From Pirellula sp. SH-Sr6A (GTDB taxonomy: Bacteria; Planctomycetota; Planctomycetia; Pirellulales; Pirellulaceae), in the NCBI RefSeq assembly GCF_001610875.1, contig NZ_CP011272.1, positions 5,561,988 through 5,625,987 on the forward strand: a stretch of 64,000 nt of DNA, in the 5' to 3' direction. A model generated the notes under the pieces. It worked only from the letters and a program-made list of their open reading frames with translations, searched no databases and was not told the DNA's origin. This document shows positions 1 through 64,000 of this stretch, one piece after another (positions within the stretch are counted from its first letter, which is position 1; each line of letters starts with the position of its first letter). Made by a program: the position numbers and the translations under genes.

Positions 1-47
1 CCACTACCCATGCCACGCATATGCCCTTGTAAACGAAAACTTTTCGG

Positions 48-380
48 TCAGAGTTGAGATACAACGACGAAGAATAGTACCAGCATCAACGCCAGAATGA
101 GTAAACCGACGCTCGTCGGGATACTCTTTTTTTCGCCCTCGGTGGAAACTGAATTCTTGTGCCGCGTACGAAGATCGCGAACCGCTAAACCAGCCAGCAC
201 GGCGACAATCCCAACCCCTATCACGTATAAACTTGGCAGACGTCCAGTAGGTCCACCGTTGGGCGGGAGCGATTTAATAATCCAAAAAGCGATAGCGCCA
301 TACGCAAGGATCGCGAGTCCTGTCAGAAATAATCCCGTGCCAATGCTTCTTGTTGCGCTGCGATTGTTTTTCGACACCAA
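48..380 (-). CDS. small membrane protein, unknown function
   Basis: A 110-residue protein with three hydrophobic stretches (about residues 13-35, 49-67 and 88-108) separated by short charged loops, so an inner-membrane protein is likely. The first codon is TTG; a GTG one codon later is equally possible. No catalytic motif is visible. It is the last of a run of minus-strand membrane-protein genes (down from 2546). I do not recognise a family. Confidence 0.55.
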   Translation of the reverse strand: MVSKNNRSATRSIGTGLFLTGLAILAYGAIAFWIIKSLPPNGGPTGRLPSLYVIGVGIVAVLAGLAVRDLRTRHKNSVSTEGEKKSIPTSVGLLILALMLVLFFVVVSQL

Positions 381-646
381 ACAGTTTCCTTAAAGAAATT
401 ATCCAAACGATCGATTGCAATCTACACATCAATACTCCCGCAATCGACAGAAAATGTGTATTCAAAAACCGTCTTGACCACGCAATAGGTGCAGTCGCAT
501 GTTAGGCGTTTTGGTGTGTATTACTCAATCGCAGAGTGGCAGTCCTAGCGAGCATTATTCTCTTTGAAGAATGTTAGTCCGTCAACAAATCGGTTTGGCA
601 ATCTTGTCCGTCAGGCTCATCGGCCAGCTCGTCGGTGGCTGGCCCT

Positions 647-994
647 TCATCCGACCCGCTTACGGGTGCGAAACAAAATCACAGCGCCACTTGCTGCAAT
701 CATCAATCCGATCCCTGAGACAGTTAGGATCCAAGCCGCCATAGCTCCTGGGTTTGTGTACGCATAGTTGCCATTGGGTTGGTAGCTAACGTTTTCCTTG
801 CCGACCAATGTTTCAATGCCCAGAATCATTTCCAATCCCGGGAAAACGATGACCCGGCTGAACACGACGATGAAGACGCCGACTCCCATCGAAGCAATAG
901 CGATTGTCTTGGTGGAAACCGAATTTACGAAGAGCGAACGCAAGCGGAATTGCTTATTAGGGCTTGGATTGAATCCGGTACGTCTTGTTACCAC
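647..994 (-). CDS. small membrane protein, unknown function
   Basis: A 115-residue protein with two clear membrane spans (about residues 29-50 and 84-107) and a basic C-terminal tail (RTRKRVG). It starts with GTG and lies 3 bp after the stop of the preceding minus-strand gene, which suggests co-transcription. Between this gene and the next one at 380 there are about 265 bp with no convincing gene. Function unknown. Confidence 0.55.
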   Translation of the reverse strand: MVTRRTGFNPSPNKQFRLRSLFVNSVSTKTIAIASMGVGVFIVVFSRVIVFPGLEMILGIETLVGKENVSYQPNGNYAYTNPGAMAAWILTVSGIGLMIAASGAVILFRTRKRVG

Positions 995-997
995 CTT

Positions 998-1504
998 CTA
1001 CTGGCTCCGCTGCTGCTGGGGGCGGGCATCGGTTCGCTTTGCCTGGCGGTCGATGAACTGGTCGATGCGTCTCTTGTTTTCTTGCTGGAGTAGGGAGGGA
1101 TAGCCGTTGAGTAGGACATTCGGGATCATCATGGAGAGCCCAAAGAGGACGCTCACATTGATGCTCTGATACAGGGCGACGGCTCCCACGAAAAGAAACC
1201 CAATCAAGTGGCCAACTTCGGCAAGAGTCATTTGATGCCGGATCGAGGCCAAGTCGGTATGCTTGCCTTCAATCTTGATGCTCTGATTGAAGAATCGGAA
1301 GAAGCTGTTTTTTACGATCCATTTGAACTGCTCGATTCCAAGAGCTCGGTTCAGGGCTTTGCTGCGAATGAAATTCAGGTGGGAGAGTTTATCGTAGTAA
1401 CTGGTTCTCAGCAAAATGGCATTCCCCACTATTCCGACCATCCATGAAATGACGGAAATCGAAAGTCCGAAGGTAAATCCGGTCAGCAGGTGATTTGTAA
1501 CCAT
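998..1504 (-). CDS. putative CrtO-like (glycosyl-diaponeurosporenoate acyltransferase-type) membrane protein
   Basis: A 168-residue membrane protein with an N-terminal span (about 8-32) and a hydrophobic hairpin around 95-137. The segment NGYPSLLQQENKRR near residue 134 resembles the conserved N-x-YP-x-x-x-Q-x-x-N-R-x-R motif I associate with the CrtO acyltransferase family of carotenoid glycosides. That is a motif-level resemblance only. It sits between two other membrane-protein genes with almost no spacing, so it is probably part of one transcript. No carotenoid genes are visible nearby, so the role is open. Confidence 0.5.
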   Translation of the reverse strand: MVTNHLLTGFTFGLSISVISWMVGIVGNAILLRTSYYDKLSHLNFIRSKALNRALGIEQFKWIVKNSFFRFFNQSIKIEGKHTDLASIRHQMTLAEVGHLIGFLFVGAVALYQSINVSVLFGLSMMIPNVLLNGYPSLLQQENKRRIDQFIDRQAKRTDARPQQQRSQ

Positions 1505-1516
1505 CAGTCTGGTGCT

Positions 1517-1948
1517 TCAAGTGAAGCGAAAGGGAAATGAGAACCAACGACAATTGGGTAAATGCGTTGAACGGTGCGTAAAATACAGATTCAATGACAC
1601 ATATCCAATCTTAAGCGAAAAGGTGAAAATGGCAAATAACGAAACACCGACTATGAAATTTGCAAGTATCGCAATGGGGCGTGTCTTTTTGGAGTAGTAT
1701 ACCATCGACCAGATATTGCCACCTTTATCGTTCTTCCTGATGACATGGGCAAGGCTCTGACGCGAACGCTCGAAAACCTCAAAAGGCCAGCCTTGCGTTC
1801 GCTTTGTGTTCCTCCACGTATCGCCAGTAGGCTCAATCCAGTTCAGGGTTGAATCGAAAGTGACTCGAGTGTAAAGATTGCACTGAAACCCAATCGCAAT
1901 CGCCACAACACAAAGCATTAGCCCGCGGATTGATACTTGTTTCTGCAC
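1517..1948 (-). CDS. small membrane protein, unknown function
   Basis: A 143-residue protein starting with GTG. It has an N-terminal span in the sequence context SIRGLMLCVVAIAIGF, a planctomycete-style opening also seen in the gene at 10219, and a second span at about residues 92-114. The stop is 13 bp before the next start. No family recognised; the C-terminus is rich in His, Arg and Phe and may extend into a recombination-type tail. Confidence 0.45.
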   Translation of the reverse strand: MQKQVSIRGLMLCVVAIAIGFQCNLYTRVTFDSTLNWIEPTGDTWRNTKRTQGWPFEVFERSRQSLAHVIRKNDKGGNIWSMVYYSKKTRPIAILANFIVGVSLFAIFTFSLKIGYVSLNLYFTHRSTHLPNCRWFSFPFRFT

Positions 1949-1984
1949 CGAATCATCTCAATTCATAAATAACTACTTAATTCG

Positions 1985-2106
1985 ATAGCGTTGAATACCA
2001 TCGGTGGGTGAATAGGTTTTAAAATCGAACGCCATTTCTGCGATGGCTCGGCAACCTGGATCCATAGCCTTATCACATCACGTTTCGACAGCGGCGTGTT
2101 CCGGAT
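1985..2106 (-). repeat. possible cassette-type imperfect palindrome (weak member)
   Basis: Read on the minus strand, the arm beginning near 2106 and the arm ending near 1985 pair imperfectly, with GTGATGTGATAAGG facing GGTGGGTGAATAGG. The stop codon of the 2073-2546 gene lies in the first arm, as in the better members between 8.3 and 19.3 kb. It is longer and less regular than those, so I hold it loosely. Confidence 0.3.
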
Positions 2107-2546
2107 ATGAGTACGCTGGCCATGAATACCAGCGATACGATCCCGCCGACTACAGTCATGTGTAAGCCTTGGCCTCCCATTCCGGTCAGCAAAGCCGCTG
2201 CGATTGGAAGCAGTAATGTTGCACAGCATGCGGTGATCTGCCGATTCCTGACGGTCTTATCGATCGGCCATTTTCTCGATCGTACTCGGTAGACTAAGCC
2301 ACCAACGGGGAAACTAATCAGGATCAGAAGATAGCCTAGCGGGTTTGGATCGTCTCTTACCGCAATCGATTTAGGAACGGGGAGCGGACTGGCAATAAAG
2401 ATCGCGATGACTCCTGCAATGGCGAAATAGAGTAACGGCCCCCAGCGTTCCCTTGTTTTGGGGGGCACGGGCTCATGAGAATCCAAGTCATTGGGGGAAG
2501 TGTATGGATTAACGTCGTAACTCATTCGATAGCGATTTGGAGGCAT
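2073..2546 (-). CDS. NPYxSP-type membrane protein, unknown function
   Basis: A 157-residue protein with three to four hydrophobic segments (about 37-56, 70-86, 107-124 and 130-148). The N-terminus carries VNPYTSP, a short motif found at the start of many planctomycete membrane proteins and also seen as PNPYEPP in the gene at 8797. The likely start is ATG at 2546; an internal ATG at 2525 would place NPYTSP nearer the N-terminus and may be the true start. No Shine-Dalgarno sequence separates the two. Function unknown. Confidence 0.55.
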   Translation of the reverse strand: MPPNRYRMSYDVNPYTSPNDLDSHEPVPPKTRERWGPLLYFAIAGVIAIFIASPLPVPKSIAVRDDPNPLGYLLILISFPVGGLVYRVRSRKWPIDKTVRNRQITACCATLLLPIAAALLTGMGGQGLHMTVVGGIVSLVFMASVLISGTRRCRNVM

Positions 2547-2568
2547 CGCTTGGATTGTCTAAGGTTTC

Positions 2569-2720
2569 TGAATCATGGGTGTCGGTTGGCTTGGGGACGG
2601 ATAGCACCGCAAGACATGGCCGACGAAAGCCAACTTAGGCGAATATTATGGTTCGCGAATAGTATATCGCAATGGCAATGGGGCTAATGCGCCGATCAGC
2701 AATCCGGCCCATATCAACTC
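2569..2720 (-). pseudogene. remnant of an HExxH membrane-protein gene (paralog of 19254-19772)
   Basis: Translating the minus strand gives LIWAGLLIGALAP and then ISPIAIAIYY, a stop, and VGFRRPCLAVLSVP. These match LVTLWAGLIIGVLAP, ASPIAIALYC and VGFRRSCIIALAVA of the intact gene at 19254-19772, in order. The two blocks are fused by an internal deletion and the frame is interrupted by TAA. The part that would carry the HEMGH metal-binding motif is gone. A broken second copy of that gene is the simplest reading. Confidence 0.65.
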
Positions 2721-2860
2721 CGTGTCCTCCGCGGTTGATCCGCCACTGAATACAAACAAAAGCAGCAAGATCGATAAGCTCTGCGAAGAGTACTAGACGG
2801 GCGGCATTACCAATCGCCTAAGAAGGGTTAACCGCGGAGATGGCGGAGATGCGCGGAGGG
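2719..2860. repeat. hairpin repeat, ACACGGA family (diverged copy)
   Basis: The left arm near 2719-2735 reads, reversed, AACCGCGGAGGACACGGAG, and the right arm from 2830 reads AACCGCGGAGATGGCGGAG. The arms are built of 9-bp steps. This is a diverged relative of the copies at 3064-3147 and 31738-31821. Confidence 0.55.
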
Positions 2861-3063
2861 AAGGCAAACGGAGATCAAGGAAATCATTGGCTAGAGTATC
2901 GATGCAGCGATGAAGGTCCATGCGGTGCTCGGCCCTTGGTTGCTCGAATCCGTTTATGAGCTGTGCCAGCGCGGAATGAAAGTGCACACGTTAGATATAA
3001 GGATTGTACCGCATTTGCAACAACGACTCAGTATCAACTCTGCGAGTCGCGATGGTGATTTTT

Positions 3064-3147
3064 AACCACGGACAACACGGAGAACACGGAACAGAAACCA
3101 GGGAAGGGAGTGGAATTATTTCCGTGTGTTCGGCATGTTCCGTGGTT
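3064..3147. repeat. 84-bp hairpin repeat, ACACGGA family
   Basis: Two 27-bp arms (3064-3090 and 3121-3147) are imperfect reverse complements. Each consists of three 9-bp steps of the type AACCACGGA / CAACACGGA / GAACACGGA. The spacer is about 30 bp. The whole unit, spacer included, is nearly identical to 31738-31821. Confidence 0.85.
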
Positions 3148-3581
3148 CTTTGATCTTCGGAAACAAAAACGTATTAGTGGTCGCTGCTCCTCTATATGGC
3201 GCGGCTGCGAATACGGAGAAGGTACCGAATTGCGATCGACTATGTCGCATCTTCATACCGAACTGAATCGGAATGGAAAAATCAATTTGAAGCGCATCGT
3301 GTCGATGTTAACTCGGTTGATCCAACGAACGGACACGGTATTCAAGGGATCGATCGAGTACGAGAAGTATCGCGAACAAGGCATTGGACCGAAGAGCTCG
3401 ATTCTTCGGCCCTGATTTGTATCGGGATCACCTCTCGCCCATCGGTCGATGCAAACTCAGGAGAGTTGCGACAGGTCTTTCGCGATCTAAGGTTGATTTG
3501 CAAACAATTGTGTACTACCGAACATATGATCGATAACCTATGGCTTCGCGACCAATCAGATCCTCGGATTGCATGGGAGAA
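3148..3581. other. no confident gene
   Basis: An open frame of 134 codons on the plus strand (3196-3600) runs into the next hairpin repeat and resembles nothing I know. A second frame (3110-3415) covers the same DNA. Neither has a credible ribosome binding site. The stretch is probably decayed or intergenic. Confidence 0.4.
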
Positions 3582-3673
3582 GAACACTAATCGTCACTAA
3601 TCACCACTAATAAGGAGCAGCAACAAGGTGGTCGCGGGTTTTGATTAGTGCGAATAAGTGGAGATTAGTGTTC
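3582..3673. repeat. 92-bp hairpin repeat, CACTAATC family
   Basis: The left arm (3582-3611) and right arm (3641-3673) are imperfect reverse complements. Both contain the word CACTAATC (or near variants) three times at a 9-11 bp period, and both end in GAACACTAAT. The spacer is about 29 bp. It has the same architecture as the ACACGGA family but a different sequence word. Confidence 0.8.
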
Positions 3674-4013
3674 CTGCTTTCTCAAAACGCTGAACTTTAC
3701 ACTCTAGCAATGTCCTTGTTCGAGCTCTGACCGATTGACTCATTTCAGCGGTTTTCCCGGGGTTGATGTGCAATCGATGGAATGATCTGATAGGAAACGG
3801 TCTAGGTGCGAGTTTGTCACTCACTCGTTCACTTCGCTCAACAACTTCCTGACCGTCCTCAGGGATCGATCCATAGTCGAGCCCGTGGGTTCAGAGCAGG
3901 CATAATCTAACCAACGGATGCACTCAACGTCTCGATCAACCGGCCTCGGGCGGTCCATGCTTTCCTCTCTCGACGTCAGTGATCCTTTTCGTTCTCAGAT
4001 TGGAAATCAATCG
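3674..4013. other. intergenic, no gene seen
   Basis: About 340 bp with no open frame of convincing length or composition. It lies between two hairpin repeats and contains no recognisable promoter or RNA. Confidence 0.5.
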
Positions 4014-4082
4014 CGTGCCAAGGCGCTAAGGCGCGACGCTGTGGATTGAGTACATTGCGTCCTTGCGCCTTTGCGAGAGACC
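4014..4082. repeat. hairpin repeat, GGCGCCAAG family
   Basis: The left arm CGTGCCAAGGCGCTAAGGCG (from 4014) pairs with GCGTCCTTGCGCCTTTGCG (4057-4075). The same arms, tandemly repeated, occur at 53164-53757, some 49 kb away. Confidence 0.7.
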
Positions 4083-4201
4083 TTCTTGTATGTCGAATCG
4101 AAGTAAGCATTGCGATGGTTTGCAGAACGTAACCGATTTGCAGTTTACCCAAACAAATAAATGGTTCGCTACCGGACGAGAATCCGTGTATTTGGCATCG
4201 T

Positions 4202-7051
4202 CTAGTTACCCGTGGGTTTTGATGTTCCCGTTAGATCGATTAGCATTTCGGAGCCTGGTTCGACCTCAAAGGAAGCAAGAACGCTTTCGGTCCGGGACGG
4301 ATCGTTAAGTTTAAACGGAGTGTGGACGAGTGAAAGCGTCCCCCCCAACGCTCTTTCGACCACAATCTCGTCCGGAATATCACCACGGCTAGGATTGAGT
4401 CTTATGGAAAGGGAATTGCGGAAAGATGTTTTTTGGGGCGATACCCTAACGTACTTTCTCAAAACAAAGGTTGCACGCCTATCTTGTCGCATGTTTAACG
4501 GCAACCGTATCCGAACGCGTGAGTAGGGTTGTAATACGAGCGGTTTTGTCGGATCGAAGCTGTTCAAGTTGTCAAAGTACCAACCAGCGTCTCCCCAAGC
4601 GGTTACGGTACCCACTTTGGGGGTCGCAGGAAGAAAGAGCATTCCTGCCGAATTCGTCTTCAAATTGATGTTGGGATACACCAAGTTCTCGGCCTCCATG
4701 TAATCCGGATCAAATCTGAGTGAGCGCCATATGCCCGGAGTCTGAACCTGCAGATAAGTATCAGCTGCAGGCTTTCCATCTGGCCCAACCACTTGAATCT
4801 CCGTTCCCTTGTCATGTTTTAATTTCGTTAGGCGGTAATTACGTCGGAGCTGTGGAGTGGCGTTAGAGGCGATGCTTTCTTCGAGAAGTTGATATCCATC
4901 GGCGTGGACTCGCAAAACCATTTTTTCGAACGCATTGTTGCTTACAAAGGTTAAGACTCCATCTTTAGAACGATCTCCAATCAACGGCCACCGTCGAAAT
5001 GTTGCGGGTAGGCTTCCCAAATCGATCGTCTCATCCTCAAAACGTCCAGAGAACCCTCGCTCGTATCGACGTGTAACGTAAAAGTCCTTTATGCTCTCTC
5101 CAGTTTCGTCGTCGACGGCGGTGCATGAGAAGTCTAAGGGCGGATACAGCGTGATCTCGGCAGTCGCTGACGATTGCGTATCTAGAATTTCCCATGCAGT
5201 ACGAAAACCTGGGTGCATTGCTGCTAGCAAGAGCGTTCCGGAAGGCGCCTTGGGCCAAACAACCTCACCATTGTCGTTGGTCTTCTCCGAAAAGCGAACT
5301 GCGCCACTTTTGTTCCATGATCCCAGGGTGATTTTGGCGTCTGGTACCGGATTGCCCATGTGATCCTTAGCTCTAATCGTTACGTTCTTCGGCGGATGAA
5401 GCTGGATGATGTTTTGCTTATCCATGCTGCTCGCGTTGGCAAGAGTTCCAGCTTGGCCGTCATCGTCAATTGCTGCAACACTTATAAACCGTCTCGATAC
5501 ACCAGCATGTTCGAACATGCCTTGTGCATCAGTAACGATAATTGTTCGAGGGGGCTGTGCAACGTCAGCTTCGATGAAAGCCGATATCTTGGCTCCGGCG
5601 ACCGGCTTGGAGTCGGGGCCAAGTACCACTCCGCGAATCTTGAACGCATCTTGCAGGACAATCTGAAGTTCATTTGGCTCACCAACCTCGATCTGTTGGT
5701 ATAGGTATCCATACTTGGTAATATTAAGCACAAGCACCAAGGGAGTGCGCCACTCGAAATAGCCATCTTCATTCGTAGTCGTCTCGGAATTTATGCGGTC
5801 TTGTTCAGATAGTTCGCTCTGCCACATACCCGGGTAGATTCGCACCCCTGCGAGCGGATTGCCTTGCACATCCTTGACATAACCGGAGAACAACACGGTG
5901 TCTTGTGTGGTCTTGGTTGTTGGCGGTGTTTCAGACGCTAAAACTGTCTGGATAATCGAACTTGGGAGAAACGCTCCGCAAAAAGCAGCAACAGAGCTGA
6001 AAGCGACAGCGAAGGATAGAGTTGACCAAAGTGATGATGGTGCTCGATTCTGGCGTGCGTCGAGGATATGTCGCAGTCGGAGTTTTAACTCGCTTTGCTG
6101 GACGGCGCTCGCGGTACTTGCTGTCAACAGACTTTTTTCTCGCGTTATGCTCAACTCGCTAGCAATGGCAACAAGGTGTTCCGCGTAGGAATACGCGCTG
6201 ATCGCTTGCTTGCTCGCCACGTCATCGCATGCCAATTCCCGAAGTCTCGTGATTCGTTCGACAGCGAGCCATGCCAAGGGATTGAACCAAAAAATAGCCC
6301 GCAAAGCAAATGCTACCGTCGTCCAAAAAATATCGCGGCGCGTGATATGCGCGCTCTCATGCTGAACCACAGCCATCAATTTTTCCGCTGGCCAGTTTGC
6401 CGTATCTTTCGGCAAGAGAATTGCCGGTCTGATTAGACCGACCACAGTTGGCACCCGAATGTCTCTAGACGTTCTGATCGAAATCGAATGTTGATTTGAC
6501 CATCCTTGCAGGAAAGAATGGCCTCCCAATCTTTCGACAGGTTCGCTTCTAGAACGAATCAGGAAAGCTCTCCAATGCGTGTAAAGAACTTTGCATAGCA
6601 ATACGCAAACTACTGCTGAGTAGAGAGTGGACAACGAGAACAACGGATTGCTTTTGGATACAGCATTGAACTGGCTTCCCGTGGCATTGGATAACGTCGG
6701 GGATTCCGGGAGTGCGGCAGGTCGGCGACGAAGTTCCGCTCCAGATTGACCGTCAAGAATTGGATGCGAATTTGAAGGGGAAGCGTCATCAGATTCGTTG
6801 CTCCTATCGCTCAGCGGTCTCGCTGCTTGTGCTGTCGTTCTCGAGGTGATTAGCAAGGGGACATCGACGCGGTACAAAAAAGGGGCCGCACTCATTGAGA
6901 ACATGGCGAGTAACCAAAGTTTGCACCGCAAGTCCGCAGAAAATCTGCGTGGGAAGACTTCGGCGAATAGCGGAATAACAAATGGCAGAGCGACTGCAGT
7001 AGCAAACTTGAACGCTGGCAAATAAGTGTTGACTGTCTCGATCCAATTCAT
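4202..7051 (-). CDS. BlaR1/MecR1-type M56 metallopeptidase with carboxypeptidase-regulatory-like repeats
   Basis: A 949-residue membrane sensor-protease. The first 300 residues are the M56 domain: membrane spans near 13-33, 41-60, 137-158 and 240-258, the zinc motif HESAH at about 231-235 and the distal ligand Glu in RELACDD at about 272. A further span lies at about 345-366. Beyond it the export side carries repeated beta-sandwich domains of the carboxypeptidase-regulatory type (VLFSGYVKDVQGNPLAGVRI, FKIRGVVLGPDSKPVAGAKI and more). In BlaR1 the outer domain senses a beta-lactam and the protease inactivates the BlaI repressor. Here the sensor domain is replaced by Ig-like repeats, so the signal is unknown. 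It lies 36 bp downstream of a BlaI-type gene. Confidence 0.88.
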   Translation of the reverse strand: MNWIETVNTYLPAFKFATAVALPFVIPLFAEVFPRRFSADLRCKLWLLAMFSMSAAPFLYRVDVPLLITSRTTAQAARPLSDRSNESDDASPSNSHPILDGQSGAELRRRPAALPESPTLSNATGSQFNAVSKSNPLFSLSTLYSAVVCVLLCKVLYTHWRAFLIRSRSEPVERLGGHSFLQGWSNQHSISIRTSRDIRVPTVVGLIRPAILLPKDTANWPAEKLMAVVQHESAHITRRDIFWTTVAFALRAIFWFNPLAWLAVERITRLRELACDDVASKQAISAYSYAEHLVAIASELSITREKSLLTASTASAVQQSELKLRLRHILDARQNRAPSSLWSTLSFAVAFSSVAAFCGAFLPSSIIQTVLASETPPTTKTTQDTVLFSGYVKDVQGNPLAGVRIYPGMWQSELSEQDRINSETTTNEDGYFEWRTPLVLVLNITKYGYLYQQIEVGEPNELQIVLQDAFKIRGVVLGPDSKPVAGAKISAFIEADVAQPPRTIIVTDAQGMFEHAGVSRRFISVAAIDDDGQAGTLANASSMDKQNIIQLHPPKNVTIRAKDHMGNPVPDAKITLGSWNKSGAVRFSEKTNDNGEVVWPKAPSGTLLLAAMHPGFRTAWEILDTQSSATAEITLYPPLDFSCTAVDDETGESIKDFYVTRRYERGFSGRFEDETIDLGSLPATFRRWPLIGDRSKDGVLTFVSNNAFEKMVLRVHADGYQLLEESIASNATPQLRRNYRLTKLKHDKGTEIQVVGPDGKPAADTYLQVQTPGIWRSLRFDPDYMEAENLVYPNINLKTNSAGMLFLPATPKVGTVTAWGDAGWYFDNLNSFDPTKPLVLQPYSRVRIRLPLNMRQDRRATFVLRKYVRVSPQKTSFRNSLSIRLNPSRGDIPDEIVVERALGGTLSLVHTPFKLNDPSRTESVLASFEVEPGSEMLIDLTGTSKPTGN

Positions 7052-7087
7052 TTCACACCCCGGGCATAATTGAAAGAATACGGCAAG

Positions 7088-7477
7088 TTAAACACGCTTC
7101 CTTGCTTCTGAAATCATCTCACGCAACTGAGCCGCTTGTTCTGCAGTTATTCCGTCTTTTTCTAAATCGAGAATCGCGGCTACTGCACTGGTCGAGGACC
7201 CACCAAAGAAAACGTCTAGCAAGCGTCGAACGGCATTCTGCTGAACTCTTTGCTTGGGATGGGCTGCCGAATAGACATAGCGTTTTCCTTGCTCGGCAAC
7301 TTTTAGATAACCTTTGTCGACAAGGATCCCAAGCATGGTGCGGACAGAAGAATAGCTTGGGGCCTCTGCCATATTCTGACAAACCTGTGCGACGGTCGCG
7401 CTACCAAGCCGCAGCACGGTGTCGTAGATTTGCTGCTGCCGTTTTCCAAGTTCTACTGGCTCTGTGTCTCCCACCAT
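7088..7477 (-). CDS. BlaI/MecI/CopY-family transcriptional repressor
   Basis: A 129-residue winged-helix repressor of the penicillinase-repressor family: LGKRQQQIYDTVLRLGSATVAQV forms the first helices, SYSSVRTMLGILVDKGYL the recognition helix and the start of the wing, and the C-terminal half is the dimerisation region where M56 proteases usually cut. The gene starts at ATG 7477 and is followed by its M56 partner. A TTAGC dyad stands 20 bp upstream (7498-7521), so autorepression of the two-gene operon is likely. Confidence 0.88.
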   Translation of the reverse strand: MVGDTEPVELGKRQQQIYDTVLRLGSATVAQVCQNMAEAPSYSSVRTMLGILVDKGYLKVAEQGKRYVYSAAHPKQRVQQNAVRRLLDVFFGGSSTSAVAAILDLEKDGITAEQAAQLREMISEARKRV

Positions 7478-7497
7478 GTCCCCTTTGTGTTAAGAAA

Positions 7498-7521
7498 TTA
7501 GCAATATGCTAATAAGTTAGC
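7498..7521. promoter_or_regulatory. putative BlaI operator
   Basis: TTAGCAATATGCTAA (7498-7512) is a near-perfect dyad, followed by another TTAGC half-site at 7517-7521. Position (about 20 bp upstream of the repressor start) and shape fit a BlaI/CopY-type operator covering the promoter. Binding is inferred. Confidence 0.6.
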
Positions 7522-7596
7522 AGGTGCGCATTCCAGATTCAAGACCCATGAGGCATTCGCAAGAGAGTTTTTTACTTTTGAGTAAACTCGAGCAAG

Positions 7597-7690
7597 TGAT
7601 AGCGTTCACCAGCACCAGTCCTTTCAGACCCGACGTGGTCTTGATTTCGGTTGTCGTGTTCGGCAGCAGCGGCCAGGGTGGCTGCCGCGT
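7597..7690. repeat. diverged repeat shared with 28107-28195
   Basis: About 75 percent of positions match between the two stretches by eye, including GTCTTGATTTCG versus GTCTTGAATTCG and GCTGCCGCGTCCAACC versus GCTGCCGCGCTCAACC. Here it leads directly into an IS66 transposase remnant, so both copies may be parts of decayed IS66-type elements. Confidence 0.5.
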
Positions 7691-7971
7691 CCAACCGAGC
7701 GGAGCAACTGGTAAGGCAAGTTGCCGAGGGTAAGAGGAATTGGTTGTTCGTTGCAAATGTCCCGGTTGGTGAGCGGTCCGCGAGGCCGATGACCCTCATG
7801 CGCGGTGCGAAGCGCAATGGTCTCGAAGTGTGGAAGTACTTGAAGGACGTGTTGGATCACCAGCTCTCGTGCGAGACCGATTACACGAAGCTTCTGCACG
7901 ATCCAAGGGAATCAAGGGCGTCAGAGGGCGATTCGAACGTATCGACAAGAAGAAAGTCGCTACAAATCTGA
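7651..7971 (+). pseudogene. IS66-family transposase, C-terminal remnant
   Basis: The frame contains KRNWLFVANVPVGERSA, then VWKYLKDVLDHQL and CETDYTKLLHD. This matches the conserved C-terminal domain of IS66 transposases (R-K-x-W-L-F-x-G-x-x-x-G-x-R-x-A, then a YLKDVL block and TDY). The long catalytic part is missing and there is no start codon of its own, so this is a truncated relic. Terminal repeats are not visible. Confidence 0.75.
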
Positions 7972-7988
7972 TCGAAAACAGATAACGC

Positions 7989-8336
7989 GTGCGTGCAGCC
8001 TCCTCACCGCCAAGTTCAAGCGCCAGCAAACCTGAAGCCAATCCGCCCAGCCCTGCCTACCTCTCTGTCGTGGACGTTTACGATGATGCGGCAAGGCGAA
8101 TTTCGCAACTGACCGGAATACAGATGCTCGATTGCAACGGGTGCGGATTATCGCTGCATGCGCTCCGCCGCTTGGCAGAGCTTCCGAAACTGCGTGGACT
8201 TCAGCCATTGGGCTGCCCCATCCCTGATGATGACGCGCGAGCAATTTTTCGACACAACCCATTATGTCTGCTACGATTGGACCTGGGCTCGTGGCGCAAT
8301 GGCGACTTGAATCGCCCTACAAAGAACATGGCGTAA
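7989..8336 (+). CDS. leucine-rich-repeat-like small protein (possibly a fragment)
   Basis: A 115-residue frame with GTG start. Residues 35-95 read like one to two leucine-rich repeats of the ribonuclease-inhibitor type (LTGIQMLDCNGCGLS, then LAELPKLRGLQPLGCPIPD and NPLCLLRLDL). The first 25 residues are low-complexity Ser/Pro and may not be translated. The TAA stop lies inside the palindromic element at 8332-8418, the arrangement seen for the other cassette-like genes here, so the 3' end looks genuine. The 5' end abuts an IS66 relic, so the gene may be truncated. Confidence 0.4.
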   Translation: MRAASSPPSSSASKPEANPPSPAYLSVVDVYDDAARRISQLTGIQMLDCNGCGLSLHALRRLAELPKLRGLQPLGCPIPDDDARAIFRHNPLCLLRLDLGSWRNGDLNRPTKNMA

Positions 8337-8418
8337 CCAAGCCATGCTCCTGAGCACGCGATCGAGCATTTGCACATGGTTGCCTCACTTGCGCGTGCCG
8401 GGTGATGGCAGACGATCG
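8332..8418 (+). repeat. cassette-type imperfect palindrome 1 (attC-like)
   Basis: The 5' arm GCCATGCTCCTGAGCACGC pairs with the 3' arm GCGTGCCGGGTGATGGC with few mismatches. The stop codon of the preceding gene is in the 5' arm, and the next gene starts 20 bp after the 3' arm. Confidence 0.55.
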
Positions 8419-8438
8419 CTCCTGACGATTGTTGCCTG

Positions 8439-8714
8439 ATGCGAAACCTGATCTCGGCTTTGAGACCAATCAAATCCGCTACCGAAGGCAGCCTGGATGA
8501 CTACGACTTCGAATTGGTTTATATCGCTGGAATGGATCCAGCGGTGATCAAGGTGAAGCTCCATGACGACACCCAGTTCACATACAAATGGGGTGCGTAT
8601 GTCTATACTGGGGGCAGTCCAGCGCGGTTTAAGCATGGCGTTGATACAATTCGCGACCGTCTTGAAGAACTTCGCGGTGAACGAGCACGGACCGAATCGA
8701 GCGGCGAACCATGA
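8439..8714 (+). CDS. hypothetical protein
   Basis: A 91-residue soluble protein, acidic in the middle (SLDDYDFELVYIAGMD) with a basic, charged C-terminal helix (DTIRDRLEELRGERAR). The gene fills the space between two palindromic elements, and its last codons, Glu-Pro-stop, lie in the second (8705-8790). No family recognised. Confidence 0.5.
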   Translation: MRNLISALRPIKSATEGSLDDYDFELVYIAGMDPAVIKVKLHDDTQFTYKWGAYVYTGGSPARFKHGVDTIRDRLEELRGERARTESSGEP

Positions 8715-8790
8715 TAGGCACGGGAGGAACGCTTGCGAGGTTTTTGAAAGACGAGGGTGTTGGTCCGTCCCCCCGTGAAAACATCCGATC
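8705..8790 (+). repeat. cassette-type imperfect palindrome 2 (attC-like)
   Basis: The 5' arm CGAACCATGATAGGCACGGG (from 8705) faces a 3' arm whose reverse complement is GATCGGATGTTTTCACGGGG: ATGnTnnnCACGGG is shared. The centre contains GGTTTTTGA, as in other members. The gene stop TGA is at 8712-8714, and the next start is 6 bp after the element. Confidence 0.65.
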
Positions 8791-8796
8791 TTTCAA

Positions 8797-9312
8797 ATGA
8801 AAATGACACCCAATCCGTACGAACCACCTCCCGCTACGATCGATGATCGATCCGTACTTGCACGCTTCCGCGACTGGTACCGGTTACCCTTCCCCGTTCG
8901 CGTTGGCGAGGAGAATCCATTTCAATGGATTGCTGACACAATGGTTGCATTGATTCTCTTGATTCCTGGCCTCAGCGTTGCTGATCTTTTTCATCAATCA
9001 TCATCGTTCCTCGAACCAATTGCATACTCGGTTGGATTGATGATCGGATGTTTCCCAGTCGGGATGTGGATGCACTATTGCCGAGTGTCACAATTCACTC
9101 CATTGTCAGTGATTCTTCTCGTTTCCCTAGTGCTTGCACTTAGAGCAGGTGCCGCGGGTTTGCATGCCCTCCATTCATTGCCGGTAGCCTTCGCTGTCTT
9201 GGTGATAGCACTTCCGTGTCAACATTTGATGGGTAAACTGATTCTTGGCTGGCTGCCTGCAAGCAGCACAAGAATACAGAGAGAGACCAAACCATTGGAC
9301 ACGAGGCCCTAG
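8797..9312 (+). CDS. NPYxPP-type membrane protein, unknown function
   Basis: A 171-residue protein with the N-terminal motif PNPYEPP followed by a cytosolic helix and about four membrane spans (about 46-66, 73-91, 103-121 and 126-150). ATG at 8797 or 8803 could be the start. The C-terminal tail TKPLDTRP is encoded by DNA nearly identical to the tail of the gene at 14433 (NKPLDAKP), because both ends overlap a related intergenic element. Function unknown. Confidence 0.55.
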   Translation: MKMTPNPYEPPPATIDDRSVLARFRDWYRLPFPVRVGEENPFQWIADTMVALILLIPGLSVADLFHQSSSFLEPIAYSVGLMIGCFPVGMWMHYCRVSQFTPLSVILLVSLVLALRAGAAGLHALHSLPVAFAVLVIALPCQHLMGKLILGWLPASSTRIQRETKPLDTRP

Positions 9313-9380
9313 ATCGGCCGCTGTGACTTGCGTTAAGTCAATGGCTGGGGCTTACGGAAACCTGCTGATCTTTGTCTAAC
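9286..9380 (+). repeat. cassette-type element 3 (diverged)
   Basis: Begins within the 3' end of the preceding gene. Its first 55 bp are about 85 percent identical to 14835-14890 (both carry AAACCATTGGAC, then CCCTAGATCGGCC and GTGACTTGCG). The pairing of the two arms is weak here. The next gene starts at 9398. Confidence 0.45.
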
Positions 9381-9397
9381 ATGGCGCAACGTCTAGC

Positions 9398-10093
9398 ATG
9401 GTACAACCCATTATTGTCAACGAACGTCGCGATCCTTTTGCTGTGGCGTCCTTTGCTTTAGGGCTTAGTTCCTTTCTCTGTCTCGCTGCTCCATTGGCTC
9501 TAATCAGTGGAATCGTCGCCTTGATTCGGATCAGAAATAGCGATGGCGAGCTACGGGGCAGAACTTTCGCGTGGTTTGGCATAGCGACCTCTTTGACGGC
9601 GATCACATTCTATGCCATGTACTTTCGCGCGATTCCAGGCTTGGGCTGGTATCACGAAATGGTAATGACAAGAAAGGTCTGCGGTGTTTCTTTTCAACTG
9701 GGGACTCCACTAGCAAACGGCGGTGAATCACGTAGAGCGTTTAACGGTGACGGCTATTCGGCAACTGCCTATCGTATCCCATCTGAGATTCTTCGTTCAC
9801 TTCAAATGAACTCAACGTTTACTCCGCATGTGACCGGCTTTGGTAACGATTGGCGTTCGCTGGGGTGGAAATCCCCAGTGGAGAAGTCCGATTGGACATA
9901 TCTAGACTTTGCCCTCGGAAGTGACGCCGTACGCGACTTGTCAGCAAAATCGCTGGCGTTTCCGACCACTCGCGTCGCGTACTTCTATAAACTGCACACC
10001 GGCGTAGATGGTGCGGTAAAAATTACTGACGTGACGATATACCTGATTGACATCGAAAATGCGGTTTTCATTGTCGCCGATCGAAACACATGA
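9398..10093 (+). CDS. DUF4190-domain membrane protein
   Basis: A 231-residue protein. Residues 11-75 fit DUF4190: DPFAVASFALGLSSFLC, a second hydrophobic stretch LALISGIVALIRI, then RGRTFAWFGIATSLTAI, forming a membrane hairpin. The remaining 150 residues form a soluble domain with no recognised family, probably outside the membrane. The gene ends 12 bp before the palindrome at 10106. DUF4190 proteins are common in bacteria and poorly characterised. Confidence 0.65.
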   Translation: MVQPIIVNERRDPFAVASFALGLSSFLCLAAPLALISGIVALIRIRNSDGELRGRTFAWFGIATSLTAITFYAMYFRAIPGLGWYHEMVMTRKVCGVSFQLGTPLANGGESRRAFNGDGYSATAYRIPSEILRSLQMNSTFTPHVTGFGNDWRSLGWKSPVEKSDWTYLDFALGSDAVRDLSAKSLAFPTTRVAYFYKLHTGVDGAVKITDVTIYLIDIENAVFIVADRNT

Positions 10094-10105
10094 ATCGCTG
10101 ACAGA

Positions 10106-10193
10106 GAACCAACAAATGCACGGGGGGGGGCGGGGCACGCGTTTTTTGATTGTCAGGTCACCTGCCGAATCCCAGTGATTTCAACCGTTCGCC
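10106..10193 (+). repeat. cassette-type imperfect palindrome 4 (attC-like)
   Basis: The 5' arm GAACCAACAAATGCACGGGG faces a 3' arm whose reverse complement is GAACGGTTGAAATCACTGGG: GAAC and AAATnCACnGGG are shared. The centre reads GCGTTTTTTGA. It contains runs of eight and four G. The next gene starts 25 bp downstream. Confidence 0.7.
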
Positions 10194-10218
10194 TGAAGGC
10201 GAGAACCTATCTTCGACC

Positions 10219-10611
10219 ATGAAAATTCGCTTTCGAATCCGAACTTTCTTCCTGGGCGCGATTATTGTAGCCGTTCTATTGGGCATTCTCGGGTCATGGT
10301 GGACGCGTCCATACGCCTTGACGGGTAGCTACGCAAACGGACAGCGAGCATGGGAGCAATGGGAACGGCGAACTTTGAGCTTGGGAATCCAAAGCGTCGA
10401 AACTATACGTTGGTTTCCCGATGGTTCGCTTGCCTTCCGTTGGAAAGCGAAACGAGCTAATAAGAAAACTTATTACTCACCAAACGGCGATACGATCGAC
10501 AATCCGCAGGAGTGGACTTTGAAATATGGACACCTAATTGCTAACGCGGAAGAAGACTCAAATTCTGCCCGTCCGTATAAAAGGCTCATCTGGTGGTGGA
10601 ATGATTGGTAG
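10219..10611 (+). CDS. small single-span membrane protein, unknown function
   Basis: A 130-residue protein from ATG 10219. The N-terminus MKIRFRIRTFFLGAIIVAVL is a typical planctomycete N-in membrane anchor followed by a Trp-rich periplasmic domain (residues 27-130). A longer frame upstream would need a TTG inside the palindrome, so the ATG is preferred. No domain recognised; the pattern FPDGSLAFRWKAKRANKKTYYSPNG is reminiscent of MORN-type toxin-antitoxin repeats but too short to assign. Confidence 0.5.
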   Translation: MKIRFRIRTFFLGAIIVAVLLGILGSWWTRPYALTGSYANGQRAWEQWERRTLSLGIQSVETIRWFPDGSLAFRWKAKRANKKTYYSPNGDTIDNPQEWTLKYGHLIANAEEDSNSARPYKRLIWWWNDW

Positions 10612-10637
10612 AATGAGGTTGACTTGTCCCTCCAGGG

Positions 10638-10723
10638 CGAACAAAGCGTTGGAGGCGAGGCCGCCGATCGCGTCCTTTGTGAAGTCCATGTTTCTTGGTG
10701 GCGGCCCCATTACCGCTGTCGTC
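10638..10723 (+). repeat. cassette-type imperfect palindrome 5 (attC-like)
   Basis: The 5' arm (GAACAAAGCG then GAGGCCGCC) pairs with the 3' arm GGCGGCCCC then CCGCTGTCGTC. The reverse complement GACGACAGCGGTAATGGGGC matches the 5' arm at AGCG and GGCCGCC. The next start (10746) is 22 bp downstream. Confidence 0.7.
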
Positions 10724-10745
10724 ATTTACTGGAGAGAAATCGCCG

Positions 10746-11357
10746 ATGCGACCATGGAAATCAACGCGAGCTATGATCGCACTTAGCGCTGCTGTGACCT
10801 TAGCGTTGGTGGCTGTTGCCCAACAAAGCCACATCAAGGTGCCGAAGCCATCGGTTATCGCAATACCGGCAAGACCCGAAGGCAAGTACGGGTTCGTCTC
10901 TTCATTGGTACAGGAACAGTACGCAGATGGGTTTCGGGAAAAAATTCCATTTGAATTCATTGAACTGAAACAGTGGGGGCAGTTTGATCCCTTTACCCAC
11001 GAACCCGGCGGCACGGAGTATCGAATTCTGTTATGGCGGGACGGAAAGGCAGAATACGAAGGTACTACGGGTGTAGAGAAGATAGGACTACATCGGGGCG
11101 AAGTCGCGATCGAAGAATATGGTAAACTGGCATTGCTGCTTGAGTTGTTTGGGTTTGATGCCGAAAATTGCGACGTTGGTTTTGAGGTGATGGTTTCTCA
11201 CCCGGTGGTTGCTGCGATTAACGTCGGTTTTGACAAAAAAGACCCAATGACGAGACGAAATGCGAATGGATACGGCGACTATCGGTTTTGGTTAATACAA
11301 TCTGCGATCGAGAATGTGGCCAATACCGTCATTTGGAAACCCGGCGGAAGAAAATAA
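10746..11357 (+). CDS. secreted protein, DUF6438-like
   Basis: A 203-residue protein with an N-terminal signal or anchor (about residues 8-25, ending AVAQQ). The segment EYRILLWRDGKAEYEG through EEYGKLALLLELFGF resembles DUF6438 (Y-x-x-x-x-x-x-D-G-x-x-x-Y-x-G, then an E-x-x-x-L-x-x-x-F helix). That is my reading of pattern, not a search result. ATG 10746 is chosen over an upstream frame that would start inside the palindrome. The TAA stop lies in the next palindrome (11353-11449). Confidence 0.55.
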   Translation: MRPWKSTRAMIALSAAVTLALVAVAQQSHIKVPKPSVIAIPARPEGKYGFVSSLVQEQYADGFREKIPFEFIELKQWGQFDPFTHEPGGTEYRILLWRDGKAEYEGTTGVEKIGLHRGEVAIEEYGKLALLLELFGFDAENCDVGFEVMVSHPVVAAINVGFDKKDPMTRRNANGYGDYRFWLIQSAIENVANTVIWKPGGRK

Positions 11358-11449
11358 CAATGGGGAGCCCCGAAGAATCCGCCGGTGCGTCGCTAAGTTT
11401 TTGATAGGTGGTCTGCGGCGATATCGGTTACCACTGCAGTTTTGTTCCC
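11353..11449 (+). repeat. cassette-type imperfect palindrome 6 (attC-like)
   Basis: Starts at the stop codon of the preceding gene (TAACAATGGGG) and ends at TTTTGTTCCC, immediately before ATG 11450. The outer AACAA/TTGTT and an inner CGAAGAATCCGCCG facing GCGGCGATATCGG pair. The centre has AAGTTTTTGA. Pairing is weaker than in members 2, 4 and 5. Confidence 0.5.
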
Positions 11450-12181
11450 ATGAACCTTAACCATGCAATCTTTACGAACCGTCGAGCGTCTCCCGGTTGG
11501 GCAATGCCCAAGGGATGGTTCGCATGGTTTGGCATCATGACGCCCGTGATGTTCGGACTCAACGGTTGGGTGCAGGATCTTGTGTTGGCATGGTCGGGCT
11601 GGTTAACGTTGTGGATTTCAGGACTCGTTGGCACGGTGGCAATAGGATACGATTCGGTACGAAATCTTCGACGTTTGGGAATCTTTGCAATGGGTCGCCC
11701 CCGATTCTTCTTTGAATTATCGAGGGCAATTCTTGCACTTGCATTCTTAATCTGGGCACCATCTCTAACGTTCGCTTTGGTACTTCCAAATATCAACGTG
11801 CCGGGAGTCAACTTCGCCATTATTCGACAACTCGTCCTGGTTCTCGCTGCCATGTTTTGCTTGACGGCAGTTTTGGGGTATCTGACGTCCTTTCTGACCG
11901 GACGGAGACGACATGGCCGGGCCTACGAATGTACGTCATGGTTCTTTTGTGTTTTTGGCGGCATCGCGATGGTCACGTTTGGCTACATTGCAATTCCGGA
12001 CCCACCGCGAGGTCTTTTGCCTGCAATTCCGGGAGTAATGACTTGCTGTACCGGCTTGGCATTACTTAGCAGTGGGGTTTTGGAAGAGGCCATGCGGGCA
12101 ATGCGCACAGAACCAAGCAATGCAACCGAGCCGGGCTTGCAAGGTTTTGCAGGTAGTAAATCAACTTTCCCGGAGCGCTGA
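11450..12181 (+). CDS. multi-span membrane protein, unknown function
   Basis: A 243-residue protein from ATG 11450 with about six hydrophobic segments spread over the first 210 residues and a polar C-terminal tail. A GTG at 11408 in frame lies inside the palindrome, so the ATG is preferred. No family recognised. Its 3' end is followed by the left end of an IS110/IS1111-type element, which may have inserted into the palindrome that would otherwise follow it. Confidence 0.5.
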   Translation: MNLNHAIFTNRRASPGWAMPKGWFAWFGIMTPVMFGLNGWVQDLVLAWSGWLTLWISGLVGTVAIGYDSVRNLRRLGIFAMGRPRFFFELSRAILALAFLIWAPSLTFALVLPNINVPGVNFAIIRQLVLVLAAMFCLTAVLGYLTSFLTGRRRHGRAYECTSWFFCVFGGIAMVTFGYIAIPDPPRGLLPAIPGVMTCCTGLALLSSGVLEEAMRAMRTEPSNATEPGLQGFAGSKSTFPER

Positions 12182-12184
12182 TCG

Positions 12185-12236
12185 CAGGCGACTATGAAGT
12201 CCTGGGTTTGCAGGCGACTATGAAGTCCTGGGTTTG
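12185..12236. repeat. perfect 26-bp tandem duplication at the IS left edge
   Basis: 12185-12210 and 12211-12236 are identical. Each copy ends in AAGTCCTGGGTTTG, whose inverted copy stands at 14361-14374 on the other side of the IS110-type transposase gene. Confidence 0.85.
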
Positions 12237-12295
12237 CAAGCGGCGGTCGCCACGATTTTTGGATTTTTGTTTTTACATCATGAGAGTTCCCGGTA

Positions 12296-12388
12296 GGTGC
12301 CTTCGTCGGAGCCGCTTGTCGGTCGCTCACCCCGGCGCAGCGCATGCGGAGCGTATGGCGAATGACAAGCGGCGCAGCGGAGGGCACC
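12296..12388. repeat. imperfect 25-bp inverted repeat
   Basis: 12296-12320 and 12364-12388 are reverse complements with a few mismatches; GACAAGCGGC and GGCACC are shared. The loop is about 43 bp. It lies in the long non-coding end of the IS and may be part of its structured end or an older element. Confidence 0.6.
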
Positions 12389-12929
12389 GGTGCCTTTGTT
12401 GGAGAGCTTTGAGGGAGCTTGGCCCTGGCGATTGTGACTGCGATACAAGGATGTTGATTAAACGACTATTCGAGGTGTAAACGCTCTTCGGTCTTGTGCG
12501 CCTGCTGATGCAGGTAGCGTCCCCTCAGTTATCCATACACGGTTCAAGCATCTTTGATTCGATGTTGTTCCGCAGTGGCTATAGCTTGCCTGGAGGCTTC
12601 TGTGAGCAGCAAGCTACCTTCCGTTCGACGACACATTCTTTAGGGCGACGTGTTTGACGATTCCGTGAGCCGAAGCTCATGTCCTAATGGAACCGTCAGT
12701 GTCAGTTTTGATGGGTGTTGAGTCGATTGGGTAGGTCTTCTCCTTGATGGCTGTCTGTTAATCGCTGGTTACACTGGCTCCGTGGTTAAAATGGTGTTGT
12801 CGGGTTATTGTTGAATCCATGGTCCAATTCGTTCTCCGATCTGAATGATCAGCCCGCGATACTGGTTGTCCAATGATTCGTTTTGTAAATTGGCGAGCAA
12901 GGCGCATTCGTTCTCCGATGTCAAACGCA

Positions 12930-14267
12930 TCAGGCAGCCGGTACGGGCTTTCTTGCTCGCCGTGGTTTGGTTGGTGTTTGTTTGCTAATTGCACTAGACT
13001 TGGTTGCTGCTGTCTTGCGTGGCTTGTCTGATTTTGCAATCGTTTTGGCTTTGGTTTTCACCGGCCTGGCCTTGGCGTTTTTCTCAGCCGCAGCCTCTCT
13101 AATGGCTCGAGCTTCGCGTCGGAGGCGACTCTTGCGTTGGTCACTGTTCTCCTTGGGCTTCATCTCGGAGAGTGTGGCTTTGAGGGTAGGCGACATGCGA
13201 CCGAAGGACTCCGTGACGTCAATCATGCGCTTCGGATCCCAGTCTTTGTCGTCTCGCATCAGTGCCCAGGCTAAGACCGCTATCTTGCGGGCAAGTGCCA
13301 CAGCAGCTTTCTTTTTGCGAGTGCGTTGCTTGCCGCAGACTCGCTCGTAGATGGACTTGGCCCATGGATTGTATCGCAGCGATGCCCATGCGCATTCGAC
13401 CAGGATGGTTCGAGCTAATGGGTTGCCTCGCTTGGTAATGCGACCGTTTCGGTCGGTCTCACCGGATTGATATTGGCGTGGTACGAGCCCGAAATAGGCA
13501 GACACTTCGCGGCCGCTAGAGAAGCGATGCGGATCGTCGATGCAAGCGACCAAGATCTCAGCGGTTCTTGGTCCAACGCCGGGGATCGTCATGATACGTC
13601 CGATTCGTTTATCGTTCTTACCGATTGCTTCAAGCTTCTTGACCACCAGGTCATGCTGAGCGGTGAGTGCATCGAGCTGCGTAAGTTCGATATCAAGTTC
13701 GGCTCGCCACAGTTCCTTGTCTTCGCATTCCGATAGCGGCTTGCGGAATGAATCGATACGCTTCCGGCCAGTGTTCCAGGCCTTCTCGCCCGAGTCGATG
13801 GTGATACCATGATTAACGAACCACGCGCGGATAGCACAATTCATCTTGCAGATGCGATGATCGAGCGTCTTGCGATATTTGACCAAGGAGCGGAATTCTC
13901 GAAGTTTCTCAGACGGCATGTGCACAGCCTTAAGTTCGTTCATCGAGGCCATTCGAGCGAGCTTGAGGGCATCGTCTTTGTCGGTCTTGCGTTTGACGTT
14001 GGACCACTTCCAAGCGTCTTCGTTGGTTGAGCAAACAAGAGTTTTGAGTCCCTGGCTGATGGCCAGGTCATTGATCCAACCGGAGGGGCCGCAAGCTTCC
14101 ATGACGACAAGGTCGACTTTGCGTGACGCGAAGACTTTGGCAAGATAATCGCGTTCAGTCGCAGCGACTTGGAATTCAGCTTTGCGTGTTTTGGTGTTGA
14201 AAAAGCAGCACATTGTCTTGAATTTGCCGAGGTCGAGAGCGAGAATCAACATGTTGGTTTGCTCCAT
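12930..14267 (-). CDS. IS110-family transposase (DEDD recombinase)
   Basis: A 445-residue transposase. The N-terminal RuvC-like DEDD domain shows D12 in ILALDLGK, E57 in VVMEACG and Asp residues in KTDKDDA (about 96-99). The C-terminal Transposase_20 domain shows IPGVGPRTAEILVA, then RFSSGREVSAYFGLVPRQYQ and SGETDRNGRITKRGN, where the Ser acts as nucleophile in IS110 enzymes. The last 90 residues are a Lys/Ala/Pro-rich tail, longer than usual. Full length and intact, so the element may be active. IS110 enzymes work with a structured guide RNA encoded in the element. Confidence 0.93.
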   Translation of the reverse strand: MEQTNMLILALDLGKFKTMCCFFNTKTRKAEFQVAATERDYLAKVFASRKVDLVVMEACGPSGWINDLAISQGLKTLVCSTNEDAWKWSNVKRKTDKDDALKLARMASMNELKAVHMPSEKLREFRSLVKYRKTLDHRICKMNCAIRAWFVNHGITIDSGEKAWNTGRKRIDSFRKPLSECEDKELWRAELDIELTQLDALTAQHDLVVKKLEAIGKNDKRIGRIMTIPGVGPRTAEILVACIDDPHRFSSGREVSAYFGLVPRQYQSGETDRNGRITKRGNPLARTILVECAWASLRYNPWAKSIYERVCGKQRTRKKKAAVALARKIAVLAWALMRDDKDWDPKRMIDVTESFGRMSPTLKATLSEMKPKENSDQRKSRLRREARAIREAAAEKNAKARPVKTKAKTIAKSDKPRKTAATKSSAISKQTPTKPRRARKPVPAA

Positions 14268-14432
14268 GGGTTTGGGGTTGGAAGAATGTGGCAGCGGTCG
14301 TTACAGCGACCTAAGATCACGGGTCTGAGTCGCCAGATTTTATTCGAATGGCTCCCGCCCCAAACCCAGGACTTACATGGATTCTTTTCTAATGGAAATC
14401 GGACGAAATCGAACTTAGGCTCTGATCGCGAC

Positions 14433-14864
14433 ATGTTACGAATCGCTCGTTTAAGGCTGCTCCAAGGATTCGCGTCAATCGCTGCACTTTTTTCGCTCGG
14501 TCTATTTTTAGTACGTCCTGATGTTGAACGGTATTTATCGCAGAGTTTGCCAGGTCATCACATGCCTGATGCGTTTCGTGGGCTAAACGGGATGCTTGCT
14601 ATCTTTATGATGTTCGTTACCGCAACCACTCTTCTCGCTATCGCGATTGAAACGAGACGGCAGTACGTGTTATTCATTCCTCTGCTGTTCGGGCCATCTG
14701 CTTGCTTTGTGGGTTGGTTTTTGACCGAGAACTTCAACGATCCCAACTGGTTCCTTTTGATCGCACCGACCACAGTTGGTATGGTGGTGTCATGCGCGGT
14801 TACGTTCGTAATGTTAATCGCGACCAGAAAAAAACGAAACAAACCATTGGACGCGAAGCCCTAG
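14433..14864 (+). CDS. multi-span membrane protein, unknown function
   Basis: A 143-residue protein from ATG 14433 with four hydrophobic segments (about 12-28, 52-72, 80-98 and 110-132). The tail RKKRNKPLDAKP is the counterpart of TKPLDTRP in the gene at 8797, because the 3' end overlaps a related intergenic element. The gene follows the right end of the IS, whose insertion separates it from the gene at 11450. Confidence 0.5.
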   Translation: MLRIARLRLLQGFASIAALFSLGLFLVRPDVERYLSQSLPGHHMPDAFRGLNGMLAIFMMFVTATTLLAIAIETRRQYVLFIPLLFGPSACFVGWFLTENFNDPNWFLLIAPTTVGMVVSCAVTFVMLIATRKKRNKPLDAKP

Positions 14865-14917
14865 ATCGGCCATGGTGACTTGCGCTGGGGCGACCGCTCG
14901 TGGCGAATGATCACGGT
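14835..14917 (+). repeat. cassette-type element 7 (diverged)
   Basis: Shares its first 55 bp with 9286-9345, including CCCTAGATCGGCC followed closely by GTGACTTGCG. The stop codon of the preceding gene lies inside. The arms pair poorly. The next gene begins at 14944. Confidence 0.45.
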
Positions 14918-14943
14918 AAACCTGTCACAGACTCTCCAAGCAA

Positions 14944-15537
14944 ATGCCTGACCTCTACGCTGTGCTTCTTGACATGGGACTCCACCCTGAGACGTATAGC
15001 ATTGCGACTGTGGGTGAGATTAGGGCCTTCATGGATGGATATCGATTTGCTCTCAGCAGGGGGATCGTGACGTCGCCTGAGGTTCCACCCTTTCGCCAAT
15101 TTTCTGAATGGCTAGTCCGTAAACTTGATCGCGGAAACACGAGCATGGGCTGGTGGGAGATCTTGAAATGGGATGAGACCGATGAGGCGATGGCAATACG
15201 CCATTTTGCCACGCTGATAGCAGAATTTTCCCAGCGTTATCCAACCGTTTTGGCTATCGCTAACTTAGACGTCGAGCGTCACCGACCAACGCGCCAATTC
15301 CAATATGGCTTCGCGAAAAACGGAGTGTACACCGACATGACCGATAAAGGCCCTTTCGCCGTAAGAATCACACATTACGCTCTCGATGAAGGCGTGTACC
15401 TAGAGTACTGCTACGAAGACATTGAGTATGAAAGATACAGTGACAGTTATTTGTCCGCCCAGATGCTCGCTAACAGGGACTTCTGTATCGAAGTCGCCGA
15501 TTGGATCGTTCAAGTCAAAGCCCCCTGGTTCGAATAA
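14944..15537 (+). CDS. hypothetical cytosolic protein, immunity-protein-like pattern
   Basis: A 197-residue soluble protein without signal or membrane spans. The first 100 residues (YSIATVGEIRAFMDGYRFAL, then FSEWLVRKL and MGWWEILKW, then a helix ending HFATLIAEFSQ) recall small proteins that act as immunity factors in polymorphic-toxin loci. This is a pattern impression, not an assignment. No toxin gene is adjacent. It is the last plus-strand gene of the cassette-like series, facing the minus-strand series. Confidence 0.5.
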   Translation: MPDLYAVLLDMGLHPETYSIATVGEIRAFMDGYRFALSRGIVTSPEVPPFRQFSEWLVRKLDRGNTSMGWWEILKWDETDEAMAIRHFATLIAEFSQRYPTVLAIANLDVERHRPTRQFQYGFAKNGVYTDMTDKGPFAVRITHYALDEGVYLEYCYEDIEYERYSDSYLSAQMLANRDFCIEVADWIVQVKAPWFE

Positions 15538-15576
15538 GACGCGTCAGTCATCCGAGTTCAAGGATCCTGATCGTTG

Positions 15577-15948
15577 TCACAAAGTGCTCGGCCGCTGTGG
15601 CCCGATCTGTTCTGCTCCGGCAAAGGCGAAACGATTGAAGGCCAAGTATGCGAGGAAAGAAGGGGCCGCGCCGGCGAGGAGGAACTCAGCACCCGCAAAT
15701 GCGGCCGAAATATTGGATAGAAGATAAAACAGAAGCAAACAGGCAATTGAAAGAAATTGGGTGCACTTCCGCCAGGCATATGGCCGGCCATTCGTTAGGA
15801 TCATCAATTTTTTCGACCCATGATCGAATCGCACAAGAATCACAATCGCCATCGATATCATGCCGAGGACCTGGAGAGCGAGCATCGAGACGATGATCCA
15901 AATAGGAGGCTTGATTCCTGGTTTGTCGAATCCCAGGGGATGTCCCAT
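15577..15948 (-). CDS. membrane protein, unknown function
   Basis: A 123-residue protein from ATG 15948 with a long span at about 17-40 and a hydrophobic region at about 65-105 that could form one or two spans. It converges with the preceding plus-strand gene and lies just downstream of an IS256-type element. No family recognised. Confidence 0.45.
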   Translation of the reverse strand: MGHPLGFDKPGIKPPIWIIVSMLALQVLGMISMAIVILVRFDHGSKKLMILTNGRPYAWRKCTQFLSIACLLLFYLLSNISAAFAGAEFLLAGAAPSFLAYLAFNRFAFAGAEQIGPQRPSTL

Positions 15949-16017
15949 TTGTTGTTGAAACTCTTGATGGTCTCGCTGGTGAAAACTTAGGGTTACTTGA
16001 CTTGACTTTCAACTGCT

Positions 16018-16059
16018 CGCCGCCATTTTCAATCGCCGAGGCGATTGAAAATGGCGGCG
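16018..16059. repeat. perfect 20-bp palindrome
   Basis: 16018-16037 and 16040-16059 are exact reverse complements around a GA centre (CGCCGCCATTTTCAATCGCC on the left). It starts 7 bp beyond the transposase stop codon, so it could be a transcription terminator or part of the IS end. Confidence 0.85.
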
Positions 16060-16066
16060 AAGCCGA

Positions 16067-17275
16067 TCAGGTGGGTGCCGCCTCGGGACGCGACAATGCC
16101 GCAATCAGGGCAGGTAGCGACTGATGCCCTGCGATCTTGCGGAAGCCCTTCTCCGCTTCGAGTAGCGCATACGAAAGCCAGCGTGAGGCTTGATCCGTCT
16201 CGGCTCGAAAACGGGTTACTCGATCGATCTTGCGACGTGTGTTTAAGAAAGAGTTCTCGATCGCGTTGGTGCTCAGCAGCGAACGGTGAAGCGTGTTGGG
16301 GACATTAAGACGTTGCAACGCCAAAAGGTCCTCACCGGCCTCCTGTAGACTCTTGTAAGCCTCCGCATTGATCGGCTTCAAGAATGATTTCAACTCTTTG
16401 AACACTTCCTCAGCAGCCCCGATCCCCTGCACACTGCGAATGCGCGTAAACAACCGCGATAGTTCGCCCCAATGACGCTTGGATAATTTGCCTTTGATGT
16501 TTCGCTCCTTATGCACCAAGCAACGTTGCACGACGCAGTCGGTAAAGGATTCTTTTACCGCCCCACGCAACGCATCACTGCCATCGAGTACGACGTAAAG
16601 ACGATGTGAGCAAGCGAAACCACGCCGGACGATTCGACTCATCAGGTCACGAGAAACTTCGATGTTTTCGCTGGTTCCCAATACGAAATCCAGGACATGC
16701 TTGTTACCTTCGTTGTCGATCCCCAGAGCCACGACTGCTGTCTGGTCCTTGCTTAATCGGATTCCGTCAAGCATCAATGCACACCACGCGATCGAGCCAA
16801 GATCTTTACCGCGTAGTCGCTCAACGAACCGGCTGCCAGCCTCCTGCCAAAGCCGTGAAACACTGGAGCGTTTGACGCCCGGAGAGTTTGGCTTGATCTC
16901 CTCAATGGCTCGTGAGCTGACGCCCGAGACGATCGCTTGGACGATCTGAGCTTGCAACTGCTGCGGATCTTTGGCCGCCCGGTAGCTGGCCAGTTCGACT
17001 TCGCAGCTGGTCCCGTCTGAGGACTTCTGACGCACACGTGGCCGAACGACCTCCTCCCGATCGCCCTCCAAAAGCACTCGCCCCGAGGCGGATCCCGCGC
17101 GATAAAGATCGCTCGATGACGGATCGTGCTTGGGCCCACAAAGCTCAGTGACTTCGGCAGCCATGACTTCACAAATCATCTGGCGGATGTGGCCCCGTAA
17201 GAACGCTCGAAAGATTTCCCCGGTTTCTGACGCAGAAACTTGCCCAAGAGATTGCAAAAGACTAACTTCATTCAT
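16067..17275 (-). CDS. IS256-family (Mutator-type) transposase
   Basis: A 402-residue DDE transposase from ATG 17275. Catalytic residues are visible as Asp in LMLDGI, Asp in VVLDGSDALRG and Glu in LSTNAIENSF; the C-x-H zinc pair is in VVQRCLVHKERN. Length is normal. An upstream frame extension to 17368 would run through a structured leader and is not favoured. The element appears to have inserted next to, or into the end of, the gene at 17362. Terminal inverted repeats were not resolved by eye. Confidence 0.9.
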   Translation of the reverse strand: MNEVSLLQSLGQVSASETGEIFRAFLRGHIRQMICEVMAAEVTELCGPKHDPSSSDLYRAGSASGRVLLEGDREEVVRPRVRQKSSDGTSCEVELASYRAAKDPQQLQAQIVQAIVSGVSSRAIEEIKPNSPGVKRSSVSRLWQEAGSRFVERLRGKDLGSIAWCALMLDGIRLSKDQTAVVALGIDNEGNKHVLDFVLGTSENIEVSRDLMSRIVRRGFACSHRLYVVLDGSDALRGAVKESFTDCVVQRCLVHKERNIKGKLSKRHWGELSRLFTRIRSVQGIGAAEEVFKELKSFLKPINAEAYKSLQEAGEDLLALQRLNVPNTLHRSLLSTNAIENSFLNTRRKIDRVTRFRAETDQASRWLSYALLEAEKGFRKIAGHQSLPALIAALSRPEAAPT

Positions 17276-17352
17276 GATGGTCTCCCCGTCGGTTGCACCC
17301 GACGAAAATTGAAAAGTTGCGAAGGGCAGATTCTGCCCTCCGGGAGACCATC
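17276..17352 (-). promoter_or_regulatory. three-way-junction structure in the transposase leader
   Basis: GATGGTCTCCC (17276-17286) pairs with GGGAGACCATC (17342-17352). Inside lie two more hairpins, CGTCGGTTGCACCCGACG (17287-17304) and AGGGCAGATTCTGCCCT (17323-17339). The structure ends against the transposase start codon. Confidence 0.75.
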
Positions 17353-17361
17353 TTTCAACTT

Positions 17362-17865
17362 TCAACAATTAGTGGGACGCTTCCCGTTTCGAACCCTGAT
17401 ACGGCCACTTGGTGCAATCAAACCGGCTGCGAACATTGCACCCAGGCAAAGTCGGCCGATCTCTTCGGTTTGGCAGACGATTCGTATCATTTCACGATTG
17501 TCAGTGCCTAACATCCATTGGCATGTAGCAACATATTGATCCCAGTCTGGAAGTCTTTCGAGTTCCCAAAGGTAGCCACCAGAAGCTGTCATTGTATAGG
17601 TTTTTCCATCAACATAATCACGGGTTTCAATCCGCCATATCTTCCCAACTCTGCAATTTAGAAACCCTCGGGCAACCAGTGAGGCGAGCGTCAATTCTAA
17701 ATCCGCATCGGTCAGACTGTGCGAATAAGGGCAATTCATGTGAAACGAATAGTCCTCCATTCGAAGATGATGAAAGGAAAGACTCTTGTCGAAAAGGAAG
17801 TCGAACAGCAGCAACTCGTCATCCGACAAGTTTGTTGCGTTGGTTCGTCTCGGGGGAGTTTGCAT
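17362..17865 (-). CDS. hypothetical protein, possibly 3'-truncated by the IS
   Basis: A 167-residue soluble protein from ATG 17865 (an upstream TTG at 17898 is less likely). The core reads as a compact alpha/beta fold with a winged-helix flavour (DADLELTLASLVARGFLNCR, then a basic GKIWRI strand). The C-terminus GRIRVRNGKRPTNC stops right at the edge of the IS256 unit, so the original end may have been lost. No family recognised. Confidence 0.45.
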   Translation of the reverse strand: MQTPPRRTNATNLSDDELLLFDFLFDKSLSFHHLRMEDYSFHMNCPYSHSLTDADLELTLASLVARGFLNCRVGKIWRIETRDYVDGKTYTMTASGGYLWELERLPDWDQYVATCQWMLGTDNREMIRIVCQTEEIGRLCLGAMFAAGLIAPSGRIRVRNGKRPTNC

Positions 17866-18030
17866 TTTGTTCGGGTTCTGTTCCCGACTATGTTTCAATT
17901 CAGCCGGCGCAAGCAGGAGGCTCAGCGCAAGTCAAAACCGCCGATAAAGCCTTCGCCTGCATCGCTCAGGGACTCCCGGCACGGGCATTGTTCAATGGAG
18001 TTCAAATCGCTCATGCGAGATGGGGCGATT

Positions 18031-18131
18031 GACGAAGTCAGTATACCAAATAGCGGTTGCGAAAGTAAAAGCACGCAGTGGCGTTGGGAGTTTGCTCTGC
18101 AACGGGTATCCGGGTGCATCCTATTGTTTGC
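18031..18131 (-). repeat. cassette-type imperfect palindrome 8 (attC-like)
   Basis: Read on the minus strand it begins CAAACAATAGGATGCACCCG and ends with a 3' arm whose reverse complement contains AGTCAGTATACC and GCGGTTGC, pairing imperfectly with AATAGGATGCACC and CCCGTTGC. The translated 5' arm gives NNRMHPD, a string I recall as a frequent spurious peptide in planctomycete genomes, which suggests a widespread element. Confidence 0.5.
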
Positions 18132-18264
18132 ACTCTTATTGTGTTGCAAGTTGACTCTGGATTGTGGCGAGAAGTTCGGCTTCGATAACAGGATCCGCGC
18201 CGATCATCAGCACCAAATAGTCGTGAAATTCATGAGCGTCAAAATTTGAATTCATCAGTGCAAA

Positions 18265-18597
18265 CTACAAAACATCTTCGATTGTTTCATTGTCGTGCCA
18301 AGTCGTCATCACAAGACGATCACGGGGCGGATCGAAATTCGGATCAGTAAGTATGAAAGCCATGTCAACGGAATCGTCCCATGAGCTGGCGTTGGTTCCC
18401 CAAGCTAGCATGTAGCGACAGTCCATTACCACGAGCTGTGCACTTAAGTTGGATTGTTGCTCAGGGGTTACCGATGAATCTCACGAAACGACAATTGCAA
18501 CAAAAGGTGAGCCCAAAGCTGGAATCTGTGTTTCGTAGGGTGGCTCCAACCGTAGGAACCAGAATCGCCGATCTCGTTGTTGTGCGATCAGTCTCAT
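18265..18597 (-). pseudogene. DUF7684-like gene interrupted by an in-frame TGA
   Basis: From ATG 18597 the frame reads 38 codons to FVAIVVS, meets TGA (18481-18483) and continues in the same frame for 71 codons to TAG at 18265. The second part contains CRYMLAWGTNASSWDDSVD and LVMTTWHDNETIEDVL, which I recognise as the pattern of the small DUF7684 family (A-W-G-x-x-C/A-S-x-W-D-D-S-V-D and M-T-T-W-H). A point mutation such as CGA to TGA would explain it. Both flanks carry palindromic elements, so the gene is otherwise a complete cassette-like unit. Confidence 0.65.
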
Positions 18598-18606
18598 TTT
18601 AAGTTA

Positions 18607-18693
18607 CGAACGGTTGAGATGACAGAGGGCGACGAGTTGAGTCAATACAGTTCAAAACGGCTGTTCAAGGACTAAGTCTGTATCGCTTGGTTC
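18607..18693 (-). repeat. cassette-type imperfect palindrome 9 (attC-like)
   Basis: On the minus strand it starts GAACCAAGCGATACAGAC inside the 3' end of the 18652 gene and ends TCTCAACCGTTCG, whose reverse complement CGAACGGTTGAGATGACAGA pairs with it. The 3' end TCAACCGTTCG is identical to that of element 4. The centre has GTTTTGA. The next gene starts 10 bp on. Confidence 0.7.
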
Positions 18694-19167
18694 TGCGACC
18701 CTCACTGGGGTCCCCGGCAGCTCAGTGTAGGGTATCGTCGGATTTCGAACTACTAACTGGGCAAGTCGAGCTTCCCATTTGCTGGATTTCGAGCCGTGCC
18801 ATCCGCCGGAATGACCTGTCGAATCCCATAGATCGTCTTCGGTTGGATCGTAAAGCAAAAGAAATCCGATACCGTTGTCGTCAAACACGCAAATGATACC
18901 GGAGCTAGCGTCCTTGATTGCGGAAAACGACAACGGCTTGGAAGGACGAGCGATGGTTTGTTCGGCCACGGCATACATCCCAATTGCTGGTGGGTTGTGG
19001 TAAGTGATACCAAGAACAATCTCATTCGCTGACCGCGATTTTTGCCGAATTGTAAGTCGGTGCCGTGCGGAAAGTTGATGTTCAAATAAGATTGACGACC
19101 GGTTTACGACGAACCCCGCGATGATCATCGCAACTGCACAGACGAGTATTGCAATTACGACACGCAT
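18652..19167 (-). CDS. single-span membrane-anchored protein, unknown function
   Basis: A 171-residue protein from ATG 19167, chosen because AAGGAG stands 6 bp upstream; an ATG at 19185 lacks such a site. The N-terminus MRVVIAILVCAVAMIIAGFV is a membrane anchor; the rest is a soluble, probably periplasmic domain. The last 14 residues (SDTDLVLEQPF region) are encoded inside palindrome 9. No family recognised. Confidence 0.6.
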   Translation of the reverse strand: MRVVIAILVCAVAMIIAGFVVNRSSILFEHQLSARHRLTIRQKSRSANEIVLGITYHNPPAIGMYAVAEQTIARPSKPLSFSAIKDASSGIICVFDDNGIGFLLLYDPTEDDLWDSTGHSGGWHGSKSSKWEARLAQLVVRNPTIPYTELPGTPVRVAEPSDTDLVLEQPF

Positions 19168-19187
19168 GAGTGTCTCCTTGGTCATTT

Positions 19188-19280
19188 GGCGGTACGGCGA
19201 CGATCGCACCGTCGCTAACAAAAAAACTATTGTTCAAATTTGCGGCCGATCGGCTACTTGGGTGCATCGCGTGGGTTGTC
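19188..19280 (-). repeat. cassette-type imperfect palindrome 10 (attC-like)
   Basis: The 5' arm (minus strand) has AACCCACGCGATGCACCC; the 3' arm GACGGTGCGATCGTCGCCGT pairs through CGATnGCACC. The centre has AGTTTTTTTG. The preceding gene's last codons (NPRDAPK) are inside, and the next gene starts 21 bp on. Confidence 0.55.
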
Positions 19281-19772
19281 TTCGGTCTTTGAGTCCTTGG
19301 CATTGGTCGGTCTTGCCACGGCTAGCGCTATAATGCACGATCGGCGAAAACCAACATAGCCGAATACGATGGTCAGCAAGCAGTATAACGCGATCGCGAT
19401 CGGGCTCGCTCCATGTTCGAGTAGTTTTGGGGTATCGAGGTAGCGGTCACCAGAAAGCCAAGCAGTCGCAATGTAGGTTCCGTTTGCGAGAATACAAAAG
19501 TTGGCAATGAACCACATCCATTCACGCTGAACAATCATCGCCAGGGCGGCGGGAGCTAAGACACCAATAATCAATCCAGCCCACAGTGTCACCAACGGAT
19601 ACGGATCGGGTTCAAAGATGCTATAAGGAAGATGCCACGGCCACAGATCTGCCGATATCAGCGATCCACCACAGCATACTCCACCGATGATGTGCCCCAT
19701 CTCGTGGATCGTTGTCATAGCCACCCAGCTGATCGCCAGCAGGAGCACAAATCGAGGGAAGCGAGGATTCAA
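19254..19772 (-). CDS. HExxH membrane metalloprotease-like protein
   Basis: A 172-residue integral membrane protein with about five spans. TTIHEMGHIIGGVCCGGSL (residues 20-38) has the HExxH zinc-binding motif inside a hydrophobic segment followed by a Gly-rich turn, as in M50-type intramembrane proteases and their planctomycete relatives; LVTLWAGLIIGVLAP (about 60-74) is a second conserved segment. The NPDG ligand motif of site-2 proteases is not seen, so activity is uncertain. The start is TTG with AAGGTG upstream. A decayed paralog lies at 2569-2720. Confidence 0.6.
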   Translation of the reverse strand: MNPRFPRFVLLLAISWVAMTTIHEMGHIIGGVCCGGSLISADLWPWHLPYSIFEPDPYPLVTLWAGLIIGVLAPAALAMIVQREWMWFIANFCILANGTYIATAWLSGDRYLDTPKLLEHGASPIAIALYCLLTIVFGYVGFRRSCIIALAVARPTNAKDSKTEDNPRDAPK

Positions 19773-19869
19773 GAAATGGCACCTTGAGTTTTTCGAGCCG
19801 TTTTGGAGTTCGGAGCCATAGTTGAGGCCTTGTTCATGTAACGGCTCTAACCTTCGACTAGTTCGTTTG

Positions 19870-20304
19870 TCACGAATCTCTGAATGGATACAAGCCTAAG
19901 TTTCCGTCAAGGTCATACGATGCAACGTGCATCCTCCCGCATATTGCAGTGACTGTCCCAGGTTTCGCGCCGCTGTTCTCTACAAGCCATTCACGAATTG
20001 AACTTGCGCATCGTTCTTCGATATCTGGGTGAGCATAGAACGCCTTGGCAGTTTCTGAGTGGCGAATGAAGAGGAGATCACTGGCGGCTCGGCATGATTG
20101 ATCGACCGCCCATTTCTCTTCTTCTGTGAGCGTTCCCGACTGCATTAGACGGTCGACAATAGGAATGAGTCGGTCAAGATCCTCGATGTTGAAGTCATCT
20201 TCAAACATTTTGTGGGCCTTCAATGTCTGGGGGCTGCTTTCGCCTCTGCCGATCTCACCAAGTGCACCACAAAGCTCGGATGCCTTAAAAAATGGCCCCT
20301 TCAA
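19870..20304 (-). CDS. hypothetical soluble protein
   Basis: A 144-residue mostly helical acidic protein (DFNIEDLDRLIPIVDRLM, then EEKWAVDQSCRAASDLLF). It starts with TTG at 20304; ATG 20208 is the alternative, but the 32 residues before it have coding-like composition. It is the last gene before the tRNA-derived sequence at 20405. No family recognised. Confidence 0.45.
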   Translation of the reverse strand: MKGPFFKASELCGALGEIGRGESSPQTLKAHKMFEDDFNIEDLDRLIPIVDRLMQSGTLTEEEKWAVDQSCRAASDLLFIRHSETAKAFYAHPDIEERCASSIREWLVENSGAKPGTVTAICGRMHVASYDLDGNLGLYPFRDS

Positions 20305-20374
20305 CTCGATGCAGGAAAATATTCCGAACCAGCATGGACGCTACAGAATACCCATGCAATTGCCCAGAAACGCG

Positions 20375-20401
20375 AAAAACCCTGGGAAAACCAGGGTTTT
20401 T
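20375..20401. terminator. intrinsic terminator (bidirectional)
   Basis: AAAAACCCTGG, loop GAAAA, CCAGGGTTTTT: an 11-bp perfect stem with A and T tracts. It lies 4 bp before the tRNA-Ser fragment at 20405. Confidence 0.75.
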
Positions 20402-20404
20402 GAG

Positions 20405-20425
20405 CGGAGAGGACAGGAACCGAAC
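20405..20425. other. putative attL: truncated copy of the tRNA-Ser 3' end
   Basis: CGGAGAGGACAGGA followed by a two-base difference and CGAAC matches 38705-38725, the 3' end of the tRNA-Ser gene, at 19 of 21 positions in the same orientation. Confidence 0.65.
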
Positions 20426-20553
20426 AACCAATGAAATCCCTGGGAAAATCGAGGTTTCAAAACGTGGCGGCGCAGAATCCGACGCGCGCCGAAAAACGGG
20501 CAGCGCACAGGCAGCGCACGAGCAAAACCAACGCTCCAATCAATGCGCCGATT

Positions 20554-20628
20554 TATAGGGTCACGACTCTTAGCCCGTTCGGAGTTTATAGGGTCACATC
20601 CAAAACCCCTGAAAAAATATAGGGTCAC
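20554..20628 (+). repeat. three direct copies of TATAGGGTCAC
   Basis: Exact copies at 20554-20564, 20587-20597 and 20618-20628, spaced 33 and 31 bp apart. Iterated 11-mers of this kind are often binding sites or ends of small mobile elements; the function here is unknown. Confidence 0.75.
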
Positions 20629-20799
20629 AATCTAGCTCGAGACGCGACGGGATCGTTCTTCTTCAAGTGCCTCCCGATTCGCCTCCAATCCTTGCACTGC
20701 TCATGAAGGTCTCGGTTTCGATTGACTCGACCCTTGCCGCTGAGGTACGCGGTAAAAAGCCTTACACTGTCTAGCATCGCGATTCTCGCGATCGAATTC

Positions 20800-21849
20800 C
20801 TAATCAACCCACTTCCCGTTCGCAACCCATCCCCACTTCCCGTTTATGTAGATGTCTGCATGGTCTTTATACAAGCGCATGAGATGCTGACGGTCTAAAA
20901 GCAAAATCTCAATGTACTGATCTGTCTCAGCAACCTTCCGTACCTTTCTCTCCAGTTTTCCCGAGTACCGAACTTCTACCCAATTATCGCCGTTCTGCTG
21001 GCTGATCTTCGTTGAGTATGTTTGGTTATCCCACACTCGCCTTTGCTGCGGCGAAGATGTTTGTCCCGCTTTAGCGGGGCCTGCAGTAGATTTGTCCAGT
21101 AGTTGGGACACTTCTTTTGCTTTGTCGTCTCTTTTCGCAATCAGAAGCGTACGAACGAGAGCCTTGTTTACCTGCTCTAGCTTTTCGTTCGCCTTGGCTA
21201 GCTGAGCTTCGTAAGCCGCAGGGGAGATTCCTCGCGGGATTACTCCTTTCTCCAGAAAGAGCTGGCGTGATGTCTTGATTTCTTCCACGACACTCGGTGC
21301 CGCGTTCTCTCGTGCTTGATCTTCCTTCTTTGCAAGCTGAACCAAAATGAGTGACTTCGCGCTCTCTACCTCCTCTTCATGTTGCATCCTTGCTGTATTC
21401 CAGCGAGCAAGAATGTCGGACATGAGTACATCCGACAATTCTTGAAACTCCATATCGATTCGTTGCGCAAGGTCATCTTCTTTGGCTTCGAGTAGCCGAA
21501 GTATTAGGCTCTTCTTGGTCTTAGTCAGATCTTCGGATGCTGTTTTTCTTAGTGAATCGTAGGAGGCACGGCTGACCTTGGTTGGTAAAGTGCCACTTTC
21601 CGCAAAACTACTGCGTTCGTCTTTGAGCTTCCGAAGTTCCTGTAAATCGCCTGCCTCACGGATCGATTTCTCGAGTTGGTCAAGCTGATTTGTCACCTCC
21701 TTGATTGATTGCTCGACTCGGGCAAAGTAAACCTTTTTGGCTGTTTCCCATTCATCAATCAGTCGACTGTTCCCTTCTTGGGTCAATCCCACTGAACCCG
21801 ACAAGAAAACAAAGAGAAACGCCACGCAAAAAGACTTGGAGTTGAGCAT
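20800..21849 (-). CDS. secreted coiled-coil protein, unknown function
   Basis: A 349-residue protein with a clear signal peptide (MLNSKSFCVAFLFVFLSGS then VGLTQE). Residues 30-245 are charged, heptad-rich helices in two similar halves (a helix pair, then IPRGISPAAYEAQL recalling LPTKVSRASYDSLR), so an internal duplication is likely. The C-terminal 80 residues (YSTKISQQNGDNWVEV to WGWVANGKWVD) form a small beta domain. It is probably periplasmic or surface. No known family. It lies downstream of the regulator operon on the same strand with a 400-bp gap. Confidence 0.7.
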   Translation of the reverse strand: MLNSKSFCVAFLFVFLSGSVGLTQEGNSRLIDEWETAKKVYFARVEQSIKEVTNQLDQLEKSIREAGDLQELRKLKDERSSFAESGTLPTKVSRASYDSLRKTASEDLTKTKKSLILRLLEAKEDDLAQRIDMEFQELSDVLMSDILARWNTARMQHEEEVESAKSLILVQLAKKEDQARENAAPSVVEEIKTSRQLFLEKGVIPRGISPAAYEAQLAKANEKLEQVNKALVRTLLIAKRDDKAKEVSQLLDKSTAGPAKAGQTSSPQQRRVWDNQTYSTKISQQNGDNWVEVRYSGKLERKVRKVAETDQYIEILLLDRQHLMRLYKDHADIYINGKWGWVANGKWVD

Positions 21850-22249
21850 GATTCAAATTCGTTAATTCAAAGTTAGCACGGAATTAGTTTGTACCGCGGC
21901 ACCGGCAATGGTGTTTGTTACTTGAAGAGTAACGCGGGGTGAATGCGTCCTATAGGGTAACCTCGCCGTGCCGTACGGCGAAGGGTAATAGTTTAAGTCC
22001 AAAGCCGGAATAGACGAAGAAGCCCATTGTAAAACCTTCTCCGCATTCCAACATTGGACCTCATAACACTCGGGTTGCACCTCTGCAGAGCCCCGTCCTC
22101 CGAGAACACTCGTTCGTTGTAGCCAATCGCACCATGCGGTGCAACTAGATGCTTTGCTGACGCTCAGTGTTGACGTCCTTTGAGGGGTCTCAAGCCATGG
22201 AGGCGACATGCTGGATTGCAAGGATTCTTCATCGAGCACCCAAAACATT

Positions 22250-23305
22250 CTAATCGTCAACCAACTGATATGTCCCTGTTTTGTTCGGGCCAATAAACTC
22301 GATCCGGCCGGCGAGGCGGAGGGCATCGAGCTCTCGCTTGACGGTCTTGAGGCTGCAGCCAAGTTCTGATGCAATGCTGTTCGAACGGAGCTTTGCACCA
22401 TCGCGAAGCAGTTCCAAGATGCGATTGCGACGATTCAAAGGGGAGTCTTCATGATTATCCTCCTCTTGCTCTTCGTTACGTTTGTCTCGGACCGTGATCC
22501 ATTCGTGGAATCGATACCCTGGGCCGCCGCTGCGGATGATGTCTTGCTTCTCGCAAATGAGCCCAAGCTGCGATTGGAGAATGTCTGCTGCCGATTCGCG
22601 GAAAGCACGGATCGAACAGGTGATGGAGTTTTGGCCTGTCGTGCTTCCGATCGCGCTCGCAAGCTCAGGTCCGCTCTTCGCAACCCAGGTTCCTGCTCGT
22701 GTTCGCTCGTTGATCGCTTCGAGGATCTGAGTGATCTGTTTCGATCGGGTGTAATGAAATACGGTTTGACCGCAAAGCGTGACGCGATCCAATTCAAAGA
22801 CCAACTCGCCCCCGGTAAATCGCGTGGTTTCTATTGCCGATTGCTCGCGCACCGCGCCGGCCCGTTTGGGTTTCGATCGTTCTGCTGGTTTCGTGCGATC
22901 GCTCGCGGATTCCAGCACGCCCTCGATCACTGCCGAAAGTGGCCGCGTCGCATCCGAGAACGGTTTGGTAATGCACTCTCGGACACCATTACGTTGCAGC
23001 TCGCCCGAGAGATTAGCATAGTCGACAACGTGGGAGGTCATCATGATCACCGGCGGTGGACTCGGTGCTTTCATTCGCTTGATGTCTTTGAGACAGTTGA
23101 TACCGTACTGTTTGTCGGCACCACCTCGATTCGCCTTCGCAGGGATCTGAAGATCGAGCAGGACGTACTCGAAGTCCGTACTCTGCAAGAGTTGCTTGGC
23201 ATCCTGCTGATTGGTGGCCACCTCAAATTCGTGGCCCAACGAAAACAAGACATCCTCAACCATCTCGACGATGGTGGGATCGTCCTCTACTACTAATGCT
23301 TTCAT
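22250..23305 (-). CDS. response regulator with receiver, PhoB-like winged helix and second C-terminal HTH
   Basis: A 351-residue regulator from ATG 23305 (AGGTGA upstream; a GTG at 23314 is possible). Receiver domain 1-125: acidic pair in VVEDD, phospho-acceptor D51 in VLLDLQ, K114 in CITKPF. A loop insertion near 57-66 enlarges the receiver. Residues about 155-265 look like a divergent OmpR/PhoB winged helix ending in RSGGPGYRF. Residues about 290-345 (NRRNRILELLRDGAKL, then SELGCSLKTVKRELDALRLAG) are a second, DeoR/HTH_11-like winged helix. It is the third gene of the ATPase-kinase-regulator operon. Two output modules are unusual. Confidence 0.85.
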   Translation of the reverse strand: MKALVVEDDPTIVEMVEDVLFSLGHEFEVATNQQDAKQLLQSTDFEYVLLDLQIPAKANRGGADKQYGINCLKDIKRMKAPSPPPVIMMTSHVVDYANLSGELQRNGVRECITKPFSDATRPLSAVIEGVLESASDRTKPAERSKPKRAGAVREQSAIETTRFTGGELVFELDRVTLCGQTVFHYTRSKQITQILEAINERTRAGTWVAKSGPELASAIGSTTGQNSITCSIRAFRESAADILQSQLGLICEKQDIIRSGGPGYRFHEWITVRDKRNEEQEEDNHEDSPLNRRNRILELLRDGAKLRSNSIASELGCSLKTVKRELDALRLAGRIEFIGPNKTGTYQLVDD

Positions 23306-23314
23306 CCGGATCAC

Positions 23315-24466
23315 CTACTGACATTCTCGTGGTAAGAGGATCGTTACCGTGGTCCCCTCGTTTTCGCGACTCTCCAGTCGTAGACTTCCTCCATGTGCTG
23401 CTACGTTGCGTGCCGCGATGGGCAGCCCGTAGCCTGTGCTTTGTCGTTTGGATTTGTTGCGCCGGCCAGGCGTCAACAATAGGGGAGTTCGAAGCTCCTC
23501 GTCACAGATACCTTGGCCTGTATCTTCGATCGTAAGGGTGACCCATTTCTGGCACGTCGAAGCCGCAATGCGGATCGCCCCCGGTCGCATCGCTCCATTG
23601 GCTTGGAACGCCTCGTAGGCGTTCTTGAGAACGTTGGCCAAGGCAATCACGATTTGATGCCGCGCCAGGGGCACGACGATCGATTCTGGCACGTCATGTT
23701 GGACCGATACGATATCCGGCTCAAACTTGGATTTGCGTACGTTATCACGCGTCAGTTCTAGCGCCTCGGCGACCAAGACCGCCAATCGCTCCGGCAATCG
23801 CTCCGTAGGGACCGGTCGGGTGAAAGTGACCATGTCTTCCACGGAGGATTCCAGCAGCTGCAGGTCGTTTCGAACCCGGTTTCCATACCGCTTGGCTTGG
23901 TTCCCCGCATCGACGCTCACCTCATCGATGAGCGAAAAGCAATTCACCTTGAGATGGGTAATGATGCTCCGCAGATCGTGGACGATCGAAGCGACCAGCA
24001 TTTCGCTGTAACGCTCCGCTAAGCGAAGCGCTTTCGTCGCTGCGGTTTTACCAAACTCATCCTCGATGGCTTGCAGCTGCGCAGAAACTTGGTCGGCCGA
24101 CTTGCGAGCCTTACCAGTGGCTCGAATCTCGCGCTTTCGCCGTTCGATCGCATGTTCGACCGTCCGTCGCACGTGAGTGTTCGAATCACCTAAGAGCAGT
24201 TCGGTCAATCGCTTCCTTTCTGCCTCGGGTAAAACGGGAAGCAGATCCGCAATCGCAGCCCGAACCTCCCATTTCGGATCTCTTGCCAATCGCTCCAAGA
24301 GCAGGAACGCCGTTTCGGACGCTGTGCCAACAACGAAGCCCTCAGACAATCCCTGTGCGAGGTCCCGTCGTTCCCACCAGGGAATCGCATTGGCTCCTCC
24401 TTGAAGCTGCTGATACGCTTCGCGCAAGCTTGCCTCAGAGCTTTCGACGATCGTCTCAGTACGCAT
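23315..24466 (-). CDS. cytosolic histidine kinase with N-terminal HEAT-like repeats
   Basis: A 383-residue soluble kinase without membrane spans. Residues 45-115 form HEAT-like helical pairs (DPKWEVRAAIADLLPVL, then DSNTHVRRTVEHAIERR). The H box is IVHDLRS with H163. The ATPase domain has an N box (LANVLKNAYEAF), DTGQGI and GYGLPIAARNVAAHGG. The start overlaps the upstream ATPase gene by 11 bp and the stop lies 9 bp before the regulator start, so the three products are made together. The kinase probably receives its signal through the repeats, perhaps from the ATPase. Confidence 0.88.
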   Translation of the reverse strand: MRTETIVESSEASLREAYQQLQGGANAIPWWERRDLAQGLSEGFVVGTASETAFLLLERLARDPKWEVRAAIADLLPVLPEAERKRLTELLLGDSNTHVRRTVEHAIERRKREIRATGKARKSADQVSAQLQAIEDEFGKTAATKALRLAERYSEMLVASIVHDLRSIITHLKVNCFSLIDEVSVDAGNQAKRYGNRVRNDLQLLESSVEDMVTFTRPVPTERLPERLAVLVAEALELTRDNVRKSKFEPDIVSVQHDVPESIVVPLARHQIVIALANVLKNAYEAFQANGAMRPGAIRIAASTCQKWVTLTIEDTGQGICDEELRTPLLLTPGRRNKSKRQSTGYGLPIAARNVAAHGGSLRLESRENEGTTVTILLPRECQ

Positions 24467-26342
24467 AGCGGTGCTTCCTTACTTTGAACGCGTTCTCACC
24501 ACCTTCGAGCAAATTAACGATCTCCCGTTTGCACTCATCGACCGTCCCTTCGTTGGACTTGCGCGATGTAGCGCCATCGGAGTCGAGTACAAAGACCCTT
24601 TCGGCATCGCCAAGAACTGGGATGTTCGGGTTGTGCGTGACAAAGATCATCTGACGTCGCGATTTCATTTTGAGGATCGCTTCGACGACCGCTTCGGAGA
24701 TGAATCGATTGTCCAGGTTATCTTCGGGCTGATCGACCAACAGAGGGTTTGCGCTCTCTAGGAGCAGCAGCGGCAGAACGGTGGTGCACTTCTGTCCCGT
24801 CGATAGCGAGAGCGACTCCTTGTAAGTTTCTCCATCCTTGAGTTCGATCGTCGGCAGATCCATCAGTTCGACCGTTTCCAGTTCGAACAGTGCCGGAGAG
24901 TTTGCCATCGCGGTGACCACCTTCTCGGCTTGGTCGGGATTCAGCTCGGCTCGTTCGATCAGCACTCCCGAATCGCGGCGACGCAGAGCAACAACCAGAT
25001 CCCAAGGGACAAAGACGTCAACGATCTTTTGGGCAACGACTCCGTGTTTGACGCGTGCGTTCTTGAGCCCCTCTTCGAGGATCTTTTGGTAGCGATCAGG
25101 ATTGCCGTTTTGGGAGATGCTCACTCGGATCGCCGGAGCTAAGTGCGAGTTGATGTTCTTGACAATCGCCTCCCGAACGGCGAATCGCTCGTCTCGCTGT
25201 TCCGATAATCGCCGGATCAGGTTTTGACGTTCGGACTCCAGTTCCCCCAATTGTTCGACGAACTGTTGTTTCTGACGTTGTTTGGCCAGAAGGTCGTTAC
25301 GGAGCCGCTCCAGCTTAGCCCGTTCGGCAGCTTGGCCTTGCGCCTCTTGATGCTTTTCAATCAATGCTTGGAAATCCATTTCCTGCTGACGATGCGTCGT
25401 GGTGAGACGGGTCCCCATTGCAGTGACTTGATTGATCGCCTCTGCGATTTTGGATTTCGCGTCTTGGATTACCTGGTCGATCGCGATTCCGCATTGGCTT
25501 ACGACATTTAGGAGGTCTTGAACCATGGGGCCATTTGGACCGCTGGTGACCTCCTTATCGATCAGAGCCGCCGCGTTTTGGACCAAGCGTCCTTTGAAGG
25601 TCGTAAGATCATCGTTGTATTGCGCGAGGGCTTGGTATCCCGAACGAGCAATCCGATGTTCGCGGTCACGCAAGGCTTTTAAGGTGTGAGCCTTGTTGAT
25701 CGTCGCGGCGTCTTGGCCTCCTGCTGCGCCGAATCGAGCCAATTGCTCTTCTACACTGGCAATGGTCGCCAACTCATCTGTGAGGGCTACGATCCGTTGC
25801 TGGAGCGGGACAATCTGGCTGGCATTGGCAGCCAATTGGCTGGTGATGTGATCGATGCGCGATTGGATATCCGCGATCGAGTCGGCTTGGAATTTGTCCA
25901 GGAGCGCCAGCTGGGATGCCTTGCAGTCAGCGATCGTCTCCACTTCGTTTTGGGAATAGATGTCCGCTCCAAAAACCATCCCAGTTTTGAATGAAATGTC
26001 CGTCGGCTGTCGATCGATCGTTAGGACGATCGGTTCGTCACCGGAGGATCGGCTGACGATGTACTGCATTCCATCCTTGGTTTCAATGGTGACCTCGACG
26101 CGTCCACCGGCGAGATTCTTCTCCACGAGGGACTCGATGCGTCGACGCTCGACGGGTTGTTCTTCGCGGCTCGGAAGAGCGTCGAGCGCATAGCGAACGA
26201 ACTCCAGCATGGTGGTTTTACCGGCTCCGCGAGCTCCGATGAAGCAATTGAGGCCATCGGCCAATTCGAACTTGGTTCCGTCAAGAAAGCCTCCGATGAT
26301 GGCGATGCACCGAATGCGGTGCGAGCTGAAATGATGATCCAT
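24456..26342 (-). CDS. SMC/RecF-like (AAA_15/TrlF-type) ATPase with coiled coil
   Basis: A 628-residue ABC-type ATPase of the SMC/RecN/TrlF kind. Walker A is GARGAGKTT (36-44); a coiled-coil arm spans roughly 150-400; the signature SLSTGQK starts near 512; Walker B is LLVDQPED with the extension NLDNRFI (about 534-546); the switch His lies in FVTHNPNIPVLGD (about 569). The LSxGQ/DQPEDNLD/THNxNIPVLGDAE set is shared with TrlF-family and related defence ATPases, but the PHP domain of TrlF is absent. First gene of a coupled operon with a histidine kinase and a response regulator, which is not an arrangement I know. Confidence 0.85.
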   Translation of the reverse strand: MDHHFSSHRIRCIAIIGGFLDGTKFELADGLNCFIGARGAGKTTMLEFVRYALDALPSREEQPVERRRIESLVEKNLAGGRVEVTIETKDGMQYIVSRSSGDEPIVLTIDRQPTDISFKTGMVFGADIYSQNEVETIADCKASQLALLDKFQADSIADIQSRIDHITSQLAANASQIVPLQQRIVALTDELATIASVEEQLARFGAAGGQDAATINKAHTLKALRDREHRIARSGYQALAQYNDDLTTFKGRLVQNAAALIDKEVTSGPNGPMVQDLLNVVSQCGIAIDQVIQDAKSKIAEAINQVTAMGTRLTTTHRQQEMDFQALIEKHQEAQGQAAERAKLERLRNDLLAKQRQKQQFVEQLGELESERQNLIRRLSEQRDERFAVREAIVKNINSHLAPAIRVSISQNGNPDRYQKILEEGLKNARVKHGVVAQKIVDVFVPWDLVVALRRRDSGVLIERAELNPDQAEKVVTAMANSPALFELETVELMDLPTIELKDGETYKESLSLSTGQKCTTVLPLLLLESANPLLVDQPEDNLDNRFISEAVVEAILKMKSRRQMIFVTHNPNIPVLGDAERVFVLDSDGATSRKSNEGTVDECKREIVNLLEGGENAFKVRKHRYAY

Positions 26343-26967
26343 GTTGTACCTCTACAATCGTTACGAACTGCAAACTCAATGTTTGCTAGCACTGTCGCAG
26401 AGGCTTGGACACGTTAGGTCACTCGAGGGAGAAAATGGAGAATTGTGGCCTACTTTTTTACGAGCCCAGGGTGTTCAAGAGCGTCAACTCGCTGACGCCA
26501 ACACAATCATGAGCATTACACCGTGGGTAGCTACATGGCTCTGATTTCCGTTATCGCAGTGACGGCCCCAAGTGAAAAGACATCCTGTGTTTGTTGCACA
26601 CTCGCAACTTAAACTCTTTGCGAAAGTGCACGGTCGAAGGGACTTAAACGACACCAAAAAAGAAAGGCCCCCGAGGAAGAGCATCACGCCCGAAATACTG
26701 CTGTCCCCGAAGGCCTTTGTCGAATTGTCGATTCGCTTCGACTGAAGTCAAGCGTTTTGCGTCTAGTCGATTGGTGTTTTCGCTCGAGTCTCGAGATACG
26801 TTGCACCGACTTCCGACTTGAGCCTCGGGCCACACTTGCAAATCGCTTGGTTGTTTACAAGTGCTCTATGTGCTTAGTATATTCTTGCGGAACACACGAC
26901 GGGGCGAACCGTCTGAGCGCAACAAACATATTCAAAAAGACGAATACTTTTCCCGAGGAGAATTCAC
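26343..26967. other. divergent intergenic region
   Basis: 625 bp between the ATPase operon (leftward) and the SHD1-protein gene (rightward), so it must contain both promoters. No gene is convincing. The right 100 bp is AT-rich. No operator or RNA was recognised. Confidence 0.5.
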
Positions 26968-27951
26968 ATGCATCGAATCGCTTTCTTACTGTTACTACCA
27001 ATTGCTTCAATCGCATATGCTCAGGAAAAATTCGGCGGCAGTGAAATCATTGCTTCTCAGAATGTAGACCAGCCTAATAATTTTACCGCAGAAACACCTT
27101 ATGGAGAGATCACGATAGTAGTCAAAAGCCCTATCGTTTATCTTCCTAAAAGCGGAAAGACAGGAATCACGAGCTTTGCGAAAGTGGGTTTGATGAAGGA
27201 TGGGAAAGATGTCGACCAGACAAATGGCTTTTTTGATACAAAACCGAAGCCAATCAAGGTTCGCATCGGAGAATCTGAAGCATATACGAAAAACACAATT
27301 GGCGAAGTTGCCGAATTGGTTTTCTCCAAACCAGGATCAGTTCAGTTAATTGTCGTTCTGGGTGATGATACTATTGTAGTCCCAATCGAGGTAGTGCAGC
27401 TCCCATTTGAAGTTGGCATGGAGAGCGATATTGTCATCGAAGAGCTGGGATTCCCATCTTCTAAGACAACACATTTTGTTAAATGGCCGAAAAATGAATT
27501 TGTTGAGGGTGTTTTCTACTCGGTTTCTGCAACAGAGTCGATAATTTCATTCGAGCACTGGAAATACAAAGACCTGCCGCATTGCATAATTGCAGTCGAT
27601 GAAAACAAAATAAAGGGTATAAATTCTGTCTGCATAGATCCTACCGATCCAGTTCTGTTTCCCGAGGCCTACCGCCAAGCAATACTTGAGAGTTATTCTA
27701 AAAAAGATGCTCCAGCCGCTCCGGAGAAAGCTCATGAAGAAGCACGCGAAGAAAGATTAGAAGATTACCGAATTTGGAGCGACCGTAAGGGTAACAAGGT
27801 CGAGGCAAAATTTATTCGTTACTCTGACTCAAAGGTTACGCTCGAGACTAAAGATAAAAGGCGGATTGATGTTCGAATTAATCAGCTTGTTGAGGCTGAT
27901 GCGACACTTGCCAAAAAATTTAATTCCGAGATTAGAAGCAGAATAAAATAG
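26968..27951 (+). CDS. secreted protein with C-terminal SHD1 domain
   Basis: A 327-residue protein with signal peptide (MHRIAFLLLLPIASIAYAQE) and GAGGAG 7 bp before the ATG. The middle (residues 25-225) is beta-rich and unrecognised. Residues about 262-320 (YRIWSDRKGNKVEAKFIRY through DVRINQLVEADATLAKKF) fit the SLA1-homology-1 (SHD1) domain that planctomycetes attach to many exported proteins. Codon use is markedly more AT-rich than in neighbouring genes, which suggests a separate origin. Confidence 0.75.
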   Translation: MHRIAFLLLLPIASIAYAQEKFGGSEIIASQNVDQPNNFTAETPYGEITIVVKSPIVYLPKSGKTGITSFAKVGLMKDGKDVDQTNGFFDTKPKPIKVRIGESEAYTKNTIGEVAELVFSKPGSVQLIVVLGDDTIVVPIEVVQLPFEVGMESDIVIEELGFPSSKTTHFVKWPKNEFVEGVFYSVSATESIISFEHWKYKDLPHCIIAVDENKIKGINSVCIDPTDPVLFPEAYRQAILESYSKKDAPAAPEKAHEEAREERLEDYRIWSDRKGNKVEAKFIRYSDSKVTLETKDKRRIDVRINQLVEADATLAKKFNSEIRSRIK

Positions 27952-29171
27952 GTAGTTAGAAATTTTGTAAAACGAGGGCGAAGCGATGTTTTCTTAGCAT
28001 AGTAAATTTGCGTTGATTCGTCATCAAAGGGAGTGAAGCGATGGTGAAGGCAAGAAGTAAATGACTCGCGAGAAGTGAGGGGATTTCAAGCTTAAGCGTG
28101 CGTCAGCACTAGTCGCTGCGGATTGCGTGTCGTCTTGAATTCGATTGTGGTTTTGGGTAGCGGCGGCAATGGATGCTGCCGCGCTCAACCGATGGAACAC
28201 TGAACATGTCGCGAGATACTCCCAAAGCCCAGCAATGGGATTCACGCTTCTATCGCTTTCGACGATCAAGTCTCGGTATCTCTCGGTACTGCTAAAACGA
28301 GAAGATCAATTTGCAAGTCTTCAGTTATCTCCCAAAGACTCCTGCAAATGCCTTGTTCTTTGCAGGGCGATGCCACACTCTTCACAAGCATCGAGCTCAG
28401 CCAATGCAAATACATGTCGGTCTACGGAAATGCTTTCTTTATGGTTCTTACACAGCTCCGAAACTCGCTTTTGATGGTCTCGGTATGTAGGCGACTTCGC
28501 CGTATACAAGTAATCGTCCCGAATCCCTTCGGTTGCGTAACCAATCGATAGGTTCTGCGGTCGAGTTGCCTTGGCCGACGTTTTCGAGGTTTACCTCGTT
28601 GGCTTTTAGGGCGATACGAGGGCTGCCAAAAATGGAAGAGAAAATCGTCGTCGAGTGCCCCTTGGCAGTGGTTTACAATACTCCTGTCGTAGCCAGTCGT
28701 GCGCAGACGAAAGAGCAGGCGTTGCGACTCGCTCAGGTGTGTGATGCTGCGACGCTGTACAGCATCGCTCGGACTGAATCATGCGTAGCTAAAGGCTGTC
28801 TTAACGAACCGATCTCGCTCTCAGCCGCGCCATAAATGGGTCCGTCCTTTGCAAGGAGGTTTTCGGGCCTACCGTGATCTACGATGTCGAACTCAACGAT
28901 TTTTTAAATTGCGACCTCTCGGATTATCCGGGGGGCATGCCCGTCAGCTAATTCTCGACGCTGATTTGGGCACGCAGCAAAAACTGGCTGGTGTGGACGG
29001 CAAAGTCTAGAGGTGCCATCGCAAGTGCAGCCCCCACATTGCCGCGCGTTTCAGTGGCATCATAAAACGTTTTTCCTGCTCGAGACTAATTGCCGGAAGG
29101 GCAATTTCGGGGGATTGCTAAGTGCATCACTGTGATGTACAACGATGCGGTCAACTGTGGGAGAAAAACGA
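27952..29171. other. 1.2 kb of decayed sequence
   Basis: No intact gene is credible. 28107-28195 is a diverged copy of 7597-7690, which adjoins an IS66 relic. Frames at 28321-28509 (minus) and 28533-28835 (plus) have partly protein-like composition but no family and no start signals. Probably remnants of one or more mobile elements. Confidence 0.5.
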
Positions 29172-29357
29172 ATGCTCAGCGAAAAAAACTCGCGTCGAAA
29201 ACCGTCCGTAAGGACAACCGTCAGCATTCCACGGGACAATTACTCCGAACTGGAAGTCATGGCAGAACAACAAAAGGTGTCGGTTGCCTGGGTGGTCCGT
29301 CGCGCTGTCGATGAGTACCTGCAGCGTCGGGGCCCACTGCTGCAGCAGCAAAAATGA
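29172..29357 (+). CDS. ribbon-helix-helix (CopG/Arc-type) DNA-binding protein
   Basis: A 61-residue protein from ATG 29172, chosen because GGGAG lies 8 bp upstream. RTTVSIPRDNYSELEVMAEQ gives the DNA-contacting beta strand and helix A, and VSVAWVVRRAVDEYLQRR helix B, the classical RHH fold of antitoxins and plasmid-type regulators. It is followed 60 bp later by a 79-residue gene that could be a partner. It may autoregulate a toxin-antitoxin-like pair or be a leftover regulator of the island. Confidence 0.8.
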   Translation: MLSEKNSRRKPSVRTTVSIPRDNYSELEVMAEQQKVSVAWVVRRAVDEYLQRRGPLLQQQK

Positions 29358-29417
29358 CAAGAACGCGTACGATCAACCGCGAACTGAGAAAGATCTCATC
29401 ACGAAGGGATGTAACTC

Positions 29418-29657
29418 ATGGCAAAGAGCGCCAAAATAGCCGATGAGGTAATAATTTCAATTAAACGCAAGACAAAGCGATCCTGGTTGCAGCTTCGTAG
29501 AGGGTGTGAGGACCTACTCGGGGAGGCCACTTCCCACAGCACCCGCATGGTTGGTGCATCATCCCGGTCCTTCGCAAGGAAGGTCGCGGAGGAAACCAAT
29601 TGCTCTTACCAGGACATCATAAAATGGCTCGACAAGAATGAACTTGGGCTCGACTAG
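29418..29657 (+). CDS. small basic helical protein, possible RHH partner
   Basis: A 79-residue protein rich in Lys/Arg and Ser (AKIADEVIISIKRKTKRSW, then SSRSFARKVAEETNCSYQDIIKWLDKNELGLD). AAGGG lies 10 bp upstream. The C-terminal half looks helix-turn-helix-like. It is in the same orientation as, and 60 bp after, the RHH gene. No known toxin family is recognised. Confidence 0.5.
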   Translation: MAKSAKIADEVIISIKRKTKRSWLQLRRGCEDLLGEATSHSTRMVGASSRSFARKVAEETNCSYQDIIKWLDKNELGLD

Positions 29658-29973
29658 GCGATTCCGTCGGTATATGGAGACGAGCCAACTGCGGGGTGCC
29701 CAGAGCAATCGAGAAATACAAGACACCTACGAAAACCCATACGATTTACTAGTTGAAGGAACGTCTGGCACCAAGGACCGTTGCTAGTGTTCAAGAGTGC
29801 CGTCTTTCTCAAAGCCCAAAAAAGCAGGCTATACCGGAGACGAGAAAAGCTCATGCTGAATAGGTGATGTAGCCGGACCCTTCCAATTAAGGATAATTGC
29901 AAACACAAGACTCGGAGTTTACCGCAAATACCGGAAGGAGGTATTGTCAATTGTTGTGTTCTAGGATTTGGAG
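29658..29973. other. left flank of the IS256 relic, no gene
   Basis: 316 bp without a convincing gene. The inner part near 29937-29957 (GGAGGTATTGTCAATTG) weakly resembles the inverted sequence near 31301-31322 and could be an IS end. Confidence 0.35.
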
Positions 29974-31260
29974 TTAGGCGGCAACCTGCAGGATTCCATT
30001 TACGAATTTCTTTTCTTCGAGCAGCGATACGATGTGCTGATGACCATCGAGTCGCCTTCATTTCTTTACAGCTGCTTCGGCAAGCTTGAACATCATCACC
30101 AAGCTCGCTTGACGCGTTCCGCTTCCCTTCGTCTTGCGATGCCCTAACCGTATCGTTGAAAAGGTGGACTCAATCGGACTGGTCGTGCGAAGGTGCTTCC
30201 AGTGCTCAGCAGGGAAGTCATAAAATACCAGGAGCTCTTCCTTGTCTTTGGAAAGACATTCCCATGCCTTCGGGTATTTCGCTTTGTACATTTCTCCGAA
30301 GCGATCAAACGCCTTGTAAGCATTCTCTCGTGTCTCTGCCATCCAAATTTCGTGGAGGGCTTCCTTGGCACGCGGCTGTGCACTTTTGGGGAGGTTGTTC
30401 AAGACGTTGCCGCTCTTGTGGAACCAGCAACGCTGCTCTCGTATCTTGGAAAACACTTTGCGTACGGCGGCCCAAAAGCCCAACGCTCCATCACCGATGG
30501 CAAGCTGCGGTTCCACCGTGAGGCCGCGGCTTTTAAGGTCGCTGAGAAGTTCCATCCAGCTTGATTCGCTTTCCCGATATCCATCCCTCACGGCAATCAG
30601 CTCCTTCTCTCCTTCCGCAGTTGCCCCCATCAAGAACAAGAGGCATTGCCTTTGATTTTCTTGGTCTTCCAATCGAACGTTGACATGGATGCCATCTGCC
30701 CAGATGTATGCGTAACGCCTTTCCGAGAGATCACGGCTGCTCCACGTTTCATACTCTTTCGACCAAGCTTTCTTCAAGCGAACGATTGTCGAGGCGTTCA
30801 CCGAATCCACGGGAGCGCCCGTCAAAGATTGCAAGGCTTCCGAGAAATCGCCGGTGGCAATGCCTTTGAGGTAATGCCAGGGAATGAGCTCATCGATCGC
30901 CTTCGATCGACGAAGGTAGGGAGGAAGGATGCTGGAGGAGAATCGAACGCGATCATCTGCCTCGGGTGATTTATCGCGAACACGAGGCTGTTGGATTTCG
31001 AGAGTTCCTGCACCCGTCACCAACTCGCGGGAAGGTAAGTATCCGTTTCGGACGACTTGTCGCCTTCCCTCATCGTCGACCTTGTTCGAATGCCGTTCGA
31101 GGAACGCTTCGACCTCGTTTTCCAAAGCAGCTTGCAGCATCCGTCTCGCCCCGTCTTGGATGATTTGGTCAAGGACGCTTCTGGCGTTCTCAACAGGTCC
31201 AAACTTCAAAACTTCGTTCCCACCCACTGGTTCAGAAGCATCGAGTATCTTATTTGTCAT
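29974..31260 (-). pseudogene. IS256-family transposase with premature TGA
   Basis: The frame from ATG 31260 gives 400 residues with the IS256 catalytic core (IWADGI, LAIGDGALGFW, then TTSPIESTFSTIR) and ends LAEAAVKK-TGA at 30058. Past the TGA the same frame continues RRLDGHQHIVSLLEEKKFVN to GILQVAA and a TAA at 29974. IS256 proteins of this type have a Trp at that point (K-x-W-R-R-L-x-G), so TGG to TGA is the likely change. The truncated protein lacks 27 residues; it may or may not be active. Confidence 0.8.
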
Positions 31261-31363
31261 CTCGGCATACTCCTTGTGCCCTCGTTGGGCCGCTAGTGAA
31301 ACTTGACATTTACACCAGCAGGATACGCCACCTTTTTCTCAATTCACAGAACCCAACATTTGG

Positions 31364-31723
31364 TTATATCTCCGTCGGAACTGGGTGCCAGGACTGAAGG
31401 TTCCCATGACCAGTCATCAGGTCCTTCCACCATTTCGCGGTCGTGAGCACGCTGGAGGATTTCCAGGACCTTTGCGTCTTGACCGTTCCCTCGCGCGACT
31501 TGCTCATCGACTGGAGCATTCCATCGATCTCATCGGTTTGAAAGAGCATACACGGTGAGAGATACAAAGCGTCTTGGATCCCTTCCTCGACGAGAATCCC
31601 TTCTGCAAGGTCAAGACGCAGAAAAACTCGTTGAAGGTCAATGAATTCGTAACTCGCGAGATAGTCGACAAGCTGATGAAGAAGGCCAATCCCGTTTTGA
31701 GAGTCATCTTGGGGCTTAGTCAT
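31364..31723 (-). CDS. hypothetical protein
   Basis: A 119-residue soluble protein starting at ATG 31723 (IDLQRVFLRLDLAEGILVEE, then KSREGTVKTQRSW). It lies between the IS256 relic and a hairpin repeat; its 3' end is near the IS edge and may be truncated. No family recognised. Confidence 0.35.
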   Translation of the reverse strand: MTKPQDDSQNGIGLLHQLVDYLASYEFIDLQRVFLRLDLAEGILVEEGIQDALYLSPCMLFQTDEIDGMLQSMSKSREGTVKTQRSWKSSSVLTTAKWWKDLMTGHGNLQSWHPVPTEI

Positions 31724-31737
31724 TACAGTGTTTTTTT

Positions 31738-31821
31738 AACCACGGACGACACGGAATACACGGAATAGAAACCAGGGATGGGAGTGGACTTATTTCCGTG
31801 TGTTCGGCGTGTTCCGTGGTT
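31738..31821. repeat. 84-bp hairpin repeat, ACACGGA family
   Basis: Near-identical, arms and spacer, to 3064-3147 (for example AACCACGGA, ACCAGGGA and GTTCCGTGGTTCTTTGATC in both). Arms of 27 bp made of 9-bp steps. Confidence 0.85.
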
Positions 31822-31889
31822 CTTTGATCCTAGGGGACATAAGAGAACTCGTGGTCGCCGTTCTGCAGTATCACGCAGCAGCGAACACA

Positions 31890-32153
31890 GCCATGGGCAG
31901 GAAGAACGCGAACCTACGCTACGAGTTGTTGCGGCTTCTGCGACGCGCCGGCGTTTCGGGTTGGCCACGATTGTTTCATTCCATGCGAGCAAGCCGGCAG
32001 GCAGAACTGCAACGAGAGTTTCCGCTGCATGTGGTTTGTAGCTGGCTCGGCAACTCGCCACGCATCGCACAGCAGAGTTACTCGCTGGTTACTGAGGATG
32101 ATTTTGCGAGAGCGGCTGGAGCAAAGAAGGTGATGGCTGTAAAGCAGATTTGA
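31890..32153 (+). pseudogene. tyrosine recombinase, C-terminal remnant A
   Basis: Encodes LRRAGVSGWPRLFHSMRASR, then ELQREFPLHVVCSWLGNSPR and a QQSYSLVTEDDFARAA tail. This is the C-terminal catalytic box of a planctomycete-type phage-integrase family protein: H-x-x-R in FHSMR, W/H-x-x-G region SWLGNS, nucleophile Tyr in QQSY. The first two thirds are missing. A second copy lies at 36885-37115 in the same orientation. Confidence 0.8.
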
Positions 32154-32448
32154 ATGATCATACAAATAGCTCCAAGCATTTACGAGCTGAATTAGCGTTT
32201 GGGCTATGATTCGCTTTGCACTGCTCTCTCAAGGGTCAGCTAGAAAAGTCGGCTCGAATGGAGAGAAATTGGCTTGGTTCGAAACCAGTTCAGTTGCGAA
32301 TCGCACTTCAGGTCGGTAGATATTGTCGAATTCTCGGACAAAATGTCGCAGATCGCATCTTCGGCGTGACATCGCGAAACTTGCCCGCTAAACTTAGCGT
32401 GTGGAGAGTGGTCCGGCGGTTGACCTTCTAGGAAGCGTGTGAAACGCA

Positions 32449-33144
32449 ATGTTCTTGGCTGAAAGGCAGATTGGCCCGACACGCCGTAAGTTTCTCTTAT
32501 GGGTGATGGCCGCGTTATATACTTTTGCTTCGCTGCCACTTCCTTTCTGCACGACACAGCAGTCCTTTGAGTCGGCAACAGACCCAACTCCGTATCCGTG
32601 CCAGGGTGGGGCGTGTGGTTGCCGGGATGCTAAAACCTGCTGGACGAACTGTTGTTGTAGAACTCCCGAAGAGAGATCGGAGTGGGCAGCTGAAAATGGT
32701 ATTGAGCCGCCGATCTACGCGATTGTCGCTAATTGGGAGGAGCACGGGAAAGATCGATTGTTGGTGCGTACAGTACAGATCGATGCGTCAGCAACGTCCT
32801 GCCCCCCCCGAAAGCGATCATGTTGCTCCGGAGCAACGGAGAAGGATTCATATTGCGGGTCGGATGCGTCTTGTGGTGACAGCGTAAGGTCCTGTTGCAA
32901 GGCTAAGCCGAATCAAAATAGAAAGGCTCTGTCGAAACAATCAAGGTGGATTGTTTTCATGGAAGCCGCTAAGTGTCGCGGATTGAGTTTCGACGTGACC
33001 AAACTTTCTGTGAGCGACATTTCTATTCCATTTGCCCTCATCGAGGATGCATCTGGTTTTGAACGGCAGCTTCCCCGCATGCAATCTTTAGCGGAAGTTC
33101 ACATGGACGTCCCTCATCCACCTCCGCGTTCTAATGTCGCGTAG
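32449..33144 (+). CDS. cysteine-rich exported planctomycete protein
   Basis: A 231-residue protein with an N-terminal hydrophobic segment (about 16-36). The block YPCQGGACGCRDAKTCWTNC then CCRTPEERSEWA is a conserved planctomycete pattern: Cys-x-x-x-x-Cys-x-Cys...Cys-x-x-x-Cys-Cys-Cys-x-T-P-E. A second Cys cluster (CCSGATEKDSYCGSDASCG) follows at about 125-150. The spacing suggests metal binding or disulfides. First gene of a four-gene plus-strand set with DUF1559, DUF4198 and PQQ-type genes. Confidence 0.65.
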   Translation: MFLAERQIGPTRRKFLLWVMAALYTFASLPLPFCTTQQSFESATDPTPYPCQGGACGCRDAKTCWTNCCCRTPEERSEWAAENGIEPPIYAIVANWEEHGKDRLLVRTVQIDASATSCPPRKRSCCSGATEKDSYCGSDASCGDSVRSCCKAKPNQNRKALSKQSRWIVFMEAAKCRGLSFDVTKLSVSDISIPFALIEDASGFERQLPRMQSLAEVHMDVPHPPPRSNVA

Positions 33145-33439
33145 TCTGATTCGCTGTTGGATTCTCGCGCCGATACTCTTTCGCGTTCGGTTCGTGATGC
33201 GGACCTATATTCAGCAAATGCAGGGATAGTTTCCCTCGTTGGTTCGCCGCTATACAGCACGAGTCTAAGTGTAGAGTGTCCGGCCCGTACTGGCACGCTT
33301 TTGTATCGATTCGTCGGATCAATCTCCAACTTGAAACGGCGAACAAGCAAAAGCGTGCTTAGCACGTGCCGTTAGATCTCTCGCAAGGCTTGTGCGCATC
33401 GACATTTAACATTCTAAACATCATCCCCAACTGATCATT

Positions 33440-34573
33440 ATGGAACAAAGATTCAAAGTTAACCTAGGCTTGCCCTTTTTTCGGGCTGTTCTTTCCGGAA
33501 GAAAGTCCAGCAAGTATCGATTTGCTTTCACCTTGGTAGAACTTCTCGTCGTCATTGCAATTATCGGCATTCTGGTCGGTCTATTGCTGCCGGCTGTCCA
33601 AGCAGCGCGCGAAGCTGCTCGTCGCATGAGTTGTTCGAACAATCTCAAGCAGATGGCTTTGGCAACGCACAATTACGAGTCGGCATTCCGTCAGTTGCCA
33701 TCCCTCTACGGGATCAACTCCGGAAACGCAGGAAACTTTTCGGTGCAAGCTGCGCTCTTGCCTTTCTATGAGCAAGGAAACTTGTTTTCGCAGCTCGACT
33801 TTTCTCAGCGAATGCAAAACGGTTGTTGCCCGGGGACGTTGACTCCCGCATTTGTCGAGCCAGCTCGGACCGTCATGCCAATTCTTTCTTGCCCGAGCGA
33901 CAATGGACCATCGATTTTCGAAGTTGTCACGCTGAGTGGTTCTGGACCACTCAATCAATATGCAGGCAACAACTATCACATGAATCTGGGCTCAGGGGTC
34001 GGGACCAACTACGACTCTCGATTGATGACCGACGGAATACTTTGGACCAATGCCAAAGTTCGTTTTGGTTCAATAAGTGATGGATTGAGTAATACGGCTG
34101 CCTTCGCAGAGTCGCTACGAGGACTTGCTCCCACAAATGTTTCTGCTCCCACATCGCGAAACGACAAGATTCGGACGATGGTGAATGTCGCCTGTGTCTG
34201 GCGTTCGTCGACAACTCCCCCTACCGTCGCAGGACTTGCGAATGGCTTTTTAGCACCCGACGACCCTGCGGGCTATGAAGCTCAAGTCGTTGGTATGTCT
34301 CGGGGGTACAACGGACAACGAGGGGGGGGATGGATTCACGGACGAGAGTATTACGGCGCCTACAACCACTACCTGCCACCCAATTCCGCCTGGATGGATA
34401 TGAACACATGCGGTTACGGTATCTTTGGAGCGAGAAGCAATCACACCGGGGGAGTTCAAGTCGCTCGCTGCGACGGAAGCGTCAGCTTCATCTCTCAGAA
34501 CTTAGATCTCCGCGCGTGGCGGGCACTTGGAACTCGGTCCGCCGGCGAAGTGTTGGCCGGTATCGATGAATAG
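33440..34573 (+). CDS. DUF1559 prepilin-type protein
   Basis: A 377-residue protein. Residues about 28-52 (AFTLVELLVVIAIIGILVGL) are a type IV prepilin/pseudopilin N-terminus: basic leader, cleavage before the Phe, Glu at position 5. It is followed by AVQAAREAARRMSCSNNLKQ, the diagnostic DUF1559 start, and a C-terminal H-x-G-G-x-Q-V-A-R-C-D-G-S-V motif (SNHTGGVQVARCDGSVSF). Planctomycetes encode many such proteins, probably processed by a prepilin peptidase and exposed outside the inner membrane. Confidence 0.95.
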   Translation: MEQRFKVNLGLPFFRAVLSGRKSSKYRFAFTLVELLVVIAIIGILVGLLLPAVQAAREAARRMSCSNNLKQMALATHNYESAFRQLPSLYGINSGNAGNFSVQAALLPFYEQGNLFSQLDFSQRMQNGCCPGTLTPAFVEPARTVMPILSCPSDNGPSIFEVVTLSGSGPLNQYAGNNYHMNLGSGVGTNYDSRLMTDGILWTNAKVRFGSISDGLSNTAAFAESLRGLAPTNVSAPTSRNDKIRTMVNVACVWRSSTTPPTVAGLANGFLAPDDPAGYEAQVVGMSRGYNGQRGGGWIHGREYYGAYNHYLPPNSAWMDMNTCGYGIFGARSNHTGGVQVARCDGSVSFISQNLDLRAWRALGTRSAGEVLAGIDE

Positions 34574-34623
34574 TCAACGAATAAGAAACTTTAAAAGCAC
34601 AATCAGACGACGGGAGAATGGAA

Positions 34624-35406
34624 ATGAAAAAGTTGTTTTTGGCAGTTTGGTTGATGGTAAGTGGAGCGGTTCCTTTTGCCGGCGCGCATGATACTTGGGT
34701 CCAAAGCGGTCCGTTGGTTGCTCGCTATCAAGATGTCGTGCACATCGATTTGATGCTTGGCAATCATGGAAACAACCACCGGGATTTCAAGCTTGCGAGC
34801 AAGATTACGCTCGACCCTTGCACTCTCGAGCTGATTCAGCCGGATGGCTCCAAAATGGATCTCAAAGGCTCAGCGATCGACATGGGGTCTGCTCCGAAAG
34901 AAGGGTTTTGGAGCTCTCGATTTGTGACGAAGCAATTAGGTGTCCATCAAGTGGTCCACACGCTCGACATGTTGCACGGAACAACACGAGCGATCAAGAC
35001 GGGGAAAACGTATTTTATCGCGTCGAATTCTTTCGGGTCTGTCCCCAAAGCGGGATCGGACCAGATTCAACCACTTAACAAGGGACTGGAACTCGTTCTG
35101 GAGGGATCGCTGGAGTCCATCGCGGCCAATCGCGACGTAAAGCTCCGTGTGCTTTGGCATGGCAAGCCTCTTCCTCAGGCGGACGTCGCATTCGTACCTC
35201 GAGGAGCCACATTGGCAGAAGGTAAGGACTCGACGTACGAGAAGACATCGGATGCCAACGGATTCGTTTCGTTCCGTCCAATGGAAGGGAATTATCTTCT
35301 GGCTGTCGTCCATCACGTTGCGACGGATGAAAGGGGAGAGGGATACGACAAGACCCACTACGGCGCTACGTTGGTTTTGCCGATCCCGCATGTACCACTT
35401 CAATAG
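34624..35406 (+). CDS. DUF4198 (NikM-like) exported protein
   Basis: A 260-residue protein from ATG 34624, preferred over ATG 34618 because GGGAGA then has normal spacing. Signal peptide MKKLFLAVWLMVSGAV, cleaved before HDTWVQ. DUF4198 proteins begin the mature chain with H-x-x-W/F, have two Ig-like domains and are linked to metal uptake or handling. Here TYFIASNSF and an Ig-like C-terminal half (VAFVPRG, YEKTSDANGFVSFRPMEGNY) are visible. Gene spacing of about 50 bp after DUF1559 suggests co-expression. Confidence 0.8.
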   Translation: MKKLFLAVWLMVSGAVPFAGAHDTWVQSGPLVARYQDVVHIDLMLGNHGNNHRDFKLASKITLDPCTLELIQPDGSKMDLKGSAIDMGSAPKEGFWSSRFVTKQLGVHQVVHTLDMLHGTTRAIKTGKTYFIASNSFGSVPKAGSDQIQPLNKGLELVLEGSLESIAANRDVKLRVLWHGKPLPQADVAFVPRGATLAEGKDSTYEKTSDANGFVSFRPMEGNYLLAVVHHVATDERGEGYDKTHYGATLVLPIPHVPLQ

Positions 35407-35447
35407 AAAATGATCCATTCGGACCTTTCGTATCGGTAGTCTCTCAT

Positions 35448-35473
35448 GAGCCGCAGTACAGTGACTGCGGCTC
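35448..35473. terminator. hairpin, possible terminator
   Basis: GAGCCGCAGT and ACTGCGGCTC form a perfect 10-bp stem with a 6-base loop, 40 bp after the DUF4198 gene. A T-rich stretch (GATTTTTATC) follows about 10 bp later, so termination is plausible but not textbook. Confidence 0.55.
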
Positions 35474-35525
35474 GCTGATGGTGATTTTTATCATTCCAAA
35501 TTGACCAATCTTGTAGTGGTGCAAC

Positions 35526-36863
35526 ATGCATTTTAGATATTTTCTGATAGGTATTCTTTCGCTCTCCGGGAGCCTGCTTGGTCAGGACCCGCGCTGGCCA
35601 GCATTCCTGGGTGCTGGAAGTACTCCTCCCGAAGCTGCTCTACTGCCGATAGTATGGAGCCCCGAGCAAAGCATTGCATGGAAGATGGCGCTGAAGGGGC
35701 ATGGCCAATCGAGCCCCATTTTGTGGGAAAAGAGAATCTTCGTGACGACAGTGGATGGTCCAAACAAAGAGCGACAGTTGGTCCATTGCATGAGCCTGCA
35801 AGACGGACAAATCCTTTGGACCCATGAAGTCCCAAACGAAAATCCTGTGAAAAACAGCGTCTACGTCAGTCGAGCTGCACCGACGCCCGTTGTCGATGCC
35901 GATCGCGTCGTTGTGTTCTTTGAAAGCGGCGATTGCATTGCTGTCGATCACCAGGGAGAGAATCTGTGGTCCAGGAACTTGAGCAAAGACTATGGCCCCT
36001 TCATTGCAGAGTTTGGCTTGGGCGCATCGCCTTGTCAGAATGCAGATCATGTTTTTGTTTTGATGGAGCATGATGCCCCAGGAGCGTTGGTTGCACTTTC
36101 GAAGAAAACCGGGCAAACGGTTTGGAAAGCAGAGCGTGCAGCAGGTCGATCCTGGAGTTCGCCTGCATACTTCAAGATTGACGGAATCGAACAAGTAGTC
36201 GTCAGTTCGAATGGTTCTGTGATGTCTTACGATTGTGCGACTGGAAAAGTACTTTGGGAGCTAACGGGATTGGGTGGTAATACCAATGTATCCCCCATCG
36301 ACAATGGAAGCGGTCGCTTCTTGATCGGAGCATCTCCCGGTCGGCAAGGCGAAAATGCCGAATCCGCCAAGAAATCGAACGGTATGGTTCAAGTAAAGAA
36401 GGTTGATGGGGTTTGGAAGCCAGAACTGGTATGGTGGAACGACAAAGTAAGTCCTACATGGGGCTCCCCAATCATCCACCAGGACTTAGCCTATTGGGTG
36501 AATCGCGTCGGTGTGGTCCATTGTCTGGACACAAAAGATGGCGAAGTGGTTTACACCGGTCGTCTAAAACAGGCTTGCTGGGCTACCCCAATTGCTATCG
36601 ACGATCGCATCTACTTCTTTGGTAAAGAAGGAATCACTACGGTAATCCAAGCCGGGCGAGCCTTCAAGATTCTTGCAGAGAACACCCTCTTCGACTTGGA
36701 AACCCTACCACCAGAGACAACCACCCTTGGCGAGGAAGGCACAGAGGAACGTCGCCGGGCAGCCGCGATGCTCAGCGGTCCGACCCTCTATGGTTCCGCC
36801 CTCGCAGGCTCGACGATGATCGCTAGGATTGGTAATCAAGTCTTCGCGATGCGAAGCGAATGA
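35526..36863 (+). CDS. PQQ-like beta-propeller exported protein
   Basis: A 445-residue protein with signal peptide (FLIGILSLSGSLLGQ) and repeated blades of the outer-membrane-assembly/quinoprotein type: LQDGQILWTHEVPNEN, DHQGENLWSRNLSKDYGP, LSKKTGQTVWKAERA, CATGKVLWELTGLG, TKDGEVVYTGRL. No PQQ-specific catalytic residues can be assigned, so a scaffold or binding role is as likely as an enzyme. It ends the four-gene set, and a decayed integrase fragment follows directly. Confidence 0.85.
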   Translation: MHFRYFLIGILSLSGSLLGQDPRWPAFLGAGSTPPEAALLPIVWSPEQSIAWKMALKGHGQSSPILWEKRIFVTTVDGPNKERQLVHCMSLQDGQILWTHEVPNENPVKNSVYVSRAAPTPVVDADRVVVFFESGDCIAVDHQGENLWSRNLSKDYGPFIAEFGLGASPCQNADHVFVLMEHDAPGALVALSKKTGQTVWKAERAAGRSWSSPAYFKIDGIEQVVVSSNGSVMSYDCATGKVLWELTGLGGNTNVSPIDNGSGRFLIGASPGRQGENAESAKKSNGMVQVKKVDGVWKPELVWWNDKVSPTWGSPIIHQDLAYWVNRVGVVHCLDTKDGEVVYTGRLKQACWATPIAIDDRIYFFGKEGITTVIQAGRAFKILAENTLFDLETLPPETTTLGEEGTEERRRAAAMLSGPTLYGSALAGSTMIARIGNQVFAMRSE

Positions 36864-36884
36864 TGGAAGGATAGGCATTCTATA

Positions 36885-37115
36885 CAGGGTGCTGTTACGC
36901 TTGTTGCGACGAGCCGGTGTTTCGGGCTGGCTACGATTGTTCCATTCGATGCGGGTCAGCCGACAGACGGAACTGCAACGCGAGTTTCCTTTACATGTGG
37001 TTTGCTCTTGGTTGGGTAACTCGCCTCGGATTACTCAACAGAGCTACACTTGTTGGTTACCGAGGATGATTTTGCTAGAGCCGCTGGCGTGGCGAAGGTG
37101 ATGGTGAAGGGGTGA
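36885..37115 (+). pseudogene. tyrosine recombinase, C-terminal remnant B
   Basis: Encodes LLRRAGVSGWLRLFHSMRVS, then ELQREFPLHVVCSWLGNSPR and QQSY, about 80 percent identical at DNA level to 31890-32153. After QQSY a frameshift disrupts the tail (the VTEDDFARAAG part is found in another frame). The N-terminal two thirds are missing. It is the recombinase fragment nearest the tRNA. Confidence 0.8.
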
Positions 37116-37143
37116 AAAGAAAGATGGTGATGGAAACGCATAG

Positions 37144-38124
37144 CTATGAACTCTTTGAACCGCAGTTGCGGACCGGCTCTGCTGCAGCGACTGATTCGGA
37201 TTGGACCATCTCGGCTGAAATATGAACCATTGGTCCATCTTGCTGCAGTTGAAAACCCATTCTGAGATTGTTGCTGATGGCCTGCTTGGTTTCAAACTCT
37301 GCGAGGACCAGTTCTGGGAACGGATCGGCTGCATCCGCTGGCCTGTACCGAACGAGCTTAGCCTCGGAAAGAGGAATGTTTTCATGCTTCCACCGCAGTC
37401 TCAGGGGTAACGAGATTGATTTGACCTGACGGTTACCTTTTTGGGTTAAGAGCAGCAATTTGTCGGACGGGATGATGTTGACCTTAAAGAAATGGTCCTT
37501 GTTATCACAGGGCACTTGATAGAAGATTTTCATCTGATCATCAGCGCGAAGCCAGATGTCATTGAGTGACAACGGCTCGTCACCTGGTCCACGGAAGATG
37601 CGATGGGCGGATAGTAAATCTGACCCCACGTTTGGGAACGTCGTCTCCGATGGCTCATCGCCTTGCTCGGCCAAGAAGACAATATCTGGAGGTCCGGTAA
37701 GCTCGCAGTCTTTGAAAACGTGAACCATGCCTATTAACGGCATCCAGCTCTTAATGTCCTCCTCTGTGATCTCGTCAAGAATGCGTAGATCAATTGCGTT
37801 CTCACAGGCGATACGTCTGGCTTCCGATGAGAATCCCGATGCAGCCACAGCAATGGTTTTTGCCGCACCGATGTTCTTTTTCTTCGCCGCAAGTTGTTCG
37901 ATCCAAGTTACATCTTGCACTGAAACGCGGTCACGGCACTCTACCGTCAAAAGGATTTCCGCACTGCCGACCCGAGTGCGGATTGACACGTCTACCTCTC
38001 GGGACGTACCAGTTGTAATGCAAGGAATGACGTCAGGTGACTTGACGGTCACGTGTTCGCCAGCCAGTGCATGCTCGATGCGGCTAACCAGCTTTTCGAA
38101 GCTTCGCCAAGCAGGCGTTGTCAT
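37144..38124 (-). CDS. Mrr-like restriction endonuclease domain protein
   Basis: A 326-residue protein. Residues about 15-125 fit the Mrr/type IV PD-(D/E)xK fold: TSREVDVSIR supplies the catalytic Asp, ILLTVECRDR the E-x-K-like pair (here E-x-R), then VQDVTWIEQLAAKKKNIGAAK and TIAVAASGFSSEARRIACEN, the usual C-terminal half of the nuclease. The remaining 200 residues are a beta-rich domain I do not recognise. The Lys of the motif is replaced by Arg (VECRD), so activity needs proof. Mrr proteins cut modified or foreign DNA. Confidence 0.75.
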   Translation of the reverse strand: MTTPAWRSFEKLVSRIEHALAGEHVTVKSPDVIPCITTGTSREVDVSIRTRVGSAEILLTVECRDRVSVQDVTWIEQLAAKKKNIGAAKTIAVAASGFSSEARRIACENAIDLRILDEITEEDIKSWMPLIGMVHVFKDCELTGPPDIVFLAEQGDEPSETTFPNVGSDLLSAHRIFRGPGDEPLSLNDIWLRADDQMKIFYQVPCDNKDHFFKVNIIPSDKLLLLTQKGNRQVKSISLPLRLRWKHENIPLSEAKLVRYRPADAADPFPELVLAEFETKQAISNNLRMGFQLQQDGPMVHISAEMVQSESVAAAEPVRNCGSKSS

Positions 38125-38669
38125 TCAGCATCTCCACGCAATAGCCGTCTCTGGCTCGGATTGATTTTCGATAGATGGGCCTACCTGAAGTCTGCAACAA
38201 TGCAGCCAATTAACCAAGACAGCAAAAAGTTAGGTTTAACGATACCGGAAGACCACGAGCGTGCCAACTTTTAGATCGGGTGATAGGCTGTGCGTTCTAT
38301 TCTCACCGCCACTGCAGTTCAAAACATTGATCCCCTAGTTCGAATCCTGCACCACCACTATGAAACCACGAGTTATCCCTGGGAAAGCGGAAGTTTTGAG
38401 ACGACTCTGGCGACTCACAAGGCGACTCACCAAAGGGCAAGGCAGCGAACAAGACGACGCAGCACCTGCAGGCATGGATCGGCACGGAAGCCAAAGGAGC
38501 TACCTAGAAATCCAAAAAACCCTGGGGATATGCTCCGACGAGAAAGTGGAGCAGTAGATAGGAGATCGATGCGAAAAAAGAGCGATTTCTACAGACACCG
38601 ATCCAAGTAGCGTCAGGGGGGGAAGAACGCTCAACGCGCCGATCCGGTGCTCTTTTTTCTCATCTCTTT
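38125..38669. other. island right end, no gene
   Basis: About 545 bp without a credible gene. TTCGAATCC at 38339-38347 followed by ACCACCAC looks like the T arm and acceptor end of a tRNA on the plus strand. The stretch 38360-38420 (TCCCTGGGAAAG and following) resembles 20435-20490 just inside the left att copy. Confidence 0.4.
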
Positions 38670-38702
38670 GTAACGACTGGCCCAATTAGGGCCAGTCGTT
38701 AC
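38670..38702 (-). terminator. tRNA-Ser terminator
   Basis: GTAACGACTGGCCC, loop AATTA, GGGCCAGTCGTTAC: a perfect 14-bp stem 2 bp beyond the tRNA 3' end, followed on the minus strand by a weak T-containing stretch. Confidence 0.8.
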
Positions 38703-38704
38703 AA

Positions 38705-38793
38705 CGGAGAGGACAGGATTCGAACCTGCGGTAAGGAGTTAACCCTACGCCGAATTAGCAATCCGGTGCTTTAGACCACTCAGCCACCTCTCC
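38705..38793 (-). tRNA. tRNA-Ser(GCU)
   Basis: 89 nt on the minus strand: acceptor GGAGAGG/CCTCTCC, D arm TGGCTGAGTGG, anticodon loop TTGCTAA (anticodon GCT), a long class II variable arm (TAGGGTTAACTCCTTA), T arm GGTTCGAATCC. CCA is not encoded. The long variable arm and anticodon identify serine. The 3' end is repeated at 20405. Confidence 0.97.
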
Positions 38794-38886
38794 AATACAG
38801 GCGTATTGTGCCGAATTCTGCGCCCGATGCAAGCTCGGTTTGGGGGCATTTCTGCTCCTTGCTCGTCGCCACCCGCCAACCCACCG

Positions 38887-40428
38887 CTACCGCAGCCGCA
38901 GCCCTGGCGAAACAAACCGTTTTTCGACAAACGAAAACGCATATTGCACCAAAACGGCCATCGCTGCCGCCGGTATCGCCCCTTGCAAAATCAGCGGCAA
39001 ACTCATCAACCGAATTCCCGTCAAAATCGGAGCTCCATATCCCCCCGCCCCAATCAACGCTCCAATTGTCGCCGTCCCTACGTTGATCACCGCCGCCGTC
39101 TTGATCCCTGCCAAGATCGAGGGCATCGCAAGCGGGATCTCGACCAACTTCAATCGCGCCGCTGGCGGCAATCCCAACACCACCGCCGACTCCATCGTGT
39201 TGGTTGGGATCTGCGTCAAACCGGAATACGTGTTCCGCACAATCGGTAACAAACTGTAAAAGAACAACGCCGCAATCGCCGGCAATGCCCCCAAGCCAAA
39301 GATCGGGATCATGAACACCAGCAGCGCCATTGAAGGCAACGTCTGTACCACACTCACCACCCCCAAAATCACATTCCCAAAATGCTCGTTCTTCGCCGAG
39401 AGTGTTCCCAACGGAACGGCACACATAATCGCCAGCAACAATGATATGGCCACCAACAGCACGTGCTCCCGTGTTGTCTTGATCAATCGCTGCACCATTC
39501 GAGCGAACTGATCCTTTCTCCCCACCTCCAGCATGGGCGCATCAAGCTGCATCACTTCGTTCAAAAAACTCGCAGCCACGTTGCTCTCCAGCTCTCGATC
39601 CAACCGGACCTTGGCCGACATTGCAGACATCGTTTTGGAATCGAGCTTGCCTACCAATTCCAAAATCTTTGCGGCGATAGGTGGATTGCGGTCGGCAAAC
39701 TCTTGACGCATCAAGATGACCGCATAGTAAGTAGGGAAGTATCCCAAGTCGTCTTCTAGAACCCGTAGTTTATAGAAGTCAATCTCCGCATCGGTCGTGT
39801 ATATATCGGTGACATCGATGGCTCCCTTTTCCAGCCCTCGATAAGCAAGGTTGTGGTCCATGGTTTTGATGCGGAAATCAGGGAATCGATACTTCTCAGC
39901 GAGTTGTTTCCAGCCATCTTGCCGCTCCATAAATTCATCGCTGATACCAATCTCCAGCTTGGGATGATTTCGTAGATCGCTGATTCTGGTAATCCCAAGC
40001 CTAGCCGCATCCGCCTCTCGCATTCCCAAGGCATAGGTATTATTAAATCCCAGTCGATCCGACATAAGGATCCCCTTTTTGGCCATCGCTTCCCGCATGT
40101 CTTGCTCGCTGCGGATCGTATTTCCCTCGGGAATCGCATCCGACAAAAGCTCTTCTCGAATGGTACCTGTGTAGTCAACATAGGCATCGACATCCCCTGC
40201 TTGCAACGCTTTCCAGAGGACTTGTGTCCCTCCCAACTCCGCTTTGTGTTCGCAGCGAGCGCCGGTCGAGCGCGCGAGATGGGCCAGGCATTCACCTAGC
40301 AAAACCGATTCCGTGAAGCCCTTGGACCCTACTTTGACCTCCGTCTCGGCGCGGGTTGTCGGAGCGAGGAGTAGAGAAACGAGGAAAGCCAAATTCATGG
40401 TGATCCGACGGACTGCGACTTGCATCAT
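38887..40428 (-). CDS. glycine betaine/choline-type ABC transporter: substrate-binding protein fused to permease
   Basis: A 513-residue fusion. Residues 28-290 are an OpuAC-type binding protein after a signal peptide (VGSKGFTESVLLGECLAHL, ALQAGDVDAYVDYTGTI, AYRGLEKGAIDVTDIYTTDAE). Residues about 305-505 are the permease with the EAA-like loop ESAVVLGLPPAARLKLVEIP and five to six spans. Such OpuBC/ProWX-like fusions import betaine, choline or similar osmolytes. The start overlaps the ATPase gene by 4 bp (ATGA), so the two are translationally coupled. Confidence 0.9.
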   Translation of the reverse strand: MMQVAVRRITMNLAFLVSLLLAPTTRAETEVKVGSKGFTESVLLGECLAHLARSTGARCEHKAELGGTQVLWKALQAGDVDAYVDYTGTIREELLSDAIPEGNTIRSEQDMREAMAKKGILMSDRLGFNNTYALGMREADAARLGITRISDLRNHPKLEIGISDEFMERQDGWKQLAEKYRFPDFRIKTMDHNLAYRGLEKGAIDVTDIYTTDAEIDFYKLRVLEDDLGYFPTYYAVILMRQEFADRNPPIAAKILELVGKLDSKTMSAMSAKVRLDRELESNVAASFLNEVMQLDAPMLEVGRKDQFARMVQRLIKTTREHVLLVAISLLLAIMCAVPLGTLSAKNEHFGNVILGVVSVVQTLPSMALLVFMIPIFGLGALPAIAALFFYSLLPIVRNTYSGLTQIPTNTMESAVVLGLPPAARLKLVEIPLAMPSILAGIKTAAVINVGTATIGALIGAGGYGAPILTGIRLMSLPLILQGAIPAAAMAVLVQYAFSFVEKRFVSPGLRLR

Positions 40429-41156
40429 GCACCTGGGATTCGTTGGGCGTTGATAAAGCGGGTTACATAATCATTGGCGGGTTTGTGGATCAAGTCGTCC
40501 AGCACTCCGTCTTGAACGATTTGACCATCGGAGAGAAGCAACACACGATCGCCGAAAAATCCAGCTTCTCCCATGTCGTGGGTTACCATGATGGATGTCT
40601 TTTTCAGAGTTTGAAAAATCCCCCGAAGGTCTTCTTGGAGATCATACCGCACCAGAGGATCGAGGGCCCCCATCGGTTCGTCTAGAAGAATCACGGGGGG
40701 ATCCATCATCAGCGCTCGCATGATTCCAACTCGCTGTCTTTGCCCCCCTGACATCTGAAGCGGATAACGATCGAGCGCGATACGAGGGAGACGGGTCAAA
40801 TCCGCTAACTCCTGCACGCGGGCATTGATTCGCTCGGCCCCCCAACCCAAATGCTGAGCGAGAATCCCGACATTCTGTTTCGCTGTCAGGTGAGGAAAGA
40901 GCCCGCCATCTTGGATGACGTATCCCATTCGTTGTCTCAGGTGCAGTACATTGTTTTGATTCAAGATTTGACCGTCAAACTCGATGGTCCCTGAATCGGC
41001 CGGAATCAGGCCGATGAGAACGCGGAGCAAGGTGCTTTTGCCACAACCGCTGGGCCCGATCAAGACGGTCGACTCGCCCGTTCGAAACGTCAGTGTCGTA
41101 GGTTGTAGGACTTGATGATCGCCAAAGGATTTACTGACGTTGCTTAATGTAAACAT
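40425..41156 (-). CDS. ABC transporter ATPase (OpuBA/ProV-like)
   Basis: A 243-residue ATPase: Walker [11 protein letters not shown] loop VIQDGG, signature [10 protein letters not shown], Walker [14 protein letters not shown], switch MVTHD. It lacks the C-terminal CBS domains of some osmolyte ATPases. It is first in a two-gene operon with the fused permease/binding protein. The product energises import at the inner membrane. Confidence 0.92.
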
Positions 41157-41207
41157 AGATCGGATGGGGGGATCTGTGAGGACGTGGGGATCTGTGAGAG
41201 GGTGCGG

Positions 41208-42407
41208 TCAAGGTGTAGGCGTGGCGTTGAGCGAATCGAGCAAAGTTTGAACGCGATGCTGCATTTCGGCTGTCAACGTCGATGCACTGCTCGATTTGCT
41301 CGAGTTTTTGTCCAACCAGATCGGGGTGTCGAACTGCACGGTGACCCGTTTGGCGCCGTGCACAGTGGGATAGGCACAGCCGAGAACGTCTTCCTCTAAT
41401 TTATCGACCGTTTCTACCAAGCGTTCGATCGAATCGGCGTCTCCGAGATACGTGCCTGGGTAGCTGTAGAGCTGTGTTGCCATGAACATTTTGTTCATGT
41501 CTTCGTCCCATTCGCGCCGCGCACGCTCTGTCGCGGTGGTTCGTTGGGACTCGCGTTGCTGGATGATCGCTTGCCGTACCCCTTTGATCCGTTCCGGAGG
41601 GAGGGTGTCCTTTTTTGCGATCGAGTATTTGGCCTCGCATTCGTTCAAGAGAGCGAGCATGAGGCCTTGGATGCGAGCGCGAAGGGATCCTTGTTGCGTC
41701 GTATTCAAGTATTCGGTTTCTTTGAGGGCCAGCAAACCTTCGGCGATATGGAGCACGCGTTCTCGGAGGGAGCGGTGCGCTTTCTCGGTCCAGTGCAGAG
41801 ACCGTTCGATTCGGCTGACAGTTTGTTGAAGGCTGGAAGTGGGGTCATCGAGGTACCACCGTTTGATCGCGACGGGAATGACAGCCACCGGGCGATCCGA
41901 TTTTTTGGCTGCCATCAGCGCCATCGCTGCGGCACCTTCGCGAAACGGAGTGACCCGATCATTGGTGTGATAGATGTCCCCTTCTGGGAAGACCACAAGC
42001 GGATTGGTACGCGTCTTGAGAATATCGACGGCGGTCTTCAATGCTTGCATGTCCGTTCCTTCTCGGTCGACGCTAAAGCAGCCGCATCGCTGCATCGATT
42101 CGCGTGTGAATCGAGAACTGACCTCGAAGACTTGCCAAGCCGTCATGAAATAGAATGGGACACGCAGTTGTTCGGCCGCGCGGAGCAAGCAATAGGAGTC
42201 CCAGTGGAACGAGTGGTTCGGTGCTAGCAAGATTCCTGCATTTCGATCGACCGCTCGGGCGATCGCGTCGCAGCCGAGGAGTGTGATATCGGTCATTTTT
42301 TGGCTTCGAAGATCTCGGTCTCGAAACCATTTGCAGAGACGGAACCACCAGGGCGTAAGTTTCGGCGGCCAATGTTCGCAAGGCACGCCATAGGGCTGTT
42401 CGTTCAT
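41208..42407 (-). CDS. PlsC-like 1-acylglycerol-phosphate acyltransferase family protein
   Basis: A 399-residue protein from ATG 42407. The acyltransferase motif HX4D is NHSFHWD (H65, D70), and VVFPEGDIY is the second motif binding the phosphate. The C-terminal 200 residues are helical and charged and are not part of standard PlsC, so this is a planctomycete variant with an extra domain. A longer frame upstream is antisense to the lipoprotein gene at 42585 and is not used. No signal peptide; it probably acts at the membrane surface. Confidence 0.82.
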   Translation of the reverse strand: MNEQPYGVPCEHWPPKLTPWWFRLCKWFRDRDLRSQKMTDITLLGCDAIARAVDRNAGILLAPNHSFHWDSYCLLRAAEQLRVPFYFMTAWQVFEVSSRFTRESMQRCGCFSVDREGTDMQALKTAVDILKTRTNPLVVFPEGDIYHTNDRVTPFREGAAAMALMAAKKSDRPVAVIPVAIKRWYLDDPTSSLQQTVSRIERSLHWTEKAHRSLRERVLHIAEGLLALKETEYLNTTQQGSLRARIQGLMLALLNECEAKYSIAKKDTLPPERIKGVRQAIIQQRESQRTTATERARREWDEDMNKMFMATQLYSYPGTYLGDADSIERLVETVDKLEEDVLGCAYPTVHGAKRVTVQFDTPIWLDKNSSKSSSASTLTAEMQHRVQTLLDSLNATPTP

Positions 42408-42584
42408 TGTCGATTCGTGCGTGATAAGGAAATAGACGAAAGTTATTGTAGTCGCGTCGAGACCTACTGTTGGCATCCGAGCTAGAAATCGGAGGGGCGA
42501 GCCTAGCAAGGGGCATGGTAAGAGAGGTAAGATGATCGGTTGCACGATGGGCTTCCCCCTTCCCAAAACCCTCACAGGAAAACG

Positions 42585-43583
42585 ATGACCCAATCTTCGA
42601 CCGGATGCAGTCGGTGGATACGCTCTCTGCAATCGAGCCGCAAAACCATTCCAGTTCTCGGCCAACCCGGGATGGGTGGCCAGCGTCGGATTGCGTGCGC
42701 CTTGGCCGCCTTGGCGTTGCTGTCGATTGTCGGCTGCGAGCCCACCAAAACGCAGAACGAGATCTCGGGGAGTGGGACAGCTACCGATACGACATCGCAG
42801 GAGCTCGCGACCTCCGAGGCTACTGCTCAACCTCCTTCGCCACCGGAACCTCCCATCCCCGAACCTGCTCCCGTGCGATCGAGCGGCCAGGAACCAATCG
42901 GGGGCGCGGAACCAACTGGTGACGCTGGCTCCTCGGATGGAAAAGCGGTTCCGAAAGAGGCTATTCTGGAGAAGGCGGATGAGACGGTGCCACAGGCTCC
43001 GTCTTCCGAACCGGCGCGGACTTCCGAACCAGCGACTTCTTCCGATTCCAGCAGCGAAACGGCTTCTACCGGCCAAGGGGCTGCATCTCCTCGCAACCGA
43101 TTTCTACCCCCAAATCGCAATCCTCAGACAGCGAATCCATCAGCCAAGACGGCGCAGGCAACGGTCGAGGATCGCAAAGCGCGCGAGGCTGCCAAGAAGC
43201 GAGGGGAAATCACCTTCGATGATCTCAAGTTCGAGATGGAGAAGGGGGCAGAATTCAAGAACGACATGTTGGGGAGTTCGAACTGGGAACTCCACGAAAA
43301 AGTATGGAAGATACGAGGGTTTATTCTCCCTACCACGCTTTTTAGTCAGACCGGGATCACCGAATTCGTATTGGTTCGGGACAATCAAGAGTGTTGTTTT
43401 GGACCTGGTGCCGCGCTGTACGATTGTATCATTGTTAAGATGGTCCCCGGTAAAACCATCAATTACACCACGCGCGTGGTCAGTGTGAAGGGAAAATTGG
43501 AAATCGACACTGAGTCGTTCCAGTATCCTGACGATGGTGGCCACTACGCCGTTTACAAAATGACCGCAGAAGAGGTGAAATGA
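42585..43583 (+). CDS. lipoprotein with C-terminal DUF3299-like domain
   Basis: A 332-residue protein from ATG 42585 (AGGA upstream). The signal ends in the lipobox LLSIVGC, so the mature chain is lipid-anchored. Residues about 45-200 are a Pro/Ser/Glu-rich linker. The last 130 residues (TFDDLKFEMEKG, then VWKIRGFILPTTLFSQTGI and FVLVRDNQECCFGPG) resemble the DUF3299-type planctomycete domain with paired Cys in ECCFGPGA. The stop overlaps the purC start (ATGA), so the two genes are coupled, although they have no obvious common function. Confidence 0.7.
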   Translation: MTQSSTGCSRWIRSLQSSRKTIPVLGQPGMGGQRRIACALAALALLSIVGCEPTKTQNEISGSGTATDTTSQELATSEATAQPPSPPEPPIPEPAPVRSSGQEPIGGAEPTGDAGSSDGKAVPKEAILEKADETVPQAPSSEPARTSEPATSSDSSSETASTGQGAASPRNRFLPPNRNPQTANPSAKTAQATVEDRKAREAAKKRGEITFDDLKFEMEKGAEFKNDMLGSSNWELHEKVWKIRGFILPTTLFSQTGITEFVLVRDNQECCFGPGAALYDCIIVKMVPGKTINYTTRVVSVKGKLEIDTESFQYPDDGGHYAVYKMTAEEVK

Positions 43584-44458
43584 GCCGCGTCGTCCTTCAA
43601 ACCAATTTGCCCTTTCCTCGCCGGCAGGGGAAAGTGCGCGATGTTTACGATCTGGATGATCGACTATTGATTGTGAGTACCGATCGCATCAGTGCGTTCG
43701 ATTGGGTGATGCCCAACGGTATTCCCGACAAGGGAAAGGTGCTCACGCAACTTAGTTTGTTCTGGTTCGATGTCCTCGGCGTGGACCATCACTTCCTTAG
43801 TTCCGAGCTCCCGGACGAAGTAAGAGCGCACGATCCTGAGCAATTGCTCGTCGGTCGCAGCATGGTCGTCAAAAAAGCCAAGGTGGTCCCATTCGAATGC
43901 GTGGTCCGGGGATATTTGGAAGGGAGTGGCTGGAAGGACTATCAAGCGACGGGGCAAGTTTGCGGAATCAATCTTCCCGCTGGATTGAAGCAGTGCGATC
44001 GACTCCCTGAACCGTTGTTCACCCCCTCCACCAAAGCGCAGGAAGGACATGATCAAAATGTTTCCCTTGATTACATGGCCAATGCGATCGGTGAAGGCTT
44101 GGCGACGGAACTGAAAACCAAGACGCTTCAGGTTTATCAAAAGGGGACCGAGATTGCTCGTTCCCGGGGCATTATCATCGCCGATACCAAACTGGAATGG
44201 GGCTGCTGCCACGAGCAACTCATCTTGGTCGATGAAGTCCTCACGCCGGATAGTTCTCGTTTTTGGCCGCTCGATGGTTGGGAGCCAGGGCGTCCTCAAG
44301 CTTCATTCGACAAACAATTCGTCCGCGAATATCTCATGAGCACGACATGGGATCGCAACAGTCCCCCGCCGGTTCTACCGGACGCCATCGTCGAGCAAAC
44401 ACGCCAGCGATACATCGAGGCTTGCGAACGCATTACCCAGAAGACATTCGCTCCATAG
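43580..44458 (+). CDS. purC: phosphoribosylaminoimidazole-succinocarboxamide synthase
   Basis: A 292-residue SAICAR synthetase, the ATP-dependent step joining aspartate to CAIR in purine synthesis. Family landmarks: RQGKVRDVYDLDDRLLIVST, then DRISAFDWVMPNGIPDKG, VRGYLEGSGWKDYQATG and IIIADTKLEWG. Length fits the longer, yeast-like bacterial form. It overlaps the upstream lipoprotein gene by 4 bp. Confidence 0.95.
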   Translation: MSRVVLQTNLPFPRRQGKVRDVYDLDDRLLIVSTDRISAFDWVMPNGIPDKGKVLTQLSLFWFDVLGVDHHFLSSELPDEVRAHDPEQLLVGRSMVVKKAKVVPFECVVRGYLEGSGWKDYQATGQVCGINLPAGLKQCDRLPEPLFTPSTKAQEGHDQNVSLDYMANAIGEGLATELKTKTLQVYQKGTEIARSRGIIIADTKLEWGCCHEQLILVDEVLTPDSSRFWPLDGWEPGRPQASFDKQFVREYLMSTTWDRNSPPPVLPDAIVEQTRQRYIEACERITQKTFAP

Positions 44459-44517
44459 CCATTCCTCGAACCCTTTTTCTCTCCAACCTACCCTCCGATT
44501 CCCAAGAGAGACCCACC

Positions 44518-45573
44518 ATGCAACATGAATCCCGATCCGAAATCGAAACTACTCCATCGTACCCCGACTCCGGATCCTGCTTATCAGCCGGCTCCAGGTC
44601 GGAATCGCTCTCCGGTGCACCGGGTCGTTCCGGATTGCCCCGACGCGGTTTTTTGGGTGCGGCTGCGGTCGCAACCGCATTGGTTGCTGCTCCGGCGCGA
44701 GGAGCTATGGTAGCCGAAGTGCCGAAGACGATAGTGCCGCCGGAAGGGAAGCGAGTGTTGCTATCGTGCAAGCTCGGGATGATTGCAAAAAAAGCAGGTG
44801 GAAAAGAATTGAGCTTGGTCGAGCGGCTCAAGATGGCGGCGGACGCTGGATTTGATGGCGTCGATTTTGATGAAGCGGGGGCATACACGGTCGAGCAAGC
44901 GAAGGCGGCGGTATGGGAGGCGGGAGTCTTTTGCCACAACGCCATCAACCATGCCCATTGGCAAGCCACGCTGACGAACCAAGATCCCGCGATTCGTGCG
45001 AAGGGAGTTGCGAACATCGAGCATTGTATTCGCGTTTCGCATGCCATCGGAGGATCCGGCGTGTTGATCGTGATCGGTAAAGGGGAGGATGGAACTCCCC
45101 AAGAGTGCGACGAGCGCGCTTCCAGCGAGATCCGCAAACTGATCCCGCTTGCAGCGTCCCTTGGACAGCCGATATTGATCGAGAATGTTTGGAACAAGAT
45201 CCATTACGATCACGACAAGCCACCCGAGCAATCGGCCGAACGATTTGTCAAGTTCGTCGATAGTTTCAACAGCCGTTGGGTTGGGATGTATTACGACATC
45301 GGCAACCATTGGAAGTATGGGCAGCCTCGCGAATGGCTTCGCCAGTTCGGCCATCGAGCGGTGAAGCTTGATGTGAAGGGTTTTAGCCGCGCGAAGAACA
45401 AATTTGTCGACATCACTTCCGAAGACGACGATTTGCCTTGGGGAGAGGTGCAGGCGGGACTCAAGGAGATCGGCTTCGCCGGATGGGCGACCGCAGAAGT
45501 GGGTGGTGGTGACGTCGAGCGGTTGACGATTGTCCGGAAGCAGATGGAAAAGGCATTTGGCCTCGTCGGCTAG
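44518..45573 (+). CDS. Tat-exported xylose-isomerase-like TIM-barrel protein
   Basis: A 351-residue protein from ATG 44518 with AAGAGAG upstream. A twin-arginine signal (LPRRGFLGAAAVATALVAAP) lies near residues 40-60. The barrel shows LKMAADAGFDGVDFDEAGAY, VFCHNAINHAHW, then ILIENVWNKI, MYYDIGNHW and ATAEVGGGD, with metal ligands plausible at Glu in IENVW, Asp in YDIGNH and Glu in TAEVGG. Planctomycetes have many such sugar isomerase/epimerase-like exported proteins. The exact substrate is unknown. Confidence 0.85.
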   Translation: MQHESRSEIETTPSYPDSGSCLSAGSRSESLSGAPGRSGLPRRGFLGAAAVATALVAAPARGAMVAEVPKTIVPPEGKRVLLSCKLGMIAKKAGGKELSLVERLKMAADAGFDGVDFDEAGAYTVEQAKAAVWEAGVFCHNAINHAHWQATLTNQDPAIRAKGVANIEHCIRVSHAIGGSGVLIVIGKGEDGTPQECDERASSEIRKLIPLAASLGQPILIENVWNKIHYDHDKPPEQSAERFVKFVDSFNSRWVGMYYDIGNHWKYGQPREWLRQFGHRAVKLDVKGFSRAKNKFVDITSEDDDLPWGEVQAGLKEIGFAGWATAEVGGGDVERLTIVRKQMEKAFGLVG

Positions 45574-45604
45574 CGAGGTCCTGGTGCATCGCGCGATGCG
45601 AGGG

Positions 45605-46237
45605 CTAGACGATATTTTGTCGTACGGCCCAAATGGCGGCTTGGGTTCGATCTCCGGCACCTAACTTTCGAAAGAGGTGCTGGATATGTTCCTTCACCGT
45701 TTCAAAACTGATGCCGAGCGATTGGGCAATTTCGCGATTGGAGCAACCGGCCGCGATCTTCTTGAGCACTTCGGCTTCGCGGGCGGTGATGGGGACATCG
45801 GTTTCGACGAACGCCTTCGCGGTTCCCAGGCCACAGCTCATCCGTTTGAGTTCCTCTTTGGTCCAGAGCGATTCACCCGATGCCGCCGAACGCATCGCGT
45901 TTAGGAGCTGCTCGGGCGAGGTGGATTTCGAGATGATTCCATTGGCCCCGATCGAATAGATCCTGGCGATGTGCGTGGCGTTTTCCGTATTGGTGAGAAA
46001 CAGAATATTCTGTCGGGATTGTTCGAGCTTTAGCTTCGCCAACCAGGGAAGCACATCCACATTGCCCACGCGGATATCGGTTAGGATCAAGTCGAATGCG
46101 TTGTTCGCGGCATGGGATTGCGCTTCGCTGAGCGAGGCAGCGTCTGCAGCGACGACGATGTCGGTCTCCGCTACGGTTGCTCGGATTCCGAGCCGGGTGA
46201 CTTCTTGGGAATCGATCAGCAAAATTTGAATAGGCAT
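45605..46237 (-). CDS. NarL/FixJ-type response regulator
   Basis: A 210-residue regulator from ATG 46237. Receiver 1-120: Asp in LLIDSQ, phospho-acceptor Asp in LILTDIRVG, Lys in IISKSTS. LuxR-type HTH at about 145-205: ITAREAEVLKKIAAGCSNRE then GISFETVKEHIQHLFRKLGA. Only one acidic residue is seen at the N-terminal metal site, where two are typical. No kinase gene is adjacent. A longer frame upstream is shadow sequence. Confidence 0.9.
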   Translation of the reverse strand: MPIQILLIDSQEVTRLGIRATVAETDIVVAADAASLSEAQSHAANNAFDLILTDIRVGNVDVLPWLAKLKLEQSRQNILFLTNTENATHIARIYSIGANGIISKSTSPEQLLNAMRSAASGESLWTKEELKRMSCGLGTAKAFVETDVPITAREAEVLKKIAAGCSNREIAQSLGISFETVKEHIQHLFRKLGAGDRTQAAIWAVRQNIV

Positions 46238-46311
46238 AAGTGGGACGTTGGGCGAGGGCGGTGAAGCAAGACGAGATGGATAGATTTTGATCGAGTGTAT
46301 CGGCCTTCGCC

Positions 46312-47442
46312 CTACTCCGCCAAGTAGGTTTCCAGCCATTCGATGGTTCTTTCTAGGCTCGATTCGGGGACGGCATGCCCGAGCCCGTGATTGAAAAGAC
46401 CTAGTCGTTTCTCGGCATGGAAGACCTCGTAAGCGGGCTTGGCAGCGGCGAGATACGGGACGCTCTCGATGCCGTCCGAGGCGTTTCCGCCGATGACGAG
46501 AAAGGGTCGGGGGGCGATGCAAGCGACCAATTGGTGGTGATCGCGAGGGAAGCCAGGAGTTTTGCAGGGTGCACCGAGATACCAATCTGCTTCCCAATTT
46601 GACTGTGCGATACCGATGCCTCCTTCGCTGCTGACCGATGCTCGGATCCGTTCGTCGAAGGCGGCGAGGTAGAGGACCTCCTTAGCCCCGAGGGAATGGC
46701 CGACAGCTCCGATCCGTTTAGGATCCACACCTTCGACCGATAGGAGGGCATCGACGGCGCGGATGGAATCGTAAAGCATCCGAGCCATCCCTTTCCTATC
46801 GCCATTGCGACTTAAGAATTGCTTCGCTTCGCCGACCGCATCCAGTTTGGTGTTATGAATCCAAAGGTAATTGCGAGGGGAGAAAGTGATGAAGCCACGA
46901 CGCGCTAGGTGGAGCGCATAAGCCTTGCGAAGCTCATCTTCGGTGGGTGCATTTCCTTTATTTGGATCCCCCAGCCCGACGCATTGCCTGATCGAGTGTT
47001 GGACGGTGGAGTGGAAAACGACGACCGCCGGGCTGAAGGACGGAAGGTCTTCGCGTGCGAGGATATAGGCTTCCACGAATTGGCCTGGTTCGGTTTCGTA
47101 GCGGACAAGCCGACGCAAGAGGCCTTCATCGACCCGTTCGGTTTCCAGCACCTCCATAGCGGGTGGCGTGCGCGCGTCAGAGAGGTCGAACGCTCCGAGA
47201 TACCGTTGCCAGTCCCGGAGCGTACGTTCGCGGAATCTCTTGAAATCGTCTTCGGAAGACAAGGATGGAATGGGGGCCAGGGTGGGGAGAGGTTTCGAAG
47301 CCCCGTTCTGAACGGCGGGAATGGCGACTTGAACATCGGCCAGCCAGGAAACATCCTGTGCACTTGACCGGCTTGTCTCGCAGGGAGGGATAAGGAATCC
47401 GAGAAGGCCGAAGAGGAGTTTGGCTTTTCTCATTGGTCGCAT
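46312..47442 (-). CDS. exported alpha/beta hydrolase (acetyl xylan esterase/dienelactone hydrolase type)
   Basis: A 376-residue protein with a signal peptide (KLLFGLLGFLIPPCETSRSS). The nucleophile elbow is GHSLGAKEVL (Ser), with a terminal His in LFNHGLGHAVPE and a candidate acid in IGGNASDGIES. YLLGAP/GFPRDHHQLVACIAPRPFLV is typical of planctomycete secreted esterases found in polysaccharide degradation sets. No sulfatase or glycosidase gene is adjacent. Confidence 0.8.
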   Translation of the reverse strand: MRPMRKAKLLFGLLGFLIPPCETSRSSAQDVSWLADVQVAIPAVQNGASKPLPTLAPIPSLSSEDDFKRFRERTLRDWQRYLGAFDLSDARTPPAMEVLETERVDEGLLRRLVRYETEPGQFVEAYILAREDLPSFSPAVVVFHSTVQHSIRQCVGLGDPNKGNAPTEDELRKAYALHLARRGFITFSPRNYLWIHNTKLDAVGEAKQFLSRNGDRKGMARMLYDSIRAVDALLSVEGVDPKRIGAVGHSLGAKEVLYLAAFDERIRASVSSEGGIGIAQSNWEADWYLGAPCKTPGFPRDHHQLVACIAPRPFLVIGGNASDGIESVPYLAAAKPAYEVFHAEKRLGLFNHGLGHAVPESSLERTIEWLETYLAE

Positions 47443-47554
47443 CTCGTTATGTTTCCGGTGGTGGGTTGAAGGTTTGCGGGATGGGCTGGAGGGCTCCTGA
47501 CGGAGGCTGTCGGCCGCATTGCTGCAACAGCGACTAGTGGGATTCTAACCTAGC

Positions 47555-48181
47555 GTGGGGGCGAGATTGAAGCTTGTTGTCTTAAAGATCGGCGGATCGA
47601 TTCTTTTTTCTGAGAAGTCGCTTTCTGAACAAGTCGATGCGCTCCAAAAAGAGTATCGGGGTTGCCAAGTCTTTGTGGTTGTCGGAGGGGGAGAAATTGT
47701 AGAAGCGATGCGGCAGTTGCATCGGTTGCGACCCGAGCTGGATATGGGCTGGATTCATTGGGAATGTGTGCGATTGTTGGATAGTACCTTTGCTATAAGC
47801 AGGCAGATGGTGACAACCTGGGAGCCTGTCACCACGTCCACGCAATTGTCGGCACTGCTAGTCAGCGGAAGAGAGGGTGTTTATTTGGTACGGATTCAGT
47901 CGTTTTACAACGAGAGAACGCCGGCTGAAATGGAGATCGCAGAAGTGCGGCCGGCGGAGTCTTGGGATACGACAACCGATGCACTGGCTTGGTATTTGGC
48001 TTGGAGAATCTCAGCAGAGGAAGTGTGCTTGCTGAAGAGCTGTCCATGGCCAGAGGGGGCGGCAGTGGAAATGGAGCAGCTTGAGAGGCTGGCGGAGGTC
48101 GGTGTGGTGGACCGGGAGTTGCCGAGGCTGGCAAGGCTTTCACCGGGTATACGAATCTACATACGAAGCACCGCGACATAG
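47555..48181 (+). CDS. amino acid kinase-fold protein (MfnE-like?)
   Basis: A 208-residue protein. VVLKIGGSILFS and VFVVVGGGEIVEAM are the two phosphate-binding loops of the aspartate/glutamate/uridylate kinase superfamily. The C-terminal part (WDTTTDALAWYLAWR, EEVCLLKSCPW) matches the archaeal MfnE-type and planctomycete C1-cofactor-associated variants rather than UMP kinase. GTG 47555 or TTG 47567 could start it. Planctomycetes carry methanopterin-linked C1 genes, which makes a cofactor role plausible but unproven. Confidence 0.65.
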   Translation: MGARLKLVVLKIGGSILFSEKSLSEQVDALQKEYRGCQVFVVVGGGEIVEAMRQLHRLRPELDMGWIHWECVRLLDSTFAISRQMVTTWEPVTTSTQLSALLVSGREGVYLVRIQSFYNERTPAEMEIAEVRPAESWDTTTDALAWYLAWRISAEEVCLLKSCPWPEGAAVEMEQLERLAEVGVVDRELPRLARLSPGIRIYIRSTAT

Positions 48182-48569
48182 TAAGCGCTCTCCGAGCGAG
48201 GCAGTGTACCAGCTCTCGGAGTGGTGTGAAGGTAGTAACCGCTCTCGGTGCGGTGTTTAGTTTGTTGGTGATCGATGCGCTGAAAGCGGACTGGAACACC
48301 GTTTGGAAAACCGTCAATACGGAAAAGATGCAGCCGAGGTGCAGGGGGTTGTTTGCTAGCATTGCTTGCGGTTGTTTTTTCTTGGGCTTCTAGATGGTGC
48401 AGCCGGGTGTTTCGGCTTGACCTGTCGTGCGACATCGATCACGTTGAGCATGTTGCGGTTGGAGGGGAACCCAGTCCCTGACAACGATCGAAACTCCAGG
48501 ATGGAGGCCTTCGGTCCAGCAGCATTGGAATGATTTACGGACATTGAATTTGGGCAAGGAGGCCTTTCT
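48182..48569. other. intergenic, no gene
   Basis: 388 bp without a credible gene. The first 90 bp contain three loose copies of GCTCTCGGnGnGGTGT. The promoter of the Mur-ligase-like gene should lie here. Confidence 0.5.
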
Positions 48570-50117
48570 ATGAGTCGTTGCGCACCCAGCCACGGTATTT
48601 CGCTTCGTGAGGTGTTTCCCCATGCTCAGATCTTGGGCGCTTCCGATGTGCAGTGTGGGTCTTGCCATGCCGATGCAGAGACGATGCAGCCCGGTGGGGT
48701 TTTGTTCGCAGGAGCCGGGGACTCGCTCGATTTGGCTCGCGAGGTATTGGAAGCGGTATCGCGAGGAGCGTCGGCGATCGTGACCGAGCAGTTCCTTCCT
48801 TCTCCCATTCCTCAATGTATTGTTTCAGATGTTCATGAGGCGCTTTCATGCGCAGCCAATGCGGTGGCAGGTCATCCGAGCCGCAAGGTGTTGACGATCG
48901 GAGTCGTCGGTACCCATGGCAAGACGACCGCAGCCCTGCTGACCGCTTCGATGCTCAAGCATGTTGGGAATCGGGTTGGATATCACTGCACCCTCGGGGG
49001 GAGCAACGGCGCGGAGTCCGGGATGAGGTGTGTCGCGGATGCCAGCGCCATCGATTTGGCGCAATTCGCAGCTGCGTCGGTTGAGAATGGATGCCCCGCG
49101 ATGGTCGTCGAGATCACCGACGAAATGTTACTTTCGCGCGCCACATCAGGTTGGGAATTCGACGTGTTGCTCTTTACGAGTTTGCGGAAGAGCCAGCGGC
49201 TCGACAAATTGCGATCGCGAGGAGTAGAAAATGCGTTGCAGCGATTGATGGGACAAGTCAAGAAGCACGGTGTGATTGTTTACAACGCGGACGATGCTCG
49301 CCTGCATCGTTGGATCGAGCGATACCAGCCGCATGCGATTGGATATGGATTGGACGCCGCGTGCGACGTTATGGGCAAGCGGAAGGAGCGAGGGGCGAAC
49401 CATCAATCGTTGATGATCCAGATGGGGCGTGCGATTGCACCGGTGAACACGAAATTGTTAGGGGATCCGAGCGCACGTCATATTCTCGGGGCCGCAGCGA
49501 TTGGATATGCCTTTGGATTGGAGGTCGATGAAATCATCGGAGGCATTGAGCGATTGCAACGGGTTCCAGGCAGAATGCAATGCATACCGAGCCCCCATCG
49601 CCGCGTCACAATCGACTTGGCCGATCAAGCGGACCGCTTGGCCGTTTCCATGCATAGTCTTTCCTGCCATAGCGATGCTCCGATCGTTTGCGTGGCAGAG
49701 GTTCCCGAGGCAGCAACCGCCGAGCAATTGATGGCTTATGGGAAGGTGTTGGAACGCGTGGCGTCGAAGGTAATTCTCACTCAGTCGCGTGAATCGACTC
49801 TCAGTGGGCAGCGATCTCTATGGCATGTCCTCGACGGGTGCGACGTGCCGGCATCCATTGAAATCGTTCCCAATCGCGAGACCGCGATCGAGCTAGCGAT
49901 TCGCTCCAGCAAGCCGACCGATCAAATCTTGTTGGCGGGCTGGGGTTCGGGGCGCTGGACAACCAACCGGAGCGAGGAGTCCAAGTCGGATATCGACGTG
50001 GCCGAGCGAGTCCTACGAGAGTTAGGGGATGATCGCGATCCGACACCAGCAGCAAGTGTGGCCGAGAACGCAGAGGCTGCTCAGCGACCCGTCTTAAAGA
50101 TCTACGATGCCGCCTAA
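48570..50117 (+). CDS. Mur ligase family protein (MurE-like, degenerate hallmark motifs)
   Basis: A 515-residue protein; AAGGAGG lies 7 bp before the ATG. N-terminal MurE-like domain (DAETMQPGGVLFAGAGDSLD, then GASAIVTEQ), P-loop VVGTHGKTTAALL at about 111-123, central ATPase domain with VENALQRLMGQVKKHGVIVYNADD, and a C-terminal domain with RVPGRMQ. The MurE motif D-Y-A-H-T-P-D is replaced by IDLADQADRLA and the diaminopimelate motif D-N-P-R is not found. It is therefore a paralog that may ligate another substrate, or an inactive relative, rather than the peptidoglycan MurE. Confidence 0.75.
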   Translation: MSRCAPSHGISLREVFPHAQILGASDVQCGSCHADAETMQPGGVLFAGAGDSLDLAREVLEAVSRGASAIVTEQFLPSPIPQCIVSDVHEALSCAANAVAGHPSRKVLTIGVVGTHGKTTAALLTASMLKHVGNRVGYHCTLGGSNGAESGMRCVADASAIDLAQFAAASVENGCPAMVVEITDEMLLSRATSGWEFDVLLFTSLRKSQRLDKLRSRGVENALQRLMGQVKKHGVIVYNADDARLHRWIERYQPHAIGYGLDAACDVMGKRKERGANHQSLMIQMGRAIAPVNTKLLGDPSARHILGAAAIGYAFGLEVDEIIGGIERLQRVPGRMQCIPSPHRRVTIDLADQADRLAVSMHSLSCHSDAPIVCVAEVPEAATAEQLMAYGKVLERVASKVILTQSRESTLSGQRSLWHVLDGCDVPASIEIVPNRETAIELAIRSSKPTDQILLAGWGSGRWTTNRSEESKSDIDVAERVLRELGDDRDPTPAASVAENAEAAQRPVLKIYDAA

Positions 50118-50171
50118 AGGACTGCCTTGCAATCCCGCGGTTGCTTTTAGACGCCGCGGTCTGATTTCAGC

Positions 50172-51653
50172 TTAGTAGGACGTTTCGATGAGTTGGAGGC
50201 AGGTTTCTTGGACCTGCCTCGGGTCCGCATTCTTGTTCTTCTTGCGGGCTTGACCGATCAACGCCGAGATGGCTTTCGCATTCCCTGATTTGACCTTCGC
50301 AATCACATCGGGGTTCTCGTTTAAGAGCTCCCGGCACAGAGACTCCAGCTCGCCTGCATCGACGGCCACCACGCCGTGCGCTTGAATCAGGGCTTCGACC
50401 GCTTGCTCCGGTGCATCGAGAAGTTTTGCAAACACTTCGCGTCCGCGGGCTGTGTCGAGGGTTCCTTTTTCGATGGCGATGAGGATAAGGGCCAAGGCGG
50501 AGGCTGGGATGGGGAATTCGGCGACAGAGATGGCACGATCATTCAGGATCCGCAGCACGTCTTGGAGCATCCAAGCGATCGCGCGTTTGGGAGTTGCTCC
50601 AGCTTTGACAACAGCGAGGAAGTACTCCACCGTCTCACGGCCTTGTTGAATAAGAATTTCCGCGTCGGCGGGTCGGAGTCCGAGGGAGCCGACGAGATTT
50701 TCGCGAGCCGAGCGTGGAGTGATCGCCGCGGCGGGTTGTTCGCGTGCGATATCGGCATCGGAGATCAGAACAGGAACGAGATCTGGGCAAGGGAAATATC
50801 GATAGTCCGCTGAATCTTCTTTCTCGCGTTGCATTTCGGTCACGCCCGCGTCGTCATCCCACCCTCTCGTCTGCTTGGGGGCTTCACCAATCGTTTTCCC
50901 GTCGGCGAGGAATTGTTCGTATTGGCGTTGGCTTTCGTACTGGATCGCGCGTTCAACGGAACGGAAGCTGTTTAGGTTTTTGATTTCAACAATCGGGGTG
51001 GCGACCCACTTTCCGTCGCGTTGGATGTGGAGGTTTACGTTCGCATCGGCGCGGAGCGAGCCTTCCTGCATGTTGCCATCCGTGATACCTAAGTACATCA
51101 TGAGGAGGCGCATTTCAACGAGATAGTTTTTGGCATCTTCTGCGCTTCGGAGATCGGGTTCCGATACGATTTCGAGCAAAGGAGTTCCGGCCCGGTTGAG
51201 ATCGATTCGCGTGTCCGCTTTACCGGCTACTTCATCGTGTAGGCTCTTGCCAGCGTCCTCTTCCAGGTGAGCGCGGAGGATGCGAATTTTCTTTGGGCAA
51301 GGAGCCCCTGTGTCATCGAGCGATTCGATTTCGAGATATCCGGGCCCGCAAATGGGCAGATCGAACTGGCTGGTTTGGTAGCCTTTTGGGAGATCGGGAT
51401 AGAAGTAGTTCTTTCGGTCCCATTTCGTGAAACGTGCGATTTCGGAGTGAAGACCGATTCCGGCGCGAAGAGCGTATCGGATCGCGGTATCGTTCAGAAC
51501 CGGGAGGGAGCCGGGGAGGCCGAGGCAAACCGGGCAGACTTGGGTGTTTGGCGAGGCTCCAAAATCGGTGCGGCATCGACAGAACAACTTCGTCGCTGTC
51601 TTCAGTTGGACATGGACTTCAAGTCCAATTACGGTTCGGTAAAGATGTGACAT
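50172..51653 (-). CDS. gatB: Asp-tRNA(Asn)/Glu-tRNA(Gln) amidotransferase subunit B
   Basis: A 493-residue GatB. VIGLEVHVQLKTATKLFCRC starts the cradle domain, CRC and CPVCLGLPGSLPVLN form the zinc site, then RIDLNRAGTPLLEIVSEPDL, EGSLRADANVNLHI and, at the C-terminus, the YqeY-like tail domain. With GatA and GatC (not in the window) it amidates mischarged tRNAs. It converges with the Mur-ligase gene, 55 bp apart. Confidence 0.96.
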   Translation of the reverse strand: MSHLYRTVIGLEVHVQLKTATKLFCRCRTDFGASPNTQVCPVCLGLPGSLPVLNDTAIRYALRAGIGLHSEIARFTKWDRKNYFYPDLPKGYQTSQFDLPICGPGYLEIESLDDTGAPCPKKIRILRAHLEEDAGKSLHDEVAGKADTRIDLNRAGTPLLEIVSEPDLRSAEDAKNYLVEMRLLMMYLGITDGNMQEGSLRADANVNLHIQRDGKWVATPIVEIKNLNSFRSVERAIQYESQRQYEQFLADGKTIGEAPKQTRGWDDDAGVTEMQREKEDSADYRYFPCPDLVPVLISDADIAREQPAAAITPRSARENLVGSLGLRPADAEILIQQGRETVEYFLAVVKAGATPKRAIAWMLQDVLRILNDRAISVAEFPIPASALALILIAIEKGTLDTARGREVFAKLLDAPEQAVEALIQAHGVVAVDAGELESLCRELLNENPDVIAKVKSGNAKAISALIGQARKKNKNADPRQVQETCLQLIETSY

Positions 51654-52072
51654 CTGGGGAATGCAAGCGGGCTCGGTCTGGATGAATTAGGAAAGATGGA
51701 CGATATAGCCTATCGCACCTGCGATCAACCCCCTGCCATTTTGGGTTTCAAACGATCGTTGCGTTGCAATTGGAGACACTTTTCATTGTCTTTTGGTAAG
51801 CCATTGTTAGTATTTCCATGCACGTGAAGCGAGTGCGTGGAAAGATTTAACGCTTGGGAAAAACAGCGAAGTCCAAACACGCGATCTTGAATAATTTGGA
51901 TGCTACCTTCCAGGATGGAACGGCAATTGCAACGGAAACGATAAGCGGGCTTATTCCGGTTGCAAAGAGTGTCGGATGTGCAGGGATCCTCAGGATTGAT
52001 CCAACACACTAGTTCGAAGCGATGGCAGGGGCGCGATGGTTGCGTCAGGCTGATCGTCAAGGAGGGCATGGT

Positions 52073-53158
52073 ATGAAACGCGTCGTTCACAATACGGTTG
52101 CACGGGTTCGGTCGGTTGTTCTTTCGTTCGTAATGATGTGGCTGGTGACCGAAGCCCAACGGGCTTGGGGTCAAGTCGCTTTTGATGTGAACCCAGTGGT
52201 TGCGGCTCGGGAGGTGGGGCAACTCGGAATCATGGGGCAGATGCCCAATTCGAGGATGGTGGAAGTCCAGCTCGACGTTTCGGCATTGTTTACGCCGGGA
52301 GATTCCTCGCGTGTGACCGAGTTCACGGTGAAGATGGTGAGCCGTCACGAGGATGTTCAGGTTGCGGATTATTCGCCGCGGACAGAGTTGCAAAGCGAGA
52401 TTTTGGGGCCGATGCAGATCACGCAAGACTCCGATCGAGTTCGTGAAGCGGCAATTCGGGGGATGGGTGGCTATCCGGGGGCTGGAACGATTCAAGGTTA
52501 CGCGTACGGCCATGACAATGCGCATGAAACGGTTATCTATGCGAAGAAGCCAGCGATGGAATTGTCGACTGCTTCTGGGACATTGGATCGGCGACGAGGT
52601 GTTTACTTTAAGGTCAAGCAATCCTCGCAAAGCACTCTTGAGGGAGCGCGGCCGTTTCGGATTGTTTTTGAAGTCCCTTCGTCATGGCGTGCCGATTTGT
52701 TGGATGTCACGATCGAAGCTGTAGGGCTGGATACTCCGGCGTCGAAGCGTCCGAGAGTTTTGTCGGTTCAGCAGTTTGTGGTGGCCATGTATCAAGAATA
52801 CGATGAGCATGCTGCGGGGGCGGCAACCCAGTATGCGAGACAGCAGCAACGGCTGGCGTCGTATGCTCGCATGTATGCTAGCGCGATTGAGCAAAAAAGT
52901 TTCCCAACGCCGCTTCACAAGTTGGGTGCGAAGCTCGATATCTACGAGCCGAATATTCCCCAGAACTGGTATGAGACCCTGGTCTATCGATCGGGCACCA
53001 ATCACAACATGTTCAAGCTGTCGCATCTTCCGGTGGATTTGCGAGTTGCCATCTTGAACTACTTGGATCAGAAGAGTCTGCTGGAAGCCATGTCCGGATG
53101 CTGCCAAGAAATCCCGCAGATGGCGACCGCAGCAGGGTTTAATATGGTGAATCGTTAG
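52073..53158 (+). CDS. exported planctomycete protein, unknown function
   Basis: A 361-residue protein from ATG 52073, chosen because AAGGAGG lies just upstream. Signal peptide about 1-35 ending RAWGQ. Residues 40-230 look beta-rich (VEVQLDVSALFTPGDSSRVT, LDRRRGVYFKVKQSSQS), and the last 120 residues are helical with a long QYARQQQRLASYARMYASAI helix. No enzyme motif. A planctomycete-specific structural or surface protein is a guess. Confidence 0.65.
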   Translation: MKRVVHNTVARVRSVVLSFVMMWLVTEAQRAWGQVAFDVNPVVAAREVGQLGIMGQMPNSRMVEVQLDVSALFTPGDSSRVTEFTVKMVSRHEDVQVADYSPRTELQSEILGPMQITQDSDRVREAAIRGMGGYPGAGTIQGYAYGHDNAHETVIYAKKPAMELSTASGTLDRRRGVYFKVKQSSQSTLEGARPFRIVFEVPSSWRADLLDVTIEAVGLDTPASKRPRVLSVQQFVVAMYQEYDEHAAGAATQYARQQQRLASYARMYASAIEQKSFPTPLHKLGAKLDIYEPNIPQNWYETLVYRSGTNHNMFKLSHLPVDLRVAILNYLDQKSLLEAMSGCCQEIPQMATAAGFNMVNR

Positions 53159-53163
53159 AAGCG

Positions 53164-53757
53164 GGGGGAAGTGGCGCGCCAAGGCGCCAAGCCCGCAAAG
53201 GGAAGAGGGGGGGAATGAGATATGGGCATGGTCTCTGATCAATATTTGCCCTATGAATCGTTTTTGATATGCCAGCGGCTTGGGATTTTCAGACTGGGAT
53301 CCTTCCTTCTCCTGCTCCCACTCTTCGTTGCGGTCTTTGCGCCTTTGCGAGAAACCTCTTCGGTTCTGCTGGGGGAAGGGGCGCGCCACGGCGCCAAGCT
53401 CGCAGAGGGAAGACAGGGGGTGGGAATGAGAGATGGGGAGAGTGCCATCTAACATTTGCCCTTTGAATCTTGGATCCATCCTTCTCCTGTTCCCACTCTT
53501 CGTTGCGGTCTTTGCGCCTTTGCGAGAAACCTCTTCGGTTCTGCTGGGGGGAAGTGGCGCGCCACGGCGCCAAGCTCGCAGAGGGAAGATTGGGGGTGGG
53601 AATGAGAGATGGGGAGAGTGCCACCTAACATTGGACCTATAAATCTTTTTTTATGTCCCTGCGAATTGGGATTTCCAGTCTGTGATCCATCCTTCCCCTG
53701 CTCCCACTCTTCGTTGCGGTCTTTGCGCCTTTGCGAGAAACCTCTTCCGCTCTCTAG
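53164..53757. repeat. three tandem units of the GGCGCCAAG hairpin repeat
   Basis: Units start near 53170, 53378 and 53551. Each begins GGCGCGCCA(A/C)GGCGCCAAG, followed by a GGGAAGA-type purine tract, and ends with TCTTCGTTGCGGTCTTTGCG then CCTTTGCGAGAAACCTCTTC. The first arm of a unit pairs imperfectly with its own last arm. Unit lengths are about 200, 175 and 205 bp. A single diverged hairpin of the family is at 4014-4082. Confidence 0.85.
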
Positions 53758-53909
53758 GAGTACGAGAAAAAAGGGGACGCAAAGCTTGCAAGGGTCAGAT
53801 GATGTATCATGTCGGGGGATGATGGGGACGATTCGGCCGATTGAAGCAAGGGCGGTCTCCTGGAGGTTTCTTGCATACATCACACGCAAGCAGTAGATCG
53901 AAGAGCAGC

Positions 53910-55637
53910 ATGGCGGTCATTACGGTCGTTCGAGGAGTTCGCGCGGGGCATCAATTCACGCTCCAAGAGGGGGCCAAACGCATTGGTCGGGATAGCCAGT
54001 GCGAGATTCATCTCAGCGACTCCGAAACCTCGCGCAATCATGCGGTGATCGAGTTTCGGGAAGGGCAATATTGGATCCGGGATCTCGGGAGCAGCAACGG
54101 CACGTTTATAAACGACCAGCGGGTCAGTGAAAGCAAACTGACCAGTGGGGATCGGATTCAGATCGGCAAGCAGATGTTGTTGTTTGTTCGAAAGATTCGC
54201 CGATCCAAGATTTTGGACGGTGAGGTCGCAATCGTCCCGCCTTCGGTGGAAGACGCTTCTCAAATTGTCGGGCGGCTTTTCGCGGACGCTCCGCTCGCCG
54301 ATCAAACGGCGGATTGGAATGCGGAGGGATCATCCAATGAGATCCTGCCGGGGCCGCCATCGCCCGGTAACGACGCCACGTCCCGCAGTCTGTGGGAGAT
54401 TATGTACCGCACATCGCTCGCGGTGAGCAGGACGATGGATATCGACCAGCTTTTGCATCAGATCTTGGAATTGATTTTCCAGTGGGTGCAGTGCGATCGA
54501 GGGTGCATCATGCTGCTCGATAGCGATTCCGGAGAATTGCGTCCTAGTTGTCGCAAGAATCGGCGATCGGGAATTTCGTCGCGGATGGCGATCAGCAAGA
54601 CGATTTTGGAATACGTGACCAAGCATGGCGAAGGGGTGCTCACCAGCGACGCTTGCGAAGACGATCGTTGGAACCCAAGCGTCAGTATTTCAGCGGGAGG
54701 GATCCGCGAGGCGATATGCGTTCCCATGAAGGGGCGTTACGGAGTGGTCGGAATCATCTATATCGACACGACAACTTCGGCGGGCAAGTACGCGTCGCGG
54801 ACAGACCGCGTTTTCCATGAAGAGCATTTGAAACTGTTGGTGGCGATAGGCCATCAAGCGGCCTTGGCGATCGAGGACACGCATTTTTATCAGAACATGG
54901 TCCAGGCGGAGCGGTTGGCGGTGATGGGGCAAACCATCGCGACCCTCTCGCATCACATCAAGAATATTGTGCAGGGCCTCAAGGGCGGGAGTTACTTGGT
55001 CGACGAGGGGGTCAAACGCGAGGATTTATCGACCATCTTGAAGGGTTGGCGAATCTGTGGCCGGAATCACGAACGGATCGAGTCTCTCGTCATGGACATG
55101 CTCACGATGAGCAAGGATCGAGTACCCGTCCGGCAGCAGATCGATTTGCGAGAGTTACTTGATGATGTCGTCGAATTGGCACGTTCCGCTGCGGTCGATT
55201 CGGGGACCGAGGTGGCGTGGGAGCGTCCCGAGTCCGAGATACGGCTCATGTTGGACTCCGAAGCGATTCATCGGGGCATTCTCAATTTGGTGAGCAATGC
55301 CATCGATGCTTGCAAGGAGAAGGAGGGGGGCCGCGTGCAGCTGGCGCTCCAATCCGATGCAGAGAATGTCGCGGTGCTGGTGACCGACAATGGCATCGGA
55401 ATTCCAGAAAGCGATCTCGAGCGGATTTTTTCGATGTTTGAGTCGAATAAGGGGAGCCGAGGGACGGGGCTAGGGTTGCCGGTGAGTCTCAAGATTGCTC
55501 AAGAGCACGGGGGGACGATTCACGTTCGATCGCAAGTGGGGGAAGGGACGACATTTGAATTCGTCCTTCCCCGAAATGATGCGAATGCACCTTCCTCGGA
55601 ATGGCCCCACGAGTCGAGGAAGACGATCTCCGAGTGA
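53910..55637 (+). CDS. FHA-GAF histidine kinase
   Basis: A 575-residue soluble kinase from ATG 53910. FHA domain 1-95 with the phosphothreonine-binding residues in IGRDSQCEIHLSDSETSRNH then DLGSSNGTFIN. GAF domain about 165-325. H box TLSHHIKNIVQGL with H348/H349; ATPase N box LNLVSNAIDAC, DNGIGIPE, then GSRGTGLGLPVSLKIAQEHGG. An FHA input means it probably reads threonine phosphorylation, linking Ser/Thr kinases to a two-component pathway. No regulator gene is adjacent. Confidence 0.92.
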   Translation: MAVITVVRGVRAGHQFTLQEGAKRIGRDSQCEIHLSDSETSRNHAVIEFREGQYWIRDLGSSNGTFINDQRVSESKLTSGDRIQIGKQMLLFVRKIRRSKILDGEVAIVPPSVEDASQIVGRLFADAPLADQTADWNAEGSSNEILPGPPSPGNDATSRSLWEIMYRTSLAVSRTMDIDQLLHQILELIFQWVQCDRGCIMLLDSDSGELRPSCRKNRRSGISSRMAISKTILEYVTKHGEGVLTSDACEDDRWNPSVSISAGGIREAICVPMKGRYGVVGIIYIDTTTSAGKYASRTDRVFHEEHLKLLVAIGHQAALAIEDTHFYQNMVQAERLAVMGQTIATLSHHIKNIVQGLKGGSYLVDEGVKREDLSTILKGWRICGRNHERIESLVMDMLTMSKDRVPVRQQIDLRELLDDVVELARSAAVDSGTEVAWERPESEIRLMLDSEAIHRGILNLVSNAIDACKEKEGGRVQLALQSDAENVAVLVTDNGIGIPESDLERIFSMFESNKGSRGTGLGLPVSLKIAQEHGGTIHVRSQVGEGTTFEFVLPRNDANAPSSEWPHESRKTISE

Positions 55638-55672
55638 CGGGGGGCGGAACGTGATCGGAAGATCGTTGGTGG

Positions 55673-56869
55673 CTATCGGGTTGCGCGAAGGCAGTCCGCG
55701 ATAGCGTTGCAGAGTGTATCCATGGTTTGGGGGGCCATGCCGGCGACGTTGATACGACCGGTGCCGACAATATAGATTGCCTGCTCGCTTTTGAGCCAAT
55801 CCGCTTGCATGTTGTTCAGGCCACTGTAGGAGAACATTCCTTTTTGGCTCGCGAGGAAGGAGAAATCGCGGTCGATGCCTGTCTTTTTCATTCCTTCGAT
55901 GAACATGGTTCTCATTTGCGAGATGCGATTACGCATTCCATTGACTTCCGCGACCCACTCGGTGCGGAGGGCTGGATCGGAGAGGATGGTGGCCACGGTG
56001 GAGGCACCGTGGCGAGGCGGATTGCTGTAGTTGCAGCGGATCGCCTGTCGAATTTGGCTCAAGGCAGCTTCCGTTTTGGATGCCTCGGACCCAACGAGCA
56101 TGACGGCCCCGACGCGTTCGGAGTAGAGGCCGAAGTTCTTGGAGAAGGAGCTGCAAACAATGGCCTCCGGGTTCTTTTTGAGCAGGGTGTGCAGGGGCTT
56201 TGCATCCTCCTCCAGTCCATCTCCGAAGCCTTGGTAAGCGAAGTCGACGAAGGGGATCATCCCTTTGCGAGCGAGTAATTCCGCGATTTGTTCCCACTGT
56301 GCGAGGGTGGGGTCGATGCCGGTTGGGTTGTGGCAACAGGCGTGGAGGCAGACCAGATCGCCGCGTCGTCCGTTCGATTCCAGGTCTTGGACCATGGCGG
56401 CGAAGTCGAGCGAGGTTTTGTCGGAGGAAAGGTAGGAGTAGACGACTGGTTCGAGGCCCGCAGCTTGGAAGATGGAGCCGTGGTTCGCCCAAGTGGGGTT
56501 GCTTAGCCAAATACGAGTTCCGGGAAAATGTTTGGCCACGGTATCGGCACCGACGCGGAGGGCACCTGTTCCACCTGGGGTTTGGGCTGCGGCCACCCGA
56601 GCGTGGTCCAGTTCGGAACCGAAGACCAAGTCGACGACCCCGCGAAGGTATTCGGTGTGGCCTTCGATCGGCATGTAACCTTTCGTGTTTTCCGTGTTGA
56701 GAAGCTTCACCTCCGCCTTTTTGACGGTTGCCAAGATCGGCGTCGCGCCATCTTCGGTTTTGTAGACGCCGACGGTGAGATTGATTTTCCCAGGGCGCGG
56801 ATCCTTTGCGAAGGCATCGGCGAGTCCGAGGATGGAATCAGGAGGAGCGATCGGCAGGTGTTCGAACAT
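55673..56869 (-). CDS. aspartate/aromatic-amino-acid aminotransferase (class I)
   Basis: A 398-residue PLP enzyme of the AspC/TyrB subgroup: PGKINLTVGVYKTEDG at the N-terminus, HACCHNPTGIDPT, the PLP Asp in PFVDFAYQGFGDG, the Schiff-base Lys in CSSFSKNFGLYSERVGA and the carboxylate Arg in TGRINVAG. It transfers amino groups between aspartate, tyrosine or phenylalanine and 2-oxoglutarate; substrate preference cannot be read from sequence alone. Confidence 0.93.
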   Translation of the reverse strand: MFEHLPIAPPDSILGLADAFAKDPRPGKINLTVGVYKTEDGATPILATVKKAEVKLLNTENTKGYMPIEGHTEYLRGVVDLVFGSELDHARVAAAQTPGGTGALRVGADTVAKHFPGTRIWLSNPTWANHGSIFQAAGLEPVVYSYLSSDKTSLDFAAMVQDLESNGRRGDLVCLHACCHNPTGIDPTLAQWEQIAELLARKGMIPFVDFAYQGFGDGLEEDAKPLHTLLKKNPEAIVCSSFSKNFGLYSERVGAVMLVGSEASKTEAALSQIRQAIRCNYSNPPRHGASTVATILSDPALRTEWVAEVNGMRNRISQMRTMFIEGMKKTGIDRDFSFLASQKGMFSYSGLNNMQADWLKSEQAIYIVGTGRINVAGMAPQTMDTLCNAIADCLRATR

Positions 56870-57186
56870 GCTTCATCAGGTTCTGTAGAGGGAAGATCGA
56901 AGGCTTCTATTTGCGAGCAAAAAGGGTACTATGAAATCGGTTTCGTGAGGAGTGCGTAATCTTTACGAATTGTAGAAACTGATGTTGACTCGGTCATTCG
57001 AATCGCACCATACTCTTCCCCCGAGTTACGGATGACTCAACTGCTCTTGCGTCGCCGACCCAAAATTGCTCCGACGTCCGGAACGTCGAGGCTGGGCGAT
57101 GGCAACGGGCACAGGCCCCGCACCTGGAAGAGACACGCGAATCGAGCTTGCTGCATGGCATCGAGTTGGTTTGCTAGGAGATACCA
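56870..57186. other. divergent intergenic region
   Basis: 317 bp between the leftward aminotransferase and rightward dnaG genes, so both promoters should lie here. No gene, RNA or clear operator is seen. Confidence 0.5.
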
Positions 57187-59157
57187 GTGTCCTTCGCGAT
57201 AGACAACGAAGTCAAAGACAGAGTTCGCCTATCGGTCAACATTGTTGACTTGATTAGCAGCTACACGGAGCTCCGTCGGCAGGGCCGCGGGTTTGTGGCG
57301 GCTTGTCCTTTCCACGACGATCGCCGCCCGAGTCTTCAGATCAATCCTGAGCGTCAGACTTGGAAGTGTTGGGTTTGCGACATCGGGGGGGACGTCTTCA
57401 GTTGGGTGATGAAGCGGGAGAATGTCGGTTTTCCCGAAGCCCTACGTATGCTAGCCGACCGCGTTGGTATCGTGCTGGAAGAGGACAAAGGGAAAGGAAA
57501 CCGAGACGACAAGAAGCGTTTGTATGACGCGATGGCTTGGGCGGTCCAAGAATTCCAGCAGTGCTTGTTGCACGCCCCCGAAGGGGCAGCGGCCCGCCAG
57601 TATCTACAAGACCGGGGATTGTCTGACGAGAGTATTCGCAAGTTTCAACTGGGATTTGCACCGGAGAGCTGGTCCTGGTTGATCGATCGGGCGAGCAGCA
57701 AAGGGATTGGAGCCGATTTGCTCGAGTATGTGGGATTGGCGGCACGAGGGGAGCGAGGTTCCCGTTACGATCGATTCCGCAATCGAGCGATATTTCCGAT
57801 TCGCGATGTTCAGTCCCGTCCGATCGCCGTAGGGGGGCGCGTGCTCCCTGGGGCAAGTGCAGATGTCGCCAAGTATGTGAACTGCAGCGAGACGCGGCTC
57901 TATCACAAGAGCCATCAATTGTACGGCCTCGATTTGGCTCGCGACTCCATCGTGAAAGCGAAGCAAGCGATTGTGATGGAAGGCTACACCGACGTCATCA
58001 TGTCGGTGCAGCACGGCATCGGCAATGCAGTCGCCTGCTGTGGTACGGCGCTCGGCGAGCATCAGATCAAGCTGCTGCGACGCTATTGCGATTCGGTGGT
58101 ATTGCTGTTGGACGGAGACGAAGCCGGGCAGCGCAGAACGCGCGAGATCCTTGAACTCTTTGTCACCGAGCAAATGGATTTGCGGATCTTAACTTTGCCA
58201 GATGGAATGGACCCCTGCGACTTCCTGCTGAAGCGATCGGGCGGCGAGTTGCAGGAACTGGTCAAAGGTGCCGTCGACGCGCTCGAACACAAATTGCGGG
58301 TCGTTTGCCAGGGATTCGATCCATTGCTCGACACGCACCGGGCCAATACCGCCTTGGAAGATGTCTTGGAAACCATGTCGCGGGTTAGCAAGGATTCCTT
58401 GCTTTCAAATGAAGCACTGCGTCTTCGGCACGATCAGCTAATTGCACGATTGGGACGCCAGTTTGGTATCGAGCCGTCTGAGATTCGCATGCGGATGGAG
58501 TCCATCCGGCGAAGTGCAGCCGAGCGAGCCAAGCAGCGGCAGGAGTTTCGCCAAAACTTTGCCAAGACCTCTACACCGAACGAACGGATCATCGGAGAGC
58601 GAGGCGCGAGTGTTTCCGAACAACTCGCTGCGCCAAACAGTGGAAAGGCGATCGATAGCAGCGGCTCGCGTTTCGAAAACGAGGCCGCCGTATGCCGTTA
58701 TTCGGAGATGAATGCTATCGAATGCGAGTTGTTCGAGGTGATGGTTTTGTACGCCGATTTGGTACCCATGGCCATCGAACGATTCCCCGTCGCGAACTTG
58801 AGCTGTCATACAGCAAAAACGATATTTCAAACCTATTTAGACTTGGAACTCGCCGGACACACGTTAGACTTTGAAAGTGTTCTCTCGGCAGTCGAAGACG
58901 CAGGAGTCAAAAGCGTCTTGGTCAGCGTCGAATCGAAGGCAGCTGAAAAGTTGTCTTATTCGAAGTTGAGTCCCGAGGAACGGCTCCACTCGCTTTGCGA
59001 ACGATTGAGCGGTCAAGAGGATCGAGCTCATCGCCGTCAGCAGATAAGCATGTTGGAGAACAAACACATCGACGACAATACCGCAATCGATCTTCTTGCA
59101 CAAATCGTGCAACAAGCTCGATTGAAGCATGGGTTGGTCGAGACAGATACCCCGTAA
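57187..59157 (+). CDS. dnaG: DNA primase
   Basis: A 656-residue primase with GTG start. The zinc ribbon has C40, H43, C61 and C64 (CPFH and CWVC). Core and Toprim domains follow: QAIVMEGYTDVIMSVQHG, then CGTALGEHQIKLL and VVLLLDGDEAG with the metal-binding acidic residues. The C-terminal helicase-binding domain covers about 480-656. It makes RNA primers at the replication fork. rpoD follows 86 bp downstream, the classic macromolecular-synthesis arrangement; rpsU is not present upstream. Confidence 0.96.
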   Translation: MSFAIDNEVKDRVRLSVNIVDLISSYTELRRQGRGFVAACPFHDDRRPSLQINPERQTWKCWVCDIGGDVFSWVMKRENVGFPEALRMLADRVGIVLEEDKGKGNRDDKKRLYDAMAWAVQEFQQCLLHAPEGAAARQYLQDRGLSDESIRKFQLGFAPESWSWLIDRASSKGIGADLLEYVGLAARGERGSRYDRFRNRAIFPIRDVQSRPIAVGGRVLPGASADVAKYVNCSETRLYHKSHQLYGLDLARDSIVKAKQAIVMEGYTDVIMSVQHGIGNAVACCGTALGEHQIKLLRRYCDSVVLLLDGDEAGQRRTREILELFVTEQMDLRILTLPDGMDPCDFLLKRSGGELQELVKGAVDALEHKLRVVCQGFDPLLDTHRANTALEDVLETMSRVSKDSLLSNEALRLRHDQLIARLGRQFGIEPSEIRMRMESIRRSAAERAKQRQEFRQNFAKTSTPNERIIGERGASVSEQLAAPNSGKAIDSSGSRFENEAAVCRYSEMNAIECELFEVMVLYADLVPMAIERFPVANLSCHTAKTIFQTYLDLELAGHTLDFESVLSAVEDAGVKSVLVSVESKAAEKLSYSKLSPEERLHSLCERLSGQEDRAHRRQQISMLENKHIDDNTAIDLLAQIVQQARLKHGLVETDTP

Positions 59158-59243
59158 GAACCCAGCGTTGTTGACCCAAACGAAAGAGCAGCGGATGCTT
59201 CTTTCGTCGACAACGAAGACCACTGTCAAAAGGAGTTGATGCC

Positions 59244-60875
59244 GTGGAAGTGCAAGCGTTTGATTTGCAGCAATTGTTGGATCTCGGTCGTACGCAAGGT
59301 TTCTTGACCTACGATCAAGTCAACAATTATCTCCCTGACGAAGCCAATAGTGCCGACAAATTGGATCAACTTCTCTTTGCTCTGGAGCGAGCAGGGGTAG
59401 AGATCGTCGACGACGTCGAATCTGCCGTCGCCAAGAGTGCCGCCGACAAGGTTACAGACGGCCCGGGTGCACCGACTGGTCACGAACCATCCCCGCGGTT
59501 GACCAACGATCCTATTCGACTTTATCTGAGCCAGATGTGCGAGATTCCTTTGCTCACCCGCGAGCAAGAGATTTCGTTAGCTAAGAAGATCGAAATCACA
59601 CGTCGCAAGTTCCGACGCGCTGTTCTGGGAAATGACTTTGCACTTCGTCACACCGTCGAGATCCTCCGCAAGGTTGCCGACGGAGCCCTACCATTCGATC
59701 GAACCATCAAGGTTTCATTGACCGAACGGCTTACCAAGGAGCAGATCAGTGCGAGAATGCCCCACAATCTGAGAACTCTCGATGCGCTGATCGATGAGAA
59801 TCGTCACGATTTCCAAACCATTGTACGCCGCAGCACCAGCGAAGAGGAAAAAGGGACAGCACGGCGGCAATACCAGAGACGCAGGCTCAAGTCTTTGGTG
59901 TTGGTAGAAGAGCTGTCGCTGCGATCACGCCGTGTGATTCCATTGATGCGTCAGTTGGAACAGTACTCGCAACGGATGGACTTTCTGCAGAACCGAATTC
60001 AGTTCCTTCGCAGTACCGGATCCAATCCGATGGAGCTCAGCCGGTTTGTTTCCGAGCTCCGGCACTTGATCATGACCACGCAGGAGAGCCCTCGTTCTTT
60101 ACGAACGCGTTGTGAAGAGTTTCGCAGAAACTTCAAAGAGTATGAGAACGTCAAGCGGCAGCTCTCCAGCGGTAACCTCCGTCTGGTCGTATCGATCGCG
60201 AAGAAGTATCGCAATCGCGGGCTGAGCTTCTTGGATTTGATTCAAGAAGGCAACACAGGCTTGATGCGAGCCGTGGACAAGTACGAATACCGTCGCGGTT
60301 TCAAATTCTCTACCTATGCAACTTGGTGGATTCGCCAAGCCATCACGCGAGCGATTTCCGATCAAGCGCGAACGATTCGAATTCCCGTTCATATGATCGA
60401 TGTGTTGAGCAAGCTCAGGAATATTCAAAAGCAACTCACGCAAGAGCTCCGACGCGAACCGACTATGTTGGAGATTTCCGAAGTCGCTCAATTGGCAGTA
60501 GAGGAAGTGCAACGCGTACTGGATATTGGACGCAGCCCTATCAGTTTGGACCGTCCGGTCGGTGAAGGGGAAGACAATGCGTTTGGCGAGTTTCTCGAAG
60601 ATCCCGCCAGCGACAATCCGGTTCGCAATGCAAGCAACGGGGTTCTTCGCGATCGAATCGATTCGTTGCTGAAGACCCTCACGTATCGCGAACGCGAGAT
60701 TATTCGACTTCGGTACGGCCTTACCGACGGATACTCCTACACCCTGGAAGAAGTCGGTCGCATTTTCAAAGTGACCCGGGAACGTGTTCGTCAGATCGAG
60801 GCCAAGGCGGTGGCTAAACTGCAAAACCCTGTGCGCGCCAAGATGCTGGAAGGTTTCTTGAAGCAAGTCGCTTGA
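59244..60875 (+). CDS. rpoD: RNA polymerase primary sigma factor
   Basis: A 543-residue sigma-70, GTG start with AAGGAG 7 bp upstream. Region 1.1 about 1-60, region 1.2 [20 protein letters not shown], a non-conserved insert around 150-290, region 2 [20 protein letters not shown] then [20 protein letters not shown] and [17 protein letters not shown], region 3, region 4 [12 protein letters not shown] and [17 protein letters not shown]. It directs RNA polymerase to housekeeping promoters. A strong terminator follows. Confidence 0.96.
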
Positions 60876-60920
60876 TCGATGCTCCGACCGGATGTCGAAA
60901 GAGAATAAAACCAATCGATG

Positions 60921-60966
60921 CACCGCACCCCATCGCTAACTCCGACCGGGTGTGGTGTTTTCGTTT
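60921..60966 (+). terminator. rpoD intrinsic terminator
   Basis: CACCGCACCC pairs with GGGTGTGGTG (10 bp with one G-T pair), followed by TTTTCGTTT. It lies 46 bp beyond the rpoD stop and overlaps the 3' end of the convergent gene. Confidence 0.8.
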
Positions 60967-62312
60967 AAGCGCGTGGGGAGAAACGGGAGCGACGCGAGTA
61001 TCGCTAGGCTGGGAACGCAGACCGATCGCATGCGCATGTTGCTCCAATAGACGGAGTGGACCAACGTGACGCTAAGGAGAATTGACGCCATCAACCAAGT
61101 GCCGTGCCGAGTGGACGGAGCACGCTTCCAATTACCAAGCAATCGGTAGCATCCTATCAAGGCCAACAAGTACAAAATGCCGTACCAGATGCCGATCCCC
61201 AATTGGACCATCGTGTTGGACTGATTGGGCCAAAGCGCCCACAGCCAGCCTATTCTTATCACGCATGCCCTCGCGAATTCCGCGGGACGGTTGCGAATGG
61301 TATGCCAAACGATGGACTGAGCAAGTTCGTCCTCGGATTGTTCGCCGCGTACGTTTGCTTTTTGAATGGCCCACTTTTCGAAGAAGGGGGCTTCATCCCA
61401 GGAGCGAGACCAACTGGTTTGAAAGTGATCGTACAGCGATGGATTGTTCGCCAGCAACAGGGTGTAACCACCATGGGTAGTGGTTACTCGAAAAACTCCG
61501 CTTTGGTCCATGTTTCGTAGGCCCCAAGGGAGCAACACGAGGATCCAACCTGTCAAACATCCAAGAATCATCGACATTCCGCCACGAAGGTTGTCGAAAC
61601 GTTCGATGCGCGACGGGTTTTCCGATCTTTCGGCATTCGAAAGAGAGATCAGGGCAACTCCTGCGAGCCAGAGCAGTAACCAAGCGATGGCCGTTGGCCG
61701 GCAGAGAGATTGAAGACCGAAGAGAATCCCCAGGCTCAAGTCGAATACGAATGGCCACGTTACCGAGGTCGAGATGGGAAGGGACGAGCGTACGAGGATC
61801 CCGAGCATCGTCAAAACGGTTAGGAAAGTCGCCAATGTTTCGGTCATGATCAATTGCGATTGTCTCACGAGGATTGGATCGAGAGTAACCCACAATCCTG
61901 CGGAGAGGCTCAGGATGATTCGCCATCGACTCAGCCTAGAATCGCTCCCCCATCGTCCCGTCCAGATGTAAAAACAAATCGCTGTTCCTAGCGAGGTGAG
62001 AGCACCGAGGGCAGCGTGAAGAAGAGCGACGGAGTTGAATGGGAGCTCTGCATCGGGGGAGGACCCTCGACGAACGAGTAAAGCGAGCGTCGCGGGATAC
62101 AAGGGAGGGCGAAAAGCAGTAGGGCGTACTCCCGATGAATGTGTCAGACCAAAGGTACCCGTCGTCCTCCAGGTGATCGCAAGGGCGCGATATGCGTCAG
62201 GATCGTCTGTCAGCGCATCGGAAGAGAGGAAGATGGCAGAGCATCGCAACGCGAACGCAGCGATGAACAAAAGGGTGCACCAAAGTCTGAATGAGTTTGG
62301 GTAAACAGGCAA
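60936..62312 (-). CDS. GT39/ArnT-like membrane glycosyltransferase
   Basis: A 458-residue membrane protein with about ten spans. The first luminal loop TDDPDAYRALAITW carries the acidic pair expected of GT-C (PMT/ArnT-like) enzymes, and RPPLYPATLALL is the next conserved segment. It would transfer a sugar from a lipid carrier on the outer face of the membrane. The start is TTG and the C-terminus overlaps the rpoD terminator on the other strand. Acceptor unknown. Confidence 0.75.
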   Translation of the reverse strand: MPVYPNSFRLWCTLLFIAAFALRCSAIFLSSDALTDDPDAYRALAITWRTTGTFGLTHSSGVRPTAFRPPLYPATLALLVRRGSSPDAELPFNSVALLHAALGALTSLGTAICFYIWTGRWGSDSRLSRWRIILSLSAGLWVTLDPILVRQSQLIMTETLATFLTVLTMLGILVRSSLPISTSVTWPFVFDLSLGILFGLQSLCRPTAIAWLLLWLAGVALISLSNAERSENPSRIERFDNLRGGMSMILGCLTGWILVLLPWGLRNMDQSGVFRVTTTHGGYTLLLANNPSLYDHFQTSWSRSWDEAPFFEKWAIQKANVRGEQSEDELAQSIVWHTIRNRPAEFARACVIRIGWLWALWPNQSNTMVQLGIGIWYGILYLLALIGCYRLLGNWKRAPSTRHGTWLMASILLSVTLVHSVYWSNMRMRSVCVPSLAILASLPFLPTRLNENTTPGRS

Positions 62313-62345
62313 GGCGAGATCCGGAAATGGGTGGCATGGAAAGGG

Positions 62346-63248
62346 CTAGGATCGAGACAGTTGCGATGCGATCGCGATGGTCTGAGCGTGGATATCGACA
62401 ATGTCGTGGATGTCGAAAGCATACCCCCCCGCCATTGCAATCGCAGTTGGTATTTTGCGTTCTTTGGCAAATGCGAGGACCATTTGGTCGCGCGCGGATA
62501 GTCCCGCTTTGGTCAATTTGAGTCTTCCGAGTCGATCGTTTTCAAAAGGATCCGCACCTGCGAGGTAGATCATGAGATCGAAAGGGCCAGCGGCGTCGCA
62601 TTGGTGGAGAGCCGATTCGAGGGCGTCGAGATACGGCTGATCGGTGGTGCCATCGGGGAGATCGACATCCAGGGAGCTCGGGTGTTTGCGGAGTGGAAAG
62701 TTTTTCGCACCGTGGATCGAAAAGGTGAAGACATTTGGGTCTGTTCCCATGATGTGTGCAGTGCCATTTCCTTGGTGAACATCGCAATCGACAACCAGAG
62801 CGCTTCCAATCGTTTGTTCGTCAAGCAACGTTCGGATGGTGACGGCAGCATCGTTGAACACGCAGAACCCTTCGCCCGCGTCGCGCATTGCATGGTGCGT
62901 ACCACCCGCCATATTCACCGCCAATCCCTCCGACATCGCGGCGCGGGCGGCAGCCAGTGTGGCCCCGCTGCTTCGGAGAGAGCGTTCTACCATTTTCTCG
63001 GACCAGGGGAATCCGATCCGTTTCATTTCCTGTTCGCTGAGACTGCCGGCGAGAACGCGATCGATGTAGGAGTCGCAGTGGGCAAGCCCAAGTTGATGCC
63101 GGGATACGGCGTTGGGGACAAGGAGCACATCGGACGCGTGGACGGGATTCGACACGACTCTATCTCGCAGCAATCGATACTTGGACATCGGAAACCGATG
63201 CCCATCGGGAAGCGGGAGTTCGAAGTGGTCCGTGTAGAAGAGTTTCAC
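62346..63248 (-). CDS. histone deacetylase-family hydrolase (AcuC/polyamine deacetylase type)
   Basis: A 300-residue zinc deacylase with GTG start. Charge-relay His pair in AGGTHHA (118-119), zinc ligands D156 and H158 in VVDCDVHQGNGTA, a third Asp in LAGADPFENDR, and a Gly-rich motif MAGGYAF in place of the usual Tyr loop GGY. This looks complete. Bacterial relatives act on acetylated polyamines, acetoin-linked enzymes or proteins. The substrate cannot be read from context. Confidence 0.9.
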   Translation of the reverse strand: MKLFYTDHFELPLPDGHRFPMSKYRLLRDRVVSNPVHASDVLLVPNAVSRHQLGLAHCDSYIDRVLAGSLSEQEMKRIGFPWSEKMVERSLRSSGATLAAARAAMSEGLAVNMAGGTHHAMRDAGEGFCVFNDAAVTIRTLLDEQTIGSALVVDCDVHQGNGTAHIMGTDPNVFTFSIHGAKNFPLRKHPSSLDVDLPDGTTDQPYLDALESALHQCDAAGPFDLMIYLAGADPFENDRLGRLKLTKAGLSARDQMVLAFAKERKIPTAIAMAGGYAFDIHDIVDIHAQTIAIASQLSRS

Positions 63249-63297
63249 AGAGGCAATGGAGACCTAGCCGGCGAATGGAAGTGGGCGAGTCGATTCG

Positions 63298-63777
63298 TTA
63301 GCGGTCGGTCGAATCGGCGTCGAAGGAGGAGATCACCAGATCGCCGCGGGTATCGATCGCGGCTTCTGCGAACGACTCGTCCGTTTCCCAGATGCGGACT
63401 CGCGTCGCTATGGCTCCGACGTCGGCAAGCAGTTGAGGGCAGACTTCCTCGAGCAGGTATCTGGCCATGTTCTCGGCAGTGGGGTTATAGGGCATCAAGA
63501 ACAATCGCGATGGCTTGACCATTTGGAGTGCTTCGATGGCGTTTTGGTCTTTCTCGTAAACCAGAAAGCTGTGGTCCCAGTGCTCGTCGAGCCATCCTTT
63601 GCATTTGGATTTGAGGTGGGAGAAGTCCATGACTCGTCCAACGGAGTCTTGGGATTCCCCGGTGACAAAAAAATCCGCGACGTAGTTGTGGCCGTGGAAG
63701 TGCTCGCACTTTCCACCATGCTTGAAAAGGCGGTGGCCGGCACAGAACTTGATCCGACGCATGATGGTGAGGCTCAT
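63298..63777 (-). CDS. 6-pyruvoyltetrahydropterin synthase/QueD family protein
   Basis: A 159-residue protein from ATG 63777. Zinc His residues H15 (CAGHRL), H28 and H30 (CEHFHGHNY), catalytic Cys C24, a DFSHLK motif, WDHSFL, NPTAENMA and the pterin-binding Glu in RIWETDES. QueD makes carboxytetrahydropterin for queuosine; PTPS homologs also serve pterin and folate routes. No other que genes are in view. Confidence 0.9.
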   Translation of the reverse strand: MSLTIMRRIKFCAGHRLFKHGGKCEHFHGHNYVADFFVTGESQDSVGRVMDFSHLKSKCKGWLDEHWDHSFLVYEKDQNAIEALQMVKPSRLFLMPYNPTAENMARYLLEEVCPQLLADVGAIATRVRIWETDESFAEAAIDTRGDLVISSFDADSTDR

Positions 63778-63824
63778 TTTCAATTCCTGGGTGTAGGGAG
63801 GATCGTGTATTTATTGTCAGAGTA

Positions 63825-64000
63825 TTATCCGCCGCTGGAAAGCTTTGGGTTCGATTTGTGGCGGTCGGCGTCTCGGTTGGTTTTCTTGTCCAAGTTCTTC
63901 AGGATGGCTTGGGTGAGGTCGACATTCGTTTGGTTTGCCAAGCAGACCAAAACGAAGAGAATGTCGGCCATTTCATCTGCGAGGTCGCGCTCGAGATCGG
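63825..64000 (-). CDS. MazG-like nucleotide pyrophosphohydrolase, C-terminal part
   Basis: The minus strand from the window edge encodes DLERDLADEMADILFVLVCL, then ANQTNVDLTQAILKNLDKKT and a polar tail ending SNPKLSSGG at TAA 63825. E-x-x-D-x-x-x-x-L is the metal-binding EXXD part of the MazG/dUTPase fold. The N-terminal E-x-x-E pair is beyond the window. Such enzymes remove non-canonical or excess NTPs. Confidence 0.75.
   Translation of the reverse strand, partial: DLERDLADEMADILFVLVCLANQTNVDLTQAILKNLDKKTNRDADRHKSNPKLSSGG

Follow-up and report, generated by a model that had tools for sequence, protein, structure and literature searches.

The integron integrase, IntI, joins gene cassettes by recombining the folded bottom strand of attC sites at G/TT. 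Clusters of at least two attC sites that enclose genes but lack an integrase have been described as CALINs, and the published accounts propose that these are degraded integrons with almost 6 sites on average. In Halorhodospira halochloris, for example, PMC7923331 reports a CALIN whose host genome has no intI; remnants of group II introns and an insertion sequence accompany it. According to PMC8352920, a Planctomycetes-specific attC model has been built, which makes planctomycete attC sites an established kind.

How does the present locus compare? We consider it highly probable that the region between 3.9 and 19.3 kb of the window, the 64,000-nucleotide stretch of the Pirellula sp. SH-Sr6A chromosome analyzed here, is a degenerate CALIN, that is, a run of cassettes (small gene plus attC) without an integron integrase. 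It is read this way because its attC sites are found by an externally trained model, genes and sites come at roughly one to one, no IntI in the chromosome scores above the cut-off, and one cassette (m4) occurs elsewhere with attC and different neighbors. A first-pass annotation of the sequence had proposed just such an integrase-less array, with one gene per palindrome, and this proposal is largely supported. Genes between at least two attC sites and no integrase are features shared with the excerpted CALIN descriptions; the Pirellula chromosome differs from them in having at least seven more clusters, with no intI found, and the window cluster keeps fewer R' cores than those others. The likeness to H. 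halochloris, going by PMC7923331, is that both genomes lack intI and both show traces of group II introns along with an insertion sequence. In that species, group IIB introns and an IS200/605 element lie beside one CALIN, whereas in Pirellula an IS1111-type element sits inside an attC and is joined by a group II intron. An integrase-less cassette remnant is an already known kind; the addition here is mobile elements settled in the recombination sites, in a planctomycete example, and a stretch of orphan genes is explained as a cassette remnant.

attC sites and cassette genes

The sites were sought with a covariance model, R1, built anew here and distinct from the Planctomycetes model described in parts of PMC8352920. 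It was made from 28 attC sites of about 89 to 92 bp in 8 relatives, each carrying an IntI above the cut-off, with the host genome excluded. Training candidates came from a scan for AAC...GTT arms, which served only for picking; the 28 were then chosen by eye, and some near duplicates and the ~100-bp GCCTAACC type of L060 and L062 were left out. The training alignment has changes on both sides in 15 of its 22 stem pairs. Run over the entire window with filters off, R1 gave 23 hits, whose E-values are rough, and the best score outside 3.3 to 19.3 kb was 13.8 bits (E 0.22). Core counts in the window use 8 of these hits, the 15 below 16 bits being dropped. Rfam at the gathering threshold returned nothing but one tRNA from the whole window.

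What became of the ten attC-type palindromes of the first-pass annotation? Six are recovered by R1 (8332, 8705, 10106, and 10638, and, weakly, 18607 and 19188 on the minus strand), and two sites missing from its list, at 3905-3997 and 12107-12197, were added. Two more, at 9286 (site C) and 14835 (site G), are recognized by homology only: judged by sequence, they are decayed homologues of attC in another genome (L070), with 82% identity over 71 bp for the first and 75% over 63 bp for the second. The palindrome at 11353 (site F) is possibly a very degenerate attC, unproven at its score, and that at 18031 turned out to belong to a group II intron relic, described below. Other sites likewise match attC sites of other genomes: A at 86% over 76 bp (L070) and 84% over 79 bp (L069), E at 81% over 68 bp (L073) and 74% over 86 bp (L058), K at 75% over 61 bp (L058), and J at 79% over 76 bp (L064 1888-1962, within an attC scoring 48.6 bits).

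The strands of the R1 hits confirm that the two halves of the array point in opposite directions, plus on the left and minus on the right. Six plus-strand sites at E 4e-5 or better lie between 3.9 and 12.2 kb, showing the same-strand clustering of a CALIN, and a pair of weak minus-strand sites lies at 18.6 to 19.3 kb. A minus-strand gene pair (4202-7477) separates site 3905 from the remaining array, so this site may be a separate remnant.

Table 1. Genes, attC sites, and mobile elements of the array (window coordinates; scores from R1)
Feature	Coordinates	Strand	Remarks
attC 3905	3905..3997	+	30.0 bits, E 6.1e-6; AAC and GTT cores present
Cassette ORF g1	7989..8336	+	115 aa; stop within attC A; no Pfam match at 0.01
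attC A	8331..8420	+	49.4 bits, E 2.1e-11; R' core GAT, not GTT
Cassette ORF g2	8439..8714	+	91 aa; no Pfam match
attC B	8703..8793	+	34.9 bits, E 2.7e-7; R' core GAT
Cassette ORF g3	8797..9312	+	171 aa; no Pfam match
Decayed attC C (putative)	9282..9370 (approximate limits)	+	4.8 bits
Cassette ORF g4	9398..10093	+	231 aa; DUF4190, PF13828 E 1.5e-9
attC D	10103..10193	+	55.0 bits, E 5.9e-13; AAC and GTT cores both kept
Cassette ORF g5	10150..10611 as listed	+	the ATG at 10219 is the probable start (by eye)
attC E	10636..10727	+	35.7 bits, E 1.6e-7; R' core GTC
Cassette ORF g6	10695..11357 as listed	+	the ATG at 10746 is the probable start (by eye)
Site F, candidate	11352..11445	+	6.5 bits searching the stretch alone; absent from the 23 whole-window hits
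Cassette ORF g7	11408..12181 as listed	+	the ATG at 11450 is the probable start (by eye)
attC K	12107..12190	+	27.3 bits, E 3.6e-5 (hit 12107-12197); R' cut by IS
IS1111-type insertion sequence	12191..14386	-	sits at R' of attC K; transposase at 12930-14267
ORF g8	14169..14864 as listed	+	first part read from IS; likely gene start near 14433 (by eye)
Strongly decayed attC G (putative)	14832..14925 (approximate limits)	+	about -1 to 1 bits
Cassette ORF g9	14944..15537	+	197 aa
IS256-family transposase	16067..17368	-	between the oppositely oriented halves
ORF m2	17362..17898	-	178 aa; no Pfam match
Possible attC arm remnant	17890..17969	-	adjoins intron relic; 0.7 bits
Miniature group II intron relic	17970..18124 (limits by eye)	+	5' end joined to 3' end
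attC I, weak	18605..18696	-	19.5 bits, E 0.0055; both cores present
Cassette ORF m3	18652..19221 as listed	-	189 aa
attC J, weak	19191..19280	-	16.5 bits, E 0.039
Cassette gene m4	19254..19772	-	172 aa; HEMGH motif (by eye)

The genes along the array are small and mutually unrelated. The stop codon lies inside the site in 8 of 10 genes (g1 to g8, m3, and m4) and 10 and 25 bp before it in the other two, a count that spans sites A to G, K, I, and J, with C, F, and G among them doubtful. For seven plus-strand genes, the next ATG follows 4 to 28 bp beyond the site. The earlier suggestion that odd C-terminal tails are explained by the sites fits the eight stops that lie within them. A DNA search of the array against 97 genomes returned 11 matches in 9 other genomes, four of them at sites A, A, C, and E, seven within the two insertion sequences, and none in the cassette genes.

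Do these genes recur among different neighbors, as mobile cassettes do? Three cassette proteins (m4, g9, and g4) were searched in other genomes, and only m4 was found; g9 had matches at E 1e-5 in none of 240 other genomes of the host's family, and a strict scan of named genomes turned up no relative for g4. Homologues of m4 occupy 29 loci, 6 of which have an attC at the 3' end of the gene (L115, L116, L117, L119, L122, and L141, with L116 cut by a contig end). The 29 loci, which extend about 1.5 kb to either side, contain no other protein of the 12 compared from the window, and in another genus (G168, L030/L117) m4 adjoins intI in divergent orientation. The remaining 23 loci show no attC; in one of them, L118, the reason is that the contig stops where the gene does. 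m4 is a cassette found elsewhere with attC and other neighbors, once beside intI.

Is there an integrase to move these cassettes? None exceeds the TIGR02249 cut-off in the 6.53-Mb single-contig chromosome, where the top score is 79 bits against a cut-off of 265, and a same-genus IntI used as the query retrieved only the same recombinases from the host genome. With no intI found, the locus is not a complete integron. In the host's order, 107 of 396 genomes carry an IntI above the cut-off. IntI would have built the array by cassette joining, and intI would then have been lost, or would never have resided beside it; the right half was probably reversed by a later rearrangement.

Mobile elements settled in the array

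Tetu and Holmes in 2008 and Post and Hall in 2009 reportedly worked on attC-targeting members of the IS1111 group. Among IS1111 elements that target attC, passages of PMC11187229 name ISKpn4 and ISPst6. In Pirellula, the element in attC K has two further copies (G000 1027163 and 2333936), and all three begin at one and the same point of attC, immediately past the CG of R'; the left 26 bp are doubled in the window copy. Its transposase matches the IS110 family (NF033542), its noncoding part extends 713 bp downstream of the gene against 120 bp on the other side, and short inverted repeats lie near its ends. Going by the same passages, an IS110/IS1111 transposase, a longer noncoding part downstream, short inverted repeats, and insertion at one attC end are features it has in common with ISKpn4 and ISPst6, whereas the host group differs.

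The second kind of element is a group II intron. Group IIC-attC introns, as PMC7923331 describes them, occupy the bottom strand of attC, run opposite to the cassettes, and are mostly found at TTGT/T. The relic near 18 kb is 73% identical over 17975-18111 to a copy at G000 1035819. A full-length group II intron in L071 encodes a reverse transcriptase (TIGR04416), matches Rfam RF02001, RF01998, and RF00029, and lies on the strand opposite to an attC at L071 5097-5187. The 5' flank has TTG in 5 of 6 aligned copies, the window copy being the exception; intron ends are approximate. Beside the relic is a possible, barely recognizable remnant of an attC arm, which matches a segment of an L064 attC at 78% identity over 59 bp. 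Mobile elements would have taken attC sites as targets: attC K received the IS1111-type element, and a group II intron left the relic near 18 kb.

Erosion and remaining mobility

The first-pass annotation had given the palindromes shared AAC/GTT cores. AAC is present in 8 of 8 window sites, by a lenient R'' test, whereas the R' GTT core survives in only 3 of 8, against 29 of 33 sites elsewhere in the chromosome (45 hits minus 12 below 29 bits).

What of the hairpins? The single-strand folding check that had been proposed did not single out the palindromes: 12 window stretches folded as bottom strands gave z values of -0.74 to 1.84 against shuffles, none reaching -1. Folding was rejected as proof of attC for the window on this count, and folding alone does not discriminate attC. 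In a first control, 8 sites of relatives, training sites picked for good arms, all fell between -2.46 and -4.73, and four high-scoring host-genome sites gave -1.28, -2.76, -1.27, and -2.22. A fairer control, 16 model hits from three other host clusters, gave -2 or lower in 7, for a comparison of 9 of 20 sites in other host clusters (picked by model hits) with 0 of 12 in the window. The contrast is weaker than it first appeared, because the relatives' sites were preselected for good arms and 11 of the 20 other-cluster sites lie above -2. The window sites look eroded, and the array today is likely to be mostly immobile because its R' cores and hairpins have eroded.

Could the array nonetheless still be live, with an IntI acting in trans to excise or capture cassettes? 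CALIN cassettes are said, in passages of PMC9668308, to stay usable by exogenous IntIs; D, I, and 3905 retain both cores; and for many sites of other clusters, too, folding does not beat that of shuffled sequences, which makes it a weak guide. We regard continued activity as unlikely, given that five of the eight window sites lack the R' GTT core, with the insertion sequence cutting through one of these five, and that no stretch among the 12 folds well.

Other clusters and the remaining alternatives

At least seven further clusters of two or more attC sites occur in the host chromosome, whose attC count is a lower bound (R1 was run on 150 of 3083 first-look candidates, and full scans added three sites). 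Might the palindromes be dispersed REP-like repeats with no relation to integrons? The sites are scattered at many chromosomal places with IS1111-type copies on them, and PMC11187229 describes an IS1111 member with REP sequences as its target. Against this, the sites are clustered, with every one of the 9 clusters that hold two or more sites uniform in strand (hits of at least 29 bits; window hits of at least 16.5), R1 was trained near intI genes, and a gene with its site adjoins intI in another genus, which leaves the REP-like explanation very improbable. That the palindromes are intrinsic terminators behind unrelated small genes is more improbable still: the sites do follow or overlap stop codons, and one terminator-like match (17871-17887) abuts the possible arm remnant at 17890, but the stop codon often lies within the site, their sequences have counterparts among the attC sites of other genomes, and 8 to 19.5 kb holds 10 such matches against 12.9 expected, none inside the listed attC sites.

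With the array read as a degenerate CALIN, well-kept and eroded attC clusters coexist in one chromosome without an integrase, and therefore offer a graded series for following the fate of cassettes after integrase loss and for testing the reach of attC finders. A bolder scenario, which we hold to be doubtful, is that the seven or more other clusters of this integrase-less chromosome are largely recombination-ready, that integrases come and go, and that the IS1111-type element and a non-autonomous mini group II intron spread through attC. Most of the 12 dropped hits lie on the strand of their own cluster, the exceptions being one of 12.8 bits in L092 and one of 12.4 bits in L093.

attC sites in the window and across the chromosome

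The array belongs to an already known kind, the CALIN (cassettes and attC sites without an integrase), for which two papers give a definition with counts (PMC9024848) and a list of routes of origin (PMC8618304). A 2008 paper reports integrons in Planctomycetes (PMC2426708), and an attC model specific to that group has been built (PMC8352920). Because circularity was to be avoided, our covariance model, R1, was trained on relatives only. Of 396 genomes of the order, 107 carry a gene that scores above the cut-off of the integron integrase profile TIGR02249; DNA around eight such genes was searched for short repeats and arms, and 28 sites were aligned. All carry the AAC and GTT cores. The alignment has 22 predicted pairs, 15 of them with changes on both sides; two columns of the 5' arm are unpaired. 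At E ≤ 0.001 the model finds matches in 105 of 119 family genomes and none in the other 14, so it is not triggered by every genome of the group.

Searched with filters off, the window gave 23 listed matches, the best of which are tabulated. Another lies at 3371-3461 (E 0.34), and beyond 3.3-19.3 kb the top match among those 23 has E 0.22.

Features of the array and relic copies elsewhere on the chromosome (G000)
Feature	Position	Strand	Basis
attC, site D	window 10103-10193	+	R1, E within 5.9e-13 to 3.6e-5
attC, site A	window 8331-8420	+	R1, same E range
attC, site E	window 10636-10727	+	R1, same E range
attC, site B	window 8703-8793	+	R1, same E range
attC	window 3905-3997	+	R1, same E range
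attC, site K	window 12107-12197	+	R1, same E range
attC, site I	window 18605-18696	-	R1, E 0.0055
attC, site J	window 19191-19280	-	R1, E 0.039
IS110-family element	window 12191-14386		transposase gene
Intron relic	window 17970-18124		group II intron ends
Relic copy	G000 1032049-1032200		both ends; three copies within 4 kb
Relic copy	G000 1034410-1034556		both ends
Relic copy	G000 1035819-1035971		both ends

What of the remaining palindromes that the first-pass annotation had read as attC? Those at 9286 and 14835 (sites C and G) earn no meaningful R1 score but align with an attC of a fetched locus, L070, that itself scores 51.7 bits. The one at 11353 (site F) is an unproven candidate, with 6.5 bits when its own stretch is searched, and 18031 falls within an element whose two ends match both ends of a group II intron.

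Over the whole genome, a single contig of 6,534,136 bases on which the window occupies 5561988-5625987 (G000:C1), R1 gave 46 matches at E ≤ 1 and 34 at E ≤ 0.001. Fetched stretches searched with filters off yielded 33 matches of at least 29 bits outside the window. Grouped with the eight window matches at a distance of 4.5 kb, these form nine clusters of at least two sites (37 sites), namely seven outside the window and both halves of the array, and in all nine the sites within a cluster share a single strand. A weak tenth group lies near 4.945 Mb (29.0, 24.5, and 23.1 bits).

Decay of attC sites is stronger in the window than elsewhere in the genome, a conclusion that we hold with moderate confidence from GTT-core counts and folding. 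AAC is present in 8/8 window sites by a lenient test and GTT in 3/8, versus 24/33 and 29/33 elsewhere, where two of the four GTT losses are sites cut by the IS110-family element. The neighboring sites A (8331), B (8703), and C (9282) have GAT at the place of the expected GTT crossover core. Folding z scores run from -0.74 to 1.84 for 12 window stretches, doubtful sites among them; 9 of 20 sites in the other clusters have z ≤ -2, and all eight relatives' sites have z ≤ -2.46, but the latter were selected for good arms.

Integrase-like proteins

Does the genome encode an IntI? In a whole-genome profile search no protein exceeded 79 bits with TIGR02249, whose cut-off is 265. The matching proteins, of 302-338 residues, look like Xer or phage-type recombinases. 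The two best align up to profile position 186 or 178 and resume at 238 or 237, skipping a segment that is presumably the place of the IntI-specific insertion. An IntI of the same genus (409.5 bits with TIGR02249), used as query, found the same proteins and no further remnant at E 0.01. Four tyrosine recombinase genes with equal scores lie at 2626551-2644607 (three, spaced 8.65 kb) and at 4571746, and their products share 54% identity with IntI over 61 C-terminal residues. Within the window, 31584-32136 resembles by eye the end of a tyrosine recombinase and 20332-20523 the 3' end of a tRNA; both match other genomes of the genus many times, with several of these matches on a single contig (G471:C13).

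Cassette genes in other genomes

Compared with 97 genomes, its own included, the array DNA has 11 matches in nine others: four on sites (A twice, C, and E), seven in the two insertion sequences, and none in cassette genes. In 20 fetched loci the matching parts are again sites A, B, C, E, G, J, and K, together with the insertion sequence and the intron relic. For the cassette ORF g9 (14944-15537), a search of 240 further genomes of the family gave no homologue at E 1e-5. Relatives of the cassette gene m4 (19254-19772) occur in 129 of the 241 genomes of the family, its own genome included. An attC lies at the m4 3' end in 6 of 29 fetched loci. These six include four of the five closest loci, the exception being L118, which reaches a contig end; none was found in the other 23 (E 0.05, default filters). 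The other 12 window proteins were not found in these 29 loci. In a genome of another genus, G168, m4 (C27:4596-5102, minus strand) has an attC of 68 bits at its end, and intI lies on the plus strand, with a match from 5707. Between the two ORFs as listed, m4 and intI, there is no complete ORF of at least 60 residues, although one of 67 residues overlaps the start of the intI ORF. The m4 gene here occupies the place expected of a first cassette. Taken together, the loci with and without attC and the position in G168 suggest that m4 occurs as a cassette as well as an ordinary gene. Near the array's left end, 2536-2757 holds a second m4-like fragment (residues 101-172, 44% identity, one stop codon).

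Mobile elements at attC sites

Both kinds of parasite seen here are already known at attC, according to PMC11187229 (IS1111) and PMC7923331 (group II introns). The IS110-family element has 713 bp of noncoding DNA downstream of its transposase gene and 120 bp upstream, a layout matching IS1111, whose longer noncoding part is described as downstream (PMC11187229). All three copies found in the genome start directly after the CG of R'. At 12191-12242 the left 26 bp stand twice in tandem, and once in the two other copies.

The intron relic, like its tabulated copies, is an element of about 140-155 bp in which the 5' end of a group II intron is fused to the 3' end; several further places in the genome hold a single end. 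A full intron at about 1025090-1027100 encodes a reverse transcriptase/maturase (TIGR04416) and has Rfam group II parts. The short element may represent a miniature, non-autonomous form of an intron that seeks attC sites. Elsewhere in the window, a 44-bp inverted self match (95%) at 16017-16060 adjoins an IS256-family transposase gene.
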